The position numbers and the translations under genes were made by a program. Source: Variovorax paradoxus (GTDB taxonomy: Bacteria > Pseudomonadota > Gammaproteobacteria > Burkholderiales > Burkholderiaceae_C). From it: a stretch of 64,000 nt of DNA. Location: assembly GCF_018614955.1 (NCBI RefSeq), contig NZ_JAGGNV010000053.1:1-64000 (forward strand). The letters are read 5' to 3'. Below, in pieces: positions 1-64,000 of the stretch (within the stretch, counting starts at the first letter, position 1; each line of letters opens with the position of its first letter). The notes beneath the pieces were generated by a model. It was not told where the DNA came from and ran no database searches. It saw only the letters and a program-made list of their open reading frames with translations.

Positions 1-58
1 AGGCGGGCGGCAGGGTGCCGTAGGGGGTGGCCGAGCTGGCGACAGGAGCAAAAGACAT
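1..58 (-). CDS. N-terminus of an unidentified protein, cut by the window edge
   Basis: An ATG at 58 opens a minus-strand frame that reads M-S-F-A-P-V-A-S-S-A-T-P-Y-G-T-L-P-P-A and leaves the window without a stop. A purine-rich stretch lies just upstream of the ATG. Nineteen residues are too few to assign a family. It would be the gene downstream of panD on the same strand, 81 bases away, so it could share its transcript. It could also be a chance frame. Confidence 0.3.
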   Translation of the reverse strand, partial: MSFAPVASSATPYGTLPPA

Positions 59-139
59 GGCTGGGCTTTCTCCGTGGCCGTCGCCGAGGCACCGACGTCG
101 GTGGGAGGCGCGGCAGCGCGGCTGCCGCGGAACCTGGAC

Positions 140-538
140 TCAGGCAGGGACGGCCTGACCGGCCGCCTGGACCGGGATGTGGGCGCGCTCTTCCTTGATG
201 CGGTTGGCCTCGTCCACGAATACGAGCTTGGGTTGGTAGCCGCGCACCTGGTCCTCGGGAACGAGGCCGAAGGCGGCGATGATGACCAGATCGCCCACAG
301 AGGCCCGGCGCGCAGCCGAGCCGTTGAGCGAGATGATTCCGCTACCGCGCTGGCCGCGGATTGCGTAGGTCACAAGGCGCTCGCCGTTGTTGATGTTCCA
401 GATGTGGACCTGCTCGTTCTCGGCCAGGTTGGCAGCTTCCAGCAAATCTTCGTCGATGGCGCAGGAGCCCTCATAGTGCAGTTCGCAATCGGTGACGGTG
501 ACGCGGTGGATCTTGGACTTGAGGAGAGAACGAAACAT
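140..538 (-). CDS. panD: aspartate 1-decarboxylase (PanD)
   Basis: Decarboxylates L-aspartate to beta-alanine, the precursor of the pantothenate moiety of coenzyme A, in the cytoplasm. The 132-residue frame from the ATG at 538 starts [17 protein letters not shown] and has the hallmark YEGSC motif. Cleavage between Gly24 and Ser25 would create the catalytic pyruvoyl group. Length, the early Lys9 and the internal N-G-x-A-A-R segment fit the family. I chose the ATG at 538 because an open frame continues upstream but the family begins exactly here; upstream residues look like random coding. This is a housekeeping gene outside the transposon-bounded block, so it probably marks the backbone into which the left Tn3-like element inserted. 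Confidence 0.95.
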
Positions 539-896
539 CACATGAGACCAGATAGGTGAGGAGGGGCAGTGGGCTCTCTGCAGCTTTTGTTGCGGACCCA
601 TGCACGAAGCCGCGAATGCTAGTGGAGAACCATCGAAAGAAAAATTCCGGACCAGGCACTTTGAGCGGCCGATTCCGCCCACCTTCGGGAAGGTGTCCAT
701 CACAGCCATCCAGCATCAGCACGCGCAATGCGCCTTGCCGCGAACATGTCGCTGGCGCTCAGCGCATCGATGGCATGCGGGCACCGGCGCACTCGCCTCG
801 GCGTCCCTCGACCAACGCAAGCGGGTCTAGTTGGCGTGTGATCGCAGGCCACCGCGACGGAGGTGGTACGCGCCGAGCTCGGGTGAGCATGGGGTT
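539..896. other. non-coding or unrecognised spacer upstream of panD
   Basis: Several overlapping short frames exist on both strands but none has recognisable family motifs, a good ribosome site or consistent codon use. Low-complexity Arg-rich translations suggest chance frames in GC-rich DNA. The panD promoter should lie in the part nearest 538. The portion next to 897 is whatever DNA now abuts the broken transposase; I cannot identify it. Confidence 0.4.
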
Positions 897-998
897 CCAC
901 CGATGCTTATGCCAGGTGAAGAACGCTTGCAGTCCGAAGCCACTGATGTCGCGCGGCAACTCGCGCACGCCAAGGTATGTCGTCTGCCAGCCTTGCAT
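897..998 (-). pseudogene. N-terminal remnant of a Tn3-family transposase (IS1071-like TnpA)
   Basis: The ATG at 998 follows a GGAGG ribosome site and encodes MQGWQTTYLGVRELPRDI, followed by S-G-F-G-L-Q-A-F-F-T. This is the conserved start of Tn3-family transposases (DUF4158 region; IS1071 begins almost identically as I recall it). After about 34 residues similarity stops and the frame continues in unrelated sequence to 759. Only the first 3 to 4 per cent of a roughly 970-residue protein remains, so it cannot be functional. It reads leftwards, away from the 62-kb cargo, with its terminal repeat at 1101-1146. Confidence 0.75.
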
Positions 999-1100
999 CG
1001 CACGCCTCCGTCGGTGGGGCAGGGGACGATACGCCTCGGGAAAGTGAACAGCAACCTCAAGAAAATCAATGGCTTACGAACTCGCTCCCGCGCCGGTGCT

Positions 1101-1146
1101 GGCGTTGCGAACCGTCAGTCTGTGCACTGAAAAACGAGTAGACCCC
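1101..1146 (-). repeat. terminal inverted repeat of an IS1071-like Tn3-family element
   Basis: Read on the minus strand from 1146, the sequence starts GGGGTCTACTCGTTTTTCAG and continues with GTGCAC and TGACGGT. This matches the general Tn3-family end (GGGGTC...) and closely resembles the IS1071 end as I remember it. It lies about 150 bases upstream of the transposase start codon, the usual arrangement. The outer edge is 1146 and the element extends to the left. The next gene to the right begins three bases away (its stop is at 1149). Confidence 0.7.
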
Positions 1147-1148
1147 GC

Positions 1149-1790
1149 CTACCTGATGTGAAGTTGGTCGATGAGGTAAGCGACGCCGTCACTTGTATGC
1201 GTCTCAATGACACGGCGCAGCTCAGACGAGGGTTCGAAGACCTCATGGGCCCTTGCGACGCTGTCGAGCCAGACACAAATGAAGCCCGTCGGGGGAGACG
1301 GCTCCGTCCACAGTCGCTCGCGACGAGCCGTCGAGACCGTCCAGTTCAACGCGATCTTGTTCCCAGTAGTTGCCGCCGCTCGTCGCAGTTCGCGCCAGAG
1401 CGTGTCACGCGTCTCCGCTTGGGCATGAAATGGGATGAGGACTTTCACAGACTGCTCGGCAGGCTCATCTCCATCGACCTCGACCACGCACAAGGTCCAG
1501 CCCTTCAGAAAGATCGGCTCGTCAGCAGGTATGTATTTCTGACCGACCGCGGACGCTTGGGCCAGGCGCATAGCTTCCGCATCAGCAAAGAAAAGTTCTA
1601 CGACGCCGTCCACATTGAAGGCGGGCTCGCCATTGCTCGCCCATAGCACCTTGTCCACGCGGTTGTGCGTGTACTTGGCGATGCCTTCCATGCCAAGGGC
1701 AAGCTGGGCATGGGGTCCTGCCCAGTACGCCCTGAAGTCGCACGTAGCTGTCCCTTCCTTTCTTGCAAGAAGGGTCATTCGCTTCATCAT
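1149..1790 (-). CDS. EthD-domain protein (dimeric alpha/beta barrel)
   Basis: A 213-residue protein. Its N-terminal half has the EthD pattern: M-K-R-M-T-L-L-A-R-K-E-G start, then F-R-A-Y-W-x-G-P-H and a V-V-E-L-F-F-A-D segment. A second ferredoxin-like half follows. EthD proteins are small dimeric barrels often encoded in catabolic or redox operons; some bind or isomerise small aromatics, but most have no assigned reaction. The start at 1790 was chosen over the long upstream extension because that extension overlaps the neighbouring EthD gene (stop 1807) in another frame; ATG ATG at 1790/1787 both fit. It is the last gene of the homogentisate operon and ends three bases from the Tn3 end, so its 3' end may have been set by insertion. 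Confidence 0.7.
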   Translation of the reverse strand: MMKRMTLLARKEGTATCDFRAYWAGPHAQLALGMEGIAKYTHNRVDKVLWASNGEPAFNVDGVVELFFADAEAMRLAQASAVGQKYIPADEPIFLKGWTLCVVEVDGDEPAEQSVKVLIPFHAQAETRDTLWRELRRAAATTGNKIALNWTVSTARRERLWTEPSPPTGFICVWLDSVARAHEVFEPSSELRRVIETHTSDGVAYLIDQLHIR

Positions 1791-1806
1791 TTGGGGCCTT
1801 TCGAAG

Positions 1807-2502
1807 CTACAGAATTTGCCGCTCGGCCACGACGAAAGCTGTGATCTCCGACAAGAACGTCTTTGCGTGACCCATCGTCTTCTTCCCTGCTGCAGACCCG
1901 AACGCAGCCTCAAGCGTCGCGGCGTCCTCGAACCAGAGTTCGACGATGCCATCGATTGGGAAATCGTCGTAGCTACAGGGTTGCCCTTTCACCAGTTCCC
2001 GGGCGATCACCACGTTCTGCCTGTAGGCGCTGACGCCTGGCATCTTGCGCACCAGATCGCCGTGGACCTTCCATTCGCGGCGAAAGTCATCCTCGCCGAG
2101 ATCAGGACGACGCTTCAAGATCGACATGCGCTTCAACAGGCGGGCGCGTGCTTGCGGCTCGGGCAAGTCGATGACCACACGCTGCTCGGCTGTGACAATG
2201 TGCAGACCGCCAAGAAAGTAGTTCTCGTCCGCAATGAGGTCGGCCGCGAGCGCGCTGTCGTTGAAGGCATGATCCGCCTTGCCAATGTCGTCGAACCACA
2301 ACTGCGAGAAGCCGTCGAAGTCCCACGGTCCGCGCGGGAAATCAATGCCCCGTTGCAAGCGCTCCGTCACCGGGTTCTGCCAGTACGCCCGCAAACCGGG
2401 CGCTCGCTTGGCGAGCTCTCCATGGTGGCCACGCCAGTATTCGCTGAACTTTTCGGTCGACCAATCGGCCTTCTTGCGGATCAGGCCCATTCTTACGTTC
2501 AT
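1807..2502 (-). CDS. tandem EthD-domain protein
   Basis: A 231-residue protein with two EthD-like repeats: the first around residues 5-110 (M-G-L-I-R-K-K-A-D-W, F-S-E-Y-W-R-G-H-H), the second around 120-225 (M-S-I-L-K-R-R-P, F-R-R-E-W-K-V-H-G and I-V-E-L-W-F-E-D). It is a paralogue of the next gene (1149-1790) and sits six bases after the Old Yellow Enzyme gene, so it is part of the same transcript. A role in binding, tautomerising or protecting a pathway intermediate is an inference from operon context; no catalytic residue can be assigned. Confidence 0.75.
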   Translation of the reverse strand: MNVRMGLIRKKADWSTEKFSEYWRGHHGELAKRAPGLRAYWQNPVTERLQRGIDFPRGPWDFDGFSQLWFDDIGKADHAFNDSALAADLIADENYFLGGLHIVTAEQRVVIDLPEPQARARLLKRMSILKRRPDLGEDDFRREWKVHGDLVRKMPGVSAYRQNVVIARELVKGQPCSYDDFPIDGIVELWFEDAATLEAAFGSAAGKKTMGHAKTFLSEITAFVVAERQIL

Positions 2503-2507
2503 ATCTG

Positions 2508-3692
2508 TTACTCCTGGTTGGTAGTGGGTTCAATGAGTTCGGCTGCGGCCTGAGCACGGGCACGTGCCAAGCCCGGAGCGCGTTTCGCAAGCCAGACGCC
2601 GTGCCGGACTGGCCAGCGCTCGTATGCCGGGTCGACCCCCAAGGTGATGGCGGCGTGATGCGGCCAGTAGGGATCGAAGAGAGCTTCGCGACCCAGGGCG
2701 ATCAGGTCGGCTTTCCCGTCGGCCAGCACCTCTTCTGCCTGGTGCGCATCGACGATCATTCCGACGGCTTGCGTCTTGATCTGCGCCTCTTGACGAATCC
2801 GTTCTGAAAACGGCACCTGAAAGCCGAGTCCTCGCGGCACCGGCAGCGCGCGGGTTTCTTCGGTGAGGCCCCCGGAAGAGCAGTCAATGACGTCGACGCC
2901 GCAGCGTGCGAGTTCGCGCGACAGCACGATCGAGTCCTCAAGGCTCCACCCGTCCACACTGCCGTCTACCGCCGACAGCCGGCAGAACAGCGGCTTGCCC
3001 GCTGGCCAGGCCGCACGAACCTTGCGCGCGATCTCGAGGGCCAGGCGCATGCGCCCTTCGAGGCCGCCGCCCCATTCGTCATCGCGGTGGTTCGAGTTGG
3101 GCGACAAGAAGCTTGCGACCAGATAGCCGTGGCCGAAATGGAGCTCCACCACATCGAAGCCGGCCTGATCGGCGCGCAAGGTCGCCTCGACGAAGGACTG
3201 CACCACGTCTGCGATGCCCGCGGCATCCAACGCAACCGGCGCCGACCATCCGGGCCCCGCAGGCAACGCACTCGGCCCGAGGCGTTGCCAGGGCTGCGGA
3301 TCCGATGCCAGGCGCTGTTCGGACAGCGCCGCGCCCCCTTCCCAGAGCGGCTGGCTTCCCGACTTGCGACCGGCATGAGCCAACTGAACGCCGATGGCGC
3401 CACCGTTGGAATGGACGAAATCAACCACCTCCTTCAGCGGCTCGATCTGGCTGTCTTCCCAGAGGCCCAGATCCGCCGTGCCGATGCGGCCTCGAGGATC
3501 GACGGCTGTACTTTCGGTGAGGATCAGCCCAGCACCGCCGAGGGCGAACTTTCCGAGATGGACCATGTGCCACGGCGTCGCGCGTCCCGATTCGGCCGCA
3601 TGCTGGCACATGGGTGAAATGACGATCCGATTGTTCAGAACCAGCTCGCGTAGCTGAATCGGCTGGAAAAGAAGTGGTTCACTGGTGGTCAT
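2508..3692 (-). CDS. Old Yellow Enzyme-family NADH:flavin oxidoreductase (YqjM-like)
   Basis: A 394-residue FMN-dependent TIM-barrel ene-reductase that would reduce activated C=C bonds with NAD(P)H. Visible family marks: F-Q-P-I-Q-L-R near the start, N-R-I-V-I-S-P-M-C-Q with the YqjM-type cysteine at residue 29, V-Q-L-A-H-A-G-R-K, the substrate-binding His pair in E-L-H-F-G-H-G-Y-L, and G-R-E-A-L-F-D-P-Y-W near the C-terminus. It lies between the DMT transporter (13 bases upstream) and the EthD genes. In a pathway rich in unsaturated diketo-acids it could reduce an alternative substrate or a side product. The exact substrate is unknown. Confidence 0.9.
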   Translation of the reverse strand: MTTSEPLLFQPIQLRELVLNNRIVISPMCQHAAESGRATPWHMVHLGKFALGGAGLILTESTAVDPRGRIGTADLGLWEDSQIEPLKEVVDFVHSNGGAIGVQLAHAGRKSGSQPLWEGGAALSEQRLASDPQPWQRLGPSALPAGPGWSAPVALDAAGIADVVQSFVEATLRADQAGFDVVELHFGHGYLVASFLSPNSNHRDDEWGGGLEGRMRLALEIARKVRAAWPAGKPLFCRLSAVDGSVDGWSLEDSIVLSRELARCGVDVIDCSSGGLTEETRALPVPRGLGFQVPFSERIRQEAQIKTQAVGMIVDAHQAEEVLADGKADLIALGREALFDPYWPHHAAITLGVDPAYERWPVRHGVWLAKRAPGLARARAQAAAELIEPTTNQE

Positions 3693-3704
3693 ACGAAAGC
3701 CTGT

Positions 3705-4628
3705 TCAGTTAGGGGCGACGACGGGAACGGTCGCGGGTTGCCGAGTACCCAGATAGGTGCCACCCATCACGGCAAGAAAACCGAAGAGATGCCAGAGGTT
3801 CAGCCGCTCACCAAGCAACATGGCTGCGAAGCCGACGCCGAAGACCGGAACCCAGTAAAGGAAGACGGCAGTACGTGCTACGCCGATGCGCGCAATGGCG
3901 CGATTCCAGACGAGGTTGGACAGCGCGGTCGCCATGACACCCGAAAACAGGATGAATGCCCAAGGGCGCCAGCCCGGAAAGAGCCCATCGAATCCGATCG
4001 CTGGCGACTCGAGGGTGGCATGGACCGCCAGAAGGAACGAGCCAATCACATAGATCGCCCAGCTGATGGTCAAGGGGTGGAGTTGCTTGGCCAGGCGCTG
4101 GACGATGGCGCCACCGGCGGCAAAGCTGACCACGGCGGCCACCAACATCAAGTCTCCCGCGCCTGCGCTCGATAGACCGGCTCCTGGATGACTCAACACC
4201 ACTGCGGCCACACCTGCGAAACCGAGAAGGACGCCCACGAGCCGCATCAATGTCAGACGCTCACGGAACGCGACCGCTGCGAGCAATGCGGATACCAGCG
4301 GGCTCAACGCCATGATGAGCGCGCCATTGGTGGCCGTGGATCGCAGCAAGCCCTGCGCAAACAGTATCTGGTTGAGGTACACCATCAGGACCGCACAGAC
4401 CACGATCGCCCCGCACTGCCGCCACGACAACGACGGGAGTCCGCAGCGTTTCACCAGCACGATGAGGCTCAAAGCGGCGCATGCCACGAGCATTCGGAGC
4501 GCGGCCACGGTGGTCGGATCGAAGATCCCTGTCAGGACCTTCACTGCGGCCACATTCAGACCCCAGATGGCCATCGCCCCGATCAAGGTCGCCTGCACCG
4601 CGGCTGAACTCACTTGGCGATCAGGCAT
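3705..4628 (-). CDS. DMT-superfamily (EamA-type) transporter
   Basis: A 307-residue inner-membrane protein with about ten hydrophobic segments arranged as two EamA repeats, typical of drug/metabolite transporters. The N-terminus has the characteristic A-M-A-I-W-G-L-N segment; the C-terminal repeat holds A-L-S-N-L-V-W-N-R-A. Substrates of this family range from amino acids to metabolites, often exported. It starts three bases after the MFS gene stop and is clearly cotranscribed with the homogentisate genes; a pathway-substrate or overflow exporter is the simplest guess. Confidence 0.85.
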   Translation of the reverse strand: MPDRQVSSAAVQATLIGAMAIWGLNVAAVKVLTGIFDPTTVAALRMLVACAALSLIVLVKRCGLPSLSWRQCGAIVVCAVLMVYLNQILFAQGLLRSTATNGALIMALSPLVSALLAAVAFRERLTLMRLVGVLLGFAGVAAVVLSHPGAGLSSAGAGDLMLVAAVVSFAAGGAIVQRLAKQLHPLTISWAIYVIGSFLLAVHATLESPAIGFDGLFPGWRPWAFILFSGVMATALSNLVWNRAIARIGVARTAVFLYWVPVFGVGFAAMLLGERLNLWHLFGFLAVMGGTYLGTRQPATVPVVAPN

Positions 4629-4631
4629 GAA

Positions 4632-5849
4632 TCAGGCCCCTTTCAGTTTGCGATCGCGCTGTCGGATCAAGGATGCAAATGCACCGCCGAGCAGCAACAG
4701 GCCGATGGCTGAGGATGCGAAGACCATGGTTGACGCGAAGGTGTCGACCACCCACGCGGCAAGCAGCACTCCAAGCGATTGTCCAAAGAACAGCACGCAC
4801 GCAAACAGAGAGACCGCCGTACCGCGCACTGCCGGCGCCATCTGGGTCGCATGGGTCTGCAGCGTGTTGTGCAAGGCATAGAAGCCAAACCCGGCAAGCA
4901 GGCAGGCGGGAAGCGTCCACTGCCAGGATGGCGCGGATGCGATCGTTGCGAATGCGATGCCCAGGCAGACTCCTCCAGTTGTCGCCAAGCCGGCCTCGCC
5001 GAATCGCCGCAGCAATGCGCGGGCGCAGCGGCTGTAGAGAAGGCCGCCGACGCCGTAAAGCGCGACGATGGCGCCTGCCGTGGCCATCGACAGATTGAAG
5101 GTGGCGTGCAGGTGAGAGGGAATGAAGGCCAGTGCGCTGAACGCGAGCGCCCCTTCGATGCAGGTGACAAGCAACACAGTCCTTGCCCACGGCCTCGCCA
5201 GCACGTCCAGAACTCGACGAAGGACGCTATCCGTGTCACCCGCCGCCGGTAACGTGAGGCCGTGAGCACGCTTGGCAAGCATGGTGCCGCTGATCAGGAA
5301 GACGACCGCGAGCAGCGCGAACGCCGCTCGCCAGCTCAATATGTCGGCGATGAGCCCGCCCACCCATTGGCCGCAGATCATTCCAAACACGGTCGCGCCG
5401 AGCAGTTTGGCCAGCACTTCCTGACGACCTTCGTAGGCAACGCCGTCGCCGATCCACGCCATCGTCAAGGGGATGATTCCAGCGGCAGCAACGCCAGACA
5501 GAATGCGACTGACGACCAGCCAGTCCAAAGTGGGCGAGAACGCTGCCGCTGCGCTTCCGATCGTGCAAGCCAGCGTCGCAAAGCCGATGACGCCCACTTT
5601 GCCGAATCGATCCCCAAGCGGTCCGTAGAACAACTGGAGAACGCCGTAGGCTAAGGCGAAGCCGGAAATGGTCTGCGCGGCCTGGCCTGTCGTGACCGCA
5701 AACTCCGCTGCCAACGACGGAAGCATGGCGTCACAGATGCGCATTGAAGCCATGCTTGCGAATGCGCATGTGCCGAGCAACCAGAGCGTTCGGGTATCAA
5801 GGGAGCGGATGCTCATGGGCGCATCGCTTGTTACGGCGCTCACTGTCAT
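4632..5849 (-). CDS. major facilitator superfamily transporter
   Basis: A 405-residue protein with about twelve transmembrane segments. The loop between segments 2 and 3 carries the MFS signature (F-Y-G-P-L-G-D-R-F-G-K) and segment 5 is glycine-rich (G-Q-W-V-G-G-L-I-A-D). The set of motifs suggests a drug:H+ antiporter-1-like subgroup, but catabolic operons often use such proteins for aromatic-acid uptake. Its ATG at 5849 overlaps the stop of the CoA-transferase beta gene (5846) in an ATGA junction, so translation is probably coupled. Confidence 0.85.
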   Translation of the reverse strand: MTVSAVTSDAPMSIRSLDTRTLWLLGTCAFASMASMRICDAMLPSLAAEFAVTTGQAAQTISGFALAYGVLQLFYGPLGDRFGKVGVIGFATLACTIGSAAAAFSPTLDWLVVSRILSGVAAAGIIPLTMAWIGDGVAYEGRQEVLAKLLGATVFGMICGQWVGGLIADILSWRAAFALLAVVFLISGTMLAKRAHGLTLPAAGDTDSVLRRVLDVLARPWARTVLLVTCIEGALAFSALAFIPSHLHATFNLSMATAGAIVALYGVGGLLYSRCARALLRRFGEAGLATTGGVCLGIAFATIASAPSWQWTLPACLLAGFGFYALHNTLQTHATQMAPAVRGTAVSLFACVLFFGQSLGVLLAAWVVDTFASTMVFASSAIGLLLLGGAFASLIRQRDRKLKGA

Positions 5850-6487
5850 GCCACCAGTCCTGGCGCAAGGATCAAGCTCGCTTCGGTCGCGTCGATCACC
5901 TCACGAACTGACACGCCAGGGGCGGTCTCTTGAAGGACGAGCCCGTTCTCGGTCGGTCGGATCACTGCAAGTTCGGTGACTACCAGGTCGATGCGGCGCA
6001 CCGAAGTGATCGGAAGGCTGCAGCGCGGAACGATCTTGGAACCATTCTTCGACCGATGTGTCATCGCTACGATGACCCGGCGGGCCCCTGTCACCAGATC
6101 CATCGCGCCGCCCATGCCTGGAATCATGGAACCAGGCACCATCCAGTTCGCCAGATGCCCAAGTTCATCGACCTCGAGACCTCCGAGCACGGTGACGTCA
6201 AGGTGACCGCCCCGGATCATTCCGAAGGAAAAAGCGGAGTCGAAGGCACACGCGCCGGGCAACGCACCGACGGGGCGTCCCCCTGCGTCGGTGAGGTTGA
6301 TGTCTTCGAATCCCTCACCGGGCAACGGGCTCATGCCCATGATGCCGTTCTCGGAATGGAAGAAGACGTGAAGCGACGGAGCCAGGTACTGGGCAACCAA
6401 TGTTGGCAGGCCGATGCCGAGATTGACGCGGTCACCATCTTTGAGCTCGCGCGCGACCCGTCGAGCAATCACTTCCTTGTCGTTCAT
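5846..6487 (-). CDS. 3-oxoacid CoA-transferase, subunit B
   Basis: The 213-residue beta subunit of a two-subunit family I CoA-transferase. It contains the catalytic glutamate in H-S-E-N-G (residue 46), which forms the glutamyl-CoA thioester, and the G-G-A-M-D-L-V segment typical of ScoB/PcaJ/AtoA. The reaction moves CoA from succinyl-CoA (or another donor) to a 3-oxoacid. Here it follows homogentisate ring-cleavage and fumarylacetoacetate hydrolysis, so acetoacetate is the obvious acceptor. It overlaps the alpha subunit (ATGA at 6484-6487) and the MFS gene. Confidence 0.92.
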   Translation of the reverse strand: MNDKEVIARRVARELKDGDRVNLGIGLPTLVAQYLAPSLHVFFHSENGIMGMSPLPGEGFEDINLTDAGGRPVGALPGACAFDSAFSFGMIRGGHLDVTVLGGLEVDELGHLANWMVPGSMIPGMGGAMDLVTGARRVIVAMTHRSKNGSKIVPRCSLPITSVRRIDLVVTELAVIRPTENGLVLQETAPGVSVREVIDATEASLILAPGLVA

Positions 6488-7143
6488 GGGGCGCGCTCCT
6501 TACCCACCAGGACATGGACGAGCACGCCAGGCGTGATCACCGCATCCGGTGCGATCATTCCCACAGGCACGATGCTTTCTGCTTCGGCAATCGTCGTGGT
6601 TGCCGCCATGGCCATCAGCGGATTGAAGTTGCGTGCCGTGAGCGTGTACTCGAGGTTGCCGTAGTAGTCCGCCCGCTTCGCGCTGATCAGGGAGAAATCA
6701 GCCTTCAAGGCAGTTTCGAGCAGGTAGCTGCGGCCATCGACCTCGAGGGTGCGCTTGCCCTCGGCGACCAAGGTGCCGACACCCGTGGGCGTCAGGATGC
6801 CGCCGAGTCCGAATCCACCGGCGCGGATTCTTTCCGCCAAAGTTCCCTGAGGCACCAGCTCGACCTGCAAGGAGCCGCCCAACATGAGCCGCTGTGTCAC
6901 GGCATTGGTCCCGATGTGGCTGGCGATGACCTTGCGGACGAGGCCAGCATCTATCAGCCTACCAACACCAACCCCCGGCCGCGCGGTGTCGTTGCTGATC
7001 AGGGTGAGCCCACCACGCCGCTGTCGAATCAACTCGTCGATGAGTCGCGGTGGGCATCCCACACCCATAAACCCGCCCACCATCAGCGAGGCCCCTTCCG
7101 GGATCATCGCAATGGCCTCCTCGAGCGGGATGCCTTTCTTCAT
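6484..7143 (-). CDS. 3-oxoacid CoA-transferase, subunit A
   Basis: The 219-residue alpha subunit, starting [11 protein letters not shown]. The G-G-F-M-G-V-G-C-P-P loop near residue 30 is the conserved CoA-transferase G-G-F segment, and N-P-L-M-A-M-A-A lies near the C-terminus. I chose the ATG at 7143 because it overlaps the stop of the fumarylacetoacetase gene (7140) as ATGA and matches the family start; the frame is open further up but only as antisense-like sequence. With subunit B it should activate acetoacetate so that thiolysis can yield acetyl-CoA. An AtoDA-like, PcaIJ-like or ScoAB-like substrate range cannot be distinguished by eye. Confidence 0.92.
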   Translation of the reverse strand: MKKGIPLEEAIAMIPEGASLMVGGFMGVGCPPRLIDELIRQRRGGLTLISNDTARPGVGVGRLIDAGLVRKVIASHIGTNAVTQRLMLGGSLQVELVPQGTLAERIRAGGFGLGGILTPTGVGTLVAEGKRTLEVDGRSYLLETALKADFSLISAKRADYYGNLEYTLTARNFNPLMAMAATTTIAEAESIVPVGMIAPDAVITPGVLVHVLVGKERAP

Positions 7144-8414
7144 TTTGGTTCGACCGTGCCGACCACTTCTCCCAGACCGATGCGAGCTGCGCCGTCGCGC
7201 TCGCACCACCCTCGCATGATCAATGCGTCACCGTCCGCCAGGAAGCTGCGCTGCTCACCGTTGGGCAGCGTGATCGGCTGCTTACCGCCGCTGGTGAGTT
7301 CCATCAGTGAGCCCGCTTCGCTGGCCTCGGGGCCGGACAGGGTGCCCGAGCCCAGCAAGTCGCCCGGCTGCAGGTTGCAGCCATTCACCGTGTGGTGGGC
7401 GATCAACTGGGCCGGCGTCCAGTAGGCCGCGCGGGTGGTGTTGGTCCGAGAGAGCCGCACAGGCCCCTCACCCGCTTCGCGCATCCTCGCGGTCTGTAGC
7501 AAGACCTCCAGCTCGATCGAGAACGCGCCTTGCGCGCGGTTCGTCTCCGAATCCAGGTAAGGCAGCGGTTGCGGATCGTCCGCGGGGCGCTCGAAGGCCA
7601 CGCGAAATGGTGCCAGCGCCTCCGTCGTCACCAGCCAGGGCGAGACCGTGCTGGCGAAGTTCTTCGACAGGAATGGGCCCAGGGGCTGGTACTCCCACCC
7701 CTGGATGTCGCGCGCCGACCAGTCATTGAAGAGCGTTACGCCAAACAGGTGCGCCTCGGCCGCATCCATGCCGATGGACTCCCCCTGCGAATTTCCTTGG
7801 GCGACGAACCAGCCAAGCTCGAGCTCGTAGTCGAGGCGCTTCGAGGGGCCGAAGGACGGCACGGCCGCGTCGGGCGCCTTGGTCTGGCCCTGCGGGCGCC
7901 TGAAGCGCTGGCCGCTGACGCCGATCGACGAGGCACGCCCGTGATAGCCGATCGGGACCCACTTGTAGTTCGGCAGCAGCGGGTTGTCCGGGCGGAACTG
8001 CTTGCCGACGGTGGTCGCGTGGTGAACGCTGGTGTAGAAGTCGGTGTAGTCGCCGATGCGGCAGGGCACGGTCATCTCGACGGCCGACTGGGCCAGCAGG
8101 GCCTTGGCCCATTCGGCCGCCTGTTCGCTGCCTTCGGCCAGGCCGGCGGAAATCGCGGCACGCAGGGCCTGGCGCTCCGTCGGGCGCTTCGCCATCAGCA
8201 CGTTCATGTCGTCGGTATGGACCAGTCCGGTCGCCTTCAGGTCCAGCACCTGGTCGCCGATCGCGACGCCGATGCGGAAGGGCTCGCCGGTGCCGGCCGG
8301 TCGGAAGCGCCCGAACGGAAGGTTCTGGATCGGGAAGTCGCAGCCGGCCTGGTTGGCCGAAGCGACCCAGCTGCGCAGCGCCGGGTCGTGGGTGGCGTTC
8401 AATGCGTTGTTCAT
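7140..8414 (-). CDS. fahA: fumarylacetoacetase
   Basis: Hydrolyses 4-fumarylacetoacetate to fumarate and acetoacetate, the last step of the homogentisate route. The 424-residue frame has the full-length FAH layout: an N-terminal SH3-like domain (residues 1-120), then the metal-binding core with [34 protein letters not shown] and [10 protein letters not shown]. The ATG at 8414 overlaps the hmgA stop (8411) as ATGA. A longer open frame reaches 9746 but is only the antisense shadow of hmgA. No glutathione-dependent maleylacetoacetate isomerase gene lies beside it, which is unusual. Confidence 0.95.
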
Positions 8415-9718
8415 GGCTTGAATTGGTCCTTGAGGCCGGCCCAGCAGTCGGCATAGTCGGTGTCCAGCGCCGGGCTCTGCAGCGCCCAGGCGGTGGGGAT
8501 GAAGCGGAAGCGGCTCTCGAACATGAAGGCCAGCGTGTTGTCCAGCTTCTGCGGCTTGAGATCGGCGTGGCTGGCCTTGTCGAAGGCTTCCTCGTCGGGG
8601 CCATGCGGCACCATCGCGTTGTGCAGGCTGGCGCCGCCGGGCTTGAAGCCGCCGGGCTTGGCGTCGTACTCGCCGTAGACCAGGCCCATGAACTCGCTCA
8701 TCAGGTTGCGGTGGTACCAGGGCGGACGGAAGGTGTCTTCCATCACCAGCCAGCGCGGCGGGAAGATGACGAAGTCGCAGTTGGCGGTGCCGGGCGTGTC
8801 CGAGGGCGAAGTGAGCACGGTGAAGATCGACGGGTCCGGATGGTCGAAGCTGATCGAGCCGATGGTCATGAAGTTGGCCGTGTCGTACTTCACCGGCGCG
8901 AGGTTGCCGTGCCAGGCGACGACGTTGAAGGGCGATTGCTTCATCGGTGCGCGCCAGAAGCGGCCGGCGAACTTCTTGACGATCTCGTAGCTCCCGGCCT
9001 CGCTCTCGAAGGCGGCCACGGGCGCCTGGAAGTCGCGTGCGTTGGCCAGGCCATTGGAGCCGATCGGGCCGAGCTCGGGCAGGCGGAACTGGGCGCCGTA
9101 GTTCTCGCAGACGTAGCCGCGAGAAGGACCGTCGGGCAGTGCGATCCTGAACGCGACACCGCGCGGCAGCAGCGCGATCTCGCCGGGCTTGACGTCGAGC
9201 ACGCCCATCTCGGTGGTGATCACCAGCCGGCCCTGCTGCGGCACCAGCAGCATCTCGCCGTCGGCATTGACGAAGGCGCGGCGCTCCATCGATCGGCTCG
9301 CGAGGTAGACATGCGCGGCGATGCCGCTGTGCGCCTCGGCGTCGCCATTGGCGGCCAGGGTGTGGATGCCGTCGACGAAATCGACCTCGGCGTTGTCGAG
9401 GGGAATCGGATGCCAGCGCATCGGCTCGGGCGCGAGCGCGATCTCGCGGTCGGCACCGGTCTGCCAGTGCGGCTGCGCGTAGGCCTGGTAGCGGCCGGAG
9501 ACCACCGAGGGCTGGCGCCGGTACATCCAGCTGCGCCGGTTCTCGTGGCGCGGCGCGGTGAAGGCGGTGCCGGAGATCAGCTCGGGATACAAGTCGAAGG
9601 GCGCGCGCTGCGGGCTGTTGCGGCCCTGCGGCAGGGCGCCGGCCACGGCCTCGCTCGCGTATTCGTTGCCGAAGCCGCTCTGGTAGTGCAGTGCAACTGC
9701 TTCCGATGAAGTGGTCAT
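8411..9718 (-). CDS. hmgA: homogentisate 1,2-dioxygenase
   Basis: Fe(II)-dependent ring-cleavage of homogentisate (2,5-dihydroxyphenylacetate) to maleylacetoacetate. The 435-residue protein has the diagnostic N-terminus (Y-Q-S-G-F-G-N-E-Y-x-S-E-A), the F-T-A-P-R-x-x-N-R-R-S-W-x-Y-R motif, the [10 protein letters not shown] segment and the C-terminal iron-binding cupin with [14 protein letters not shown]. Length matches the family. It is the promoter-proximal gene of a ten-gene minus-strand operon with overlapping starts and stops, so the whole operon is probably controlled from the 257-base gap upstream. Confidence 0.96.
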
Positions 9719-9738
9719 GCGTGTTCTCTTTGGTCAAA

Positions 9739-9817
9739 GGCGGCAAGTCGTCGATGACATAGCCAACTTGCTGCCTTAGACGAGCGTCGCCCGGCCGACC
9801 GCGGCAGTCCGGTCGGC
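9739..9817 (-). promoter_or_regulatory. inverted repeats in the hmgA upstream region
   Basis: The 257-base gap between hmgA and the next gene holds two inverted repeats. The first is GGCGGCAAGT (9739-9748) with ACTTGCTGCC (9766-9775), nine of ten pairs. The second is a perfect 7-base pair GCCGACC (9794-9800) and GGTCGGC (9811-9817). Either could be an operator or a leader hairpin for the homogentisate operon; neither has a T-run that would make it an intrinsic terminator. No regulator gene is adjacent, so control may come from the IclR protein at 18955 or from outside. Confidence 0.35.
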
Positions 9818-9975
9818 GACAACATTCGATTACGGTTCGGTCCTAAGCGCCCAGGAGCTGTACGACTAGCCTTCCAACGATGTGCATATCTCGACAACCG
9901 CGCCCGGTCTCTTTGGGGCGTCGATGCAGCACTAGGCGACAGGATTAATCTTGCTGATCAGCTTGCGGCGTTCAC

Positions 9976-10458
9976 TCACGTTCGGGATGCAAGCGCCAGA
10001 CGCGCGCCTTGCTTAAGCCAAGCCTCGTACGCCGTCTTCTGCGGCTCGGTCGCAGGGTCGAGATTCATGATCGCGCCGAACAGCTCGGCACCGTACATGA
10101 ACGAGACCCAGCAGGACAGCTCGACAATCTCCTCAGCCTTGAAGTGCTCTTGCAAAGGGGCGAACGTCGCGTCTGAGACGCTGCTAGGGCTTTGCACAAC
10201 CGCGATGGCGAACTGCACTGCCGCGGCTATACGCACGTCGTCATATTCACCCTTTGGTTCGCCTAAGGACGCGCAGAATTTGCATCCGCTGTACTGCGAC
10301 AGGGCGCGCCGCACTTCTTCCTTCAGCTGCGGATCCAGAACCCCGTTGAAGCGCAGCAGTTGGTCGACCTCCTTCCACTTCTTCGAGATTTCGCTTCGGT
10401 GGTCCATGATGTTGTAGTAGGGGGTGCCATTTCGCGTGGCTTGATCGAGTCTCGGCAT
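9976..10458 (-). CDS. carboxymuconolactone decarboxylase (AhpD-like) family protein
   Basis: A 160-residue helical protein with the CMD/AhpD core. The segment S-G-C-K-F-C-A-S carries a CxxC pair (Cys59, Cys62), more typical of the AhpD-like disulfide-reductase branch than of the true decarboxylase. It ends the second catabolic operon, 59 bases after the MBL-fold gene, and has its own ribosome site (AAGGAGT before 10458). It could be a thiol-redox helper or a ring-opening/decarboxylating enzyme of the pathway; sequence alone does not decide. Confidence 0.75.
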   Translation of the reverse strand: MPRLDQATRNGTPYYNIMDHRSEISKKWKEVDQLLRFNGVLDPQLKEEVRRALSQYSGCKFCASLGEPKGEYDDVRIAAAVQFAIAVVQSPSSVSDATFAPLQEHFKAEEIVELSCWVSFMYGAELFGAIMNLDPATEPQKTAYEAWLKQGARLALASRT

Positions 10459-10517
10459 GTTTACTCCTTAGGTGAACGGAATGGGAAGGAAAAACGGAAC
10501 GTTGAACGGAACTCTGC

Positions 10518-11477
10518 TCAGCCCTCGAGCGTCTTCCACATCTCGATGTCACGCTCAGCGGTCCAGATGCGCGGGTCGACGTACTGGGTCGCCTCGTCGT
10601 AGCAGCGCGTGACGTCGAAGGGCATACAGTGGTCGAAGATCACCCAATGGCCGTACTTGGGCTTCAACGCAGCAAACGTGTCCTTGTAGACGGCGTTCAG
10701 GTCTTTGCCGGCGGCGACGCCCTTCTGCACGTTGGCATACACGTCCGAGATGAAGTCGCGCGTTTCGCTGAGGCCCTTGGCCACTTCGTCGGGCGTCGTG
10801 AGCGCCGCGCCGCGGCCCGGCACGAGCGCCTTCGGCTTGAGCGCGGCGAGGTTGTCGAGCGTCTTGGGCCAATCCTTGAAGTAGGCATCGCCGGCGTAGG
10901 GTGTGGCGCCAAACTCGACCAGGTCGCCCGATAGCAGTGCACCCTCGCCAGGGAGCCACACGACCGTGTCGCCCTTGGTGTGGCCGCGGCCGAGCTGCAG
11001 CAGCTGCACTTCGAGCTTGCCGAGCCACAGCGTCATCTTTCCGGTGAAGGTCATGGTGGGCCAGGTCATGCCGGGAGGCACGGTTTCGACGCCCGCGAAC
11101 AGACGTGGGAAGCGGCCGATCTCGCTGGCCTTGTCCTGCTCGCCACGCTCGACGATGAGGTCATACGTGTCCTGGCTCGCGAGGATGTGTTCAGCACCGT
11201 ACGCGCTGGCACCGAGGACACGCACGGCGTGGTAGTGGGTCAGCACGACGTACCTGATCGGCTTGTCGGTCACCTCGCGAATGCGACGGATGACATCTGC
11301 GGCCATGGCCGGCGTGGCCTGGGTGTCAGCAACCAGCACCGCGTCGTTGCCAATGATGATGCCGGTGTTCGGGTCGCCTTCGGCCGTGTACGCCCAGGCG
11401 TGCTCGGAGATCTGGCTGAAGGTGACATTCTTTTCTTCCAGGTCGGCCTGGCTCGCGAACTTTTTAGTTTCGGTCAT
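10518..11477 (-). CDS. MBL-fold protein with altered metal ligands
   Basis: A 319-residue protein with the metallo-beta-lactamase fold: N-terminal strands, V-V-L-T-H-Y-H-A, G-R-G-H-T-K-G-D, S-G-D-L-V-E-F and a C-terminal helical extension. The canonical HxHxDH motif is changed: His81 and His83 are kept, but the Asp and third His positions are Val85 and Arg86. A late P-G-H-G motif reads P-G-R-G. Some ligands (H in G-H-T, D in S-G-D) remain. Hydrolase activity with a normal dinuclear zinc site is therefore doubtful. It sits between LivF and the CMD gene, suggesting a pathway role such as lactone, thioester or ring hydrolysis. Confidence 0.8.
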   Translation of the reverse strand: MTETKKFASQADLEEKNVTFSQISEHAWAYTAEGDPNTGIIIGNDAVLVADTQATPAMAADVIRRIREVTDKPIRYVVLTHYHAVRVLGASAYGAEHILASQDTYDLIVERGEQDKASEIGRFPRLFAGVETVPPGMTWPTMTFTGKMTLWLGKLEVQLLQLGRGHTKGDTVVWLPGEGALLSGDLVEFGATPYAGDAYFKDWPKTLDNLAALKPKALVPGRGAALTTPDEVAKGLSETRDFISDVYANVQKGVAAGKDLNAVYKDTFAALKPKYGHWVIFDHCMPFDVTRCYDEATQYVDPRIWTAERDIEMWKTLEG

Positions 11478-11507
11478 GGGTACTCCTTGTGTGGACGGGT
11501 GATTGGG

Positions 11508-12218
11508 TCAGTGCGAGCCGAGATAGGCCGCCTTGACCTTGGGATCGTTGAGGAGTGCGCGACCTGTGCCCTCCAAGGTGATGTGTCCTGTTTCGAGCAC
11601 GTAGGCCCGGTCGGCGACGCCAAGCGCTTGCTTGGCCATTTGCTCGACCAGCAGGATGGTCAGTCCTGACTCGCGCAGTTGGCGAATGGCGTTGAAGATG
11701 TCCTTGATGATCAACGGCGCCAAACCGAGCGAGGGCTCATCCAGCAGCAGCAAACGCGGCTCGCTCATCAGTGCGCGCGCAATGGCTAGCATCTGTTGTT
11801 CGCCACCGGACAACGTCCCGGACAGCTGATCCTGGCGCTCCCGCAGTCGCGGGAACCGCTTGAATTCCCGCTCGATGGCGGCTGCCGTGGCGGCCGGGTC
11901 GTTCTTTCGCGAATAGGCACCGAGCATCAGGTTTTCGCGCACCGTCTGATCGGCGAATACCCCGCGGCCTTCCGGCGACATCGCGAGGCCGAGGCCCACA
12001 CGTTGATGCGATGCAACGTTCGTGATGTCCTTGCCATCGAGCAGGATGCGACCTTCAGTGACGGGCTCCAAACCGCAAATGCTCTTGAGCAAGGTGCTCT
12101 TTCCGGCTCCGTTGGCGCCGATGATGGTCACCACTTCGCCCTTGCGCACTTCGATGCTCACGCCCTTGACTGCCTGGATCGCGCCGTAGGCGACCTTGAC
12201 TGATTCGAGTTTCAGCAT
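11508..12218 (-). CDS. livF: branched-chain amino acid-type ABC transporter ATPase LivF
   Basis: A 236-residue ATPase of the LivF type. Walker A is G-A-N-G-A-G-K-S-T (34-42), the signature L-S-G-G-E-Q-Q lies around 136-142 and Walker B is L-L-L-L-D-E-P-S (156-163). The A-Y-L-G-S-H ending is typical. It forms the ATPase pair with the LivG half of the fusion protein just upstream. In catabolic clusters Liv systems commonly import aromatic or alicyclic acids rather than amino acids, which is the likely case here. Confidence 0.93.
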   Translation of the reverse strand: MLKLESVKVAYGAIQAVKGVSIEVRKGEVVTIIGANGAGKSTLLKSICGLEPVTEGRILLDGKDITNVASHQRVGLGLAMSPEGRGVFADQTVRENLMLGAYSRKNDPAATAAAIEREFKRFPRLRERQDQLSGTLSGGEQQMLAIARALMSEPRLLLLDEPSLGLAPLIIKDIFNAIRQLRESGLTILLVEQMAKQALGVADRAYVLETGHITLEGTGRALLNDPKVKAAYLGSH

Positions 12219-12233
12219 ATTTGACTCTCCGGT

Positions 12234-14012
12234 TCAGGCTGCGGCGAGCGCTTCTTCGGGCTCGTCGACGCCAAGATAGGCTTCGACAACACGGGGGTTG
12301 GCCTGCACCTCGGCGGGCTTGCCCTCGGCGATCTTGATGCCGTAGTCGAGCACGATGACGTGGTCCGAGATCGACATGACGAGATCCATGTGATGCTCGA
12401 CCATCAAGATGCTCACACCGCACTTGCCGATACGGAGCAACAGCTGACCGAGTTCAGCCGTCTCCTGTGGGTTGAGCCCTGCAGCAGGTTCATCGAGCAG
12501 AAGGAGTTGCGGTTCGGTCGCCAGTGCCCGTGCGAGCTCGACGCGGCGTTGCAGCCCGTAGGGCAGGCTTCCCGCCGGCTGGTGCGCCAGATGCAGCAGG
12601 CCCACCAGATCCAGCAACTGCAGGGCGCGGGCACGCGTGGCGGCCTCTTGCTTCTTCGCGCTCGGCAGGAGGAGTAGCGACGCGAAAAAACCGTTCGTCA
12701 TTCGGCTGTGACGGCCCAGCATGACGTTGTCGAGCACCGACAGCTCAGCGAAGAGACGCAGGTTCTGGAATGTGCGTCCCATGCCCATGCAGCAGATCGA
12801 GTGCACCGGTCGGCCGGAGACTTCCTGGCCAAGGAACTGGATCGAACCTTCGGTCGGATCGATCAGGCCGGTCAGCATGTTGATCATCGTGCTCTTGCCG
12901 GCGCCGTTCGGTCCGATCAGCGCGTGGATGTGACCGCGCTGCAGTCGGAACGAGACGTCCTGCGCTGGCTTCACGCCGCCGAAGTTCTTGGTGACGCCCT
13001 TCACCACCAGCAGCTCACCTTGGCCCTCGGGACCGATGCGTGTGGGTGCAGCGGCCGCGTTCGATACCTCGGGCGTCGCGGTCGACCGCCTAAACCACTT
13101 CGAGAACAGTCCGGTCACGCCGCCAGGCATGACATAGAGCGCAAACAGCAGCAGGAAGCCATACAGGAAATGCTGCGCTGACGGCCAGCGCGCCAACGCC
13201 GCATCGACCGCCGTGAGGATTACCGTGCCGACCAGTGGCCCGTACTGAGATCCGGCTCCGCCGAACAGCACCAGCAACAGGATGAAGATCGACAGATGGA
13301 AGGTGATGAAGTCTGAATTGATGTACTGGTTCTGCTGCGCAACCAGCGCACCAGCGATGCCGCACGTGACAGCAGCAACGACGAATGCGATGACCTTGGC
13401 GCGATAGACCCGAACACCGACCGACGACGAGGCAATCTCGTCAGCCTGCAGGGAGAGCAGCGCGCGGCCGAACCGACCCTGCAAAAGATTGCGCAACAAG
13501 AGGTGAGTCAAAGCGCACAGGCCAATGCCTAGCCAGACCCATTGCTGCGACGTCAATGGTTGCCCATTCCAGGTCAATGCCTTGATGCCATAGATCCCTT
13601 GCGCGCCGCCAAAGACGTCGGTCGATTCGCCGACGAGCTTTTCCACAACGATGCCAAATGCCAGCGTCACCATGGCGAGGTACGGCCCCTTCACTCGCAG
13701 CGATGGCAAAGCGATCAGGACGCCGCAAACCGCAGAGATACCGGCCGCAACCACAAGAGCGAGCCATGGGTTCATTTCGGTACGCGTCGTCAGCAGTGCG
13801 ACCGCATAGGCTCCCGCAGCGAAGAGCCCTGCCTGGCCAAGCGACTTCTGCCCCGCATAACCCACCAACACGTTCATGCCGGCGGCGCAGAGGTAGTAAA
13901 CGCACATCATGAAGACGATGCGTAGGTAGTAGTCGTTTCCGAAGAGGGATGTGATGCCGATCAGCGCAGCGGCGACGAGCACGACACCCGAGAGATGTTG
14001 ACTGCGCTTCAT
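12234..14012 (-). CDS. LivM-LivG fusion: ABC permease joined to ATPase
   Basis: A single 592-residue protein. Residues 1-305 are a LivM-type permease with eight to nine hydrophobic segments and the conserved G-Y-A-G-Q-x-S-L-G-Q loop (51-60). Residues 334-592 are a LivG-type ATPase with Walker A G-P-N-G-A-G-K-S-T (367-375), R-T-F-Q-N-L-R-L-F, and Walker B L-L-L-L-D-E-P-A (503-510). A 25-residue Ala/Pro/Thr linker joins them. The ATG at 14012 overlaps the LivH stop (14009). In E. coli these are two genes; fused forms are known in betaproteobacterial aromatic-uptake clusters. The fusion looks genuine because the reading frame is continuous. Confidence 0.92.
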   Translation of the reverse strand: MKRSQHLSGVVLVAAALIGITSLFGNDYYLRIVFMMCVYYLCAAGMNVLVGYAGQKSLGQAGLFAAGAYAVALLTTRTEMNPWLALVVAAGISAVCGVLIALPSLRVKGPYLAMVTLAFGIVVEKLVGESTDVFGGAQGIYGIKALTWNGQPLTSQQWVWLGIGLCALTHLLLRNLLQGRFGRALLSLQADEIASSSVGVRVYRAKVIAFVVAAVTCGIAGALVAQQNQYINSDFITFHLSIFILLLVLFGGAGSQYGPLVGTVILTAVDAALARWPSAQHFLYGFLLLFALYVMPGGVTGLFSKWFRRSTATPEVSNAAAAPTRIGPEGQGELLVVKGVTKNFGGVKPAQDVSFRLQRGHIHALIGPNGAGKSTMINMLTGLIDPTEGSIQFLGQEVSGRPVHSICCMGMGRTFQNLRLFAELSVLDNVMLGRHSRMTNGFFASLLLLPSAKKQEAATRARALQLLDLVGLLHLAHQPAGSLPYGLQRRVELARALATEPQLLLLDEPAAGLNPQETAELGQLLLRIGKCGVSILMVEHHMDLVMSISDHVIVLDYGIKIAEGKPAEVQANPRVVEAYLGVDEPEEALAAA

Positions 14013-14932
14013 ACCTTCTCCACCAGCTTCTTGCCGAACAGTCCGGTGGGACGGAACGCGAGGACCAGAATCACAAGACCGAAGACGGCAACCTCTCGCC
14101 ACTGGGCCTGCCACAGGTTTACCAACGACTCGAAGACACCGAGAACAAAGCCGCCAATGACGCAGCCTCGCGGATTGCTCAGGCCGCCGATCATGGCGCC
14201 GGAGAAGCCTTTAAGGCCGACCGTCAGGCCCATGAAGAGAGAGGCTTGCGCGATCGGCGCGAGAAGAAAGCCGGACAGGCCGGCGAGCGCCGAACTGATC
14301 ACAAAGGCGCCAATCATCACGGCGTTGGTGTTGATGCCCATGAGGCTGGCTACGTTGCCGTTCGCCGCCACCGCGCGCATGGCCTTGCCCACCATCGTCC
14401 GATTCATGACGAAATCGAAGCCGATCATGATGACCACGGCGACGGCCAGCGTCAGAAGCTCCTGGGGACGGACGCCGATACCGAGCAGTCGGATCACCGT
14501 GTCGCCTACCGGTCCGGGCACCACCACGGGCTTCGGTCCCCAGATGGCCAAGCCGATGCTCTGCAGGATGACTCCGAAGCCCAGGGTGCTCATGACCCAA
14601 GCCATGCCTGGTCGTCCAGCAAAGGGCCGCACACCAATCACATAGAGGAGCCATCCGAGAAGGCCCATGACTCCGAGCGCCGCTACAAGGGCAAGTAGCT
14701 GGGCGCCAGCGCCGGGCAGAGCCTGACCGAACGTGGTCGACGTCACGGGAAGCCCGAGGACCAGGAAGAGCGCGCTCATGCCGATGAATGCACCTGCCGA
14801 CACGAACTCCCCATGAGAGAAATTCAGTGTCTTGGTCGTCGTGAAGGTGATGCTGAAACCCAGGGCGACCAGGGCGTAGGCACCGCCCACGGCCAAGCCA
14901 CTGAGAATCGCTTGTAAGAGCGCCTCAACCAT
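14009..14932 (-). CDS. livH: ABC transporter permease LivH
   Basis: A 307-residue integral membrane permease with about eight hydrophobic segments. The start L-A-V-G-G-A-Y-A-L-V-A-L-G and the loop T-L-N-F-S-H-G-E-F are LivH hallmarks, as are M-R-A-V-A-A-N and the ending F-R-P-T-G-L-F-G. I placed the start at the ATG at 14932, which has a GGAGG-type site (CGGAGGCAACT) upstream; the frame extends to 15025 but overlaps nothing useful. It pairs with the permease half of the LivMG fusion to make the channel. Confidence 0.93.
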   Translation of the reverse strand: MVEALLQAILSGLAVGGAYALVALGFSITFTTTKTLNFSHGEFVSAGAFIGMSALFLVLGLPVTSTTFGQALPGAGAQLLALVAALGVMGLLGWLLYVIGVRPFAGRPGMAWVMSTLGFGVILQSIGLAIWGPKPVVVPGPVGDTVIRLLGIGVRPQELLTLAVAVVIMIGFDFVMNRTMVGKAMRAVAANGNVASLMGINTNAVMIGAFVISSALAGLSGFLLAPIAQASLFMGLTVGLKGFSGAMIGGLSNPRGCVIGGFVLGVFESLVNLWQAQWREVAVFGLVILVLAFRPTGLFGKKLVEKV

Positions 14933-14990
14933 AGTTGCCTCCGAGATGATTGCCCGGGCCGCGGGATGCGGCCCGGATACGCGTAGCGCG

Positions 14991-16187
14991 TTACTGCTTG
15001 AAGTCCGCGCCTGCCAGCGAGCCAACGATCGGGTCCGTGTACGGCATCAGCTTGCCGTCCTTCCAGCGAATCCACACCAGGTCCTTGGCCGTCAAGGCTT
15101 CGTGGTTGGTCTTGCTGAAGGGTTTGTCGTAGGTCTTGAGAACGCCCTGGACCGGGGTCTTCAGGTCCTCCAGCGCGAGACGAACGGCCGAGCCGTCAAA
15201 GCTGTTGGCTTGCTTCGCTGCGGCGACATAGAGCATGACCGAGTCATAGCCGTGCAGCGCGAAGGAGAAGGAGCCCGGTGCCTTGAGCTTGGGGCCGACG
15301 CGGTCGAACAGTTTCTGCTGAGCGGGTGTGCGCGTCTCGCTGACCGTGCGCATGAAGATCGGCTTTTCCGCCAAGGTCTTGCCGGCGGCGTCATAGAACG
15401 TGATGTTGTCTGCGGCCCACGAGGTCAGCACCAGCGGGAAGTAGTTGATCTTTTCCATGCTGCGCACCAACTGCGCAATGGGCGTACCCTGCGCCCAGAC
15501 TACCACCGTGTCGACGCCGGCAGACTTCATCTTGCTCAGTTGAGACGTCATGTCGGTGTCGCCAACACCAAATCGTTCGGTCGCGGCAATCTTGATGTCC
15601 TGCGACTTGGCGATTTCCTCCATGTCCTTCAGGCCACCTTGCCCATAGCCCGTAGTCTCGGCCATCAGGCCGACAACCTTCGACTTGTCTCTGTTCTTCT
15701 TGACATACGCCATCAGGGCGGCGACCTGTTCGCGGTCGACCATCGAGACGCGGAACATGTAGTTGTCGGCGCCTGGGCTCATCGGCTTGGTGATGTCAGT
15801 GCCCGACCCCACGTTGCCGATGACCGGAATCTTCTTCTGGTTGGCGATGTGCTTCCAGGCCATGGCATTGCCGGAGTTGGTCGGACCGAAAACGGCGGAG
15901 ACCTTTTCATTGTCGACCAGCTCGCTCATGTTCTGGATCGACTTCGGGGGTGCCGAAGTGTCATCCCGAGTGACGAGCGCCAATTTCTTGCCAAGGACGC
16001 CGCCGGCAGCGTTGATGTCGGCGATCGCCGCCTCCATGCCGAGCACCGCCGCTTGGCCGCTTTGCGCGGAGGGAGAGGCTGACAGATCGCCGTTGTAGCC
16101 CAACTTGATGTCTTGAGCACTTGCGGCTGTTGCAGCAACAAGGGTCGCGGCAAGAGCGGCTCGCTTCAGGAACTTAGGAATGCTCAT
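14991..16187 (-). CDS. livK: periplasmic substrate-binding protein LivK-type
   Basis: A 398-residue type I periplasmic binding protein. A signal peptide covers about residues 1-24 (MSIPKFLKRAALAAT, then a cut after A-S-A). The mature part starts Q-D-I-K-L-G-Y-N-G-D-L-S-A and contains A-I-A-D-I-N-A-A-G-G-V-L-G-K-K, V-F-G-P-T-N-S-G-N and G-Y-D-S-V-M-L-Y, all usual for receptor-type aromatic/amino-acid binding proteins. It is the specificity determinant of the importer, and its ligand would name the substrate of this whole cluster. Confidence 0.93.
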   Translation of the reverse strand: MSIPKFLKRAALAATLVAATAASAQDIKLGYNGDLSASPSAQSGQAAVLGMEAAIADINAAGGVLGKKLALVTRDDTSAPPKSIQNMSELVDNEKVSAVFGPTNSGNAMAWKHIANQKKIPVIGNVGSGTDITKPMSPGADNYMFRVSMVDREQVAALMAYVKKNRDKSKVVGLMAETTGYGQGGLKDMEEIAKSQDIKIAATERFGVGDTDMTSQLSKMKSAGVDTVVVWAQGTPIAQLVRSMEKINYFPLVLTSWAADNITFYDAAGKTLAEKPIFMRTVSETRTPAQQKLFDRVGPKLKAPGSFSFALHGYDSVMLYVAAAKQANSFDGSAVRLALEDLKTPVQGVLKTYDKPFSKTNHEALTAKDLVWIRWKDGKLMPYTDPIVGSLAGADFKQ

Positions 16188-16256
16188 GGCTGTCTCCGGT
16201 TTTTACGAACTCAGTGAGTTCAGGGTTGCGAACAAAGAAGGAATGAAGATTGCGGA

Positions 16257-17033
16257 TCAGGAGGCTAGGAAGCCACCATCGACTGGAAGCGTCACGCCCG
16301 TCACGTAGGTGGCCATGCTCGAGGCCAGGAACACCACGGGGCCGACCAGTTCCTCCGGCTGCCCGACGCGCGCCATCGGCGTGCGCAACATGAACTTGTC
16401 GAGTCGCTCCGGCGCTTCCCGCGTGTACGACGTCATGGGTGTCTCGATCACGCCCGGCGCAATCGCGTTGACACGGACACCGTCTTTCGCCAATTCGACG
16501 GCGAGCGCCTGCGTCATGAGCTTGACCGCGCCCTTGGACGGCGAGTAACCCACGACATTGGGAATTCCGGTGCTCGAGGCGATGGACCCGACGTTGATGA
16601 TCACGCCCTTGGTTTCCTTCAGCGCATCCAACCACGCATGTGTTGGAAGGAAGGTGCCCATCACGTTCACAGTCAGCGTGCGCTCGAGATTCGAAGCGAC
16701 CTTCGGGCTGTCCAGCCCTTCGCGAATGATGATGCCGGCGTTGTTCACCAGGATGTCGATGTTTCCGACTTCGCTTGCCACGGTGAGCGCCAGCGCCTGA
16801 CAAGCTTCTCGCGAAGTCACGTCCAGCTTGTATGCGACTGCCTTCCCGCCTTCGGCATTGATCTCGCCAGCAACTGCCTTGGCGTTCTCATCGTTCAGAT
16901 CAGTCACGACAACGTTGGCGCCCGCTTTCGCGAGACCCTTTGCGATCGCCTTGCCATTGCCCTGGCCGGCGCCGGTCACGAGAGCGATGCGCCCGTTCAA
17001 GACCGGCGGCGCCATGAGTTCAGAGATTTCCAT
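16257..17033 (-). CDS. short-chain dehydrogenase/reductase
   Basis: A 258-residue classical SDR. The nucleotide-binding loop V-T-G-A-G-Q-G-N-G starts near residue 19, L-V-N-N-A-G-I follows near 93, and the catalytic Y-S-P-S-K near 155. D-L-N-D after the second strand suggests NAD preference. The ending T-G-V-T-L-P-V-D-G-G is typical. It lies between the importer genes and the flavoprotein dehydrogenase, 29 bases from the latter, so alcohol-to-ketone oxidation feeding the flavoprotein is a natural guess. Confidence 0.9.
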   Translation of the reverse strand: MEISELMAPPVLNGRIALVTGAGQGNGKAIAKGLAKAGANVVVTDLNDENAKAVAGEINAEGGKAVAYKLDVTSREACQALALTVASEVGNIDILVNNAGIIIREGLDSPKVASNLERTLTVNVMGTFLPTHAWLDALKETKGVIINVGSIASSTGIPNVVGYSPSKGAVKLMTQALAVELAKDGVRVNAIAPGVIETPMTSYTREAPERLDKFMLRTPMARVGQPEELVGPVVFLASSMATYVTGVTLPVDGGFLAS

Positions 17034-17062
17034 TTGTCTTCCTGGTAGGTATGTCTTGAAAA

Positions 17063-18820
17063 TCAGGCGGCGTGGACACGCTGGCGCGGAGTGGCCAACT
17101 GGACCACATCAGCCGCAGGTCGCTTTGTTTGGTTAGAGAGCACTTGCCCCACGACGTAGCCAAAGGTCAGCGCCGGGCCGAGCGTGATGCCGGCCCCGGG
17201 ATAGTTGCCACCCATGATGCTGGCGGCGTCGTTGCCGACGGCATATAGCCCCTTGACCGGTTGCCGGGCCTGTGTGAGGACTTGGCAAGAGTCATCGGTC
17301 AGTAGCCCGGCGAATGTGCCGATCTCGCCGACAACGATCTTGATCGCGTAGTAAGGGCCCTGGCGGATGGGCGCCATGCACGGGTTCGGCATCACCAAAG
17401 AGTCGCCCTGGAAGCGGTTGTAGGCCGTGCTGCCTTTGCCGAACTTCGTGTCGACGCCCTTGGCGGCGTCACGGTTGAAGGATTCGACCTCCTCTTGCAG
17501 CACGCCTGAAGGCACGCCGATCACCTTGGCCAGTTCCTGCAGGCTGTTGCCGCGCTTGAGGTAGCCGGTTTGCAGATGCCTGCCGATGGGCAGCGGGAAC
17601 GGTGCGACGCAACCCATTCCGTATTCACGCAGGTGCTTGTGGTCGCAGATCAGCCAGCAGGTCACCTCAGAGGTGCCTTTGCACGCCTTCACGAGGTCTT
17701 GAACGAAGTCGTGGTACGAGAGCGCTTCGTTGGTGAATCGGCGGCCCTGCGGAGTGACGGCGATCACCCCCGGCTTCGCCCGATCGATGAAATGCGGCAT
17801 GACGCCCTCGGAGCCATCCTTGCGCTTCGTCACCGAAGTCGGGCACCACGCGGCGGCGTTAGGAATCGTGGGATCGACCCAGCCGCCCACGGATTCACCC
17901 AGACGTAGACCGTCTCCGGTATTCAGTGCCGGCGACGGAGTGAAGTGTTCGCGACCGGTCGGCGCATGCGGGAACAGCTGCTTTCGACGCTCCACGTCAT
18001 ATGGGAAGCCACCGCACGCCAAAACCACGCCACGGCGCACGCGGATCTCGACCGGCTTGCCGTCCTGGACGACGGTCGCTCCGACGACGGCATCACCTTC
18101 CACGATGAGCGACTTCACCGGCGAGTTCAGCCACACGGGAACGTTGAGGTCCATCGCGGCCTTGGCGAGTCGGCCAGCCAACGCATTGCCGTTGGTCAGC
18201 GTCATCCCGCGGCCATACCTCACGACATCCAGCAGATGTCCGCCGAAGCGCTTCGCGACGTACCAGAAGGACTCGAAAGATTTGAAGGCACGCAGGAAGT
18301 GCCACAGTTCCTTGCCGGAGCCGAGCATCATGCCGAACACGGTCAGCTCGGGCACGGGCGGCGCCAGCTTGTCGATGCGGCTGCCCAGTTCTCGCCCGTC
18401 GAACGGACGGGTCACCATGGACCGTCCGCCCGGTTGGCCGCCAGGCGCTTCGGCGTGGTAGTCAGGAAACACCGGCGGCATGTCGAACTGCACGCACGTG
18501 TTCTCGGTGAAGAAGTCGAAGGCTTTCGGGCCGTTCTCGATGAACGCGTCGACGCGCGCGGCGTCGAAATGGGTGGTGGCCTCGTGCTGCAGATAAGCGC
18601 GCGCCGCACCTGCCGGTTCGACGATGCCCTGCTCCTTGGCGAGCTTGGTGCCGGGAATCCACAGCCATCCGCCCGAGCGCGCGGTGGTGCCGCCGTAAAC
18701 CGGCGCCTTTTCGACGACAAGTACCTTGAGGCCCTGGTGGGCCGCGGTCACCGCTGCCGACATGCCAGACGCCCCAGTGCCGACCACCAGAACGTCGTAC
18801 TCCGTTTCCTGCTTACTCAT
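17063..18820 (-). CDS. FAD-dependent oxidoreductase, 3-ketosteroid dehydrogenase/fumarate reductase-like
   Basis: A 585-residue flavoprotein. The FAD-binding V-V-G-T-G-A-S-G-M starts at residue 12, followed by V-V-E-K-A-P-V-Y-G-G-T-T-A-R-S-G-G. The C-terminal G-N-Y-P-G-A-G-I-T-L-G-P-A-L resembles the active-site region of 3-ketosteroid delta-1-dehydrogenases and 4-oxocyclohexanecarboxylate desaturases, which introduce a double bond next to a ring ketone. The ATG at 18820 sits ten bases after AAGGAG; upstream frame is unneeded. It is the first gene of the operon, adjacent to the IclR palindrome. A ring-ketone desaturase is likely; the ring substrate is unknown. Confidence 0.88.
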   Translation of the reverse strand: MSKQETEYDVLVVGTGASGMSAAVTAAHQGLKVLVVEKAPVYGGTTARSGGWLWIPGTKLAKEQGIVEPAGAARAYLQHEATTHFDAARVDAFIENGPKAFDFFTENTCVQFDMPPVFPDYHAEAPGGQPGGRSMVTRPFDGRELGSRIDKLAPPVPELTVFGMMLGSGKELWHFLRAFKSFESFWYVAKRFGGHLLDVVRYGRGMTLTNGNALAGRLAKAAMDLNVPVWLNSPVKSLIVEGDAVVGATVVQDGKPVEIRVRRGVVLACGGFPYDVERRKQLFPHAPTGREHFTPSPALNTGDGLRLGESVGGWVDPTIPNAAAWCPTSVTKRKDGSEGVMPHFIDRAKPGVIAVTPQGRRFTNEALSYHDFVQDLVKACKGTSEVTCWLICDHKHLREYGMGCVAPFPLPIGRHLQTGYLKRGNSLQELAKVIGVPSGVLQEEVESFNRDAAKGVDTKFGKGSTAYNRFQGDSLVMPNPCMAPIRQGPYYAIKIVVGEIGTFAGLLTDDSCQVLTQARQPVKGLYAVGNDAASIMGGNYPGAGITLGPALTFGYVVGQVLSNQTKRPAADVVQLATPRQRVHAA

Positions 18821-18864
18821 TGACCATGACTCCTTGAGGTAGGGGTCCATCCGACGACCCGATG

Positions 18865-18945
18865 ACGTTAGTATGGTGCTAACGTATCTTTCCTGTACTA
18901 ATGGTTTACCCTGGGCTAATAAAGTTGTTAGAATCAAAACGTTAG
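18865..18945. promoter_or_regulatory. divergent operator: IclR-type palindrome and half-site
   Basis: In the 134-base gap between the flavoprotein operon and the IclR gene lies a perfect palindrome, ACGTTAG (18865-18871), a 7-base spacer, and CTAACGT (18879-18885). The same half-site ACGTTAG recurs at 18939-18945, overlapping the IclR ribosome site. Two CTAAT copies lie between. Position and symmetry suggest the IclR protein binds here to control both the operon and its own gene. Confidence 0.65.
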
Positions 18946-18954
18946 GAGACAGCT

Positions 18955-19758
18955 ATGAGCGCACTTGAAAGCGAAAGCAGCGAATCGAACTCTGAGAAGG
19001 AACGCAGAGGCATTCAGTCCATAGAAGCGGGCGGGCAATTGCTCCTGGCGTTGGGCGCCCAAGGCCGTCCTATGCCTTTGAAGGAACTCGCCAAGGCCGC
19101 CGATATGGCGCCTGGGAAGGCCCATCCGTACCTGGTGAGCTTCTCCAAGCTAGGGCTGGTCACCCAGGAGGCTTCAACGGGCTACTACTGGCTCGGTCCG
19201 ACCGCAATGCAGCTTGGCCTCGTGACGCTTCGGATGCTCAATCCGGTTCGCGAGGCCACGCCCTTTGCGGAAGCTCTGGCAAGGGAGACTGGACACAGCG
19301 TTGCGCTTTCGGTCTGGGGCAATCAAGGCCCGACGATCGTGTATCTCTTTGACGCGATCTATCCGCTGCACACCAACATCCGAACGGGGACTGTCATGTC
19401 GTTGGCCGGCACAGCGACGGGCCGCCTGTTCGCTGCCTATCTCCCCGCCAAGCTGATTGAGGAATCGCTGCTCGAGGACGAACGGCGACTAGGACCGGAC
19501 ATCGCCGAACCTATCGACGCTGGCGATCTGCAAGGCATGCTGAACGAGGTGCGTAAGCATGGAGTGTCCCGATCGGTGAACAACCCCACCCCCGGCGTTT
19601 GCTCATTCGCGGCACCGGTCTTTGACTATTCGGGAAACATCGTACTGGGGATCACGCTCATGGGACGCTCTCGATCTTTCGATACGGACTGGACGGGCAC
19701 CCAGGCGAAAGCGGCGAGAGCTTGCGGCGTCGAAGTCTCTAAGCGCCTCGGTCGCTAA
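18955..19758 (+). CDS. IclR-family transcriptional regulator
   Basis: A 267-residue regulator: N-terminal winged helix (residues 18-75; G-I-Q-S-I-E-A-G, P-L-K-E-L-A-K-A-A-D-M) and an IclR effector domain (about 90-265; T-G-H-S-V-A-L-S-V-W, G-T-V-M-S-L-A-G-T-A-T-G-R). An AGGAG site lies seven bases before the ATG. It is transcribed divergently from the flavoprotein/Liv operon over a shared palindrome, the standard set-up for a local substrate-responsive regulator. IclR proteins can activate or repress. Confidence 0.92.
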   Translation: MSALESESSESNSEKERRGIQSIEAGGQLLLALGAQGRPMPLKELAKAADMAPGKAHPYLVSFSKLGLVTQEASTGYYWLGPTAMQLGLVTLRMLNPVREATPFAEALARETGHSVALSVWGNQGPTIVYLFDAIYPLHTNIRTGTVMSLAGTATGRLFAAYLPAKLIEESLLEDERRLGPDIAEPIDAGDLQGMLNEVRKHGVSRSVNNPTPGVCSFAAPVFDYSGNIVLGITLMGRSRSFDTDWTGTQAKAARACGVEVSKRLGR

Positions 19759-19782
19759 GCGCCGCGCCTCGGCGGCCTCTCC

Positions 19783-20100
19783 ACCAACCGCGCGCCCCCT
19801 ATCACCTGGGCCTGCAGATGGGCCTCGAACGCCTTTTACGACTTCCCCCCGTCCAAGGGTGTCCCGGAAGAAGCTGTCACGCACGTTGTGTGCGAGGCGC
19901 GCGGGGCGAAGGAAGACGGCGATCTTGAATTCGCGTATCCGCGCGTCTGCGGTGGCGACAACCGCAATCGTGCGGCGTGCCCGTTCTCCATCGTGATCGC
20001 CGACAAGAAAACGAACTCCGAAGGGTTGCAACTTGCAGACCTGACAGCGCGCCCAATTGGATTGTCGGTAATCAGGCCGGGGCGCTCTTCGGTGGACCAA
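19783..20100 (+). pseudogene. DUF3800-family C-terminal remnant
   Basis: The plus strand encodes P-Y-H-L-G-L-Q-M-G-L-E-R-L, then after a frame change V-V-C-E-A-R-G-A-K-E-D, and finally I-V-I-A-D-K-K-T-N-S-E-G-L-Q-L-A-D-L-T-A-R-P-I-G-L. The last block is the well-conserved end of DUF3800 proteins, which often ride on mobile elements. The first half of the protein and any start codon are missing, and at least one frameshift is present. It lies directly after the IclR gene and is the first of three fragments here. Confidence 0.6.
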
Positions 20101-20103
20101 CTT

Positions 20104-20383
20104 CGGATCACGTCGGGCGCTGCGTATGGCGACCAAGATCAGCGCCGTCAGAGTCGCGCTTAACGCAGCAACCAGAAGCAGCGATTGAACAGGTTGTTTC
20201 GCGACGTATTTGGTCGTCGCTTCGGCGGCTCGCTCCACCTCGGCCACGCAAGTCCCGCAGCTTTTTGGCGGAAGCGCTGAGAATTCCTTGCGCGTACTCG
20301 TGGACTGCTGCCGCTGCGGATTGGTCCGCTTGCTGATCGTCGTCTGTTATCTGAGACGAAGAGTCGGCGTTCGGACGATCCAT
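20104..20383 (-). pseudogene. frameshifted small membrane-anchored protein (DUF883/ElaB-like)
   Basis: From the ATG at 20383 the minus strand reads M-D-R-P-N-A-D-S-S-S and an acidic helical stretch ending A-K-K-L-R-D-L. One frame over, from about 20247, it continues A-E-V-E-R-A-A-E-A-T-T-K-Y-V-A-K-Q-P-V-Q-S, a hydrophobic helix and R-S-A-R-R-D. Together they resemble the DUF883/ElaB/YqjD type: an amphipathic helix, a 'Y-V-x-x-x-P' motif and a C-terminal membrane anchor. A single-base indel near 20250 separates the two parts. I infer one broken gene; a sequencing error is the other explanation. Confidence 0.4.
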
Positions 20384-20673
20384 GTTTGTCCTGATCGCGA
20401 GGATGAAAAGCGAGCCTCGAAGACAGCTCGAAGTTGACTGAATTGCCAACCAATCTCGTGAAGTTGCAGGCTCGCTGTCCGTCACAGCGTTTCATGTCGG
20501 CCGTTAAGGGCCGGTGGCGTAGGAGTGAACACATTTCTCGACCATCGACGGGTGGCAGTCTGCTGGAGGGTCTGTGGAAACGCGTTCAAGGTGTTCCCAC
20601 TGAGCGCGTGCCAAGCGTGGCGGCGGGCCAGCAGTCTTCGCGACCTCCAGAAGGAACCTCGCTGGCCTCGTAG
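20384..20673. other. spacer without recognisable gene
   Basis: Short frames on both strands but no family motif or good start. It joins the DUF883-like remnant to the acyl-CoA dehydrogenase remnant and is probably rearrangement junction DNA. Confidence 0.35.
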
Positions 20674-21214
20674 CAAATACCGGCGCGATCCTGGCCTTGC
20701 GAGAACTGCTTCGTCAGCGATGACGCGGTGCTTGGCGAAGTGGGCCGAGGTTTCGCATACGCGCAGAAGCGACTCGAGCCGGCACGCCTGTCGCACTGCA
20801 TGCGATTCATTGGGCGCGCCTCCCGTGCGATGTCGCTGGCCCAGGACTATGCGAACCGGAGAAGCTCGTTTGGTCAGCGACTGGGGCAGTTGCAGCAGGT
20901 GCAGGCGATGGTGGCGGATTCGCACATCGACCTGCATGCAGCACGCCTGATGACATGGCACGCGGCGGCGAAGCTCGATGCCGACGCAAGCATCAAACAC
21001 GAATCGGCCATGGTCAAGGTGTTCGTGTCGGAAGCGGTGGGGCGGGTGGCGGATCGCGCTGCGCAGATCATGGGGGCGCTCGGCATGTTTGAAGACTCTC
21101 CAGTCTCGCTGATCCTGCGCGAGATGCGGCCATTCCGCGTCTATGACGGTGCGTCGGAGGTGCACCGTTTCCACGCTGGCGCGCCGCGTCCTGAAGGAAT
21201 CGACGCGCCCTTGA
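20674..21214 (+). pseudogene. acyl-CoA dehydrogenase, C-terminal remnant
   Basis: The plus strand encodes the C-terminal helical domain of an acyl-CoA dehydrogenase: L-G-E-V-G-R-G-F-A-Y-A-Q-K-R-L, then D-Y-A-N-R-R-S-S-F-G-Q-R-L-G, Q-I-M-G-A-L-G-M and R-P-F-R-V-Y-D-G-A-S-E-V-H-R. The N-terminal two thirds are absent and an in-frame stop lies just before 20674. After H-R-F the natural end (L-A-R-R-V-L-K) is in a different frame and reaches a TGA at 21212-21214. So the gene is 5'-truncated and frameshifted. It ends ten bases from the convergent aminotransferase stop. Confidence 0.8.
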
Positions 21215-21223
21215 CGCGCGCGA

Positions 21224-22459
21224 TCACCCTCGGGGAAGCCGCGACTGCGCTGTACTCGCAAAGAAATCCATGGCCGCCAGCACACCGCTGCCGGCCAGCG
21301 GCACGGCCGACAGCTTCAGGCCCATCTCGACGCCCGTCAGTGCTGCCATCAGGGTCAGGTCGTTGCAGTCGCCCAGGTGGCCGATGCGGAACATCCGGCC
21401 CTTCAGCTTGCCGAGTCCGGCTCCGAGCGAAAGATCGAAACGCTCGTGGATCACCTTGCGCACCGCGTCGGCGTCCACGCCTTGCGGAGTGATGACGCCC
21501 GTGAGTACCGGCGAATGGACGCGCTCGTCCGCGCATTGCGTCGGCAGGCCCCAGGCGCGCACCGCGGCGCGCACCCCTTCGCCCCAGCGTTGGTGGCGCG
21601 CAAAGATGACGGGCAGTCCTTGCTCGAGCACCATGTCGAGCGCTTCGCTGAGGCCATAGAGCAGATTCGTGCTCGGGGTGTAGGGCCAGTAGCCGCCCTT
21701 GTTCATCTCGACGATCTCGTCCCAAGCCCAGAAGGCCTTGGGCAAGAGAGCCGTCTTGCTGACCTCGATGGCTCTGGGCGACAGCGCGTTGAAGCTGATG
21801 CCGGGCGGCAGCATCAACCCTTTCTGTGAGCCGCTCACGGTCACGTCGACACCCCATTCGTCATGGCGGAAGTCGGCGCTCGCCAGGCCGGAAATCGTGT
21901 CGACCATCAGCAGCGCAGGGTGCCCGGCCGCATCGATCGCGCGGCGCACGGCGGCGATGTCGGAGGTGACGCCGGTGGAGGTTTCGTTGTGCACCACGCA
22001 TACCGCCTTGATGCGATGAGCGCTGTCCTTGCGCAGGCGCTCTTCGATCAGGTCCGCCTGTACGCCGTGGCGCCAGCTGTGCGGCAAGCCGGTGGCCTCG
22101 TCGTTGCCGGGAAGGCCCAGGAACTCCGGCTCCAGGCCGAGACGCTGCGCCATCCGCTGCCAGAGCGTCGCGAAGTGACCCGTCTCATACATCAGCACGG
22201 CATCGCCCGGGCTCATCACGTTGGCCAGCGCCGCCTCCCATGCGCCGGTGCCTGACGCGGGGTAGATGACGACGGGGTGCCGGGTCTGGAACACCTGCTG
22301 CAAGCCGGCGATGACCTTCTTGCCCAAGGTCGCGAATTCGGGCCCGCGGTGGTCGATGGTCGGCAGGCTGATGGCGCGCAGAATGCGGTCGGGCACCGGG
22401 CTCGGCCCGGGAATCTGCAGGAAATGCCGGCCGCTGGGGTGGTTATCGAGAGCGATCAT
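21224..22459 (-). CDS. serine/alanine-glyoxylate-type aminotransferase (class V)
   Basis: A 411-residue PLP-dependent fold-type I aminotransferase. The start F-L-Q-I-P-G-P-S-P-V-P, the A-S-G-T-G-A-W-E block, V-H-N-E-T-S-T-G-V, and the PLP lysine in S-G-S-Q-K-G-L (Lys213) identify the serine-glyoxylate/alanine-glyoxylate group. Relatives include serine-glyoxylate transaminase and ureidoglycine-glyoxylate transaminase. It opens the distal end of a cluster with hydratases and amidase, 35 bases after the first hydratase gene. Because ureide-catabolic enzymes cluster nearby, a ureidoglycine-type role is possible but not shown. Confidence 0.88.
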   Translation of the reverse strand: MIALDNHPSGRHFLQIPGPSPVPDRILRAISLPTIDHRGPEFATLGKKVIAGLQQVFQTRHPVVIYPASGTGAWEAALANVMSPGDAVLMYETGHFATLWQRMAQRLGLEPEFLGLPGNDEATGLPHSWRHGVQADLIEERLRKDSAHRIKAVCVVHNETSTGVTSDIAAVRRAIDAAGHPALLMVDTISGLASADFRHDEWGVDVTVSGSQKGLMLPPGISFNALSPRAIEVSKTALLPKAFWAWDEIVEMNKGGYWPYTPSTNLLYGLSEALDMVLEQGLPVIFARHQRWGEGVRAAVRAWGLPTQCADERVHSPVLTGVITPQGVDADAVRKVIHERFDLSLGAGLGKLKGRMFRIGHLGDCNDLTLMAALTGVEMGLKLSAVPLAGSGVLAAMDFFASTAQSRLPRG

Positions 22460-22494
22460 GGTTTTCTTTCTGTCCTTTCAGCAAGTACGTGGAT

Positions 22495-23265
22495 CTACAA
22501 CTGCACCGATGCGTGTCCGATGCCCGGAAACTCGGCCGTGACGAGATCGCCTGCGGCCGCATGAAGAATGCCCACCCAGGTGCCGGTGGTGACTACCGTG
22601 CCCGCCGCCAGGCCGCGGCCGTCCCGCGTGGCATGGCGCAGCCACCCCGGCAGCAGGAAGGTGGGATCGCCGAGCGAGTGGGTGCCGCGCCGTTCGACCG
22701 GCGGCTGGGCGCCGATCTGCACACGGCACGACTGCGCGCTCCAGTCGCGCGCCGCAAACGGAATCCACTCGCCGAGCACGAGCGCGCTATGCGACTGCAG
22801 GTCGGCCAGCTTGCACAGGACGGGCGCATCGAGCGCTTCGCGCCAGCGCGAGTCGACGAGTTCGATCGAAACAGCCATCGCATCGACCAGCGCGCTCGCG
22901 CTTTCCCTATCAAGCTTTGCGGCCAGGGTGGCGTCGATATCACGCGCGAGCCGCAACGCGATCTCGGCCTCGATGCCGCGCAAGTGAAGCGGCCAGATGC
23001 CGCTGTGCGCCGGACTCGTCCACACGCCGGCCGGCGGCAGCGGCGCGTGGGTGAGCACCGCTTCGCGCGACGGACCGCCCGACTTCCAGTAGCGCGGCGG
23101 CGCGGCGCCGAACCAGCCGAGTTCGAACGCGACGCGCTGCTGCACCGCGTAGGCGTCGGCGGCGTTGGCGAGCGCCTCGGCCAGCGGCGCGGCGTCCGCC
23201 AGGGTGTTGTCGCGGCGCGCGCGGACCAGCTGGTCGGCCACGACCTCGATCTTCGAAAGGGTCAT
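22495..23265 (-). CDS. 2-oxopent-4-enoate hydratase / 4-oxalocrotonate decarboxylase family protein (copy 1)
   Basis: A 256-residue protein of the MhpD/DmpE/DmpH family. Visible marks: A-Y-A-V-Q-Q-R-V near residue 40, W-K-S-G-G, G-I-E-A-E-I-A-L-R-L with the metal-binding acidic residues near 105, S-I-E-L-V-D-S-R-W and T-T-G-T-W-V-G near the end. It is paralogous to the adjacent gene at 23298-24074. In meta-cleavage pathways the hydratase and the decarboxylase are homologous and form a complex, so this pair may be such a duo. The cluster has no ring-cleavage dioxygenase, so the acid they act on must come from elsewhere. Confidence 0.82.
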   Translation of the reverse strand: MTLSKIEVVADQLVRARRDNTLADAAPLAEALANAADAYAVQQRVAFELGWFGAAPPRYWKSGGPSREAVLTHAPLPPAGVWTSPAHSGIWPLHLRGIEAEIALRLARDIDATLAAKLDRESASALVDAMAVSIELVDSRWREALDAPVLCKLADLQSHSALVLGEWIPFAARDWSAQSCRVQIGAQPPVERRGTHSLGDPTFLLPGWLRHATRDGRGLAAGTVVTTGTWVGILHAAAGDLVTAEFPGIGHASVQL

Positions 23266-23297
23266 TTCAATTCCGGTGGGATTCGGTTGAGGATGGT

Positions 23298-24074
23298 TCA
23301 GAACGACACGCCCAGCGGCGCGAGGCCATCGACCTCGACGCGCACAGCCGTGCCTTGGGATGCGAACAGCATGCCGGTGCACGAGCCGCTCGTGAGGACC
23401 TGGCCCGCCTTGAGGCCCGCGCCGCGCGCCGAGCAATGATTGGCCAGCCACACCAGCAGTGCGCCTGCGTCGGGGCAGGGGTGCTCGCCCACGGTATGCG
23501 CGACGATCTGCTCGTCGAAGCGCAGCACCACCTCGGTCCGCTCTAGATCGAACCATCCCAGCTCGAAGGGCTGCCGCTGGCCCGTCACGAGCGCACCATG
23601 GCTCAGGAGATCGGCCAGCTGCGCCTGGGCGCCGGCACCGAGCCAGTCGGCCAGCCGGGTCTCCACGACCTCGATCACCGGCAGCACCGACTCAATGGCA
23701 AACGTCAGATCGGCGAGCGTGTAGGGCGCGGGGCGCGGCGGCAGGTCGGCCCCGAGCTGGAAGGCGACCTCGACCTCGATGCCGCGCAACCGCCAAGCGG
23801 GACCCTGCAGCAAGGCGCCGTCGGGCAGCAGCCCTGCGGCCGGCAGCGGCGCGCAGGTCGGCTCCTGGCCCGGACTGCGCGCGCCGACCTTCCAGCCTCC
23901 GACCGGCCCGATGGCGGCCACCGTCGCATCCTGGATCGCGTAGGCCTCGCAACGGCTCACCGGCTGCAGCAGCGTCGACGGCACGCGCCGGCCTTCGCGC
24001 CGCGCACGGTTCAGCGCCCGCGCAGCGGTGTCCGGCGTGACCGTCGCCGCCTCGGTGGCCGCCGCCGTCGTCAA
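23298..24074 (-). CDS. 2-oxopent-4-enoate hydratase / 4-oxalocrotonate decarboxylase family protein (copy 2)
   Basis: About 258 residues, with the same fold marks as copy 1: A-Y-A-I-Q-D-A-T-V, W-K-V-G-A-R-S-P, G-I-E-V-E-V-A-F-Q-L, V-I-E-V-V-E-T-R and T-S-G-S-C-T-G-M. The start is not an ATG. A TTG at 24074 overlaps the amidase TGA (TTGA) and gives the right length, so I use it; the upstream open frame to 24944 is only the amidase antisense. The copies are clearly diverged, which argues for two functions rather than recent duplication. Confidence 0.8.
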   Translation of the reverse strand: MTTAAATEAATVTPDTAARALNRARREGRRVPSTLLQPVSRCEAYAIQDATVAAIGPVGGWKVGARSPGQEPTCAPLPAAGLLPDGALLQGPAWRLRGIEVEVAFQLGADLPPRPAPYTLADLTFAIESVLPVIEVVETRLADWLGAGAQAQLADLLSHGALVTGQRQPFELGWFDLERTEVVLRFDEQIVAHTVGEHPCPDAGALLVWLANHCSARGAGLKAGQVLTSGSCTGMLFASQGTAVRVEVDGLAPLGVSF

Positions 24075-25453
24075 AGTTCGGGGAAGCGCTGCCACGGATG
24101 AGCTCGTTCGAATTCGCGCGCCAGGGCCAGCAAGGCGTCGTCGCCGCCTTCGCGCGCGACCAGTTGCAGGCCGACCGGTAAGCCTTCGGCGAAGCCGCAG
24201 GGCAACGCGATGGCCGGCAGGCCGATCGCGTTGGCGAAGCCTGCGAAGACGGCGTGGCCCCGCGGGCCGACTTCGCGGCCGTCGATCCGAGTCGGATGCG
24301 TTTCGCCGGCCGGCCACGGCAGTGCAGCGGCTGCCGGCGTCAGCAGGAAGTCGTAGCGGTCGAACAGGCTGGCCAGTTCGCCGCGCAGCCGCTCGGCCTC
24401 GAACAGCAGGTCGAACAGGTCGCGTGCCGACGCGGTGCGGCCGGCTTCGGCATTGGCCCGCATCACGGGGCCGAAGAGCGCGGGGTCGAACGGGCGGGCC
24501 GACAGTTCCTGTGGATGTTCGACCAGCCACGCCAACCCCACCTGCGCCAGCAGCGCCCAGCGCTGGTTGACCGCCTCGGCGATGCTGAAGCGTTGCGCCG
24601 TCGTGACCTCGTGGCCGAGCGCGGCGAGGTTTTGCGCCGCCGCGTCGGTCAATTTCGCGATCTGTGGATCGACCGGATGATCGCCGAAGCGAGGTAGGTA
24701 GAGAATGCGCGCGGACAGCGATGCCTCCTCCTGCATCCCGTCGCGCCCGATCACCTGCATCACCGAGACCACATCGGCCACGCAGCGCGCCATCGGCCCC
24801 GCGACCTCGAAGTCGAGAAAGATCGGCGGCAGCCCGCCGCTGCGCGGCACGCGGCCGCGCGAGGGCTTGAGGCCGACCAGGTTGGTGTGCGAGGCCGGCC
24901 TGCGGATCGAGCCGCCGCCATCCGTGCCGAGCGCGATCGGGCATCCGCCCGCCGCCACCAGCGCGACCGCGCCGCCCGACGAGCCGCCGGGCGTCAGGGC
25001 CGGGTTCCAGGGGTTGCCGGTCGGGCCGAAAACCGGGTTGTCGGTGTAGCCCTGCATCGTGAACTCGGGCACGTTCGTCTTGCCGAAGATCAGGGCGCCG
25101 GCCTCGCGCAATTTGGCCACCGGAAGCTCGTCGCGTTCGGCCACGAGGCCGTCGAGCGCGCGGCTGCCCCAGTGGGTGGGCAGCCCGCGCACCTGCAGGT
25201 TGTCCTTGATCGTGACGGGCACGCCATCGAGCGCGCCGAGCGCACGGCCGGCGCGCCAGCGTGCGCTGCTTTGCTCCGCAGCGTGCGTCGCGCCCTCGGC
25301 GTCGAGCGTAACCAGCGCGTTCAGCCGCGGGTTGACCTCGGCGCTGCGCGCCAGACAGGCCTCGAGCGCCTGCGTCGGTGTGAACGCGGCGTCGCGAAAT
25401 CCGGCCGCGAGCTGCGTCGCCGTGAGTTGCCAGAGCGGGGTGCTGGGGTTCAT
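24071..25453 (-). CDS. amidase signature-family amidohydrolase
   Basis: A 460-residue amidase with the complete Ser-cisSer-Lys triad: Lys83 in T-I-K-D-N, Ser158/Ser159 in P-G-G-S-S-G-G, and nucleophile Ser182 in T-D-G-G-G-S-I-R-R-P-A-S. It hydrolyses a carboxamide to acid plus ammonia. Placed between TRAP dicarboxylate-type uptake genes and keto-acid hydratases, it may open a mono-amide of a dicarboxylic acid. It is distinct from the second amidase at 32629-34071. Confidence 0.92.
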   Translation of the reverse strand: MNPSTPLWQLTATQLAAGFRDAAFTPTQALEACLARSAEVNPRLNALVTLDAEGATHAAEQSSARWRAGRALGALDGVPVTIKDNLQVRGLPTHWGSRALDGLVAERDELPVAKLREAGALIFGKTNVPEFTMQGYTDNPVFGPTGNPWNPALTPGGSSGGAVALVAAGGCPIALGTDGGGSIRRPASHTNLVGLKPSRGRVPRSGGLPPIFLDFEVAGPMARCVADVVSVMQVIGRDGMQEEASLSARILYLPRFGDHPVDPQIAKLTDAAAQNLAALGHEVTTAQRFSIAEAVNQRWALLAQVGLAWLVEHPQELSARPFDPALFGPVMRANAEAGRTASARDLFDLLFEAERLRGELASLFDRYDFLLTPAAAALPWPAGETHPTRIDGREVGPRGHAVFAGFANAIGLPAIALPCGFAEGLPVGLQLVAREGGDDALLALAREFERAHPWQRFPEL

Positions 25454-25460
25454 CGGGCGC

Positions 25461-26753
25461 TCACATGTGGGCCGGCAGCCAGGTCACCAGTTGCGGCACG
25501 GCCATCAGCAGCAGCGTGAACAGGATCATGATCAGCGCATACGGCAGGGCGCCGTAGATCGCGTCCTCGATGCCGCCCTTGTCCGGCCGGATGCCATGCA
25601 CGACGAACAGATTCATGCCTACTGGCGGCGTGATCAGCCCCAACTCGCACATCAGCACGATGAAAATGCCGAACCAGATCGGGTCGACACCGAGCGCGAC
25701 CGCGATCGGGTAGGTGATCGGAATCGTCGCGACCTGCATCGACAGCACATCCATGAACATGCCGAGGATCAGGTAGAACACGATCAACGCAAGGATCAGC
25801 CCCGTCGCCGACAGGCCCAGGCCCGCGACCCACTTCGTCATCGATTCGGCGACGCCGGTCAGGCTGATCGTGAGATTGAGGATGAAGGCCGCCGCGATGA
25901 TCAGCAGGATCATCCCGCTCACTCGCGCGGTCGAGACAAAGCAGTTGCGCATCAGCTCCCAGTTCAGCTTGCCCGACTGCAGCACGAAGCCGAGCGCCGC
26001 GATGACGCCGAGCGCTGCGCTTTCGGCCGCCGTCGCGATGCCGAAGTAGAGACTGCCCATCACGATGCCAAACACCACCATCGGCGGGATCAGGTGCACC
26101 AGCGAGCGCAGCCGCTGGTCCAGCGGCACCTTCGGCTCGCGCATTACCTTGCCGCTGGCCAGGCTGGAGATCGCGATCCAGAGCATGAAGAAGCCGGTCA
26201 GCAGCAGGCCCGGGATGATGCCGGCGATGAACAGCTTGCCGATCGAGTTGTTGGTGAGCGAGCCGTAGACGATCATGTTCACGCTCGGCGGGATCAGGAT
26301 GCCGAGTGTGCCGCCGGCGGCCAGGCTGCCGAGCGACGCGCGCATCGGGTAGCCGCGCTTCTGCAGCGAGGGCAGCGCCACGGTGCCGACCGTCGCCGCG
26401 GTGGCCACCGAGGAGCCGGAGGTCGCCGCGAACAGCGCGCAGCTGCCGATGTTGGTGTGCAGCAGCCCGCCCGGCAGGCGGCCGAGCCAGGCCGACAGCG
26501 CGATGTACATGCGGTCGGCGATGCCCGAGCGCAGCAGCAGCTCGCCGAGCAGCACGAACAGCGGAATCGAGGTGAGCAGGCTTTCGTTCTGTACGCCCCA
26601 AACCACCGGTGCGATCGAGTCCATGAACGGAATGCCGTAGGCCGCGATGCCGCCGACGATGCCGACCACCGCCATCGAGACGGCGATCGGCATACCGACC
26701 AGCATCATCGCGAGCATCGCGAAGAACGCGAATCCGATGAAGATCATGTTCAT
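25461..26753 (-). CDS. dctM: TRAP transporter large permease (DctM)
   Basis: A 430-residue permease with about twelve hydrophobic segments and the DctM pattern: I-P-L-F-V-L-L-G-E-L-L near residue 65, A-A-T-S-G-S-S-V-A-T-A, G-I-L-I-P-P-S-V-N and L-G-L-I-T-P-P-V-G-M-N near the end. Start at 26753 overlaps the DctQ stop as ATGA and begins MNMIFIGFAF. With DctQ and DctP it makes a sodium-coupled importer for organic anions. Confidence 0.93.
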   Translation of the reverse strand: MNMIFIGFAFFAMLAMMLVGMPIAVSMAVVGIVGGIAAYGIPFMDSIAPVVWGVQNESLLTSIPLFVLLGELLLRSGIADRMYIALSAWLGRLPGGLLHTNIGSCALFAATSGSSVATAATVGTVALPSLQKRGYPMRASLGSLAAGGTLGILIPPSVNMIVYGSLTNNSIGKLFIAGIIPGLLLTGFFMLWIAISSLASGKVMREPKVPLDQRLRSLVHLIPPMVVFGIVMGSLYFGIATAAESAALGVIAALGFVLQSGKLNWELMRNCFVSTARVSGMILLIIAAAFILNLTISLTGVAESMTKWVAGLGLSATGLILALIVFYLILGMFMDVLSMQVATIPITYPIAVALGVDPIWFGIFIVLMCELGLITPPVGMNLFVVHGIRPDKGGIEDAIYGALPYALIMILFTLLLMAVPQLVTWLPAHM

Positions 26754-27406
26754 TGCTTTGCTCCTTCCGCAGCCTGGCGCACCACGAGGTCGTCGAGTTC
26801 TTCCTTCAGCTCTTCCTTTGCGCTCTTCGGATGGAAGTCGGCGTTCAGCCTCGCGATGTCGCCGCTGAACAGCAGCCGCGTCGCGCGCAGCGCGAAGCCG
26901 CAGGCCACCAGCGCGAAGATCACGAGCCCCGCGTACCACACGCCCTGCGGAATGATCAGCGGCGTTGCCCAGGGTGTTTGCGCCGTGCTGCGGTAAGCCA
27001 TGGTGTCGCCGATCACCTTGAACGCAACCCAGGCGATGAACACCGCGAACGCGGCGAGCGAGACGATCGAAATCCAGTTCAGCACCGCCTGAGCGCGTGG
27101 CGAGAATTTCTCGTGGAAGACATCGACCCGGATGTGGTTGCGCCCCATCAGCGCGAGGCTGAAGGCGATGGTCGAGCCCACCGCCAGCGCATAGCCGCCG
27201 AGCTCGTCGGCGCCCTGCAGCGAAACGTTGAACAGCTTGCGCGCCGCGGTCTCGGTGGTGACGATCGCGGCCAGGCCGAGGAAGATCGCGCCGAACACGG
27301 TGGCGAGCACTGTCTCGATGCGTGTTTTGAGATCGACCGGCTGAGTGGTACGGACGGGCGCTTCCGCGCCGGGCGGCACGGCGATCGACGGCTCCTTGCC
27401 GGTCAT
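26750..27406 (-). CDS. dctQ: TRAP transporter small permease (DctQ)
   Basis: A 218-residue protein with four hydrophobic segments and the DctQ mark A-L-M-G-R-N-H-I-R-V-D-V between them, plus G-A-D-E-L-G-G-Y. The ATG at 27406 is followed by a short hydrophilic tail and the first membrane helix near residue 35. The end is unusually charged (K-E-E-L-K-E-E-L-D-D). It overlaps dctM by four bases. Confidence 0.88.
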   Translation of the reverse strand: MTGKEPSIAVPPGAEAPVRTTQPVDLKTRIETVLATVFGAIFLGLAAIVTTETAARKLFNVSLQGADELGGYALAVGSTIAFSLALMGRNHIRVDVFHEKFSPRAQAVLNWISIVSLAAFAVFIAWVAFKVIGDTMAYRSTAQTPWATPLIIPQGVWYAGLVIFALVACGFALRATRLLFSGDIARLNADFHPKSAKEELKEELDDLVVRQAAEGAKQ

Positions 27407-27417
27407 GGCGGCGCCGC

Positions 27418-28476
27418 TCACTTCAGTCCCAGCACCGGTGCAACAGTCGCCTGCCACGTCTTCGAGCAGCCAGCGTTGGACTTGTCGCACACCTCGGCCC
27501 AGACTGGCAGCGAGACCTTGCTCACTGCGCTGCGCACCAGTTCGAGATCGGCCGGCGTGACCGGCACGTTGACCAGGTTGAACTTCTTGCCGGTGGTGCA
27601 CGGGTCCTTGCCGGCGTTGCAGTTCAGCGCGTCCTGGAACAGCTCCTCGGAGTACTTCCACACGTCGTCGGTCAGGACGTCGAAGGCCTTCTGCAGCTTG
27701 GCCTGCTGGTCGGGCTTCAGCGTGTTCCATGACTTCATCGTCATGCCGTAGCCGTTGAGCGCCATCTGGAAGCCGATCGGCAACTGGTGCGTCGTCACCT
27801 CGGGCCAGCCGGCCGAGTTGGCCGAGCTCGGGCCGGTGATCGCGCAATCGACGACGCCGAGCGACAGCGACTGGTGCGTGTCGGCGAACGAGACCGGTAC
27901 CGGCGTCGCGCCGACCATCTCGATGAACTTGGCCAGGTTCTGGTCGTACACGCGCACCTTCATGCCTTTGATGTCGGCCAGCTTGGCGACCGGCTTCTTG
28001 CAGAACAGGATCTGCGGGCCGAACGGCCACACGCCGAGCAACTTGACGCCAAACTGCTGCTGAAGCCGCGCGTCGACCGTGCCGAAGTAGGCCTTGGCGA
28101 CCTTGCGGCCGGTGACGTAGTCAGGAGCGGCGCCCACGAGGTCGAGGCCGAGAATCGTCGGCTCGTCGCGCGAGTTCTGCGATACGCGCAGCGAGACGAG
28201 GTCGAAGAGACCCGCCTTCATCACGCGCAGCTGTTCGGTGTCCTTGATGCCCAGCGTGTCGATCGGCTTGTAGTCGACATCGATCGGCAGGCCGGTGCGG
28301 GCGGCGAAGTTCTCGAAGAAGGGTTGCTCCTTGTTCTTCTGGATCAGCCCGGTGGCCAGGGGCTGGCCGATGGCTTTCAGCTTGATCTTGTCCTGGGCTT
28401 GCGCGGCAGGCAGCGCGAGCAGGGCGGCCAGCGCGGCGGCGATGGCGAGGGTTTTGGCACGGGGTTGCAGCAACAT
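27418..28476 (-). CDS. dctP: TRAP transporter substrate-binding protein (DctP family)
   Basis: A 352-residue exported receptor. The signal peptide (MLLQPRAKTLAIAAAL, then a cut after A-Q-A near residue 28) is followed by a mature chain with D-L-V-S-L-R-V, K-G-M-K-V-R-V-Y, V-P-V-S-F-A-D-T-H-Q-S-L and G-V-V-D-C-A-I-T-G, corresponding to the usual P-V-x-x-x-x-x-E-x-Y-x-x-L-x-x-G-x-V-D-G pattern. CCAGGAGA lies just upstream of the ATG at 28476. Four cysteines near the C-terminus may form disulfides. It sets the specificity of the TRAP system. Confidence 0.9.
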   Translation of the reverse strand: MLLQPRAKTLAIAAALAALLALPAAQAQDKIKLKAIGQPLATGLIQKNKEQPFFENFAARTGLPIDVDYKPIDTLGIKDTEQLRVMKAGLFDLVSLRVSQNSRDEPTILGLDLVGAAPDYVTGRKVAKAYFGTVDARLQQQFGVKLLGVWPFGPQILFCKKPVAKLADIKGMKVRVYDQNLAKFIEMVGATPVPVSFADTHQSLSLGVVDCAITGPSSANSAGWPEVTTHQLPIGFQMALNGYGMTMKSWNTLKPDQQAKLQKAFDVLTDDVWKYSEELFQDALNCNAGKDPCTTGKKFNLVNVPVTPADLELVRSAVSKVSLPVWAEVCDKSNAGCSKTWQATVAPVLGLK

Positions 28477-28642
28477 GGTTTCTCCTGGCGAGGTCTGGGT
28501 TAGGGCAGGGGCGGCGCAGTGGAAGAAGAGGCATTGAAGCGCGAGGCAGGGGCTGCCTGCAGACTTTTCCGCGCAGCGGGAAGCCAGGCAAAAATCTTTC
28601 TGAATCAAGCACTTGGCGCCGTGCGCCCGTGGAAGAAGCGCG

Positions 28643-29473
28643 CTACTTGAGGCGCCCACCGTAGGCTGCGGTGATCTCGTCGGCAGCGGCGCGCACGACT
28701 GCGCCGAGCTGCGCGAAGTCGGCGCTCTTGATGCGCTGCGTCGGCCCGACCAGCGAGATCGCGCCGAATGGCTGGCCATGCTCGTCGCGGATCGCGGCGG
28801 CGATGCAGCGCAGGCCGACGGCGTTCTGTTCGTCGTCGACCGCATGGCCGGCGCGGCGCACCTCGCCGAGCGTCTCGTGCAGCCGCGACGCGCGCGCGAT
28901 CGTGTTGGGCGTCAGCTTCGGCAGCCCATAGGTGCGCAGGTACTGCAGCACGTCGTCCTCCGCCATTGCGGCGAGGATCGCCTGTCCCATCGCCGTGCCG
29001 TGCAGCGGCGCGCGAAAGCCCGGCTTGCCGATCGCGCGCATCAGCTCGCGGCTTTCGACCTGGGTCACGAACACGATGTCGCCGAGATCGGCAATGCCCA
29101 GGTTGATGCTCTCGCCGGTGCTGTCGCGCAGCCGCCGCATCACCGGCAGCGCGAGATGAGCGATGCGGCGTCGCCGCCCGAAAGCGGCGCCGACCGAGAA
29201 GCAGCGCACGCCCACGTACCAGAGGTTGGTTTCCCGGTCGAACTGGACGAACTGGCGCTGCTCCAGCGTGGTGAGCAGGCGATGCGCCGTGGAAGACGAC
29301 AGCCCGCTGTGCGCAGCGATGTCGACCAGGCGATAGCCTTCGTCGTCGTCGGCGAGAAGCTCCAGCAGTTGCATCGCCCGCGTGAGCGACTGCACCGTGC
29401 TGTCGCTGTCGCGGTCGATGCGGGTGATCTTGCTGGCGGCCTTGGGTGCGCGGCGCGGAGAACTTTCGGTCAT
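28643..29473 (-). CDS. IclR-family transcriptional regulator
   Basis: A 276-residue regulator with winged helix at residues 25-85 (V-Q-S-L-T-R-A-M-Q-L-L-E-L-L, L-V-D-I-A-A-H-S-G-L-S-S-S-T-A-H-R-L-L) and IclR effector domain beyond 100 (G-I-A-D-L-G-D-I-V-F-V, G-T-A-M-G-Q-A). It lies upstream of dctP on the same strand, between the TRAP cluster and the Bug gene, and probably controls the TRAP/hydratase/amidase operon. The 166-base gap to dctP is the likely target; no obvious palindrome stands out there. Confidence 0.92.
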   Translation of the reverse strand: MTESSPRRAPKAASKITRIDRDSDSTVQSLTRAMQLLELLADDDEGYRLVDIAAHSGLSSSTAHRLLTTLEQRQFVQFDRETNLWYVGVRCFSVGAAFGRRRRIAHLALPVMRRLRDSTGESINLGIADLGDIVFVTQVESRELMRAIGKPGFRAPLHGTAMGQAILAAMAEDDVLQYLRTYGLPKLTPNTIARASRLHETLGEVRRAGHAVDDEQNAVGLRCIAAAIRDEHGQPFGAISLVGPTQRIKSADFAQLGAVVRAAADEITAAYGGRLK

Positions 29474-29523
29474 GGCGTGTTCCTTGCAATTTGCACGCCA
29501 TCCGGTTTCCGGTGCGCCGCCCG

Positions 29524-30504
29524 TCAGGCGTCGATCGAGACCTTGGCGTCCTTGGCCACCTTGGCCCATTTGGCGAGTTCGGCGCGGGTGAAGTCGCTGT
29601 AGCGTTCGATCGAGCCGCCGCCGTCTTCCACGCCGAAGCCGTCGAACTTTTCCTGCACGTCGGCCATGGCGAGCACTGTGTTGACGTCCTGGTTGATCCT
29701 GCGCGCCAATGCCGCAGGCAGCTTGGCCGGGCCGGAGATGCCGTACCAGTTCATGGTCTCGAACTCGGGGAAGCCCTGCTCCTGCATGGTCGGCACGCCG
29801 GGATAGGCCTGCGAACGCTTGGCGCGCGTCTGCGCGAGCGCGACCACGCGACCGTTCTTCACGTGCGGCGTGGCTGCCGTCATCGTCTCGAAGGTGTACT
29901 GGATCTGGCCGCCGATCAGGTCGGTGAGCAGCGGGCCACTGCCCTTGTACGGCACGTGAAGCGCGTCGACGCCGGCCTGGAGCTTGAACTTCTCGATCGC
30001 GAAATGCTGGATCGTGCCGGGCCCGGCGGAGCCGAAGCTGACTTTGCCGGGCTGCGCCTTGCACAGCGCAACCACTTCCTTCACCGACTTCACCGGGTTC
30101 GCCGCGCTCGTGATCAGCAGGTTGGGCGTGACGCCGAGCAGCACGATGGGCGCGAAGTCGCGCTCGGCGTGGTAGCGCAGGTTGGTGCGGACCGCCGGCG
30201 CGAGGGCGTGGCTGTTGATGTTGGACAGCAGCAGCGCGCTGCCGTCGGCCGGCTGCTGCAGCATGTAGTCGGCGGCGAGGGTGCCCGAGACGCCGGCCTT
30301 GTTCTCGACGACCACCTGCTGGTTCCACAGCACGGTCAGCTTCTGGGCCACCACGCGCGCCAGCGCGTCGGCGCCGCCGCCGGGCGGAAAGCCGACCACG
30401 AGGCGGATGGGCCCGCTCGGCAGGGCCTGCGCGAATGCGCGCGGTGCGCCGAGCGTCGCGGCGGTGACCGCGCCGGCGGCCTGGAGGAAATGACGTCTTT
30501 GCAT
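29524..30504 (-). CDS. tripartite tricarboxylate transporter receptor (Bug family)
   Basis: A 326-residue exported binding protein. A Tat-like R-R-H-F-L-Q-A-A-G signal opens it. The mature part has I-R-L-V-V-G-F-P-P-G-G-G-A-D, H-V-P-Y-K-G-S-G-P and P-G-V-P-T-M-Q-E-Q-G, all Bug hallmarks. No TctA/TctB permease genes lie nearby, which is normal for these 'orphan' receptors in Burkholderiales. The ATG at 30504 was taken because the twin-arginine signal starts there. It is the last gene of the hydantoinase cluster and may deliver its substrate. Confidence 0.9.
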   Translation of the reverse strand: MQRRHFLQAAGAVTAATLGAPRAFAQALPSGPIRLVVGFPPGGGADALARVVAQKLTVLWNQQVVVENKAGVSGTLAADYMLQQPADGSALLLSNINSHALAPAVRTNLRYHAERDFAPIVLLGVTPNLLITSAANPVKSVKEVVALCKAQPGKVSFGSAGPGTIQHFAIEKFKLQAGVDALHVPYKGSGPLLTDLIGGQIQYTFETMTAATPHVKNGRVVALAQTRAKRSQAYPGVPTMQEQGFPEFETMNWYGISGPAKLPAALARRINQDVNTVLAMADVQEKFDGFGVEDGGGSIERYSDFTRAELAKWAKVAKDAKVSIDA

Positions 30505-30551
30505 GGGGCGGGAACTCCGCGGTTGTGGTGATGGTGGCGGAAGGATTCGGA

Positions 30552-31295
30552 TCACTGGCGGCGCAGCAGCGCCTCGATGGCCGGCGGCAGGCCGCGATTG
30601 GGTTTCTGCGGCGGCGGCGCGAAGCTGCCGCGCTGAGCCTTGCCGGCCTGCAGCGCCACCAGCGTCTCGGCATGGCGTACCGCGCTCGACACACCGTCGA
30701 CCACCGGCGCCGGCAACTGACCCTTCAGACTGCGCGCCAGCCCGGCAAGCGGGGCGCCGGCCAGCACGATGACGTCGGCACCGTCCTCGTCGACCGCGCG
30801 TTCGGCGAGCACCTTCAACGCCTGCGCGTGCTCGTCCTGCACGGCGCCGATGCTGGCCAGCGGGCGGTCCAGCGCGCGGATGCTGGCCAGACGCGAACCG
30901 AAGCCGTAAGAGTCCACCACCTCGCGGTACCAGGCCTGGATGCGCTGCGAGATCGCGATAATCGAGAAGCGCTGGCCGAGCAGGTGTGCACTCGCAAGTG
31001 CCGCTTCGGTCAAACCCGTCACCGGCATCGGCAATGCCTCCCGCAAGGCCGTGAGGCCAGGGTCGCCGAAGGCGGCGACCACGATCGCATCGAAGCGTCG
31101 ATGGTGCTCGGCGGCCAGCTGCGCCGTGGCGTAGGCGCCGAGCAGCGACTCGAAGCGCGTCTCGATGTAGGCCACACCGAATGGCGCGGTCAGCACTTCG
31201 ATCTCAGTGCCGGGCGAGGCGCTGCGTTGCGCCTCGCTGCGGATGAGCTCGGACACGCTGTCCGAGATGTTGGGGTTGATGAGCAGCAGTTTCAT
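30552..31295 (-). CDS. Asp/Glu/hydantoin racemase-superfamily protein lacking cysteines
   Basis: A 247-residue protein with the hydantoin/allantoin racemase layout: M-K-L-L-L-I-N-P-N near the start, F-D-A-I-V-V-A-A-F-G-D-P-G around 68-80 and V-I-V-L-A-G-A-P-L-A-G near 175-185. In two-cysteine racemases the catalytic residues sit just before F-G-D-P-G and in V-L-G-C-A-G. Here those positions are Ala75 and Gly180, and the whole protein contains no cysteine. Fold and context point to a hydantoin-type substrate, but the classical racemisation mechanism looks impossible. It follows the MHS transporter gene by one base. Confidence 0.82.
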   Translation of the reverse strand: MKLLLINPNISDSVSELIRSEAQRSASPGTEIEVLTAPFGVAYIETRFESLLGAYATAQLAAEHHRRFDAIVVAAFGDPGLTALREALPMPVTGLTEAALASAHLLGQRFSIIAISQRIQAWYREVVDSYGFGSRLASIRALDRPLASIGAVQDEHAQALKVLAERAVDEDGADVIVLAGAPLAGLARSLKGQLPAPVVDGVSSAVRHAETLVALQAGKAQRGSFAPPPQKPNRGLPPAIEALLRRQ

Positions 31296-31296
31296 G

Positions 31297-32616
31297 TCAG
31301 CGGGCCAGGTTCTTGTGCGCTGTCTCGGGCGCGGCCAATACGCAGACGACGATCAGCAGCAGCGAGGCGGAAAGGTAGATCGATACGGGGAGGCTGGAGC
31401 CGAAAGCGGCGACCAGCGGCACCACGATCAGTGGCGCCGGCGCGCCGCCGAAGATGCCGGCGAGCTGGAAACCGAGCGACGAGCCCGTGCAGCGCACCTT
31501 GGTCGGGAACATCTCGGGGATGTAGGAGGCGAGCGGCGAAAACATCGCCGCGACGATGAACATGGCGACGAACGCGGCCAGGAGGATCAGCCCAGTGGAC
31601 TTGGTATTCACCAGCGCAAAGAACGCGAAGCTCCAGACGATGCCCGCAATCGCGCCGAACAGCAGCACCGGACGGCGTCCCAGCTTGTCCGACAGGTGAC
31701 CGAACAAGGGGATGCCGATGCACTGCGCGACTGCACCGACCAGCACCGCCTGCAGGCCGATGGCCTTGGGCAACTGCAGTTGCTGCGGCAGGTAGACCAG
31801 CAGGAACAGCGTGAAGACATAGAACGCAATGTCGCTGCCGATTCGGCTGCCCAGCGCGAGGCCGACTTCTCTCTTGTGATGGCGCAGCACTTCCACGATC
31901 GGCGCGTGGCCCTGCCGGCTTTCCTTTTCCAGCTTCTCGAACAGCGGCGACTCCGCCAGGCCCATGCGGATGTACAGGCCCACTGCGATCAGCAGCGCGC
32001 TGGAGAGGAACGGAATGCGCCAGCCCCAGGACAGGAAGGCGTCTTCCGACAGCCACCAGGTGACCCCCGCGAACACGCCGTTGGCCATCAGCAATCCGAT
32101 GGGCGCCGCCAGCTGCACCAGGCTGCCGTAGAAGCCGCGGCGTCGGCCGGTGGGATCGAACTCGTTGACCATTAGCGCCGCGCCGCCCCATTCGCCGCCG
32201 AGTGCGAGGCCCTGCAGGATGCGCAGCGCGACCAGCAGCACCGGGGCCATCACGCCCGCCGCTGCGGCACTGGGCAAGAGGCCGATCGCGAAGGTGGACA
32301 GTCCCATCATCAGCAGCGTGACGACCAGCACCCACTTGCGCCCGAGCTTGTCGCCATAGTGGCCGAACAGCGCCGCGCCGAACGGCCGCGCGACAAACGC
32401 GACCCCGTAGCTGGCCAGCGACAACAGCATCGCGGTCAGCGGAGTTGCCTGCGAAAAGAACAGCTTCGGGAACACCAGTGCAGCGGCCGAGCCGTAGATG
32501 AAGTGGTCGTAGAACTCGAGCGTGGTGCCGGCCAGACTGGCGCCGACGACTCGCTTCATCGAGCGCGTGGGAGCCGGCTTCGCGGCAGGCGCTGCAGCAG
32601 CGGAAAGTGCGGTCAT
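31297..32616 (-). CDS. MFS transporter, metabolite:H+ symporter (MHS) type
   Basis: A 439-residue, twelve-segment transporter. Features of the MHS group: V-V-G-A-S-L-A-G-T-T-L-E-F-Y-D-H-F near the start, F-G-H-Y-G-D-K-L-G-R-K in loop 2-3 and G-E-W-G-G-A-A-L near residue 150. Relatives carry alpha-ketoglutarate, citrate, shikimate, proline/betaine and other small acids. Its place between racemase and amidase genes suggests uptake of the cyclic amide or of the acid it yields. Confidence 0.9.
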   Translation of the reverse strand: MTALSAAAAPAAKPAPTRSMKRVVGASLAGTTLEFYDHFIYGSAAALVFPKLFFSQATPLTAMLLSLASYGVAFVARPFGAALFGHYGDKLGRKWVLVVTLLMMGLSTFAIGLLPSAAAAGVMAPVLLVALRILQGLALGGEWGGAALMVNEFDPTGRRRGFYGSLVQLAAPIGLLMANGVFAGVTWWLSEDAFLSWGWRIPFLSSALLIAVGLYIRMGLAESPLFEKLEKESRQGHAPIVEVLRHHKREVGLALGSRIGSDIAFYVFTLFLLVYLPQQLQLPKAIGLQAVLVGAVAQCIGIPLFGHLSDKLGRRPVLLFGAIAGIVWSFAFFALVNTKSTGLILLAAFVAMFIVAAMFSPLASYIPEMFPTKVRCTGSSLGFQLAGIFGGAPAPLIVVPLVAAFGSSLPVSIYLSASLLLIVVCVLAAPETAHKNLAR

Positions 32617-32628
32617 GGATGTGTCTCC

Positions 32629-34071
32629 TCAGGCGGTGGGCGCGGCCGGCGGACTCACCGGGCGCGAGAAATCGTGCGGGCACTGCTGTTCGATGCGGCC
32701 CGCGAGCGCGAGCACACGCGCGTCGGCAAAACGCGGACCGACGATCTGAAGGCCGATCGGCAGGCCCTGACGGTCCAGGCCGCAAGGCACCGACGCAGCG
32801 CTCAGGAAGCAGTGATTGATGAGCGGCGTGAAGACGGCATGGCTTCTCGGGCTCACCGCCTGACCCGCGATCTCACGCGGAGCGGGCTGCGACCAGGGCC
32901 AGGCGGTGCAGGGCGTGGTCGGCGTCAGCACCAGATCGTGATCCGAGAAGAAGGCGTCGAAGGTGCGGTACAGCGCGTCGCGGGCGAACAGGGCGTGGGC
33001 AACATCGGCGCCGGTCAGGCGCATGCCGGCCTCGATCTGCAAGGCGATATCGGGATCGGCGTCCCATTCGCCGCGCCGCAAGGCCTCTCCGTACAGTGCG
33101 GCCAGGCCGGCAAGCTGCAGCGGCATCAGCGCGGCTTCGCCCGCGCCCTCGGGCCAGGGCGGGTCGGCGCGCTCGATGCGAAAACCCTCGCGCGCCAGGC
33201 GGTCGACGGCGACCTCGACGCTCGCTGCGACATCCGGATCGACCGGAACGTCGAGACCGAAGCGCGGGCTGAAGGCGATGCGCAGGTCGCGCGGCAGGCG
33301 CTCGGAGTCGGCCTCGGCGCGCGACCAGACCGGCAGCGGCAGGCCCTGCGGGTCCGCCAGGCTCGGCTGCGCGAGGACGTCGAGCAGCGCCACCACGTCG
33401 GCCACGCAGCGCGCCATCTGCCCGACCACCGCATTGCCGAACACCGGCTCGACGAAGCCGATCGGGTGCGGGACCAGGCCGGCCGTCGGCTTCATGCCGA
33501 CCACGCCGGTGTGCGAGGCCGGGCGGCGTGTCGAGCCGCCGCCGTCGGTGCACAGCGCGATCGGCCCGAAGCCGGCCGCGACCGCACTGGCCGCACCGCC
33601 GGACGAGCCGCCCGGCGTGCGATCGAGGTCGTAGGGATTGCGGGTAACGCCGAACAGCGGGTTGGTCGTCACGCCCTTGCAGGCGAATTCGGAGCAGTTG
33701 GTGATGCCCAGAAACACGCCACCGGCGGCGCGCAGGCGCGCGACGGCGAAGGCATCCTGCGGCGCCCGGAATTGTTCGAAACGGCGCGAGCCCTGGCTCA
33801 CAGCCTGACCAGCCACCCAGAGGTTGTCCTTCACGGTGAAAGGCACGCCCAGCAATGGCGCCGGATCGCCGGCACGCAGGCGGCGCTCGGACTCACGGGC
33901 CTGGGCGCGGCCGATCTCGGGGTCGAAACGCACGATTGCGTTCAACGCCGGGTTCAACGCGTCAACGCGGCCTCTGAATGCCTCAAACACCTCGACCGCG
34001 CCGGCCTCGCCGCTGCGGATCAGGCGTGCCAGCGCCAGCGCGCTGATCTCTACGATGCGAGGGTCGGACAT
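32629..34071 (-). CDS. amidase signature-family amidohydrolase
   Basis: A 480-residue amidase with Lys81 (T-V-K-D-N), Ser156/Ser157 (P-G-G-S-S-G-G) and nucleophile Ser180 (T-D-G-G-G-S-T-R-R-P-A-S). It follows the dihydropyrimidinase-family gene by 21 bases. A cyclic ureide or imide opened by that enzyme would give an N-carbamoyl or half-amide acid, and an amidase of this type could remove the terminal amide. This family is unrelated to classical N-carbamoylase folds, so the half-amide of an imide fits better than an N-carbamoyl amino acid. Confidence 0.92.
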   Translation of the reverse strand: MSDPRIVEISALALARLIRSGEAGAVEVFEAFRGRVDALNPALNAIVRFDPEIGRAQARESERRLRAGDPAPLLGVPFTVKDNLWVAGQAVSQGSRRFEQFRAPQDAFAVARLRAAGGVFLGITNCSEFACKGVTTNPLFGVTRNPYDLDRTPGGSSGGAASAVAAGFGPIALCTDGGGSTRRPASHTGVVGMKPTAGLVPHPIGFVEPVFGNAVVGQMARCVADVVALLDVLAQPSLADPQGLPLPVWSRAEADSERLPRDLRIAFSPRFGLDVPVDPDVAASVEVAVDRLAREGFRIERADPPWPEGAGEAALMPLQLAGLAALYGEALRRGEWDADPDIALQIEAGMRLTGADVAHALFARDALYRTFDAFFSDHDLVLTPTTPCTAWPWSQPAPREIAGQAVSPRSHAVFTPLINHCFLSAASVPCGLDRQGLPIGLQIVGPRFADARVLALAGRIEQQCPHDFSRPVSPPAAPTA

Positions 34072-34092
34072 GGCTGGCGTTCCGCTGTTCCG

Positions 34093-35514
34093 TCACATGC
34101 GCCGCGGCAGCAGCGACGGTGCGTCGCAGCGCAGGAAGCGGCCCTGGCCGGCGCGGCCGTGGAACTGCCCGTCCCACACCACCTCGCCGCACGCGATCGT
34201 CACAGCCGGCCAGGCCCGCAGCGTGCGGCCCTCGTAAGGCGTGTAGTCGACGTTGTGGTGCAGGTCGGTGTTGCGCAGCACGAACTCACGCTCGTCCCAG
34301 ATCACCAGGTCGGCATCGCTGCCGACGGCAATCGTGCCCTTGCGCGGGTGCAGACCGTAAGCCTTGGCCGGGTTGGTGGAGGTCAGTTCGACGAAGCGGT
34401 TCAAGGTCATGCGGCCGCCCAGCACGCCTTCGGAATAGAGCAGCGGCAGGCGTGTCTCGAGACCGGGGATGCCGTTCGGGATGTGGCGGAAAGCGACTTC
34501 CTCGCCGCCCGGCTTCTTGCCCTCCGGCGCGTCGTAGCGGAACGGCGCGTGGTCGGACGAGAACACCGTGAACAGGCCGTCGTTCAAGCCGTTCCAGATC
34601 ACGTCCTGGTTCGACTTGTCGCGCGGCGGCGGGCTGCAGACGCAGCGCGCGCCCTTGTAGCTGTCGTCGATACCGAGGTCTTCGGCAGTGAGGAAGAGGT
34701 ACTGCGGGCAGGTCTCGGCAAATACCGACAGGCCGTGGGCGCGCGCCCAGCGGATCTGCTCCACCGCTTCACGCCCCGACACGTGCACGATCAGGATCGG
34801 CACGTCGACCAGCTCCGAGAGTGCGATCGCGCGGTGCGTCGCCTCGCGCTCGACCAGCATCGGCCGCGAATGGGCGTGGAAGCGCGGCGCGGTCCGGCCC
34901 GCTGCCTCGAGCTTCTTCGTGAGCCACTCGATACAGTCGGCGTTTTCGGCGTGGATCATCGCCATCGCGCCATGTTCGCGCGCGACCGACAGCACGTCGA
35001 GGATCTGGCCATCGTCGAGCTTCAGGTCGTCGTAGGTCATGTAGATCTTGAACGAGGTGTAGCCCTCGCGGATCAGTGCCGGCAGTTCCTCGTTCAGCAC
35101 CTGCGGCGTCGGGTCGCTGACGATCAGGTGAAAGGCATAGTCGACATGCGCACGGCCTTCGGCGCGGCGGTGGTAGTCGGCTACTGCGGCGCGCAGCGAC
35201 TGGCCTTTTTCCTGGGCCGCGAAGGGGATCACGGTGGTCGTGCCGCCGCAGGCTGCGCTGCGCGTGCCGCTCGTGAAGTCGTCGGCCATGCGCACCGGCG
35301 GCGCCATCGGCTGGTCGAGATGGCAGTGCGCGTCGACACCGCCGGGCGTCACGACACGGCCGGCGGCATCGATCTCGCGCGCTCCTGCGGCCAGACCGCT
35401 GCCGAGCTGGACGATCCGGCCGCCGACGATGCCGATGTCGGCGCCGAAGGTGTCGCTGGCCGTCGCCACGCGGGCGTTGCGCAGCACGAGATCGAAGGAA
35501 TGGGTTGTGGTCAT
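34093..35514 (-). CDS. dihydropyrimidinase / D-hydantoinase / imidase family cyclic amidohydrolase
   Basis: A 473-residue cyclic amidohydrolase that opens a ring amide. All metal ligands are visible: His63 and His65 (D-A-H-C-H-L-D), the carboxylated Lys156 (S-F-K-I-Y-M-T-Y), His188 (M-I-H-A-E-N), His244 (I-V-H-V-S-G) and Asp321 (S-S-D-H-A-P-F). Length matches D-hydantoinases. Possible substrates are dihydropyrimidines, hydantoins, allantoin-like ureides or cyclic imides. It is the first gene of the minus-strand unit and starts directly at the GntR-type operators. Confidence 0.93.
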   Translation of the reverse strand: MTTTHSFDLVLRNARVATASDTFGADIGIVGGRIVQLGSGLAAGAREIDAAGRVVTPGGVDAHCHLDQPMAPPVRMADDFTSGTRSAACGGTTTVIPFAAQEKGQSLRAAVADYHRRAEGRAHVDYAFHLIVSDPTPQVLNEELPALIREGYTSFKIYMTYDDLKLDDGQILDVLSVAREHGAMAMIHAENADCIEWLTKKLEAAGRTAPRFHAHSRPMLVEREATHRAIALSELVDVPILIVHVSGREAVEQIRWARAHGLSVFAETCPQYLFLTAEDLGIDDSYKGARCVCSPPPRDKSNQDVIWNGLNDGLFTVFSSDHAPFRYDAPEGKKPGGEEVAFRHIPNGIPGLETRLPLLYSEGVLGGRMTLNRFVELTSTNPAKAYGLHPRKGTIAVGSDADLVIWDEREFVLRNTDLHHNVDYTPYEGRTLRAWPAVTIACGEVVWDGQFHGRAGQGRFLRCDAPSLLPRRM

Positions 35515-35576
35515 ATTGTCGACATCATCGTCGACAATTAGTATGTCGGCCTTGGTGTTTACACTAATGTCGACAA
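35515..35576. promoter_or_regulatory. divergent operator region with TGTCGACA sites
   Basis: Just upstream of the hydantoinase gene is a perfect inverted repeat: ATTGTCGAC (35515-35523), six bases, GTCGACAAT (35530-35538). A third copy of the core, TGTCGACA, lies at 35568-35575 before the divergent gene. FCD-type GntR proteins often bind TnGTnnnACnA-like palindromes, which these fit. The regulator at 36420-37133 is the likely ligand. Flanking TTAGT/ACTAA extend the symmetry. Confidence 0.65.
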
Positions 35577-35613
35577 GTTTGGACTTCGACGAAGCTCGAC
35601 CTCAAGGAACCCC

Positions 35614-36339
35614 ATGCAAAAAGCCCTTCGTCTTGGCGTGCTCACGCCCTCGTCCAATACCGCGCTGGAACCGCTGACCAGCGCGATGGCCGCATCCGTG
35701 CCCGGCTGCAGCGCTCATTTCTCGCGCTTCAAGGTCACGGAGATCTCGCTGTCGGCGCAGGCGCTCGGCCAGTTCGACGACAGCAAGATCCTTGCGGCTG
35801 CCGAGCTGCTGGCGGACGCCAAGGTCGATGTGATCGGCTGGAGCGGCACCTCTTCAGGCTGGCTGGGCTTCAACGCCGACCGGCGCCTGGTCGAGCGCAT
35901 CCGCGAGCGCACCGGCATCGCCGCTACCACCGCGGTGCTGGCGCTGAACGATCTGCTCGCGCTGCGCGGCGTGAAGCGGCTGGCGCTGGTGACGCCCTAC
36001 ACCGCGGACGTGCAGCAGAAAATTGTCGACAACTACCGCGACATCGGCATCGAGGTCGTGGCCGAACGCCATCTCGGCATCCACGTGAACCATGACTTCG
36101 CGTTGGTCGAGCCGGAGCGGCTTATGGCCTTGATGCGCGAGGTGGCAGCGGCGAAGCCCGATGCGATTACCACTTTTTGCACCAACCTGCGTGCCGCGCC
36201 GTTGGCCGGGGTCGTGGAAGCCGAACTCGGCATCCCGCTGCTCGACACCGTCAGCACCACCGTCTGGGGCCAGTTGCGCGCCGCCGGCGCCGACCCGGCG
36301 CAAGTCACCGGCTGGGGTCAGTTGTTCGGCTGGCGATAA
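35614..36339 (+). CDS. arylmalonate decarboxylase / maleate isomerase-like protein
   Basis: A 241-residue member of the Asp/Glu racemase superfamily. The start L-G-V-L-T-P-S-S-N-T-A-L-E and V-T-P-Y-T-A-D-V are shared with maleate isomerases and arylmalonate decarboxylase. Maleate isomerases use two cysteines. Here the first position lies in G-W-S-G-T-S-S-G-W without Cys, while the second is kept (T-T-F-C-T-N-L-R). This single-cysteine pattern resembles arylmalonate decarboxylase. Either decarboxylation or an altered isomerisation is possible. It is divergent from the hydantoinase and ends in TAATG against a possible GntR start. Confidence 0.8.
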   Translation: MQKALRLGVLTPSSNTALEPLTSAMAASVPGCSAHFSRFKVTEISLSAQALGQFDDSKILAAAELLADAKVDVIGWSGTSSGWLGFNADRRLVERIRERTGIAATTAVLALNDLLALRGVKRLALVTPYTADVQQKIVDNYRDIGIEVVAERHLGIHVNHDFALVEPERLMALMREVAAAKPDAITTFCTNLRAAPLAGVVEAELGIPLLDTVSTTVWGQLRAAGADPAQVTGWGQLFGWR

Positions 36340-36419
36340 TGGATGCCCAACCCCCTGGCGTCTGCCGTCACGCGCGCGTGCGGCTGGCCTCCGAATCGCT
36401 CGCCACGCTCAATCCAGAC

Positions 36420-37133
36420 ATGCCGACAAAAAGCGCGCGCAAGCCGGCATCGCAAGCTCGACTCGAACGCGAAAACACGCAGGACGAGATCTACGAAAAG
36501 ATCTATGTCGCGATCCTCGAACACCGTCTGCACCCTGGCACAAAGCTGGGCGAGGAGCGCCTCGCCGAGATCTTCGGCGCCAGCCGGGCACGCGTGCGCG
36601 AAGTGCTGGCGCGGCTGGCCCATGAGCAGATCGTCGAACTCTTTCCGCAGCGCGGCGCCTACGTCGCCAAGCCCTCAATCGAGCAGGCGCTCGATGTATT
36701 CGAAGCGCGCCGGCTGATCGAGCCGGCCGTGCTGCGCCGGTTGATCGAAACCCTCACGCCGGAGAAGCTGGCGCGCCTGCGTCAACACCAGGACCTGGAG
36801 CTCGACGCGCGACGGCGTGACGACAAGCGCGCGGTGATCCGCCTGTCCGGCGAGTTCCACTCGTTGGCAGCCGAACTCGCCGGCAACACGGCCTTGGCGC
36901 GCAACATGCGCGAGCTGTCGGTGCTGACCTGCCTGATGATCTTTCTCTACGACGCGCCGACGGCGACGAGTTGCCGCGCCGACGAGCATTCGCAAATCAT
37001 CGAGGCCATCGCCAAGCGCGACTCGGCGCGTGCCCAGCGGTTGATGCTCGAGCACCTCGACCACATCGAGAGCAGCATGAAGCTCGACAACGCAACCGAA
37101 GAAGCCGACCTGGAAGCGATCTTCAGGGGTTGA
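36420..37133 (+). CDS. GntR-family (FCD domain) transcriptional regulator
   Basis: A 237-residue regulator: winged helix at residues 22-90 (I-Y-E-K-I-Y-V-A-I-L-E-H-R-L-H-P-G-T-K-L, R-V-R-E-V-L-A-R-L) and a helical FCD effector domain with the metal-type residues D-x-x-x-R-x-x-x-E in F-E-A-R-R-L-I-E, E-F-H near 140 and D-E-H near 197. Two starts are possible: ATG 36420, which gives a normal N-terminus, or ATG 36339, which overlaps the upstream stop as TAATG and adds 27 residues. Neither has a strong ribosome site. It is probably the regulator of the divergent hydantoin/imide genes through the TGTCGACA sites. Confidence 0.9.
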   Translation: MPTKSARKPASQARLERENTQDEIYEKIYVAILEHRLHPGTKLGEERLAEIFGASRARVREVLARLAHEQIVELFPQRGAYVAKPSIEQALDVFEARRLIEPAVLRRLIETLTPEKLARLRQHQDLELDARRRDDKRAVIRLSGEFHSLAAELAGNTALARNMRELSVLTCLMIFLYDAPTATSCRADEHSQIIEAIAKRDSARAQRLMLEHLDHIESSMKLDNATEEADLEAIFRG

Positions 37134-37705
37134 CCGCTTCGGCGTCGCCCCACGATCCTGACATTCTTGCGTCGTCGGCGCTTCCCGGCAATGCCGGCGC
37201 CAATCGGCGCCTGGAGGCTGCTGCGCCGAATCCACACCAACACCATCCGCCAACCCGTGATCAGCTTCGTGCTGACTAAAATAATGTGGGCCTGGAGGCC
37301 GGGGTCTCGCTGAAGGGGGAGTAGATCACCGAGCTCCGGCTGTAAGCGCCAAAGGGTTGCAGCTCCCCTTGAAATCCGTGTGGAGTCGGGTCGGGCTTCA
37401 TCGCGTCGGCGATGCCTATTCGGCCGACGTGGGGTTTCGCGACGCCATCGGTCCGCGGTCTATTCACGCCGGGGCGCGGTCGTTTCCTGGAACCTTCTGC
37501 TGCGCCAGCCAGCCCATGACGCGCGGTGGAACCCTTCGACCCCTGCTGCGTGCGAGGCTTCACCACGAGCGTGCGGAAGAGGGCGCCGTTGCGCTTTCAG
37601 CTGCGGCGCCAGGAGGCGCTAGAGAACTATTGCCGGACACTCGGACCTTTCGCTCCGGGCTGAGATAAAGTCGCCGCCGAACTCAACATTCCAAAGGATA
37701 AGCAG
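37134..37705. other. 572-base intergenic region
   Basis: Two overlapping low-complexity frames (minus 37276-37566, plus 37357-37668) show no recognised family. Just before the KaiC-like gene is AAAGGA, its probable ribosome site. A block from about 37286 to 37400 looks like a distinct sequence patch and could be an old insertion end, but I see no transposase or matching inverted repeat. Confidence 0.4.
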
Positions 37706-39271
37706 ATGATGCAAGACCCCGTACGCACCGGGATTGAGGGCCTGGACGAGGTGCTCTTGGGCGGGGTACAGCGGAACAACAACATCCTGGTCGAAGGTGC
37801 GCCAGGCGCCGGGAAGACCACGCTCGGCCTGGCTTTCATTCATGCAGGGGCGGCCCACTACAACGAACCGGGCGTGATCGTCTCGTTCGAGCTCGATGCC
37901 GAGAAGCTGTTGCGAGACGCCCGGGGTTTCGATTGGGATCTGCAACGGCTCATCGATGAGCGCAAGGTCAAAATCATTCAGACTTCGCCAGCGGTGCTGC
38001 TCAACGAGTTTCGTTCGACCGACGGGGCGTTCACCGCCGAACTGAAGGCGATTGGTGCGCGCAGGTTGATGATCGATGGCTTGACGCCGCTTCGTCTCTA
38101 TGCCGAGGCCAACGACAAGCCGTTTCGCGAGGATGTCCACTTGCTCATCGAGGGACTCACGCGGCTTGGCGTCACGACACTCGTCACCGCCGAGCGCGCT
38201 GAAACGAAGTTCGAAGCGCATGCACATGAGCGCTTCATTTTCGACACCATCATTTCGCTGACCCGTACCGAGGTCCGCCGCCGGGTGCACCGGACCCTGG
38301 CAGTCGTCAAGTCCCGCGGTCAGGACTTCATCAGCGGAAGCCACTCCATGCGCATCGAGCCCGGCGCAGGCATCCTCGTGTATCGCCGTGCCCAGTCGCG
38401 GCCCATGCTCGATCAGGACCAGCCCACCTCGACCGAGCGCGTGTCCGTGGGATCGGCCGCCCTGGACCTGATCATGGACGGCGGCATGTACGAGGGATCG
38501 ATCACGATGGTCACGGGCATCTCGGGCACCGGAAAGACCGTTCTGGGCGTGCAGTTCCTGACGTCGTCGGTGCTGGCTGGGCGGCGCGCCCTTCTGGTGA
38601 CTCTGGACGAACACCCGCGCCAGTTGATACGCAACGCCGCGAGTCTGGGCTTCGATCTGGAAGGCTTGGTGCAGCAGGGCTCTCTTTTCATCCACTACGA
38701 GTCGCCGCTGGAGTTGGAACTCGACGTGCATTTCGACCAGGTGGCGAAGCTGGTGGAAAAGGAACGCATTGACTGCATCGTCTTCGACTCGGTCGCCGTT
38801 TACGAGACGGCGAGCCCCGATCAGGCCTCCGACTTCCTCTATGCCCTTGCGGACTTCGTCAAAGGGCGGCTTGCGACGGCCTTCTTCAACTACGAAAGTC
38901 CCGAGCTGTTGGGCGTGTCGCAGATCAGTCAGGAACTCAAGGGATCGCACCTCGTGGACAACATCATTCTGCTGAGCTACGTGGAGATCTCCACGCGGCT
39001 GCGCCGAGCGATCGCGGTTCCGAAGGTTCGAGGCAGCAAGAACATCCAGACGACGCGCGAGTATGTGATCGGCGAAGGCGGTATCTCGCTGCTTGACGAA
39101 TCTAGCGTCGAGGGGGAGGACACGGCGCCCGTGCCGCAGTTGCCGTTCTCGTCCTACTACGGGCTGCTGGCCCGCTCGCCATCTCGCAAGAGCCCGGCGA
39201 TCGAGGACGCGGTCGCGCACGGGAAGTCGCTGCCGGATTCGCCCGAGCTCCCTCCCGAGACATCCCAGTGA
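37706..39271 (+). CDS. KaiC-like double RecA-domain ATPase
   Basis: A 521-residue protein with two KaiC/RadA-type domains. The first (about 1-235) has Walker A G-A-P-G-A-G-K-T-T (31-39) and S-F-E-L-D just after. The second (245-460) has Walker A G-I-S-G-T-G-K-T-V (271-279) and T-L-D-E-H. The region matching the KaiC autophosphorylation site reads G-S-H-L-V-D-N, so the serine (Ser414) remains but the neighbouring threonine is His. A 50-residue unstructured tail follows. The start uses AAAGGA upstream; ATG 37709 is an alternative. It overlaps the histidine kinase gene (ATGA), implying a joint signalling role. No KaiA or KaiB is present. Confidence 0.88.
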   Translation: MMQDPVRTGIEGLDEVLLGGVQRNNNILVEGAPGAGKTTLGLAFIHAGAAHYNEPGVIVSFELDAEKLLRDARGFDWDLQRLIDERKVKIIQTSPAVLLNEFRSTDGAFTAELKAIGARRLMIDGLTPLRLYAEANDKPFREDVHLLIEGLTRLGVTTLVTAERAETKFEAHAHERFIFDTIISLTRTEVRRRVHRTLAVVKSRGQDFISGSHSMRIEPGAGILVYRRAQSRPMLDQDQPTSTERVSVGSAALDLIMDGGMYEGSITMVTGISGTGKTVLGVQFLTSSVLAGRRALLVTLDEHPRQLIRNAASLGFDLEGLVQQGSLFIHYESPLELELDVHFDQVAKLVEKERIDCIVFDSVAVYETASPDQASDFLYALADFVKGRLATAFFNYESPELLGVSQISQELKGSHLVDNIILLSYVEISTRLRRAIAVPKVRGSKNIQTTREYVIGEGGISLLDESSVEGEDTAPVPQLPFSSYYGLLARSPSRKSPAIEDAVAHGKSLPDSPELPPETSQ

Positions 39272-40530
39272 ACGAGAGTGCCGGCTGCGGCGGCGGTCCG
39301 ACGGGGTTGGACTGGGAAGGCTGGCGCAGAGCGTTGGCGCGCTTCGCGGCGGCGACCGGCCTTTGCGTATCTGCCTACGATCAGGACTGCGAAAGGCAGG
39401 CTGGGCCGCTGGCCTCCTCCAAAGTTACGCGCCTGCTCGCCGACTCTGGCGTGTGGGACGCGGGCCGTTTGGGTGCCCGGATCGAACGGGATCTCGCCGC
39501 GCGGGTCTTGGCGAGTGGTGCGGTCGAACACGACAGCATAGAAGGCGAACTGCGAGTGCGCGCGGTTCCACTGACGATCGGGGGCCAGCTGCGTGGATCG
39601 ATTGTCTACGGATGGGCGTTAAACACCTTCGGGACGCCGCTGGGATGCGAACGAATCGCTCGTCAGCTCGGAGTCGACGGCCCGCGGCTTTGGGCAGAGG
39701 TACGCCTGGAGTCGCCCGTCGCCGATGCGCGCATGACGGTGTACACCGAGCTTCTCGAGACCATGATCGAATCGACCGTTCGCCATGCCGAGGCGGTCGA
39801 GCGCCTCCAGGAGCTCGGTCGCTTGCGCGAGGTGTTCCTCGCAGGCGTGTCGCACGAACTTCGCACGCCGTTGTCGGTGCTTGGCACGCGAATCGAACTC
39901 CTGCTGCGTGGCGCTCTCGACGATTCCGAGGCCATCAGGGCATCGCTGCTCAACATGAAGCATCATGTAAGGACCGAAGCCCGCCTGGTGGAGGACCTCA
40001 TCGAGGCGGCGCGTACCCGCACCGGGCAGTTGCACATCGAGAAGCAGCCCGCATCACTGCGAAGCATTCTCCAGACGGCCATTTCCGCCGTCCTACCGCA
40101 TGCTGAGGCCAAGCAGATTGCCCTTCTAGTGCCAGCGCTGGATGAGCTCGGCGAGCTGCCGATATTCGCCGATCCGCATCGCCTCCAGCAGGTGTTCTGG
40201 AACCTTCTGTCGAACGCCGTCAAGTTCACGCCGAGCGCAGGAAGCATTGAGGTGCGCGTGTCGCAGTACGCAAACATGTATGAGGTATCGGTCGTGGATT
40301 CGGGAAGCGGCATCGAAAAGTCGCTGCTTCCTCACGTGTTCGATCCGTTCACCAAACAGCACAATGCGAACGCGCAGGGATTGGGACTCGGGCTGTCCAT
40401 CGCTCGTCACATCATTGAGCAGCATGGCGGCGCGATCTGGGTGGAAAGTGGCGGGCGCAATGCGGGCGCGACGTTTCATGTGAGCTTGCCGTGTTCGTCG
40501 TCTTCACCCACAGGTGCCGCCTCCGAATAG
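39268..40530 (+). CDS. sensor histidine kinase coupled to the KaiC-like protein
   Basis: A 420-residue soluble kinase. The N-terminal 150 residues form a sensor-like region without membrane segments (L-R-V-R-A-V-P-L-T-I-G-G-Q-L-R-G resembles a PocR/GAF-like fold). A coiled linker precedes the H-box F-L-A-G-V-S-H-E-L-R-T-P-L with His196. The ATPase part has N-L-L-S-N-A-V-K-F-T-P, V-D-S-G-S-G-I and G-L-G-L-G-L-S-I-A-R. No receiver domain or response-regulator gene is adjacent; the nearest single-domain receiver is at 43641. Gene overlap suggests it reads the state of the KaiC-like ATPase, as SasA reads KaiC, but that is inference. Confidence 0.92.
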   Translation: MNESAGCGGGPTGLDWEGWRRALARFAAATGLCVSAYDQDCERQAGPLASSKVTRLLADSGVWDAGRLGARIERDLAARVLASGAVEHDSIEGELRVRAVPLTIGGQLRGSIVYGWALNTFGTPLGCERIARQLGVDGPRLWAEVRLESPVADARMTVYTELLETMIESTVRHAEAVERLQELGRLREVFLAGVSHELRTPLSVLGTRIELLLRGALDDSEAIRASLLNMKHHVRTEARLVEDLIEAARTRTGQLHIEKQPASLRSILQTAISAVLPHAEAKQIALLVPALDELGELPIFADPHRLQQVFWNLLSNAVKFTPSAGSIEVRVSQYANMYEVSVVDSGSGIEKSLLPHVFDPFTKQHNANAQGLGLGLSIARHIIEQHGGAIWVESGGRNAGATFHVSLPCSSSSPTGAASE

Positions 40531-40765
40531 CAGCAAGGCGAGCCCGCCGATGGGCTCGATCCGCTGGCGGTCTGCGAGACCCTCGCGCGCCATTGGAGCG
40601 ACGAATGCCTACAACCGTCGTGATGGCTTGATGACGAAGCGGCGGGCGCGCCGCCCCACCATGAGACCGCCGATGGGCTTTCAAGGCTTGCCGAGCAAAG
40701 TTGTGGCGGCGGCGCCGAAGGAATAACCAACTCCCGCGCTGCGCGCGCCCTTCGCCGGCAGGTCA

Positions 40766-41679
40766 GTGACCATCGCGGAGTTGGTGGCTGCAGCCCGCAA
40801 GGCGACGACGAAGTTCGCGAACAGGGGCACCCGCTGTCCCTCGTTTATTTGCCCGAGCAGGAGTTCGAAGGGGGCGTGGTGCGCGTGGTGGCTGTGGAGG
40901 GCTACATTGCCAGCGCGTGCATATCGAGGGAGACGCGGGTCCGGCCGAACAAAGCCGCGCGCTATGGCCGATCGCTTGAGGGCCGAAAGGCCGCTCACGC
41001 TTGCGAGCTTCGAGCGCGTCACGCAACTGCTGACGCGGCTGCGGGCCTCACTGTCACTGCCGAGGCCTCGATGCCCGGCACCACAGACGGCGCTACGGTG
41101 CTGGTGCTCAAGGCAAAGCGCCTACCGTACAACGTCTCGCTCGGTGCCGACCTGCGGCAGCCGCGATCGCGCGCGGTCCTGACCGGAGCCTGGTACGACC
41201 CTTTCGCGGCCGGCAGCGAGCTGAGCGCATCGACGCTCGTCGGCGATTTTTCACGCGAAAAGCTATTCACGCTCGGCTATTCGCAGCTGGTGGGCACCGA
41301 CGGCCTCACGACGAAGGCCAGCTTCTTGAGCTACCGCGGGTACCCCGATGAGCAAAGCGGTCGCGGCGCGCGCATCGACCGCTTCAACACAAATCGCCGC
41401 GTTGAGCTTTCGGCTAGCTACCCGCTTTATCTGACTGCACGCAGCAGCCTCACGCTCGGTGGCGGTTTCTACGCTGTCGACAACATCGACCACTATCGCG
41501 TCCCGGCGAGCGGCGCCCTGCTTGACGAGGACACGCGCGTGCGCGCCCTGTTCGCGCAGCTCGCTTACGCCGACGCCCAGTCCGATCGCAGCCGCTATGC
41601 AAGCCTCGTGATCGCCCAAGCCATCGACGGCGCAGGCGCCCTGGCCGAGAACCGCAGCAACGTGGCGGGCCTCTCCGGT
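40766..41679 (+). pseudogene. two-partner secretion outer-membrane protein (TpsB/ShlB-FhaC type), frameshifted
   Basis: The protein can be followed in changing frames: A-A-R-K-A-T-T-K-F-A-N-R-G, then P-E-Q-E-F-E-G-G-V-V-R-V-V-A-V-E-G (POTRA domain), then D-R-L-R-A-E-R-P-L-T-L-A-S-F-E-R in another frame, then L-P-Y-N-V-S-L-G-A-D-L-R-Q-P, Y-D-P-F-A-A-G-S-E-L and Y-R-G-Y-P-D-E-Q, the start of the transport barrel. At least two frameshifts lie near 40850 and 40960-41040. The N-terminus is missing, and similarity ends at R-S-N-V-A-G (about 41670), before the barrel is complete. No TpsA partner is visible. Confidence 0.75.
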
Positions 41680-41689
41680 CCTGGCGAGG

Positions 41690-41906
41690 CTGGACGAAGA
41701 CACGATGAAAAAAGTGGCCAACCTGACTCACGGCGAGTACTTCTATGCAGGCAGCGGCACGGATCTCAAGAAGGTCAACGAGGCTCCAGAGCCGGCTGGT
41801 GCTCGAGAAGGAAACCGAGATCACGGCCCTGTTTGCCTACCTCGCGGGGGTGCTGATGCTCCTTGCCACTGCACTTTCGTTGTGGTGGTTCGGAAGGATT
41901 GCGTGA
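41690..41906 (+). pseudogene. C-terminal remnant of a von Willebrand factor A-domain protein
   Basis: The plus strand reads L-D-E-D-T-M-K-K-V-A-N-L-T-H-G-E-Y-F-Y-A-G-S, the usual end of a bacterial membrane VWA domain. A frameshift near 41780 moves the rest to another frame: L-Q-S-R-L-V-L-E-K-E-T-E, a hydrophobic helix and W-W-F-G-R-I-A before a stop at 41906. The start of the protein is lost and it is joined directly to the TpsB fragment. Confidence 0.65.
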
Positions 41907-41938
41907 ATGGGGGCGGCTCCTCGTGGTGGATTGATCGA

Positions 41939-42259
41939 TCAGGCCTGTGCATCGTGCAGATCTGCGTGCCGGTCGCGGAAGCGGACGCGCAGCAGCACGG
42001 TTGACCACCACAGCAGAGCAGCGTTCGTGCACAGCCCGAAGCAGACGAGGACGGCGGCTCGATCGGCGAACCCTTCACCGAAGTCAAGGAGCAGAAGGGC
42101 GAGCGACCAGGGCAGGGCGCATAGGATCGCGACAGATAGCAAGATGCTCTGTTCGGTGGGGTGCAGCGTGGCCACCACCAAGGCGAGTGCGAACGCCGAG
42201 CACGCACTGGGCAGCCACCAAGCGTGGCGGTACAAGAGAGGGGTGCGAGTGGTGCTCAT
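41939..42259 (-). CDS. small hypothetical membrane protein
   Basis: A 106-residue frame starting MSTTRTPLLYRHAWWLPS with three hydrophobic segments (about 15-32, 38-58, 66-88) and a charged tail R-F-R-D-R-H-A-D. Composition and spacing of helices look genuine. I do not recognise the family. It lies alone on the minus strand in a zone of broken genes. Confidence 0.5.
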   Translation of the reverse strand: MSTTRTPLLYRHAWWLPSACSAFALALVVATLHPTEQSILLSVAILCALPWSLALLLLDFGEGFADRAAVLVCFGLCTNAALLWWSTVLLRVRFRDRHADLHDAQA

Positions 42260-42657
42260 GAGCAGAAATTGTGAGTGGTGCCGAAAAGAAACCGCCGTGC
42301 AGAATCACACGTTGAACCGACAAACCCCGATCTGTCGCGCGCTCCCCACAGGGCGTACGGCAGTGCGACACTTCTCGAAAAGGCCCTCCGGCAACGATTC
42401 ACCGGAGGGAAAGGGAAATCACGACCGTAGGAGGAGAGGGAGGCGAGTGCCGTGACCGCAAGAACAGTCTCTATGCGTGCTCGCGCTCCCGCGCATCGGT
42501 CGGAGCCTCCTACCGCGGCAGGATCCGTCCTAACCAAGAAGTTCGCGCCAGCCCGTACTTCCGCAAGGCGCCGCGTGGCCTACGCCCTGAGGATCTTGGC
42601 TAATAGCGCCTGCAGCGGGTCCTTTTCAGCGCCCGCTGCTTGTGCGGACGCGCGCGC
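42260..42657. other. spacer with no recognised gene
   Basis: Arg-rich overlapping frames only. It separates the small membrane-protein gene from an integrase fragment. Sequence before 42658 may be decayed integrase DNA but I cannot align it by eye. Confidence 0.35.
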
Positions 42658-42782
42658 TACGCGCTGATGCAGCAGCGCTACGTGCTGGCCAACCCGTTTG
42701 CTGGCATCAAGGTGCGCGGCGCCTCGAGGGCGGCGCCGCTGGCGGCCACGCGGGTATTCGCCGAAAAGGAGTGGTCGATGAT
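42658..42782 (+). pseudogene. tyrosine recombinase fragment
   Basis: The frame reads L-M-Q-Q-R-Y-V-L-A-N-P-F-A-G-I-K-V-R-G and then A-T-R-V-F-A-E-K-E-W, which is the junction between the core-binding and catalytic domains of phage-type integrases. About 40 residues are recognisable. The catalytic domain is missing, so this is only a scar of an integrated element. Confidence 0.55.
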
Positions 42783-42795
42783 CCTCCTGGCGACG

Positions 42796-43020
42796 CTATG
42801 GCTCGTTGATGGCGGCAAGCCCGTCTTCTGTGAAATAGAGATCGAATTCTCCACGGCCAAGCAGGCCCATCTCAACCAACGTGCCTACACCCGTGTTGAT
42901 CTCCGGCGTGGTCAGCTCTTCGCAGCCTTTCACGACTGCGATGGGCAAGTGGCGCTGGGCACCGTGCAACAGGTACTCGCGCTTGAAGAATTCCCAAACG
43001 GCTTCCGCTTCAGGCGTCAT
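42796..43020 (-). CDS. small hypothetical protein
   Basis: A 74-residue frame, M-T-P-E-A-E-A-V-W-E-F-F-K-R-E-Y-L-L-H-G start, alternating helical and strand-like segments and an F-D-L-Y-F-T-E-D-G end that looks like the wing of a small winged-helix fold. AAGGAGAT just upstream of 43020 is a good ribosome site. No family recognised. It is one of the few intact-looking genes in the decay zone. Confidence 0.5.
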   Translation of the reverse strand: MTPEAEAVWEFFKREYLLHGAQRHLPIAVVKGCEELTTPEINTGVGTLVEMGLLGRGEFDLYFTEDGLAAINEP

Positions 43021-43323
43021 GCGATCTCCTTCAGCTGTCTACGTACGACCAGGCTGCGCGCTGCTCGCTTGAGCATCAAGAGGTGGCGCATCGATTGGCA
43101 AGGCTACCCGAGCGGTGGCATTCGTGCTGGCGGCGGGCCGTTTGGAACTCGGACGAACCAGTATCCGCAGACTTGGTGCTGCGTCCCCTGCTTGGTACTG
43201 ACCGATACCCCCCAGCCGCGGGACAAACGCCGACCTCATTTTGAGGACATAGGATGAAGGCCATGAGAGAACAGACAGTGGGGAACCACTCTCCAGGCCC
43301 GTTACGATGCCGCCTCGCCTCAG

Positions 43324-43509
43324 ATGCAGCGCACCGGACCTGGGATATCGCGCGAGCACCGGCAGGCTTGGCAACACGCCTTCCTGGCCGAGTGGCACCG
43401 CCTAGCCGAGGGATGCGCAGATCTCGAGCAATCCGACCTGGCGATCGAGGTCTACACACAGCAGCGTGCACGAGATCCGGCTCAGGTGGCGCGGGAGCTT
43501 TGGGGGTGA
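43324..43509 (+). CDS. small hypothetical protein
   Basis: A 61-residue frame, M-Q-R-T-G-P-G-I-S-R-E-H-R-Q-A-W start, helical and charged with D-L-A-I-E-V-Y-T-Q-Q-R near the end. The frame is open from about 43270, so an alternative upstream start is possible. No clear ribosome site. Composition is protein-like; function unknown. Confidence 0.4.
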   Translation: MQRTGPGISREHRQAWQHAFLAEWHRLAEGCADLEQSDLAIEVYTQQRARDPAQVARELWG

Positions 43510-43640
43510 AGCGACACGACTTCTTGGCCTTGAAGACCTAGCGTAGGCGCGACGATCAGGGCCGCAGTGGGCGACTTTCCTACTTGCCGACTCGCCTTAA
43601 GCTCACGAACGAGCGCGGCAACAGCCCTAACCTCTCGCCT

Positions 43641-44057
43641 GTGTCGCTCTCCACTTTCCTCGTCGAAGACAACCCCACCATTCGGGAGAATCTGATCCCG
43701 GCCATGGAAGAGATGGCCGACGTTCAGGTCGTGGGGTTTGCAGCATCAGAGCGCGAAGCTCGAGCGTGGCTAACGGAGCACGCAGCCGGTTGGGACCTGG
43801 CTGTGGTTGACCTATTTCTGTCAGAGGGATCGGGCCTTGGAATCGTTCGGGAGTGCGGAGGGCGCCGCGCCGACCAGCTCGTCGTAGTGTTAACAAACTA
43901 CTCCACCGGCGAAATGCGGAAACGCTGCTTGGCTCTCGGCGCGGATGCGATCTTTGACAAATCGAACGAGCTAGAAGCCTTTTTTGCCTACTGCCTGCGA
44001 GCTCACCAAGACAAGTTGCCGCAGATGGCGCGTCACCGGAGCCGCTCCACGTCCTGA
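43641..44057 (+). CDS. single-domain response regulator (copy 1)
   Basis: A 138-residue receiver domain without output domain. Acidic pair E9/D10 (F-L-V-E-D), phospho-acceptor Asp57 (L-A-V-V-D), T/S in V-L-T-N-Y-S and Lys in F-D-K-S-N-E are all present. I start at the GTG at 43641 since this aligns with the ATG of the paralogue at 61585 (M-S-T-K-T-F-L-V-E-D); a TTG at 43584 would add 19 unlikely residues. It probably accepts phosphate from a separate kinase, possibly the one at 39268. The following exported-protein gene has a paralogue next to copy 2 as well. Confidence 0.82.
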   Translation: MSLSTFLVEDNPTIRENLIPAMEEMADVQVVGFAASEREARAWLTEHAAGWDLAVVDLFLSEGSGLGIVRECGGRRADQLVVVLTNYSTGEMRKRCLALGADAIFDKSNELEAFFAYCLRAHQDKLPQMARHRSRSTS

Positions 44058-44319
44058 CTCCATTCGAGATCTAAGCCGGGCTGCTTCAAGGCGGAGAGAC
44101 GTCGCAGCCGGGCGGGGGCCGGTGTGCCGAGCGCGCGCAACGGCGAAGGGGCTGCATGGGTCCTGGAACGCCACAAACTGGAGTTGCGCGCGACGGCCGC
44201 TCAAAACTGCGACGATGACAAAGGGCCAGCGCAACTGCCGGACCTTCCTGAAGATGCTGCTGGGCATGGCTGAATGCCGCACACGAGGGGCTTGGCTTCG
44301 CCGATGGCCTCTACCGAGA

Positions 44320-44350
44320 CGTTTGGCAACCATCTTCACAGAGCAGACGT
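44320..44350 (+). promoter_or_regulatory. conserved upstream block shared by the two exported-protein genes
   Basis: The 31 bases beginning CGTTTGGCAACCATCTTCAC lie about 70 bases before the GTG start of the exported-protein gene. The paralogous gene at 62306 has the same block at 62207-62237 (26 of 31 identical). Conservation outside the coding part suggests a promoter or operator under selection, or recent duplication. Confidence 0.45.
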
Positions 44351-44418
44351 CGTCCTCGTTCGAGGGGCGCACGTTGTGTACTTCATATAGGGCGGTTTTC
44401 GCCGTCCGAGGAGTCTCT

Positions 44419-44799
44419 GTGAACTTCAATTCCTTCGCTAAGTGGGCTGCCGTCAGCTCCGTTGCAGCCGGTGCACTTTTCGCGGCGGCGTCAGCTAATG
44501 CCCAGGTGAACTGGTCAGTCGGCATCAGCGCTCCCGGCGTGGCGATCGGCGTTGCCGAGCCGGGCCCGGTGTACTACGAGCCAGCACCCGTCTACTCGCG
44601 CCCGGCACCAACCTACTACCAACCGGCTCCGCCTGCGTACTACGGTCCGCCTCCGGCGTATTACCGTCCGCCCCCGCCGGCGTACTACCGCCCGGCACCG
44701 GTGTATTACGGGCCGCCAGCGCCGGGCTACTACGGACCGCGGGAGCGTTGGCGTCATCGCCACCACCACCGTCGTGATTGGGACGATCGGGACGATTGA
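44419..44799 (+). CDS. exported Tyr/Pro-rich protein with His/Asp-rich tail (copy 1)
   Basis: A 126-residue protein. A signal peptide covers residues 1-28 (cut after A-S-A-N-A). The mature chain has S-V-G-I-S-A-P-G-V-A-I-G, then about ten repeats of the form P-x-Y-Y-x-P-x-P, and ends R-H-R-H-H-H-R-R-D-W-D-D-R-D-D. GTG at 44419 has GAGGAG five bases upstream. Similar Y-x-x-P-rich small exported proteins are common in betaproteobacteria without a known role. The acidic/His tail could bind metal. The copy at 62306 is closely related. Confidence 0.8.
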   Translation: MNFNSFAKWAAVSSVAAGALFAAASANAQVNWSVGISAPGVAIGVAEPGPVYYEPAPVYSRPAPTYYQPAPPAYYGPPPAYYRPPPPAYYRPAPVYYGPPAPGYYGPRERWRHRHHHRRDWDDRDD

Positions 44800-44840
44800 G
44801 CTGAGCGCGCTCGGATCGGTGCTAGCGCCAGCGTTGTGCC

Positions 44841-45056
44841 ATGTCCGGATCGAACTGTATGACCCAAACCGACCTAGTCGTTCTGATGGCCCGGTTGGCG
44901 AGTGATGGCTGTTCGTTCGCTCCAAGCGATGCGATCTCCGCGCTGGCAGAGATGCTGGAGAGGCTGCGCTCGACACTCGACCAAGCGGACCACGAGGCGC
45001 TGCTTCGTATCGGCGCGTGCATCTGGCGCTTGCCGTCAGGCAGCGCAACGGCCTAA
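44841..45056 (+). CDS. small hypothetical protein
   Basis: A 71-residue frame: M-S-G-S-N-C-M-T-Q-T-D-L-V-V-L-M start, two predicted helices (L-V-V-L-M-A-R-L and A-I-S-A-L-A-E-M-L-E-R-L) and an I-W-R-L end. An internal ATG at 44859 is an alternative start. No family recognised. It lies just downstream of the exported-protein gene on the same strand. Confidence 0.45.
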   Translation: MSGSNCMTQTDLVVLMARLASDGCSFAPSDAISALAEMLERLRSTLDQADHEALLRIGACIWRLPSGSATA

Positions 45057-45177
45057 GTTCATGAAGATGCTGCCGGCGCACGGCTGCGCGAAGCGATCAT
45101 GCGAGCCACAGCATCCGCCGGACCGCCAGCCCGCGATCGGCCTTCAGGGGGCGGACTGATGGCGCGCAATCGCAAGC

Positions 45178-45817
45178 GCCGCATGACGGCTACACCGTGC
45201 TGGTGGGCGTCAATTCCCTGGTCAGCGAGATTCCGCACATCATCAAGATGCGCAACGACATGTCCAAGGAGATCAAACCCCTGGTCGAGCTCGGCCGCGG
45301 CGGCCTGGTGATGGTGGGCGGACCCGGGGTGCCGGCAAAGAACTTCGGCGAACTGATGAGCTGGATCAAGACCAACCCCGGCAAGGTCAGCTATGCCTCC
45401 TACACGCCCGGCACGGTCTCGCACGTGATCGGCCTGCAGCTCAACAAGGCCGCCGGCCTCGACATGACCCATGTCGGCTATAAGGGCTCCACGCCGGCGC
45501 TGACCGACGTCGTGGGCGGCCATGTGCCGCTCATGTTCGACGGCATGGCGACCTCGCTGCCGATGATCAAGTCGGGCAAGATCAAGGCCTTCGCCGTCAG
45601 CACTCCCAAGCGTTCGCCGCTGCTGCCCGAAGTGCCCACCTTCGCAGAGCTCGGTTATCCGCAGCTGGAGACCGTGGCGTGGATGGGCCTGTGGGTCAAG
45701 CCCGACGTGCCCGCCGCGATGCAGAACAGCATCCGCGAGGAGCTGAGCAAGTCCCTGAGCGCCGACTACCGACGCGTGGGCGAAGTGCTGAAGTCGATCG
45801 ACTTCAAGCCCGAGTGA
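45178..45817 (+). pseudogene. Bug-family receptor remnant
   Basis: The frame begins inside a Bug protein at D-G-Y-T-V-L-V-G and continues with V-G-Y-K-G-S-T-P-A-L, L-M-F-D-G-M-A-T-S and L-P-E-V-P-T-F-A-E-L. The normal 100-residue N-terminus with signal peptide is missing. Near the end, S-I-R-E-E-L is joined directly to S-L-S-A-D-Y-R-R-V-G-E-V-L, so about 25 residues are also deleted internally. Nonfunctional. Confidence 0.82.
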
Positions 45818-45849
45818 GCGCCTTGGCCGCACGCAGCCAGGAAGCGGCA

Positions 45850-46109
45850 AGGCGGCCTCGGCGGGAGACTCCAATTGCCGGGGCTGCCCTTCGCTCTCGC
45901 CATAGTGGCTGTAGTCGATTGCAAGCGCCACGAATCCGTTCTTCACGAGCTTGCGTCCGTAAGCGCCCGCCATCTGCTCTTTGACCGAACTGAGAGAGCC
46001 CGGCACTACGATCGCCGGGTAGGCGGCCGCTCTCATCGAAGTTCTCTGGCGCGAACAAGTTTCCCGCCAGTGTCAAGCCATCTCGTTTGAAACTCAGTTT
46101 GCGCGTCAT
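45850..46109 (-). pseudogene. alpha/beta hydrolase (dienelactone-hydrolase-like), 5' remnant
   Basis: From the ATG at 46109 (GGAAGGAA upstream) the minus strand reads M-T-R-K-L-S-F-K-R-D-G-L-T-L-A-G. At D-E-S-G-R, one extra base shifts frame and the protein continues Y-P-A-I-V-V-P-G-S-L-S-S-V-K-E-Q and L-A-I-D-Y-S-H-Y-G-E-S-E-G. Similarity ends near 45850, where the Bug remnant begins on the other strand. Both the frameshift and the loss of the catalytic C-terminal part make it inactive. Confidence 0.75.
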
Positions 46110-46225
46110 CGTGTTCCTTCCAAGTTGTGTAGATTCCGTCCGGCCCGCGACGCGCAACCCGCGACGAGTCCGGCGCCGCCGAGGGCCGCCAACGCGAGAA
46201 AGTTGCGGCGGGTTGGATCACTCAT
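46106..46225 (-). CDS. 39-residue Tat-signal/lipoprotein-like peptide, probably a truncated gene
   Basis: ATG at 46225 with GAAGGAA upstream. It encodes M-S-D-P-T-R-R-N-F-L-A-L-A-A-L-G-G-A-G-L followed by V-A-G-C-A-S-R and a stop at 46106, overlapping the start of the hydrolase remnant (ATGA). It is a twin-arginine leader with a possible lipobox (V-A-G-C), but the mature protein is missing. Most likely what remains after an internal deletion; a genuine tiny lipoprotein is possible. Confidence 0.45.
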   Translation of the reverse strand: MSDPTRRNFLALAALGGAGLVAGCASRAGRNLHNLEGTR

Positions 46226-46284
46226 CTTTTTGTTCCTTCTTGAATTCGGTCGAAGAACGGTGGGTCGCTCATTACAGAAATCAG

Positions 46285-46579
46285 CCCGTCGCGATGGCGC
46301 ACCCGAATGCCGAGAAGCCGGTGGCGCAAGCGGTCTTCGCGAGCTTGGGCTCCGCGGCAATTGAATCGATAGTGGCCTCGGCCATCGCAACCATCAGCGC
46401 GCGCACCAAGGCTGCGGCTGCTTGCGCAGCGCCGCCCCCAGCGACCTGGTCTTGCCGCCTTCGATCAGCACCTCGATGTTCTTCATAGGGCAGCCCGACG
46501 AGCCGACCCTGCAGGCCATCAGCGCCTCAACTGCATCGACGAGGTTCTGGTCATCGAAGGCCAATTCAGGCGCGATCAC
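46285..46579 (-). pseudogene. unrecognised frameshifted ORF coupled to the hydrolase gene
   Basis: GTG at 46579 overlaps the hydrolase stop (46576). It encodes M-I-A-P-E-L-A-F-D-D-Q-N-L-V-D-A-V-E-A-L and P-M-K-N-I-E-V-L-I-E-G-G-K, with a stop at 46394. Shifting one base near 46430 gives A-A-A-A-L-V-R-A-L-M-V-A-M-A-E-A and F-G-C-A-I-A-T-G to a stop near 46285. The composition of both parts is protein-like. I do not recognise it. Confidence 0.35.
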
Positions 46580-47457
46580 GCGGTCTGGTTCAGCAGATTG
46601 ACTAGCACTTCGGGTCGTTCCAAGGCGATGAAGTGACCGGCGTTTGGCACCTGAGTGAATTGGGCGGTGGGGAGCAGCTGCTTGTTGGCCTGTCGGTCTG
46701 ACGGTCGCGACCAGTCCTTCTCTCCATAGATGAGGTGGACTGCTGCGCTGGCCGCGGGATAGCGGGAACGCGCCGCGATGAGGCTGGGCAGGCCCGCGTA
46801 AACGGAGCGGGCGACGGTCGGGTAGCCAGGTCGGCGCCCGACCTTGAGCAGTTCATCCAGGTAGTCCTCCCGGAGGGCAGTCGTGTCGACAAGGCCGCCA
46901 CTGAGCACGGCGCGCATGATGGGCTTGGGTTCCAATCCGGCGAGCACCGGACCGACAACGGGCGCGAGGACGCCGGTCACGATGAACCGGGCCAAGAGAC
47001 TGGACCTCGCGATTCCGCCGGCGTAGTCATAAGGATTGATCGCCAGGACGCGTCGGACGCGCTCGGGCAGATCGGCCGCTGTCGTGAGGGCGAGAACGGC
47101 GCCCATTGATTCGCCGAGCAAAGTCACGTCGCGCAGATCCAGTCGCGCAATGAGGTTCTTGACGGCGGCGCGCATGGCGGGCTCCTCATAGGAGGCGCCG
47201 GACACAATTTGCGAGTAACCCATTCCGGGCAGGTCGAGTGCGTACACGGTGTACCGCTCCTGGACCAAGGGAATCAGGTGGCGGAAGTGCTCGGCCTGGG
47301 TCCGTACGGTGTGCAGCATGACCAACGGTGCGCCCGTTCCACCCTTGAGGTAGCGCAGTCGGCCCGGGCCTCGGCCGCCTGATTCGGTCGGCTCCAGAAA
47401 ATGGCTGCTGGTTCCAGGGATGGTGATCCCGGAGTAGGTACCACTGATTGCGGACAT
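46576..47457 (-). CDS. alpha/beta-fold hydrolase
   Basis: A 293-residue hydrolase: G-A-P-L-V-M-L-H-T-V-R near residue 45, nucleophile elbow G-E-S-M-G-A near 122, Y-G-E-K-D-W-S with the catalytic Asp near 240, and A-G-H-F-I-A-L-E-R-P with His near 272. AAGGAG lies before the ATG at 47457; a start at 47499 would skip that site. It belongs to the broad epoxide-hydrolase/C-C hydrolase/lipase group; substrate unknown. The TetR gene lies immediately upstream on the same strand (10 bases). Confidence 0.88.
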   Translation of the reverse strand: MSAISGTYSGITIPGTSSHFLEPTESGGRGPGRLRYLKGGTGAPLVMLHTVRTQAEHFRHLIPLVQERYTVYALDLPGMGYSQIVSGASYEEPAMRAAVKNLIARLDLRDVTLLGESMGAVLALTTAADLPERVRRVLAINPYDYAGGIARSSLLARFIVTGVLAPVVGPVLAGLEPKPIMRAVLSGGLVDTTALREDYLDELLKVGRRPGYPTVARSVYAGLPSLIAARSRYPAASAAVHLIYGEKDWSRPSDRQANKQLLPTAQFTQVPNAGHFIALERPEVLVNLLNQTA

Positions 47458-47467
47458 GTTCGTCTCC

Positions 47468-48166
47468 TTAGACACGTGATCGTGACTCTCCGCATTCATA
47501 CGAAGAGGATGCGGGTGTGGCGAGGGCCCGGGCGGGCGGATGTGGGGTCAGGCCTTCGAGAACGAACTCGAGGTGGTGGCTGAAGAGATCGGGGGCGTTC
47601 ATCAGAGCGTCATCCGGCACGGAAGAGCCCATGGCATGCCGGTGCAGGCACATGATGAGGATGGGCAGCACCAGCGCATGCACTACCAGGTCGGGATCCA
47701 CGGGGCGGAACTCACCGCGATCAATGCCTCGAACAACGATTCCGGCAACCCGGCGGCGCGCAGGCTCGACCACCTCGTGGGACCAGAAGTCCGCCAGGCC
47801 GGGGAAGTTGTGCACCTCCGTGAGGACCAGCTTGAATATTCCACCCGCATGACCTTCCATCAGCGCTGACTGCCAGGTGGTCAGGACCTCCCGAAGCAGG
47901 TCGTGGCTCGCCCCGGCATCGGTGGTCTCATGCGAAACGGTGGCGATGCGGGATGCGAAGCGCTCCGCAATCAGCGCCTTGAGCAAATCTTCCTTGCTGC
48001 GAAAGTGCAGGTACAGGGTTGCCTTGGAGACGCCGGCCCGCGCCGCAATGTCTTCTGCACGTGCAGCGGCGAAGCCCTTCTCGATGAACAGGCCCAGTGC
48101 CGCGTCCAGTAGCTCACGAGGCCGAGCCTGCTTGCGGCGGCGGCAGGCGTCGCCGCGCTCAAGCAT
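47468..48166 (-). CDS. TetR-family regulator (downstream of the RND operon)
   Basis: A 232-residue regulator with the helix-turn-helix at residues 15-62 (L-L-D-A-A-L-G-L-F-I-E-K-G-F, A-G-V-S-K-A-T-L-Y-L-H-F-R-S-K-E). The ligand domain has H-A-L-V-L-P-I. The ATG at 48166 overlaps the 3' end of the RND pump gene by eight bases, so it is translated from the efflux transcript or very close to it. It could control the hydrolase, the pump or both. Confidence 0.88.
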   Translation of the reverse strand: MLERGDACRRRKQARPRELLDAALGLFIEKGFAAARAEDIAARAGVSKATLYLHFRSKEDLLKALIAERFASRIATVSHETTDAGASHDLLREVLTTWQSALMEGHAGGIFKLVLTEVHNFPGLADFWSHEVVEPARRRVAGIVVRGIDRGEFRPVDPDLVVHALVLPILIMCLHRHAMGSSVPDDALMNAPDLFSHHLEFVLEGLTPHPPARALATPASSSYECGESRSRV

Positions 48167-51100
48167 GGGACTCTTCGTGCACCGTGAGCGGCGCCGCGGC
48201 CGGCGCCTGCGCCGGGCTGTCACGCCGGATGCGGAACCAGGCCGCGTACAGCGCCGGCACGAAGACGAGCGTGAGCGCTGTGGCGACGATGAGGCCGCCC
48301 ATGATCGAGATCGCCATCGGGCCCCAGAAGACGCTGCGCGTGAGCGGGATCATCGCCAGCACAGCGGCAGCCGCCGTCAGCACCACCGGACGCGAGCGGC
48401 GCACCGTCGCGTCGACGATGGCGATCCAGGGCGCAACGCCACGTGCGATGTCCTGGTCGATCTGGTCGACGAGGATGATCGAGTTGCGCATGATCATCCC
48501 GCCCAGCGCAATCACGCCGAGCAGCGCGACGAAGCCGAAAGGCGCCTGGAACAGCAACAGCGCCGGCACCACGCCGATCAGCGCGAGCGGTGCCGTCATG
48601 AACACCATGAACAGCCTTGAGAAGCTCTGCAACTGGATCATCAGCAGCGTCAGCATCACCGCGAACATCGCCGGGAACACCGCGAACAACGCCTTGTTGG
48701 CCTTGTCGCTCTCCTCGATGGCGCCACCTTCCTCGATGCGGTAGCCCGCGGGCAGGCTATCGACGATGGGCTGCATCGACGGGCGGATCTGCGCTGTAGC
48801 GTAGGGACCTTGCACGCCGTCGACGACGTCGCTGCGCACGGTGAGCGCCATGTCGCGGTTGCGCCGCCACAGCACTGGCTCTTCGAAGCCCGGCTCGACG
48901 CGGGCCACCTGCGACAGCGGCACGGTCACGCCGCTGCGCGTGAACAGTTGCAGGTCGCCCAGCTGGCCGATGCTCTTGCGCTCCTCGGGCGAGGCCCGCA
49001 CGACCACGTCGACCAATTCCTCGCCGCGACGGATCTGCGTTACCGGCGCACCGTCCAGCGTGGTCTGCACCAGGCCCTGGATGTCGGCGCTGGACAGGCC
49101 GAGCAGCCGCGCCTTGTCCTGATCGACGTGGACCTGCACCGAACGCACCTGCTCGTTCCAGTCCAGTTGCGTGTCGCGCACCAGCGCGCTCTGGCGCACC
49201 GTGTCGCGTACTCGATAGGCGATCTCCCGCACCTGCGCCTTGTCGGGGCCGATGACGCGGAACTGGACCGGAAAGCCCACCGGCGGGCCGAACTCCAGAC
49301 GCGTGACGCGCGCCTTGACGTCGGGCAAGGCCTCGTCCTTGTCGAACAGCGCCATCAGGCGGGTGCGCACACGTTCGCGCTGTTCAATGCCCGCCGTCTT
49401 GACGACGAACTGCGCGAACCCCGGGTTGGGCAATTCCGGCAGCACCGACAGATAGAAGATCGGCGTGCCGGCGCCTGTGTAGGCAGTGAAGAACTCGACG
49501 TCCGGGTCCTTCGCGAGCTGCGCCTCGAGCAGCTTCACCTGGCGTTCCGTGGCGGCGAATGACGCGCCCTCGCGCAGGCGCAGCTCCACCAGCAGTTCTG
49601 GCCGCGATGCAGTGGGGAAGAACTGCTGCTGCACCAGCAGCATGCCGGCACCGGCGATGGCGAAGGCCAGCACCGTGATGCCCAGCACCCAGGCCCGGCG
49701 CTGCACGGCCCAATCGATGACGCCACGCAGCCGGCGGTAGACCGGCCGGTCGTAGACGTCTTTGTGCGTGCCGGCCGCCAGGTTCTTCGGCAGCGTCTTT
49801 GGCAACAGAAGCACACCGAGGTACGGCGTGAAGACCACGGCCACCAGCCACGACAGGATCAGCGCCACGCCGACGATCCAGAAGATGCCGCCCGCGTACT
49901 GGCCGGCGATCGACTTCGCGAAGCCCACCGGCATGAACCCGGCGGCCGTGACCAGCGTGCCGGTCAGCATCGGAAACGCCGTGGAGGTGTAGGCGTAGCT
50001 GGCCGCGAGCTGGCGGTCCCAGCCTTCCTCCAGCTTCACCACCATCATCTCCACGGCGATGATGGCGTCGTCCACCAACAGTCCCAGTGCGATGATCAGC
50101 GCGCCGAGCGAGATGCGGTCGAGGTTCCAGCCGGCGGCATACATGACGGCGGCCACCAGCGCGAGCACCAGCGGCACCGAAGCGGCCACCACGATGCCGG
50201 TGCGCCAGCCCAGGAACAGGAAGGACACCGCCAGCACGATGGCCAGGGCCTCCAGGAACGAGCGCTGGAACTCCCAGACCGATTCCGCCACCACGCGCGG
50301 CTGGTCGGCATATTGCTGGATCTCCACGCCCACCGGCAGTTCCTGCCGCACCTGCGCCAGGCGCTGTTCGAGCGCGTGCCCGAAGTCCAGCACGTTGCGG
50401 TTGGGCTGCATGGTCACGCCGATGGCCAGCACCGGCACGCCGTTGTGGCGGATGGTCAGGCTCGGCGGGTCCTCGTAGCCGGTGCGCACGGAGGCGACGT
50501 CCGCCAGCCGCAGCAACTGGCCGCCCACTTCCAGCGTCACGTTGGCGACGTCCGCGGCGCTCTTCAGCCCGCCGTCCACACGCACCTGCACGCGGTCGTG
50601 CGTGGCATCGGCCGAACCCGCCGGGGCCACCAGGTTCTGGCGCGCCAGCGCGTCGAACACCGCTGTCGGCGCAATGCCGAGCGCGGCCAGCCGCCGGGTA
50701 GATAACTCCACGTACGCACGCTCGGCCTGCTTGCCCAGCACGTCGACCTTGCCGACACCGTCCACGCCCTGGATGCGCCGCTTCACGTCTTCGGTGGCCG
50801 CAAGCAGCTCGGCCATGGACAGCTCGGGCGCACTCAACGCGTAGAGCACGCTGTAGCGGTCGTTGTACTCGTCGTTGAAGAACGGCCCGCGCACCCCCTC
50901 GGGGAACTCCTGGCGCACGTCGCCGATCTTCTTGCGCACCTGGTACCAGGCGTTGTCGAGCTCCGCCTTGCTGCTGCCGCCCTTCATCCACAGCGTGATG
51001 CCACCGTAGCCCTGGCGCGAGAAGCTGCGCACGTACTCGAAGTGATCCAGCTCCTGCAGCCGGCGCTCGATGCGGTTGAGCACCTGGTCCTGCAAGTCCT

Positions 51101-51278
51101 GCGCGGTGGCGCCGGGCCACACGACGATGGCCGTCATCTGCGGTACGTCGAAGTTGGGGTCCTCCAGGCGGCCCAGCCGGCTGAAGGACAGGCCGCCGAC
51201 GATCAGCGTCGCGATGATCAGGAACAGCACCATCGGCCGGTGCGTGACGGCCCATTCCGAAAGATTGAATCGCTTCAT
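48159..51278 (-). CDS. RND-family efflux pump inner-membrane component
   Basis: A 1039-residue AcrB-type protein. Twelve membrane segments flank two large periplasmic loops. The proton-relay aspartates are in L-G-L-L-V-D-D-A-I near the middle of helix 4. The start is unusual (M-K-R-F-N-L-S-E-W-A-V-T-H-R-P-M) and resembles the broader hydrophobe/amphiphile efflux-1 group rather than E. coli AcrB. It overlaps the adaptor gene (ATGA at 51275). With the adaptor and outer-membrane factor it spans the envelope to expel solvents or drugs. Confidence 0.94.
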   Translation of the reverse strand: MKRFNLSEWAVTHRPMVLFLIIATLIVGGLSFSRLGRLEDPNFDVPQMTAIVVWPGATAQDLQDQVLNRIERRLQELDHFEYVRSFSRQGYGGITLWMKGGSSKAELDNAWYQVRKKIGDVRQEFPEGVRGPFFNDEYNDRYSVLYALSAPELSMAELLAATEDVKRRIQGVDGVGKVDVLGKQAERAYVELSTRRLAALGIAPTAVFDALARQNLVAPAGSADATHDRVQVRVDGGLKSAADVANVTLEVGGQLLRLADVASVRTGYEDPPSLTIRHNGVPVLAIGVTMQPNRNVLDFGHALEQRLAQVRQELPVGVEIQQYADQPRVVAESVWEFQRSFLEALAIVLAVSFLFLGWRTGIVVAASVPLVLALVAAVMYAAGWNLDRISLGALIIALGLLVDDAIIAVEMMVVKLEEGWDRQLAASYAYTSTAFPMLTGTLVTAAGFMPVGFAKSIAGQYAGGIFWIVGVALILSWLVAVVFTPYLGVLLLPKTLPKNLAAGTHKDVYDRPVYRRLRGVIDWAVQRRAWVLGITVLAFAIAGAGMLLVQQQFFPTASRPELLVELRLREGASFAATERQVKLLEAQLAKDPDVEFFTAYTGAGTPIFYLSVLPELPNPGFAQFVVKTAGIEQRERVRTRLMALFDKDEALPDVKARVTRLEFGPPVGFPVQFRVIGPDKAQVREIAYRVRDTVRQSALVRDTQLDWNEQVRSVQVHVDQDKARLLGLSSADIQGLVQTTLDGAPVTQIRRGEELVDVVVRASPEERKSIGQLGDLQLFTRSGVTVPLSQVARVEPGFEEPVLWRRNRDMALTVRSDVVDGVQGPYATAQIRPSMQPIVDSLPAGYRIEEGGAIEESDKANKALFAVFPAMFAVMLTLLMIQLQSFSRLFMVFMTAPLALIGVVPALLLFQAPFGFVALLGVIALGGMIMRNSIILVDQIDQDIARGVAPWIAIVDATVRRSRPVVLTAAAAVLAMIPLTRSVFWGPMAISIMGGLIVATALTLVFVPALYAAWFRIRRDSPAQAPAAAPLTVHEESHA

Positions 51279-52411
51279 GAGTTGCTCTTGGCAGCGATAG
51301 CCGGCGTGTTTTCAGGCGCGCGTTCGACGGCGCGGACCTTGATGCCGGCATCGAGCTTCTGCGCACCGACGCTGACGACCTTGCTGCCGGCAGCCAAGCC
51401 GGTGACGTGCACCCACGCGTCCTCCATGCCGACCACCTGCACGGGTTTGAATACCAGACCGGAGCCCTTGGCATCCAGCACCCAGACGCCCGCTGATCCG
51501 CTGGCCTTCACCAGTGCGCTGACCGACAGGACCGTGGTCGCCGGCCCGGTGGTCGGTCCGGACAGCTTCAGCTGCATGGTGCTGCCCAGTGGCAGGGCCG
51601 CGACCTGCGCGCGCGACTCCGGTGCGGCGGCGTAGCGCACGCGGAAGGTCCGGCCCTGCGCGCTTGCCACCGGCGAGAGCTCGCGCAGCACGAGCCGCAA
51701 CGGCGACGTCGTGTCGTTCCACGGCGTGGCCACGGCCGCGAGGGTGCGCGCCCGGCCCACCCATTCTTCCGGAAGCTCGGCGACGATCTCGCGCTCGCCG
51801 TCACGGGCCAGCGACAGCACGGGCTGGCCTTCGGTGACCACCTGGCCGCGCTCGAAGCGCAGCGCCGTCACCACGCCGGCATAGGGCGCGACCAGCGTGG
51901 CATAGCCCTCGCGGTTGCGCGCCAGCTCGAGTTGGCGACGCGCCTGATCCAGGCGGGCAGCGGCCGCGTCGGCGCGCGCCTTCTGGCGCTCATGGTCGGC
52001 AGTGCCCACCGAGCCGTCCACCAACAGGCGGCGCATGCGCGCCTCGTCGGACGCCGCCTGTTGCGCATCCACCGAAGCGGCCTGCACCTGGTCGGCGGCG
52101 GCACCCACGGCCAGCCGATAGTCAGCCGGGTCCAGGCGGGCGAGCGCCTGGCCGGCCTTGACGACATCACCGACCTCGACCAGCCGCTCGACGACCTTGC
52201 CGCCCGTGCGAAAACCCATGTCCGTCTCGACACGGGCACGGACCACGGAGGTGAAGGCGCGCGTTTGCGCGGACGTTTCCTGAGTCACCGTCGTCACGAA
52301 GACCGGCTTGGCGACGGCAACCGGGGCGGGCGGTTCGCCGCAAGCGGTCAACAGCACGCAGGCGGCGGCCGCGACCGCGAGTGCGGAAACGACATGGAAG
52401 GTCTTGTTCAC
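51275..52411 (-). CDS. RND efflux periplasmic adaptor (membrane fusion protein), lipoprotein
   Basis: A 378-residue adaptor with a lipobox (L-L-T-A-C near residue 24). The lipoyl-like half G-F-R-T-G-G-K-V-V-E-R-L-V-E-V-G-D and V-K-A-G-Q-A-L-A-R-L-D are followed by a coiled-coil hairpin and Y-A-G-V-V-T-A-L-R-F. The gene overlaps both the pump and the outer-membrane factor genes by four bases. Confidence 0.93.
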   Translation of the reverse strand: MNKTFHVVSALAVAAAACVLLTACGEPPAPVAVAKPVFVTTVTQETSAQTRAFTSVVRARVETDMGFRTGGKVVERLVEVGDVVKAGQALARLDPADYRLAVGAAADQVQAASVDAQQAASDEARMRRLLVDGSVGTADHERQKARADAAAARLDQARRQLELARNREGYATLVAPYAGVVTALRFERGQVVTEGQPVLSLARDGEREIVAELPEEWVGRARTLAAVATPWNDTTSPLRLVLRELSPVASAQGRTFRVRYAAAPESRAQVAALPLGSTMQLKLSGPTTGPATTVLSVSALVKASGSAGVWVLDAKGSGLVFKPVQVVGMEDAWVHVTGLAAGSKVVSVGAQKLDAGIKVRAVERAPENTPAIAAKSNS

Positions 52412-53901
52412 TGAGGCGTCCTTTGGACAAGAGAAGTGATCGCAGCATCGGCCCGGGCCGGCGTGAAGCCGCCACCGAGTGCCTTGTAGAGCTGCACGTC
52501 GGCCAGCACCTGCTGAAGGCGGCTGTCCGACAGGGCGAGTTCGCTTGACAGCACCGAGCGCTGCACGTCCAGCAGCACCAGCAGGTCGATCTGGCCTTCG
52601 CGCTGCAGAGACTGGGCGCGCTGCAGCGAGCGGCGGCGGTGCTCGACGGTGCGGGTCAGCGCGGCGGCGCGCTCGGCCTCCTGGTTACGAACGAGCAGGC
52701 TGTCCTCGACCTCCTGCACCGCCACCAGCACCGACTTCTGCCAGGCCAAGAGCGACTCCTCGGCCCGAGCCGACTGCACACGGATGCCTGCGTCGATGCG
52801 CCCGGCGTTGAAGACAGGCGCGGCAAAGGCCAGCACAACGTTCGAAAAATGCACCGGCGCGAGGTTCAGCGCGTTCAGCTGCAGATCCTGGCTGCCGAAC
52901 ACGGCGCTTAGAAAGAGCTTGGGCCACCACTGGGCCCGGGCCTCGGCGCTGCGCAGCGTCTCGGCGGCCACGCGCGCCTCGGCGGCGATCAGGTCGGGAC
53001 GGCGCTTCAGCAGCTCGCTGGGCTGGCCGGTACCGATCTCGCGCACTGCGGGCCACGCAAAGCCCGCGCCCTCGCCGACGACGCGGGCCGACGGGTTGCG
53101 GCCCAGCAGCACGGCCAGCCGCGTTTGCGTGGTGCCGGCCAGCATCCGCAGCGGAGGCACTTGCGCGTCGAGCGCGTCTGCTTCGGCACGTGCGCGGTCC
53201 AGGTCGAAGGCGCTGGCCTCGCCTTCGCGCAGGCGGCTGCCCACGCGGGTGGCGGTCTCGCGCTGGGCGTCTGCCAGTGCCTGCACGATGCGCAGCCGCT
53301 CCTCGGCGCTGCGCAGCACGAAATACTGCCGCGCCACTTCGCTGGCCACCAGCAGGCGCGCTCCTTCCACGCCTGCCGCTGCGGCCGCGGCGTCGGCCTG
53401 CGCTGCGTCGCGCGCAGCGCGCACGCCGCCGGCCAGGTCGATCTCCCACGCCACGTCGACACCGGCGCGAAGCGCGCGCGTGTCGGGTATGCCTTGCTTG
53501 ACCGGAGCCGGCAGGCCGCTCTCGCTGCGCGAGGCGGATGCCTGCAGGCTCACGGTGGGCCACAGGCGAGAGCCCTGGGCATCGCGGCCCGCACGGGCCT
53601 GTGCGACGCGTTGCAGCGCGATGGCCACGTCCTGGTTGGCGGCGAGGGCCTCGTCGACCAGCGCTGTCAGCGTAGCGTCACGGTAGCCAGCCCACCAAGC
53701 GCCGTCGAGGGCCTGGCCGGTGTCCGCTGCCGGCCTGCCCTGCGCAAAGGTGGCGGACAGCGGTACCGACGGCACGGGAGCCTGCACCGGCGCTACCGAG
53801 CAGGCGGACAGGATGGCCAGCGCTGCCAGCGCCAGCGGGCGGATCGCCCAGGCGCCGGAGTCGAGGCTGTGATGCATGGGGGGTGTCATGAAGGGATTCA
53901 T
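52408..53901 (-). CDS. RND efflux outer-membrane factor (NodT/OprM family)
   Basis: A 497-residue TolC-like lipoprotein: A-I-L-S-A-C-S lipobox near residue 34, W-W-A-G-Y-R-D, D-V-A-I-A-L-Q-R-V-A-Q-A-R and a repeated helical-barrel half with R-R-P-D-L-I-A-A-E. Start at 53901 was taken; ATGs at 53889 and 53877 are possible and would shorten the signal. First gene of the efflux operon, facing the TetR gene at 53967. Confidence 0.9.
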   Translation of the reverse strand: MNPFMTPPMHHSLDSGAWAIRPLALAALAILSACSVAPVQAPVPSVPLSATFAQGRPAADTGQALDGAWWAGYRDATLTALVDEALAANQDVAIALQRVAQARAGRDAQGSRLWPTVSLQASASRSESGLPAPVKQGIPDTRALRAGVDVAWEIDLAGGVRAARDAAQADAAAAAAGVEGARLLVASEVARQYFVLRSAEERLRIVQALADAQRETATRVGSRLREGEASAFDLDRARAEADALDAQVPPLRMLAGTTQTRLAVLLGRNPSARVVGEGAGFAWPAVREIGTGQPSELLKRRPDLIAAEARVAAETLRSAEARAQWWPKLFLSAVFGSQDLQLNALNLAPVHFSNVVLAFAAPVFNAGRIDAGIRVQSARAEESLLAWQKSVLVAVQEVEDSLLVRNQEAERAAALTRTVEHRRRSLQRAQSLQREGQIDLLVLLDVQRSVLSSELALSDSRLQQVLADVQLYKALGGGFTPARADAAITSLVQRTPQ

Positions 53902-53916
53902 ATACTGGACGTCTGA

Positions 53917-53931
53917 GTACAGTAAGTGTAC
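53917..53931. promoter_or_regulatory. candidate TetR operator between efflux operon and regulator
   Basis: The 65-base divergent gap holds the inverted repeat GTACA (53917-53921), five bases, TGTAC (53927-53931). Next to it lies a TATACTAGACT tract with a second partial symmetry. Such AT-rich islands in this GC-rich window are typical promoters and TetR sites. Confidence 0.5.
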
Positions 53932-53966
53932 GAGACTATACTAGACTGTCAAGTACATTAAATGCG

Positions 53967-54623
53967 ATGCCCAAGAACGAAACCAACAACGATGCCGCGC
54001 TGAAGCCGCTGCGCGGAAGGCCGCGCGATCCGGAGCGCTACCGGCGCATCCTGGAAGCGGCGCGCAGCCACTTCTATGCGCACGGCCTGGAGCGCGCCAG
54101 CGTAGACGCAATCGCTGCCGAGGCCGGTGTCTCGAAGATGACCATCTACAGCCACTTCCAATCCAAGGAAGGGCTGTTCGAGGCGGCGGTTCGCGATCGC
54201 ACCGAGCGTGTGGTCGGTGGCCTCGCGGGCGCCGCGGCGCTTGACCCGAAGCAGCCCAACAAGGCGCTGCTGGCCATCGGCGAGCAGTTCCTGTCGCTGG
54301 CGCGCGAGGACGAGGCGCTGGGCCAGTTCCGCTTGGTCTACGGCGCAGCCGCGACCCAGCCCGACGCTTGCCGGGCCTTCTACCGACAGGGGGCCGACCG
54401 CCTGATCGGTGACCTGGCCGCGTACCTGCGCCGCGCGGACGCGGCCGGCACGTTGAAGGTGCGGCAGCCGCGCCAGGCAGCGGACCTGTTCCTCGCGATG
54501 TTCCTGGGCGATGGCCACATCCGCGGGCTGCTGATGCTGGACATGCCCGATGCGCGGGAGAACAGGGCGTTGTTGCGGGAGGCGGTGCGGGTCTTCATGG
54601 CGGCCTATGCCCACGAGCCCTGA
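53967..54623 (+). CDS. TetR-family regulator (divergent from the efflux operon)
   Basis: A 218-residue regulator. A basic R-G-R-P-R-D-P-E-R start precedes the helix-turn-helix (E-A-G-V-S-K-M-T-I-Y-S-H-F-Q-S-K-E near 48-65). The C-terminal domain has D-L-F-L-A-M-F-L-G-D. Gene orientation and the shared 65-base gap make it the likely repressor of the RND operon. Confidence 0.92.
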   Translation: MPKNETNNDAALKPLRGRPRDPERYRRILEAARSHFYAHGLERASVDAIAAEAGVSKMTIYSHFQSKEGLFEAAVRDRTERVVGGLAGAAALDPKQPNKALLAIGEQFLSLAREDEALGQFRLVYGAAATQPDACRAFYRQGADRLIGDLAAYLRRADAAGTLKVRQPRQAADLFLAMFLGDGHIRGLLMLDMPDARENRALLREAVRVFMAAYAHEP

Positions 54624-54669
54624 GGTGCGGCGACCGCCTTGCTGACGGCGAACCAAGGCATATGGCCTT

Positions 54670-54880
54670 TTTGAGCCCGCTCTGCGTCAACGGCTGGCGG
54701 ACCTGGACCGGCGGGTCAGCAAAGTCGAACGCGTGCGCAACGCGTTGCCAGAAGCGCTTCCGGCCGGTCAACTGTCGATGCAGGCGGTCTGCCGGAAGCT
54801 CGGTGCCAGCCGCCGCACCTTGCAGCGTCGCTTGAAGGATGAAGGGAGCCGCTTCCAGCAGACGCTCGCGCACCGCGTTC
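54670..54880 (+). pseudogene. AraC-family regulator, DNA-binding remnant
   Basis: The plus strand encodes F-E-P-A-L-R-Q-R-L-A-D-L-D-R-R-V and L-S-M-Q-A-V-C-R-K-L-G-A-S-R-R-T-L-Q-R-R-L, the first helix-turn-helix of an AraC C-terminal domain. Both the effector domain and the second helix-turn-helix are missing; after F-Q-Q-T-L-A the sequence turns unrelated. Confidence 0.65.
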
Positions 54881-54904
54881 TCCATGGAGTCGGCCACGGC
54901 TGTC

Positions 54905-55375
54905 GCTTCCTCCGCGGACATTCCGTCAGCCGCAGTGGTCGAGTGCCTCTCGCAGCTGGTGGAGAAGTCGCTCATCACGGTGGACGGTGCGGCCCGCGCG
55001 AAGTACCGCCTGCTGGAGACCACCCAGCTCTATGCGCGCGAGAAGATGCAGTCTCGCGGCGTCCTGCGGGAGTATTCGCTGCGCCACGCGCAACACCACC
55101 GCGACCTCTTCGTGCGCGCCGAGATCGAGTGGGAGACGCTGCCCACGGCCGAATGGGTCGCGCTGTACGCCGGCCATCTCGAGGGCCTGCGCTCGGCGGT
55201 CAACTGGAGCTTTTCGCCGGAAGGCGACCCCTCGCTCGGCGCCGCGCTGACCACGAGCGCCGTGTCGCTGTGGATGTAGCTCGGGCTGCTCGAGGAATGC
55301 CTGGCGCGCGTGAACCAGGCCCTGGCCCATCTCGACGACGAGGAGGTGGTGGACAGCGACCGCGCAGTGGCGTGA
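54905..55375 (+). pseudogene. ATPase-type regulator (COG3903/winged-helix) fragment with a nonsense codon
   Basis: The frame reads A-A-V-V-E-C-L-S-Q-L-V-E-K-S-L-I, Y-R-L-L-E-T-T-Q-L-Y-A-R-E-K-M and L-R-S-A-V-N-W-S-F, the part linking the ATPase and the helical repeat region in large 'predicted ATPase' regulators. A TAG at 55277-55279 replaces an expected Gln in L-W-M-x-L-G-L-L-E-E-C, and the frame goes on to a TGA at 55375. The ATPase and most of the repeats are absent. Confidence 0.65.
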
Positions 55376-55781
55376 AGCTGCCGCATTCATCGACAACGAG
55401 CGGGCAGCCGATCGATGTGTTCTTCACGCTACGAATGATTGAAAGATTATCTCGATAGTATCGATCGCCACGAGAATTCTGATTGCTCCGCCTCAACTGA
55501 CCCCCTCACAACGGGGCGCAACAGGCGAGGAACACGCAGCGCGACTTCCTCCGTCACTGGCGGCGACATTCCCAGAACGAGCGACCGCGATGCGCGCCGT
55601 TGCGGTCGGCCAGCTTCTGACGAAGCGGACCTTCACGGATTTCGGCAGCCGGCCATGACGGGACCTTCGCCCCAGCGCCGGAAACCTGCCTGTCAAGCTT
55701 TGAATCGCCGTACGCGGGATCCGACCCGGACGACGATCCGGGCTAGGTCGTTGCCCAGAAGGGCGACCTACCTGCCGTGTC
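55376..55781. other. intergenic region without recognised gene
   Basis: About 400 bases. One AT-rich patch (55430-55500) stands out from the GC-rich surroundings. Frames are short and low in complexity. No clear feature. Confidence 0.4.
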
Positions 55782-55935
55782 TCATTCGACTCGCAGCCAG
55801 TGCTGATTGCGGAAGAACGGTCCCAGGTAGCCGCGCACCTCGAGCACCTTGCCGCCGTCGAGCGGCTTCAGCCTCACCCGATAGACCTTGCCGTTGTTCG
55901 GATCGAGGATCTCGCCGCCCTCCCAGATACCCCCG
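55782..55935 (-). pseudogene. DUF2147-family C-terminal remnant
   Basis: The minus strand encodes [16 protein letters not shown] and [16 protein letters not shown] and ends at a TGA (55784-55782). This is the conserved end of DUF2147 periplasmic proteins. The N-terminal two thirds with the signal peptide are missing. Confidence 0.7.
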
Positions 55936-56171
55936 CAGCGTGGGCGATAGAATCGAAGCATGTCGCGGCAATTGACTCCCCTGCAACCTGGCTCGGTGCA
56001 CTACCGAGGCGCGGGCTTGCCACGCGGCTACTTCTGCTCGGTGACGCCACCGTAACGCACTACGGGCTCCTGCCCTGCGTTGATTCTTCCGCCTGCTTTT
56101 TCGCCAAGCGCGAACCCTGGTGTGCCTCCCCTCTGTATTTGGGCCGCGCGTTCGCGCGGTCCCTGATCGTC

Positions 56172-57653
56172 ATGTCAATCCAATCTCTAAAGCTGGACTG
56201 GTTTTTCAATGTCCGCAACGATGTGCTCGCCGGCTTGGTGGTCGCACTGGCCCTCATTCCTGAAGCCATCGCTTTCTCCATCATCGCGGGGGTGGACCCG
56301 AAGGTCGGCCTGTACGCCTCCTTCTCCATTGCGACCATCATTGCCTTCGCAGGCGGCCGTCCCGCGATGATTTCTGCCGCGACCGGCGCTATGGCGCTGG
56401 TGATTGCATCGCTAGTGAAGGAACATGGCCTTCAGTACCTGCTGGCCGCCACCGTCTTGACCGGCGTGCTCCAAATCCTGGCCGGCTGGGCCAAGCTGGG
56501 CGCCTTGATGCGGTTCGTCTCCCGCTCGGTGGTGACCGGCTTCGTCAACGCGCTGGCCATCCTGATATTCATGGCCCAGTTGCCGGAGCTGACCAATGTG
56601 AGCTGGCCGGTCTACGCCATGACTGCCGCCGGCCTGGCCATCATCTACGGGTTGCCCTACATCACCAAGGCGGTGCCGTCGCCGCTCGTCGCCATCGTTC
56701 TGCTCACAGGCGTGTCCATCTATCTTGGCCTGGACATCCATAAGGTGGGCGACATGGGCGAGTTGCCCAACAGCTTGCCGGTCTTCCTCATCCCCGACGT
56801 ACCCCTCAACTGGGAGACGCTGCGCATCATCCTGCCGTACTCAGTCACGCTGATGGTCGTCGGCCTGCTCGAGTCACTGATGACAGCCACCATCGTTGAC
56901 GAGATGACTGACACCAAAAGCAACAAGAGCCGGGAGTGCGTGGGGCAAGGCGTCGCCAATATCGCCACTGGCTTCATCGGTGGCATGGCAGGCTGCGCCA
57001 TGATTGGCCAGTCGGTCATCAATGTGAAGTCTGGTGGCCGGAGCCGCCTGTCTACGCTGGTCGCCGGGGTGGTGCTGCTGATTCTGGTGGTGTTCCTTGG
57101 CGACTGGGTCAAGCAGATTCCGATGGCTGCACTCGTCGCCGTGATGATTATGGTGTCCGTCGGCACCTTCAACTGGGCGTCGTTCAGGAACTTGCGTGAG
57201 CATCCGAAGAGTTCGAGCTTTGTCATGCTGGCGACGGTGGCGGTGACGGTGTACACCCACGACCTGGCTCGCGGCGTGCTGACTGGCGTGCTGCTGTCCG
57301 GCTTCTTCTTCGCCCACAAGATTTCTCAGATTCTGCTTATTCAGGTGAAGTCTGAAGATGAAGGGCAGGTGCGCACCTACGAGATATACGGCCAGGTCTT
57401 CTTTGCCTCGGCCGAACGGTTTGTCGATGCGTTCGATTTCGAAGCCTCGCAAAGCAAGGTCCGCGTCGACCTCACCCACGCCCACTTTTGGGACATCACT
57501 GCGGTGAGCGCACTGGACAAGGTGGTGCTCAAGTTCCGCCGCAAGGGCGTTGAGGTGGATGTGCTTGGGCTCAATCAGGCCAGCGCGACGCTCGTCGACA
57601 AGTTCGGCGTCCATGACAAGGACGTCGCAGACAGCATCCTGATGGGGCACTGA
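56172..57653 (+). CDS. SulP-family anion transporter with STAS domain
   Basis: A 493-residue protein. Residues 1-380 form the SulP membrane domain ([43 protein letters not shown]). Residues 385-490 are a STAS domain ([12 protein letters not shown]). Relatives move sulfate, bicarbonate or other anions. The start at 56172 was chosen from the family N-terminus ([14 protein letters not shown]); the open frame upstream to 55800 runs antisense to the DUF2147 remnant. It stands alone, followed by a hairpin cluster. Confidence 0.93.
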
Positions 57654-57691
57654 ACCGCGAAGCGACCGGGGTTCGTCTGCTCAGGCTGGGC

Positions 57692-57774
57692 TGCTGCCGG
57701 TTTCAAAGACACCTTGTTAAGGTGGAAGATGAAACCGGCAGCATCCCATTGAAACCGCCACGGCAATGGGATGC
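57692..57774. repeat. compact cluster of three perfect hairpins
   Basis: Three nested or adjacent inverted repeats lie 39 bases after the SulP stop. The outer stem pairs TGCTGCCGGTTTC (57692-57704) with GAAACCGGCAGCA (57731-57743), 13 perfect pairs. Inside it CACCTT (57710-57715) pairs with AAGGTG (57719-57724). A third stem pairs GCATCCCATTG (57741-57751) with CAATGGGATGC (57764-57774). The two large stems share GCA at 57741-57743, so they are mutually exclusive at the base. It may end SulP transcription, but the usual T-run is absent. It could also be a palindromic mobile repeat (REP-like) or a recombination site. Confidence 0.6.
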
Positions 57775-57844
57775 TCTCCCGATCTTGAAAACCATGGGGT
57801 GATTGAGCCCATAGTGCACGCTTGATTATCAGTAGCTGGCAAGC

Positions 57845-57967
57845 TTAGGCACGAGAGGAGGTCTTGACGGGCTGTCCCGAGAAAACGACGAACCAGCCGA
57901 TGGTCCCCAAGATGAACATGGCAGTCAGCTCGACCACACCACGAACCTTATTGCTCTTGTTGCTCAC
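57845..57967 (-). CDS. possible 40-residue membrane peptide
   Basis: GTG at 57967 opens V-S-N-K-S-N-K-V-R-G-V-V-E-L and one hydrophobic helix ending F-V-V-F-S-G-Q-P-V, stop at 57845. The frame is open further upstream but the first part is low-quality. A short single-span protein is plausible; no family assignment. Confidence 0.3.
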   Translation of the reverse strand: MSNKSNKVRGVVELTAMFILGTIGWFVVFSGQPVKTSSRA

Positions 57968-58069
57968 GCTCAGACTATCGCACGGGGAGCACGGGACTAG
58001 CGCCCCCGGTTGCCGGTGGCGGAGCGTCCCGTGCGCCTGGAAGCCCACGTAAACGAGCTTGGCCGGGTG

Positions 58070-59116
58070 CTACTTGCGCGCCTCCAGCACCAAGTTGAAC
58101 GGCGTCTCGGTCGCGCGGCGGAAGCGGGAGAAGCCCGCCTCAGCGAAGACATGCCTCAGCCGGCGTTCGCCGGCCTGCGCGCCAAGCCCCAGCTTCACGT
58201 CCTGCGACAGTGAGTTGGGCGTGCAGATGCAAGTCGACGCCGCGTAGAACAGCCGGCCCACGGGATTGAGGTTCTCGTCCAGTTCGTCGTTGGCAAAGGG
58301 TTCGACCAGCAGCACTGAGCCTCCCGGCTTTAGCGCCTCGTGCGCACGCTGGGCTGCCCCCACGGGATCGCCCATGTCGTGCAGGCAGTCGAAGAAGCAC
58401 ACCAGATCAAAATCGCTACCCGGGAAACTGCGTGCAGTCGCTTGGGTGAACTGGACCCGCTCGCCAACGGCGGCGTCAGCCGCGCGCTGGCGCGCCTGTT
58501 CTATCGAGCGGTCGTGAAAGTCGAATCCGTGGAAGGTCGACTTCGGAAATGCCTTGGCCATGATCAGGGTGGACGCACCATGACCGCAGCCGACGTCGGC
58601 GACCTTTGCGCCCTGCTCGAGCAGGGACACCACGCCGTCGAGCGCCGGCAGCCATTCGCTGACCAGGTGGGCTCGATAGCCGGGCCGGAAGAAACGCTCG
58701 GTTCCAGAGAAGAGGCACGGATGGTGATCGGCCCACGACAGCGCGCCGTTGCCGCGCATTGCGGTGACCACCTTGTCCTTATCGAAGTACATGCTGGCAA
58801 GCACGACCGCTCCGCCGGCCACGTAGACCGGCGAATCCTCTTGCGCCAGCGCCATGGCCTGCTCTTCGGGCAGCCTGAACCGGCCCTGGTTGTGTTCGAC
58901 GTAGCCGCTCGCCGCTTGGCCGCTGAGCCACTCACGCACGAGCCGGGCGTTGCAACTGGTGCGCTCGGCCAGTTGGTCTGGCGTCACTGGGTTTCCGTCC
59001 GCCATCGCCCGGTACAACCCCAGTTCCTCACCGAGGATCACGTTGGCCATGATGGCCGCACCACCCATGTCGACGACGAGCTTGCCCATGAACTCGTTAA
59101 GTTTGGCTTCGTCCAT
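58070..59116 (-). CDS. SAM-dependent methyltransferase with N-terminal winged helix
   Basis: A 348-residue protein. Residues 1-100 form a winged-helix dimerisation part (P-V-T-P-D-Q-L-A-E-R-T). The SAM site is V-A-D-V-G-C-G-H-G-A-S near residue 170, followed by G-F-D-F-H, F-D-L-V-C-F-F-D-C-L-H-D-M and P-G-G-S-V-L-L-V-E-P. Such proteins methylate small molecules. ATG 59116 has GGAGGA upstream. The group II intron lies directly upstream (ends at 59194), so normal transcription of this gene may be affected. Confidence 0.88.
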   Translation of the reverse strand: MDEAKLNEFMGKLVVDMGGAAIMANVILGEELGLYRAMADGNPVTPDQLAERTSCNARLVREWLSGQAASGYVEHNQGRFRLPEEQAMALAQEDSPVYVAGGAVVLASMYFDKDKVVTAMRGNGALSWADHHPCLFSGTERFFRPGYRAHLVSEWLPALDGVVSLLEQGAKVADVGCGHGASTLIMAKAFPKSTFHGFDFHDRSIEQARQRAADAAVGERVQFTQATARSFPGSDFDLVCFFDCLHDMGDPVGAAQRAHEALKPGGSVLLVEPFANDELDENLNPVGRLFYAASTCICTPNSLSQDVKLGLGAQAGERRLRHVFAEAGFSRFRRATETPFNLVLEARK

Positions 59117-59193
59117 CACATCGTCCTCCGCGGGCTGGGATGACACCATCGGCGCAGGTAGCCCGCGACTCGGCCGGTGAGCGCACCGCCCGG

Positions 59194-61101
59194 ATCGCGG
59201 TAGGGACGCCCATTGCTGGGCGCCCCCCGCACAGATCCGTACTTGCCCAATTCAGGCATACGGCTCCTACCTTGGGTGTTTGACGGCGAAGCGATGGTCC
59301 GGCCATGGATGCAGGATTCGGGGTGGCGGCAGCCAATGTGCAGCGATCTCCGCCATCCGCTCCCACGTCCGCTTGTCTTTCTGGCTGCGCCGCCTAAGCG
59401 TGCGCCGCCAAAGGTCCGTGACGTGGTGACGGAAGGCCCCGAGCGCCCGACTGTTCGTGGGCACTGCGTGGTACGCGAAGTAGCCCGTGACCACCGCCTT
59501 CAGCCATCTGCCCTGTTCGGGGATGGCGTCGTGCATGCGGGTCCGAAGCTGCACTTTGATTTCCTTGAGTCTTGCCCTCATGCGGTCGCCGCATGTTTTG
59601 CGCTGGAGCAGGAATGCTCCGCGCCGCGACTTTCCGCAAATGAACGTGAACCCGAGGAACTTGAAGGTCTCTGGCTTGCCTAACCCGCGCCGCTTTCGTC
59701 GTTCCGCCGCGAAGCGGCCGAACTCCAGCAGGCGGGTCTTTTCCCCATGAAGCTCGAGCGAGAACTGCTCGAACCTCGCTCGCATCGCATCCCAGAAGCG
59801 CCTCGCATCAGCTTCATGCTCGAAGCCGACCACGATGTCGTCGGCATAGCGCACGACAATCACGTTGCCGGTGGCTTCGCGCCTCCGCCATTGCTTGGCC
59901 CAGAGATCGAAGACGTAGTGCAGGTAGACGTTCGCGAGCAGCGGTGAGACCACTGCCCCCTGAGGTGTCCCCATCTCACTGACGCTCCAGTTCCCGTCTT
60001 CCAGGACGCCCGCCTTGAGCCACTTGCGCACAAGGCGGATGATGCGCTCGTCGCCGATCCGATGCTCTAGGAATCGGACCAGCCATTCCTGGCTGACCGA
60101 ATCGAAGAAGCCTCGGATGTCGGCGTCAAGTATCCAGTTCACACGGGTATCGCCGATCGCCACCGACAGTGCGTCCAACGCGTCATGCTGGCTGCGTCCG
60201 GGCCGGAACCCGTACGAGAAGCCGAGGAAGTCTTCCTCATAGATCGCATTGAGCACTGCGACGACCGCGCGCTGGACGATTTTGTCTTCCAGCGCGGCGA
60301 TTCCCAGCGGGCGCTGTTTGCCGTCCGGCTTCGGTATGAACCGCCGCCGGACGGGCAGTGCCCGGTAGCTGCCACTGTGGACCCTCGTGTGCAGTTCCTG
60401 GAGGTTGCCCTCCAGGCCCGCCTCGTAGTCCTTCCACGTCACGCCATCCACTCCGGGTGCGGCACGACGCTTGAGCGCCAGGAACGCATCCCGCAGCAGA
60501 TCGATTGTCACGTGGTGTAGCAGCGCGGTGAACTTGCCCTTCTTCCGCTGCCTTGCAGCTTGTCGTACACGGTCCAGCCCCTGTGACACGCTACCGCGGC
60601 TCTGCGTCCGTCGCGTGTGCGGTTGGCCCGTGTTCCCCTTGGTCCCCGCCCTTGGCTCCGCCCACTCCGCAGCCGGTTGCCCGGCCTTGTTCGCAGGCTT
60701 CATCGCTACTATGGCGGAGTCTGACTTCTCGGGTCTGTTCATCATCGGCTTCGGCTCCTCGCCTTCCCGATGCGGGCCAGCCACTGCGGCGGCTGGTCAG
60801 ACCCGAGATCTCCCGGTTCCCTTGCAAGGAGCGTGCGCACATGCCAGGTTCTCCGACCACGCCGGGTCGTCCAAGCGCTTGCGATGGCGCGCCCGGACGT
60901 ATGGCCTTCCGCGCGTACAACCGCGTCGGCACCCGGAATAAATTCTCTATCGTGGCTCAATGGCTGGCCTATGCGTACCCCTGTCAACGCTTCGCATCCC
61001 ACCTCGCGGTGTGACACGCATGACTCGGGGACAGCATGAATCGCTACTTCTTTACTGTCAGGGACTTGCACCCTTTACTCCTTGCCGGTCTCCCGGCGCA
61101 C
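59194..61101 (-). mobile_element. group II intron, apparently full-length (about 1.9 kb)
   Basis: Read on the minus strand, the intron begins with GTGCGCCGGG at 61101 (consensus GUGYG), followed soon by GGGTGCAAGTCCC as in domain I of bacterial introns. Downstream of the ORF, domain V reads GAGCCGTATGCC...GTACGGATC (about 59249-59215). Domain VI ends CTACCGCGAT at 59194, matching the usual ...AY end. The intron-encoded protein sits in domain IV. Exon flanks are the region before the response-regulator gene on one side and the methyltransferase leader on the other; no coding gene is clearly interrupted. Confidence 0.85.
59267..60745 (-). CDS. ltrA: group II intron reverse transcriptase/maturase
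   Basis: A 492-residue intron-encoded protein. The reverse transcriptase part (about 75-330) includes P-G-V-D-G-V-T-W, F-I-P-K-P-D-G-K-Q-R-P-L-G-I, G-F-R-P-G-R-S-Q-H, D-A-D-I-R-G-F-F-D and the catalytic V-R-Y-A-D-D-I-V-V. The maturase X domain follows (F-K-F-L-G-F-T-F). I see no HNH endonuclease domain at the end. ATG 60745 or 60742 both fit. Confidence 0.93.
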   Translation of the reverse strand: MMNRPEKSDSAIVAMKPANKAGQPAAEWAEPRAGTKGNTGQPHTRRTQSRGSVSQGLDRVRQAARQRKKGKFTALLHHVTIDLLRDAFLALKRRAAPGVDGVTWKDYEAGLEGNLQELHTRVHSGSYRALPVRRRFIPKPDGKQRPLGIAALEDKIVQRAVVAVLNAIYEEDFLGFSYGFRPGRSQHDALDALSVAIGDTRVNWILDADIRGFFDSVSQEWLVRFLEHRIGDERIIRLVRKWLKAGVLEDGNWSVSEMGTPQGAVVSPLLANVYLHYVFDLWAKQWRRREATGNVIVVRYADDIVVGFEHEADARRFWDAMRARFEQFSLELHGEKTRLLEFGRFAAERRKRRGLGKPETFKFLGFTFICGKSRRGAFLLQRKTCGDRMRARLKEIKVQLRTRMHDAIPEQGRWLKAVVTGYFAYHAVPTNSRALGAFRHHVTDLWRRTLRRRSQKDKRTWERMAEIAAHWLPPPRILHPWPDHRFAVKHPR

Positions 61102-61213
61102 TGCACGAAGAATTCTCCTACCGTTAAGTTAAATGGGTCAACGCGGCTGTAGCCCTTCCAAGCCCGCCCGGCGCTCCACTGATCCAGCGAGCACGAGGTT
61201 CGTCGCCGCTCAC

Positions 61214-61585
61214 CTAACGCGACAGCGCCGCGCAGTAGGCGAAGAATTCCTCCAGTTCCGTCGACTTGTCGAACACTGCAGAAGCGCCAGCTGCCGTAGC
61301 CCGCTCACGTGTACTCGTTGTCGCGTAGTTCGTGAGGATCACAATTGCGAGTTGGGAGCGTGCCCGCCTAAAGTGCCTGGCGACGCCGAGGCCCGAACCT
61401 TCTCCAAGCAGGAGGTCTACTACTGCAAGGTGCAAATCACCGCTGTACGTCGCAAGCCAAGCGACCGCTTCGCTCTCTGTTTCCACGCATGCGATGACTT
61501 CGACATCGGCAAGCTCTCGCATCGCGGGGACCAGATTCGCCCGTATTGTCGCGCTGTCCTCAACCAAGAATGTTTTGGTAGACAT
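61214..61585 (-). CDS. single-domain response regulator (copy 2)
   Basis: A 123-residue receiver: F-L-V-E-D with Asp10, phospho-acceptor Asp57 in L-A-V-V-D-L-L-L, V-I-L-T-N-Y-A and F-D-K-S-T-E-L-E-E-F-F-A-Y-C. Identical spacing and similar residues throughout mark it as a paralogue of the gene at 43641. No output domain. It is on the minus strand; the exported-protein paralogue at 62306 is on the plus strand, so orientation differs from module 1. Confidence 0.88.
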   Translation of the reverse strand: MSTKTFLVEDSATIRANLVPAMRELADVEVIACVETESEAVAWLATYSGDLHLAVVDLLLGEGSGLGVARHFRRARSQLAIVILTNYATTSTRERATAAGASAVFDKSTELEEFFAYCAALSR

Positions 61586-61664
61586 GGCCGCCTCATTGCG
61601 GCCGCGATGATCCTGGGCCTCCTACTGCTACCGTGTAGGCGGGCACGCTGACATGTTGCGGCAC

Positions 61665-61952
61665 TCAACCGTTCGTCGTTCCACGAGCCTTCAGCTCCTC
61701 TACCAGAGAGTCGTTCACTTCGTCAAGCTTTTCAGCCGCCGAGGAAAGATCCCCTTCGAGTTCTTCTGCGCGTTCGGCGGCCAACTCGATGTCCCCGGGC
61801 GGAGTTCCGTCAGGCACCTTGTCCAGAACTGCACGGACGATCGTCAACTCGTCTGCCGCCCGCCTGACTTCTTCGGTGGCATCCACGTTCTTCGCGAGCG
61901 CCTCTTCCAATGGCGTCGCGTCTTCCGGCTCTGCAGTGCTTGTCTGGGTCAT
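61665..61952 (-). CDS. small acidic helical protein
   Basis: A 95-residue protein: M-T-Q-T-S-T-A-E-P-E-D-A-T-P, then long amphipathic helices rich in Glu/Ala (V-R-R-A-A-D-E-L, A-A-E-R-A-E-E-L-E-G-D-L, A-A-E-K-L-D-E-V) that should form a coiled coil. AAGGAAGG precedes ATG 61952. No family recognised. It lies upstream of response regulator copy 2 on the same strand and may be its partner. Confidence 0.6.
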   Translation of the reverse strand: MTQTSTAEPEDATPLEEALAKNVDATEEVRRAADELTIVRAVLDKVPDGTPPGDIELAAERAEELEGDLSSAAEKLDEVNDSLVEELKARGTTNG

Positions 61953-62206
61953 ACCGTGCCTTCCTTCACGCATATCCCGCGCCGAAAAAACGAGCAATGA
62001 AATTGGAGGGACGCAGGTGTCGCTCCAACTCGCTTGGGACGAAAAGTCAAAGACGGGTGCAAAGCCCGCCGGAAAATTCAAACTGGTGTTGCTGGTGTTG
62101 CGCAGGGCATTCAATGTAGCCTACCAAACCTCCGAACGTGGCGTTGATGCGCAACGGAGCTATGTTCAGCCTTGGGGCCAACGACAGCTGGCAAACCTGC
62201 GCCGTA

Positions 62207-62237
62207 CGTTTGGCAACTTTCTTCACGCAGCGGACGT
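62207..62237 (+). promoter_or_regulatory. conserved upstream block, second copy
   Basis: CGTTTGGCAACTTTCTTCAC and the next 11 bases match the block at 44320-44350 (26 of 31 identical), at the same relative position before a GTG-started exported-protein gene. A shared promoter or operator is plausible. Confidence 0.45.
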
Positions 62238-62305
62238 GCACCTGCGAGGCTACCCTCGCGTTGCTTGCAGGCATGGGCGATATTCGTCCACCCTCTGGAG
62301 CTTCC

Positions 62306-62668
62306 GTGAATATTGATCGTTCTGCCGTCTTCAAATGGATTGCCGCAAGTGCTGTGGCAGCCGGCGCACTTTTCGCTGCAGCATCGGCCAACGCCGGTAC
62401 GAGTTGGTCAGTTGGCATCAGCGCACCGGGCGTGGCTATCGGCGTTGCCGAGCCCGGGCCGGTGTACTACGAACCCGCGCCCGTCTATTCGCGTCCTGCC
62501 CCGGTCTACTACGAACCGGCGCCTCCTGTGTACTACCGCCCGCCGCCGCCGGCCTACCGTCCGGCTCCGGTGTACTACGGTCCGCCGGCAGCGGTCTACT
62601 ACGGACCCGGCGAGCGCTGGCGCCATCGCCATCATCACCGTCGAGATTGGGACGATAGAGACGACTGA
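62306..62668 (+). CDS. exported Tyr/Pro-rich protein with His/Asp-rich tail (copy 2)
   Basis: A 120-residue paralogue of the protein at 44419. Signal peptide to A-S-A-N-A, then S-V-G-I-S-A-P-G-V-A-I-G-V-A-E and P-x-Y-Y repeats, ending in the same R-H-R-H-H-H-R-R-D-W-D-D-R-D-D tail. GTG 62306 follows TGGAG by six bases. It has one or two repeat units fewer than copy 1. Role unknown; envelope location is inferred from the signal peptide. Confidence 0.8.
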   Translation: MNIDRSAVFKWIAASAVAAGALFAAASANAGTSWSVGISAPGVAIGVAEPGPVYYEPAPVYSRPAPVYYEPAPPVYYRPPPPAYRPAPVYYGPPAAVYYGPGERWRHRHHHRRDWDDRDD

Positions 62669-62804
62669 ACGCCTGCGCTCACGAATGGCCAACCTGGCCT
62701 GGCAAACGCGCATAGAGCGGAGTTGGCGCGATGGCGCCCAAGCAAGCCTCCTGGAAACCGGCTGCAGCGCTTCAAGCATTGGCGCCTTGAAGCTCTAGAG
62801 GCGG

Positions 62805-63251
62805 TCACACAGCGCCGACATACTCGCCGCGCGCCGGGTAGTCGTTCTTGATGATGAAATCCAGGGCCTGCACCATCTCGGCAAAGTTCGGGCGCACGAA
62901 TGGCATCGACTGCACGGACACGTAGTAGATGGTGCGATCGGGTCGAACCATGAAAACGCCAGGTTCCGAAAACAGGGCGGATTCCTCAATGCCGATGGAT
63001 GTCTTGCCACGGGACGAGGAAATGTAGAGCCCCCACTTCCTCGCATCGGCGAGCGCGAGGCCGTATCCAATACGCAGATCCCTGGCGCCCACTTTTTCAG
63101 CCATCGCCCGCGCGCGCGCTTCATCGTCTGAACTGATCGCGATGGTCGTGACCCCACGGTCCGCAAACGCAGCTGTCTGCCGTTCCAGTTCCTTCAAATA
63201 GTTGGCACAGATCGGGCAATGCAGCCCTCTGTAGAAGCAGACGAGCGTCAT
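62805..63251 (-). pseudogene. AhpC/TSA-type peroxiredoxin, N-terminus removed by the Tn3-like element
   Basis: The frame from ATG 63251 gives 148 residues with F-Y-R-G-L-H-C-P-I-C (Cys12, Cys15 in this frame), A-I-S-S-D-D-E-A-R-A and G-V-F-M-V-R-P-D-R-T-I, a thiol-peroxidase fold. The same frame upstream of 63251 still reads G-R-F-D-L-A-E-E-R-P-G-L, which belongs to the family, and this similarity stops at the GGGG end of the transposon near 63293-63296. So the first 25-30 residues and the promoter are gone. ATG 63251 has no good ribosome site, so weak expression of a shortened protein is the most one can expect. Confidence 0.75.
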
Positions 63252-63292
63252 GAGGCCTGGGCGTTCTTCCGCCAGATCGAAACGTCCGTGCT

Positions 63293-63412
63293 GGGGTGAT
63301 CTCGGTTTTCGTGCATTTTGTGGCGCTTGACCCGATTAACCTCAATCAATTCAATGAGTTGCAAGATGCTCCCATTTGGCGACACGATGGTTTTCGTGCA
63401 TTCTGTGGCGCT
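63293..63412 (+). repeat. terminal region of a Tn3-family element with an internal direct repeat
   Basis: From 63293 the plus strand reads GGGGTGATCTCGGTTTTCGT and continues GCATTTTGTGG, resembling the GGGGTC...CTCG...TTTTC...GTGCA pattern of IS1071-like ends. The 24-base segment at 63304-63327 recurs at 63389-63412 with one mismatch. Such doubled segments can be transposase-binding sites. The transposase C-terminus lies 50 bases further in. Confidence 0.6.
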
Positions 63413-63463
63413 GCTGATTGCTGAGTCTTCGATGCACCGTCGCTGTTATGTTGAGGCGGCGGG

Positions 63464-64000
63464 CTACTCGCGTGCGGCCTGTCGGGCGGCAGGGCCTTGC
63501 CTGATCAGCACCTTCGCGTACCGCTGCACTGCGAAGCTGAACGTGCCGCGGAAATTGATGTGCTCGAAATGCACCGGTCCAAGCCGGCGCAGCCATTCGT
63601 CCTCGACCTCCATCCCTTCCTTTCGCCAACGGTCGACCACGGCTTGCATGCGCGCGGTGTTCCAGGCGATCACGATGTTGGTGAGGAGGGCATGCGCACC
63701 GGAGATGGCGATGAGCTCGTCTTGACGCCGGCCTCGCTCTGGCGCGATGCGCCCATAGTAGATAGCCCGCTGCAGTTGGTGAACCGACTCGCCACGGTTG
63801 AGCAAGGTGTGCAATTCTCGCCGGAAGTCTGGATTGGTGAAGTAGTCGCACAGGAACACCGTTCTGAGTAGCCGTCCAAGCTCGTCGGCACCGCGACGAC
63901 TACCGTCGCCTTTTGCGGCGCTTCCCCACAGACGCAGCCCGACATTGGCGCTGATGCGCCCCGTGCGGATCGAAGCCGCGAAACGAAGCATTGCGTCCCA
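63464..64000 (-). CDS. tnpA: Tn3-family transposase (TnpA), C-terminal part, cut by the window edge
   Basis: The frame runs in from beyond 64000 and stops at 63464. It encodes L-R-F-A-A-S-I-R-T-G-R-I-S, L-G-R-L-L-R-T-V-F-L-C-D-Y, H-T-L-L-N-R-G-E-S-V-H-Q-L-Q-R-A-I, N-I-V-I-A-W-N-T-A-R-M-Q and I-N-F-R-G-T-F-S-F, the end of the DDE_Tnp_Tn3 domain with the catalytic-region 'N-R-G-E' glutamate. It is intact as far as seen. Its orientation equals that of the remnant at 897-998, so the two elements are in direct orientation. Confidence 0.9.
   Translation of the reverse strand, partial: WDAMLRFAASIRTGRISANVGLRLWGSAAKGDGSRRGADELGRLLRTVFLCDYFTNPDFRRELHTLLNRGESVHQLQRAIYYGRIAPERGRRQDELIAISGAHALLTNIVIAWNTARMQAVVDRWRKEGMEVEDEWLRRLGPVHFEHINFRGTFSFAVQRYAKVLIRQGPAARQAARE

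Follow-up and report, generated by a model that had tools for sequence, protein, structure and literature searches.

A KaiC-family ATPase gene and an overlapping gene for a receiver-less histidine kinase in Variovorax: a patchily distributed two-gene module that is probably one signalling unit

Do a KaiC-like ATPase and the soluble histidine kinase encoded directly after it work as one unit in a bacterium that shows neither KaiA nor KaiB, and is such a unit a clock? For many members of the KaiC family in other bacteria than cyanobacteria, the function is to our knowledge still unsettled. PMC5520375 likewise treats the role of non-cyanobacterial Kai proteins as unsettled. The case considered here lies on contig NZ_JAGGNV010000053.1 of Variovorax paradoxus, of which positions 1 to 64,000 were analysed (this stretch of 64,000 nucleotides is termed the window). 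On its forward strand a kaiC-like gene (37706..39271, 521 aa, a double KaiC ATPase) is followed by a gene for a soluble histidine kinase without a receiver domain (39268..40530, 420 aa, GTG start), and the stop codon of the first and the start codon of the second share the GTGA at 39268..39271, which is the four-base overlap that the initial annotation had reported. That annotation also held the kinase to be free of a membrane segment; a Kyte-Doolittle scan agrees, as no strongly hydrophobic stretch of 19 residues was found in either protein, the best 19-residue mean being 1.2 in both. The absence of KaiA and KaiB, claimed in the same place, was confirmed for the genome as a whole (0 matches to PF07688 and PF07689, with a positive Synechococcus control).

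The first protein belongs to the KaiC ATPase family, having two stretches of PF06745 (292.6 bits) and thus two RecA-like KaiC domains, each with a Walker A motif. For residue-level comparison we used 50 close alignment rows of at least 70% identity, drawn from a scan of the species collection and from whole-genome searches; they represent 28 different KaiC proteins, including one fragment. The Walker A of CI is GAPGAGKT (residues 31-38, 37796..37819, forward strand as all features here), its GKT being kept in 49 of the 50 close rows, and that of CII is GISGTGKT (residues 271-278, 38516..38539). At the CI catalytic Glu-Glu site, which we take to be E77-E78 in S. elongatus numbering, the window protein has E62-L63 (37889..37894), the first Glu kept and the second replaced by Leu; both Walker A motifs and this first Glu are intact in every close row but one (49 of 50), and that row is a KaiC fragment without the CI motifs. 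At the CII site, presumably E318-E319 of S. elongatus, it has D301-E302 (38606..38611), and the change of the first Glu to Asp is found in 50 of 50 rows. Alignment to solved KaiC chains places Ser414-His415 (38945..38950) at the phosphorylation pair, S431 and T432 in the S. elongatus numbering, so that Ser is kept and His stands for Thr, just as first annotated; this pair too is invariant (50/50). Ser-His together with Asp-Glu in CII is therefore common to all the close relatives found. Outside this set the pair differs: a relative at 40% identity (G173) has Ser-Ser, and of 27 distant KaiC rows 26 have Ser-Tyr and one has Ser-Ser with Glu-Glu.

These features bear on whether the protein keeps time. 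With Ser-His, the two adjacent phosphorylatable CII residues of the KaiABC clock are not both present, and the scores stay below the cut-offs of the clock KaiC equivalog TIGR02655 (226.8 bits against 546.25) and of the KaiC model NF006799 (312.4 against 408). As the second phosphorylation residue is lost and the CII Glu has become Asp, the KaiC-like protein probably serves as a switch or scaffold driven by ATP and does not oscillate, and a two-site phosphorylation clock is unlikely. The initial suggestion that the pair is not a clock is thus upheld by the missing KaiA and KaiB, the Ser-His site and the failed cut-offs.

A timer of another kind was proposed in 2011, when KaiC-kinase operons without KaiA and KaiB were described in the betaproteobacterium Ramlibacter tataouinensis (Rta_04330/Rta_04340) and given an hourglass role (PMC3164672). 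Pairs of this kind are therefore already known. The window pair resembles that of Ramlibacter in having a double-domain KaiC followed by a kinase in a betaproteobacterium without KaiA and KaiB, and, as in the module of that paper, the kinase gene lies directly after kaiC. By the paper's description the Ramlibacter pair differs in its two phosphorylatable residues and in RtaNt, the N-terminal domain of the Rta kinase, which resembles a receiver domain, SasA and KaiB. Applied to the window, an hourglass would have the kinase read a slow autophosphorylation or ATPase cycle of KaiC; the same two-gene layout and an intact Walker A motif in each ATPase domain would suit it, but only one phosphorylatable residue remains, Asp replaces the catalytic Glu of CII throughout the 50 rows, and KaiB is absent in 19 of the 22 carrier genomes (the other 3 have KaiB, away from the pair). 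We consider an hourglass improbable here. The legend of Fig. S6 of that paper does include SH among its site variants, and its 'third context' group of KaiC proteins is like the window protein in having, as a rule, one phosphorylatable residue and signalling genes nearby; that group is heterogeneous in arrangement, whereas the partner of the window type is constant.

The genome holds a closer parallel to the Ramlibacter pair. On contig C37 there is a third, distant KaiC-kinase pair (about 30% identity) with a Ser-Tyr KaiC and a hybrid kinase bearing a C-terminal REC, and set beside the paper's description it is the nearest to the Ramlibacter pair found here; it may match the 'second context' of PMC3164672. 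Distant KaiC proteins of the C37 type are common in the genus. Among 26 such loci (L026-L051), 25 have a long open reading frame that begins between -4 and +10 bases relative to the end of kaiC (at -4 in 22 cases), and these are candidate kinases. The window pair, with its PocR-like kinase and no receiver, is the rare type.

The window kinase has HisKA at residues 187-252 (39826..40023) and HATPase_c at residues 302-409 (40171..40494), both over the cut-off. The phosphoacceptor named in the initial annotation, His196 (39853-39855), is present within SHELRTP, and as the N, G1 and G2 motifs are also found, the protein is a sensor histidine kinase of the HisKA type; a search for a receiver domain in it gave no match. 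Its N-terminal input domain (39301..39783) is PocR-like, with a profilin-type (GAF/PAS/roadblock) fold in the model. The PocR match (PF10114) is weak, at 16.0 bits against a gathering cut-off of 23.9, and PF10114 is matched weakly in 6 of 13 member kinases at E <=0.5 (best 1.1e-4), while the kinase of the 40% relative reaches 23.7 bits against the same 23.9. Modelled alone, the domain has a mean pLDDT of 90.1, and its chain runs from one helix through two strands, two helices and three strands to a final three helices. Foldseek returned nothing under 0.001 for this model, its weak fold matches including GAF-type sensor domains, and VIA-align gave, among the best 50 rows listed, the IclR effector, MglB/roadblock, CodY GAF and similar domains, tied at Z 9-11; with the full-length kinase model the structural matches were filled by kinase cores. 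The model thus places the domain in the broad GAF/PAS/roadblock class, which is a class of fold and not of function.

The initial annotation had called this kinase SasA-like. What the window kinase does share with cyanobacterial SasA is that it is a soluble histidine kinase for which KaiC would be the protein read; it differs in its PocR-like N-terminal domain and in having no KaiB match. PF07689 found nothing at E <=0.5 in the 13 kinases scanned, and no match across the genome. PRK09303, which we take to be the SasA-type model, aligns with the kinase core alone, starting at its position 135. On these sequence comparisons the SasA-like reading is rejected. Neither KaiB nor SasA is among the best 50 VIA rows listed for the N-terminal model, a list too short to speak against either family. 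For SasA homologues outside cyanobacteria, PMC5520375 reports that the KaiB-like domain is missing.

Do the two genes belong together beyond this one locus? A scan of contigs of the species collection, limited in its reach to close relatives, found the kinase directly downstream at 13 of 13 loci with this KaiC (one of the 13 kinases is cut by a contig end). The -4 overlap is seen in 50 of 50 close rows (28/28 distinct KaiC proteins at >=70% identity); it is not universal, since at the 40% relative the kinase starts 7 bases past the end of kaiC. The co-occurrence across genomes that had been named as a check on the pair was then counted with KaiC and the kinase N-terminal domain searched separately. 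In the genus sample each is found in 4 of 61 genomes, in the order sample in 4 of 399 and in the family of G353 in 17 of 145, every time in the identical genomes, at adjacent coordinates and with no solo copies; the three samples have a few genomes in common. The genus sample has six places for each gene (at one of them KaiC is split in two). KaiC was counted at 90% identity in the genus and at E 1e-60 in the order and the G353 family, which matters as 54 of the 61 genus genomes carry some KaiC at E 1e-20, each including one of 26-31% identity. The kinase profile was built from kinases adjoining this KaiC, and the candidates scored were a part of all (59 per genome in the genus, 9 in the order, 24 in the G353 family), which means that solo copies of more distant kinship may have escaped the count. 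In the phylum sample, with at most 9 candidates scored per genome, the kinase N-terminal domain occurs in 1 of 397 genomes, G000 only.

In six pairwise comparisons among four loci, dN/dS was 0.05-0.07 in KaiC, 0.15-0.17 in the kinase as a whole and 0.16-0.24 in its N-terminal domain, hence both genes are under strong purifying selection. When the trees of 29 rows were compared by eye, the KaiC tree had 9 starred groups, of which 8 were found again for the kinase. The group missing there is that of G005 and G008, G005 falling instead with WDL1, unsupported; no starred conflict between the trees was seen. Purifying selection and largely agreeing gene trees together mark the kaiC-like gene and the kinase gene as a real two-gene module, which is patchily distributed. 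No third gene common to the flanks appeared on clustering 21 loci with genes from a rough caller, which missed one true kinase, and the unit is therefore the two genes. As both always occur together in the sampled genomes they are probably one signalling unit, and the proposal of the initial annotation that KaiC and kinase form one functional unit is supported by co-occurrence in the three samples.

One side observation concerns the flanks, where a DUF2383 gene lies near 5 of the 9 Variovorax copies examined (window, C2, JS1663, G005, G008, two of WDL1 and two of V. boronicumulans), the window being without it. A stress role through this neighbour was considered and set aside as too weak, with 5 of 9 copies and none at the window.

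Such flanks, which vary from locus to locus, and the patchy occurrence in 4 of 61 genus genomes would also be expected if the genes were functionally separate and simply transported together as one moving unit. Plasmid carriage points the same way: the pair is found on a 208 kb plasmid of Variovorax sp. WDL1, typed mobilizable, and on a 938 kb plasmid of V. boronicumulans, typed non-mobilizable (some KaiC relative is present in 233 plasmid records at E 1e-20, and in 2 at >=90%). Against mere co-transport stand the overlap, invariant among close relatives, the parallel selection on both genes and the lack of solo copies in the samples; a broken-looking kinase beside a full-length KaiC is seen on one plasmid only. 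This is the WDL1 plasmid, where the kinase appears as a first piece (residues 1-292), an IS481 transposase and a second piece matching residues 263-418 at 63% identity, and a draft contig of WDL1 (L017) has KaiC in two pieces. We regard functional separateness as very improbable indeed. The pair is also present a second time in the genome, on contig C2 (KaiC 91%, kinase 79%), and with a synonymous divergence of about 0.9 this copy is not a recent one.

We accordingly return to the single signalling unit, and with moderate confidence we favour a two-protein cytosolic signalling module in which the KaiC-family ATPase works with the kinase encoded alongside. In this scheme the ATPase would bind and hydrolyse ATP, probably as a ring, and the PocR-like domain would be the likeliest reader of the state of the ATPase, or of a ligand. 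The kinase would autophosphorylate on His196, and the phosphate would then pass to a receiver encoded elsewhere, because this kinase is without its own REC, unlike the kinases of two more distant KaiC pairs examined. Physical contact, ring form, direction of signalling, signal and output are in this scheme what we infer, and it may be noted that operon mates can share a pathway without touching; the N-terminal domain might, for instance, respond to a small molecule while KaiC is active at some other point. The well-conserved C-terminal tail of KaiC (residues 480-497, about 18 residues, 39143..39196) is a candidate docking segment for the kinase, which is a guess. Some roadblock/GAF modules, e.g. 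MglB, act on NTPases. A narrower version of the scheme, which we put forward tentatively as a possible one, is that the PocR-like domain binds KaiC directly and that the state of the ATPase gates the kinase, with neither KaiB-type fold switching nor two-site phosphorylation, which would be a second and independent mode of reading KaiC and would make the pair a self-contained, horizontally carried sensor of energy or ATP turnover for two-component output. The weak fold matches to sensor domains of the GAF type fit another arrangement as well, in which a small molecule would bind to the PocR-like domain, and KaiC would be an effector controlled by the kinase or by the receiver of the kinase; for such a ligand-sensing kinase one would expect solo kinases without KaiC, none of which turned up in the samples, and we take it to be rather unlikely.

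As for the receiver in the single-unit scheme, the initial annotation had offered two receiver-only proteins, at 43641 and 61214, as partners. Both exist, but they fare differently. Of all the matches, the one most similar to the first (43584..44057) is a receiver (68%) encoded some 600 bases upstream of the C2 kaiC copy; on this modest hint the 43641 protein may be a fair candidate partner, weakly linked. The second is unspecific and was rejected as a particular partner, as it is one of some ten paralogues: the family of 43641 and 61214 has 10 matches in the genome (two being adjacent pieces on C103) and at least one match in 21 of 21 genus genomes searched. A nearby receiver as a general rule was rejected too, for receiver-only reading frames were found only at the window, C2, G008 and G173. 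At G008 the frame has 37% identity and lies on the strand opposite to the pair; at G173 the genes for KaiC, for a hybrid kinase of the PocR-like type and for a receiver follow one another. The scan covered 20 loci including the window (L010 being the same place as L060, and L013, L015 and L016 being short) and used a profile derived from six receivers, some of which are among those later found.

Roles of KaiC relatives other than the clock have precedents. Judged by titles cited in PMC11832031, there is a link to stress resistance for KaiC-like proteins of Pseudomonas (Terrettaz 2023) and to stress for the kai operon of Legionella (Loza-Correa 2014), both being, like the present case, non-photosynthetic proteobacteria with a non-clock role. 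Makarova 2017, as cited in PMC5847659, describes KaiC-like ATPases as archaeal signalling hubs, which share with the window the combination of the KaiC family with two-component parts and differ by domain fusions and other architectures. The pair of KaiC with a PocR-like kinase was not found described in the literature searched, where subscription papers were thinly covered. New here are a partner kinase that is PocR-like and has no REC, the co-occurrence of the two genes and their carriage on plasmids. In most carriers this closely linked KaiC-kinase module would work without KaiB. As cultured soil bacteria carry the pair, the module is a small system for rebuilding KaiC-to-kinase signalling in vitro, and once rebuilt it would show what KaiC did before, or besides, clocks.

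A second KaiC-kinase pair was found in the genome that carries the window, on its contig C2 at 30997-34800 (8977-12813 in the extracted locus L056), and on inspection of this locus a receiver gene was seen about 600 bases upstream of the pair. PRC-barrel, Ysc84 and DUF2383 genes also occur in the vicinity. Nearby DUF2383 (PA2169-type) genes were found for five Variovorax copies of the pair, at 3282 in the C2 locus, 9453 in L009, 8990 in L010, 12875 in L058 and 13389 in L114, the locus on plasmid 4 of WDL1. A CsbD gene also adjoins this plasmid copy. Here an IS481 transposase sits between two pieces of the kinase that overlap in what they cover (10563-12854 in L114), and the KaiC beside it is full length. 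When the 22 genomes carrying the pair were checked for KaiB, it was present in 3 (the 40% relative G173, G855 and G944), in each case on a different contig from the pair.

It may be added that the window contains a repeated Tyr/Pro-rich coding stretch (44461-44799 and 62354-62668, 77.8% identity between copies), with one copy near each of the two receiver-only proteins (at 43641 and 61214), which are on opposite strands. On the minus strand, 59267-60784 encodes a reverse transcriptase, which matches a group II intron maturase weakly. The TctC-type receptor ORF at 45197-45817 covers only positions 48-230 of the 274 in the profile, and therefore its N-terminal part appears to be missing.

A distant KaiC-kinase pair is present in the same genome on contig C37 at 120150 (8100-11140 in locus L057). 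This KaiC has about 30% identity to that of the window and Ser-Tyr sites, and its gene overlaps a hybrid histidine kinase gene by four bases. Among the rows for distant KaiC (L026 to L051 and C37), 26 are of the Ser-Tyr type and the remaining one has Ser-Ser, with Glu-Glu in both domains. A long ORF directly behind kaiC is absent at only 1 of 26 distant loci (L026, genome G047). Genus-wide, the distant KaiC of the C37 type is widespread.
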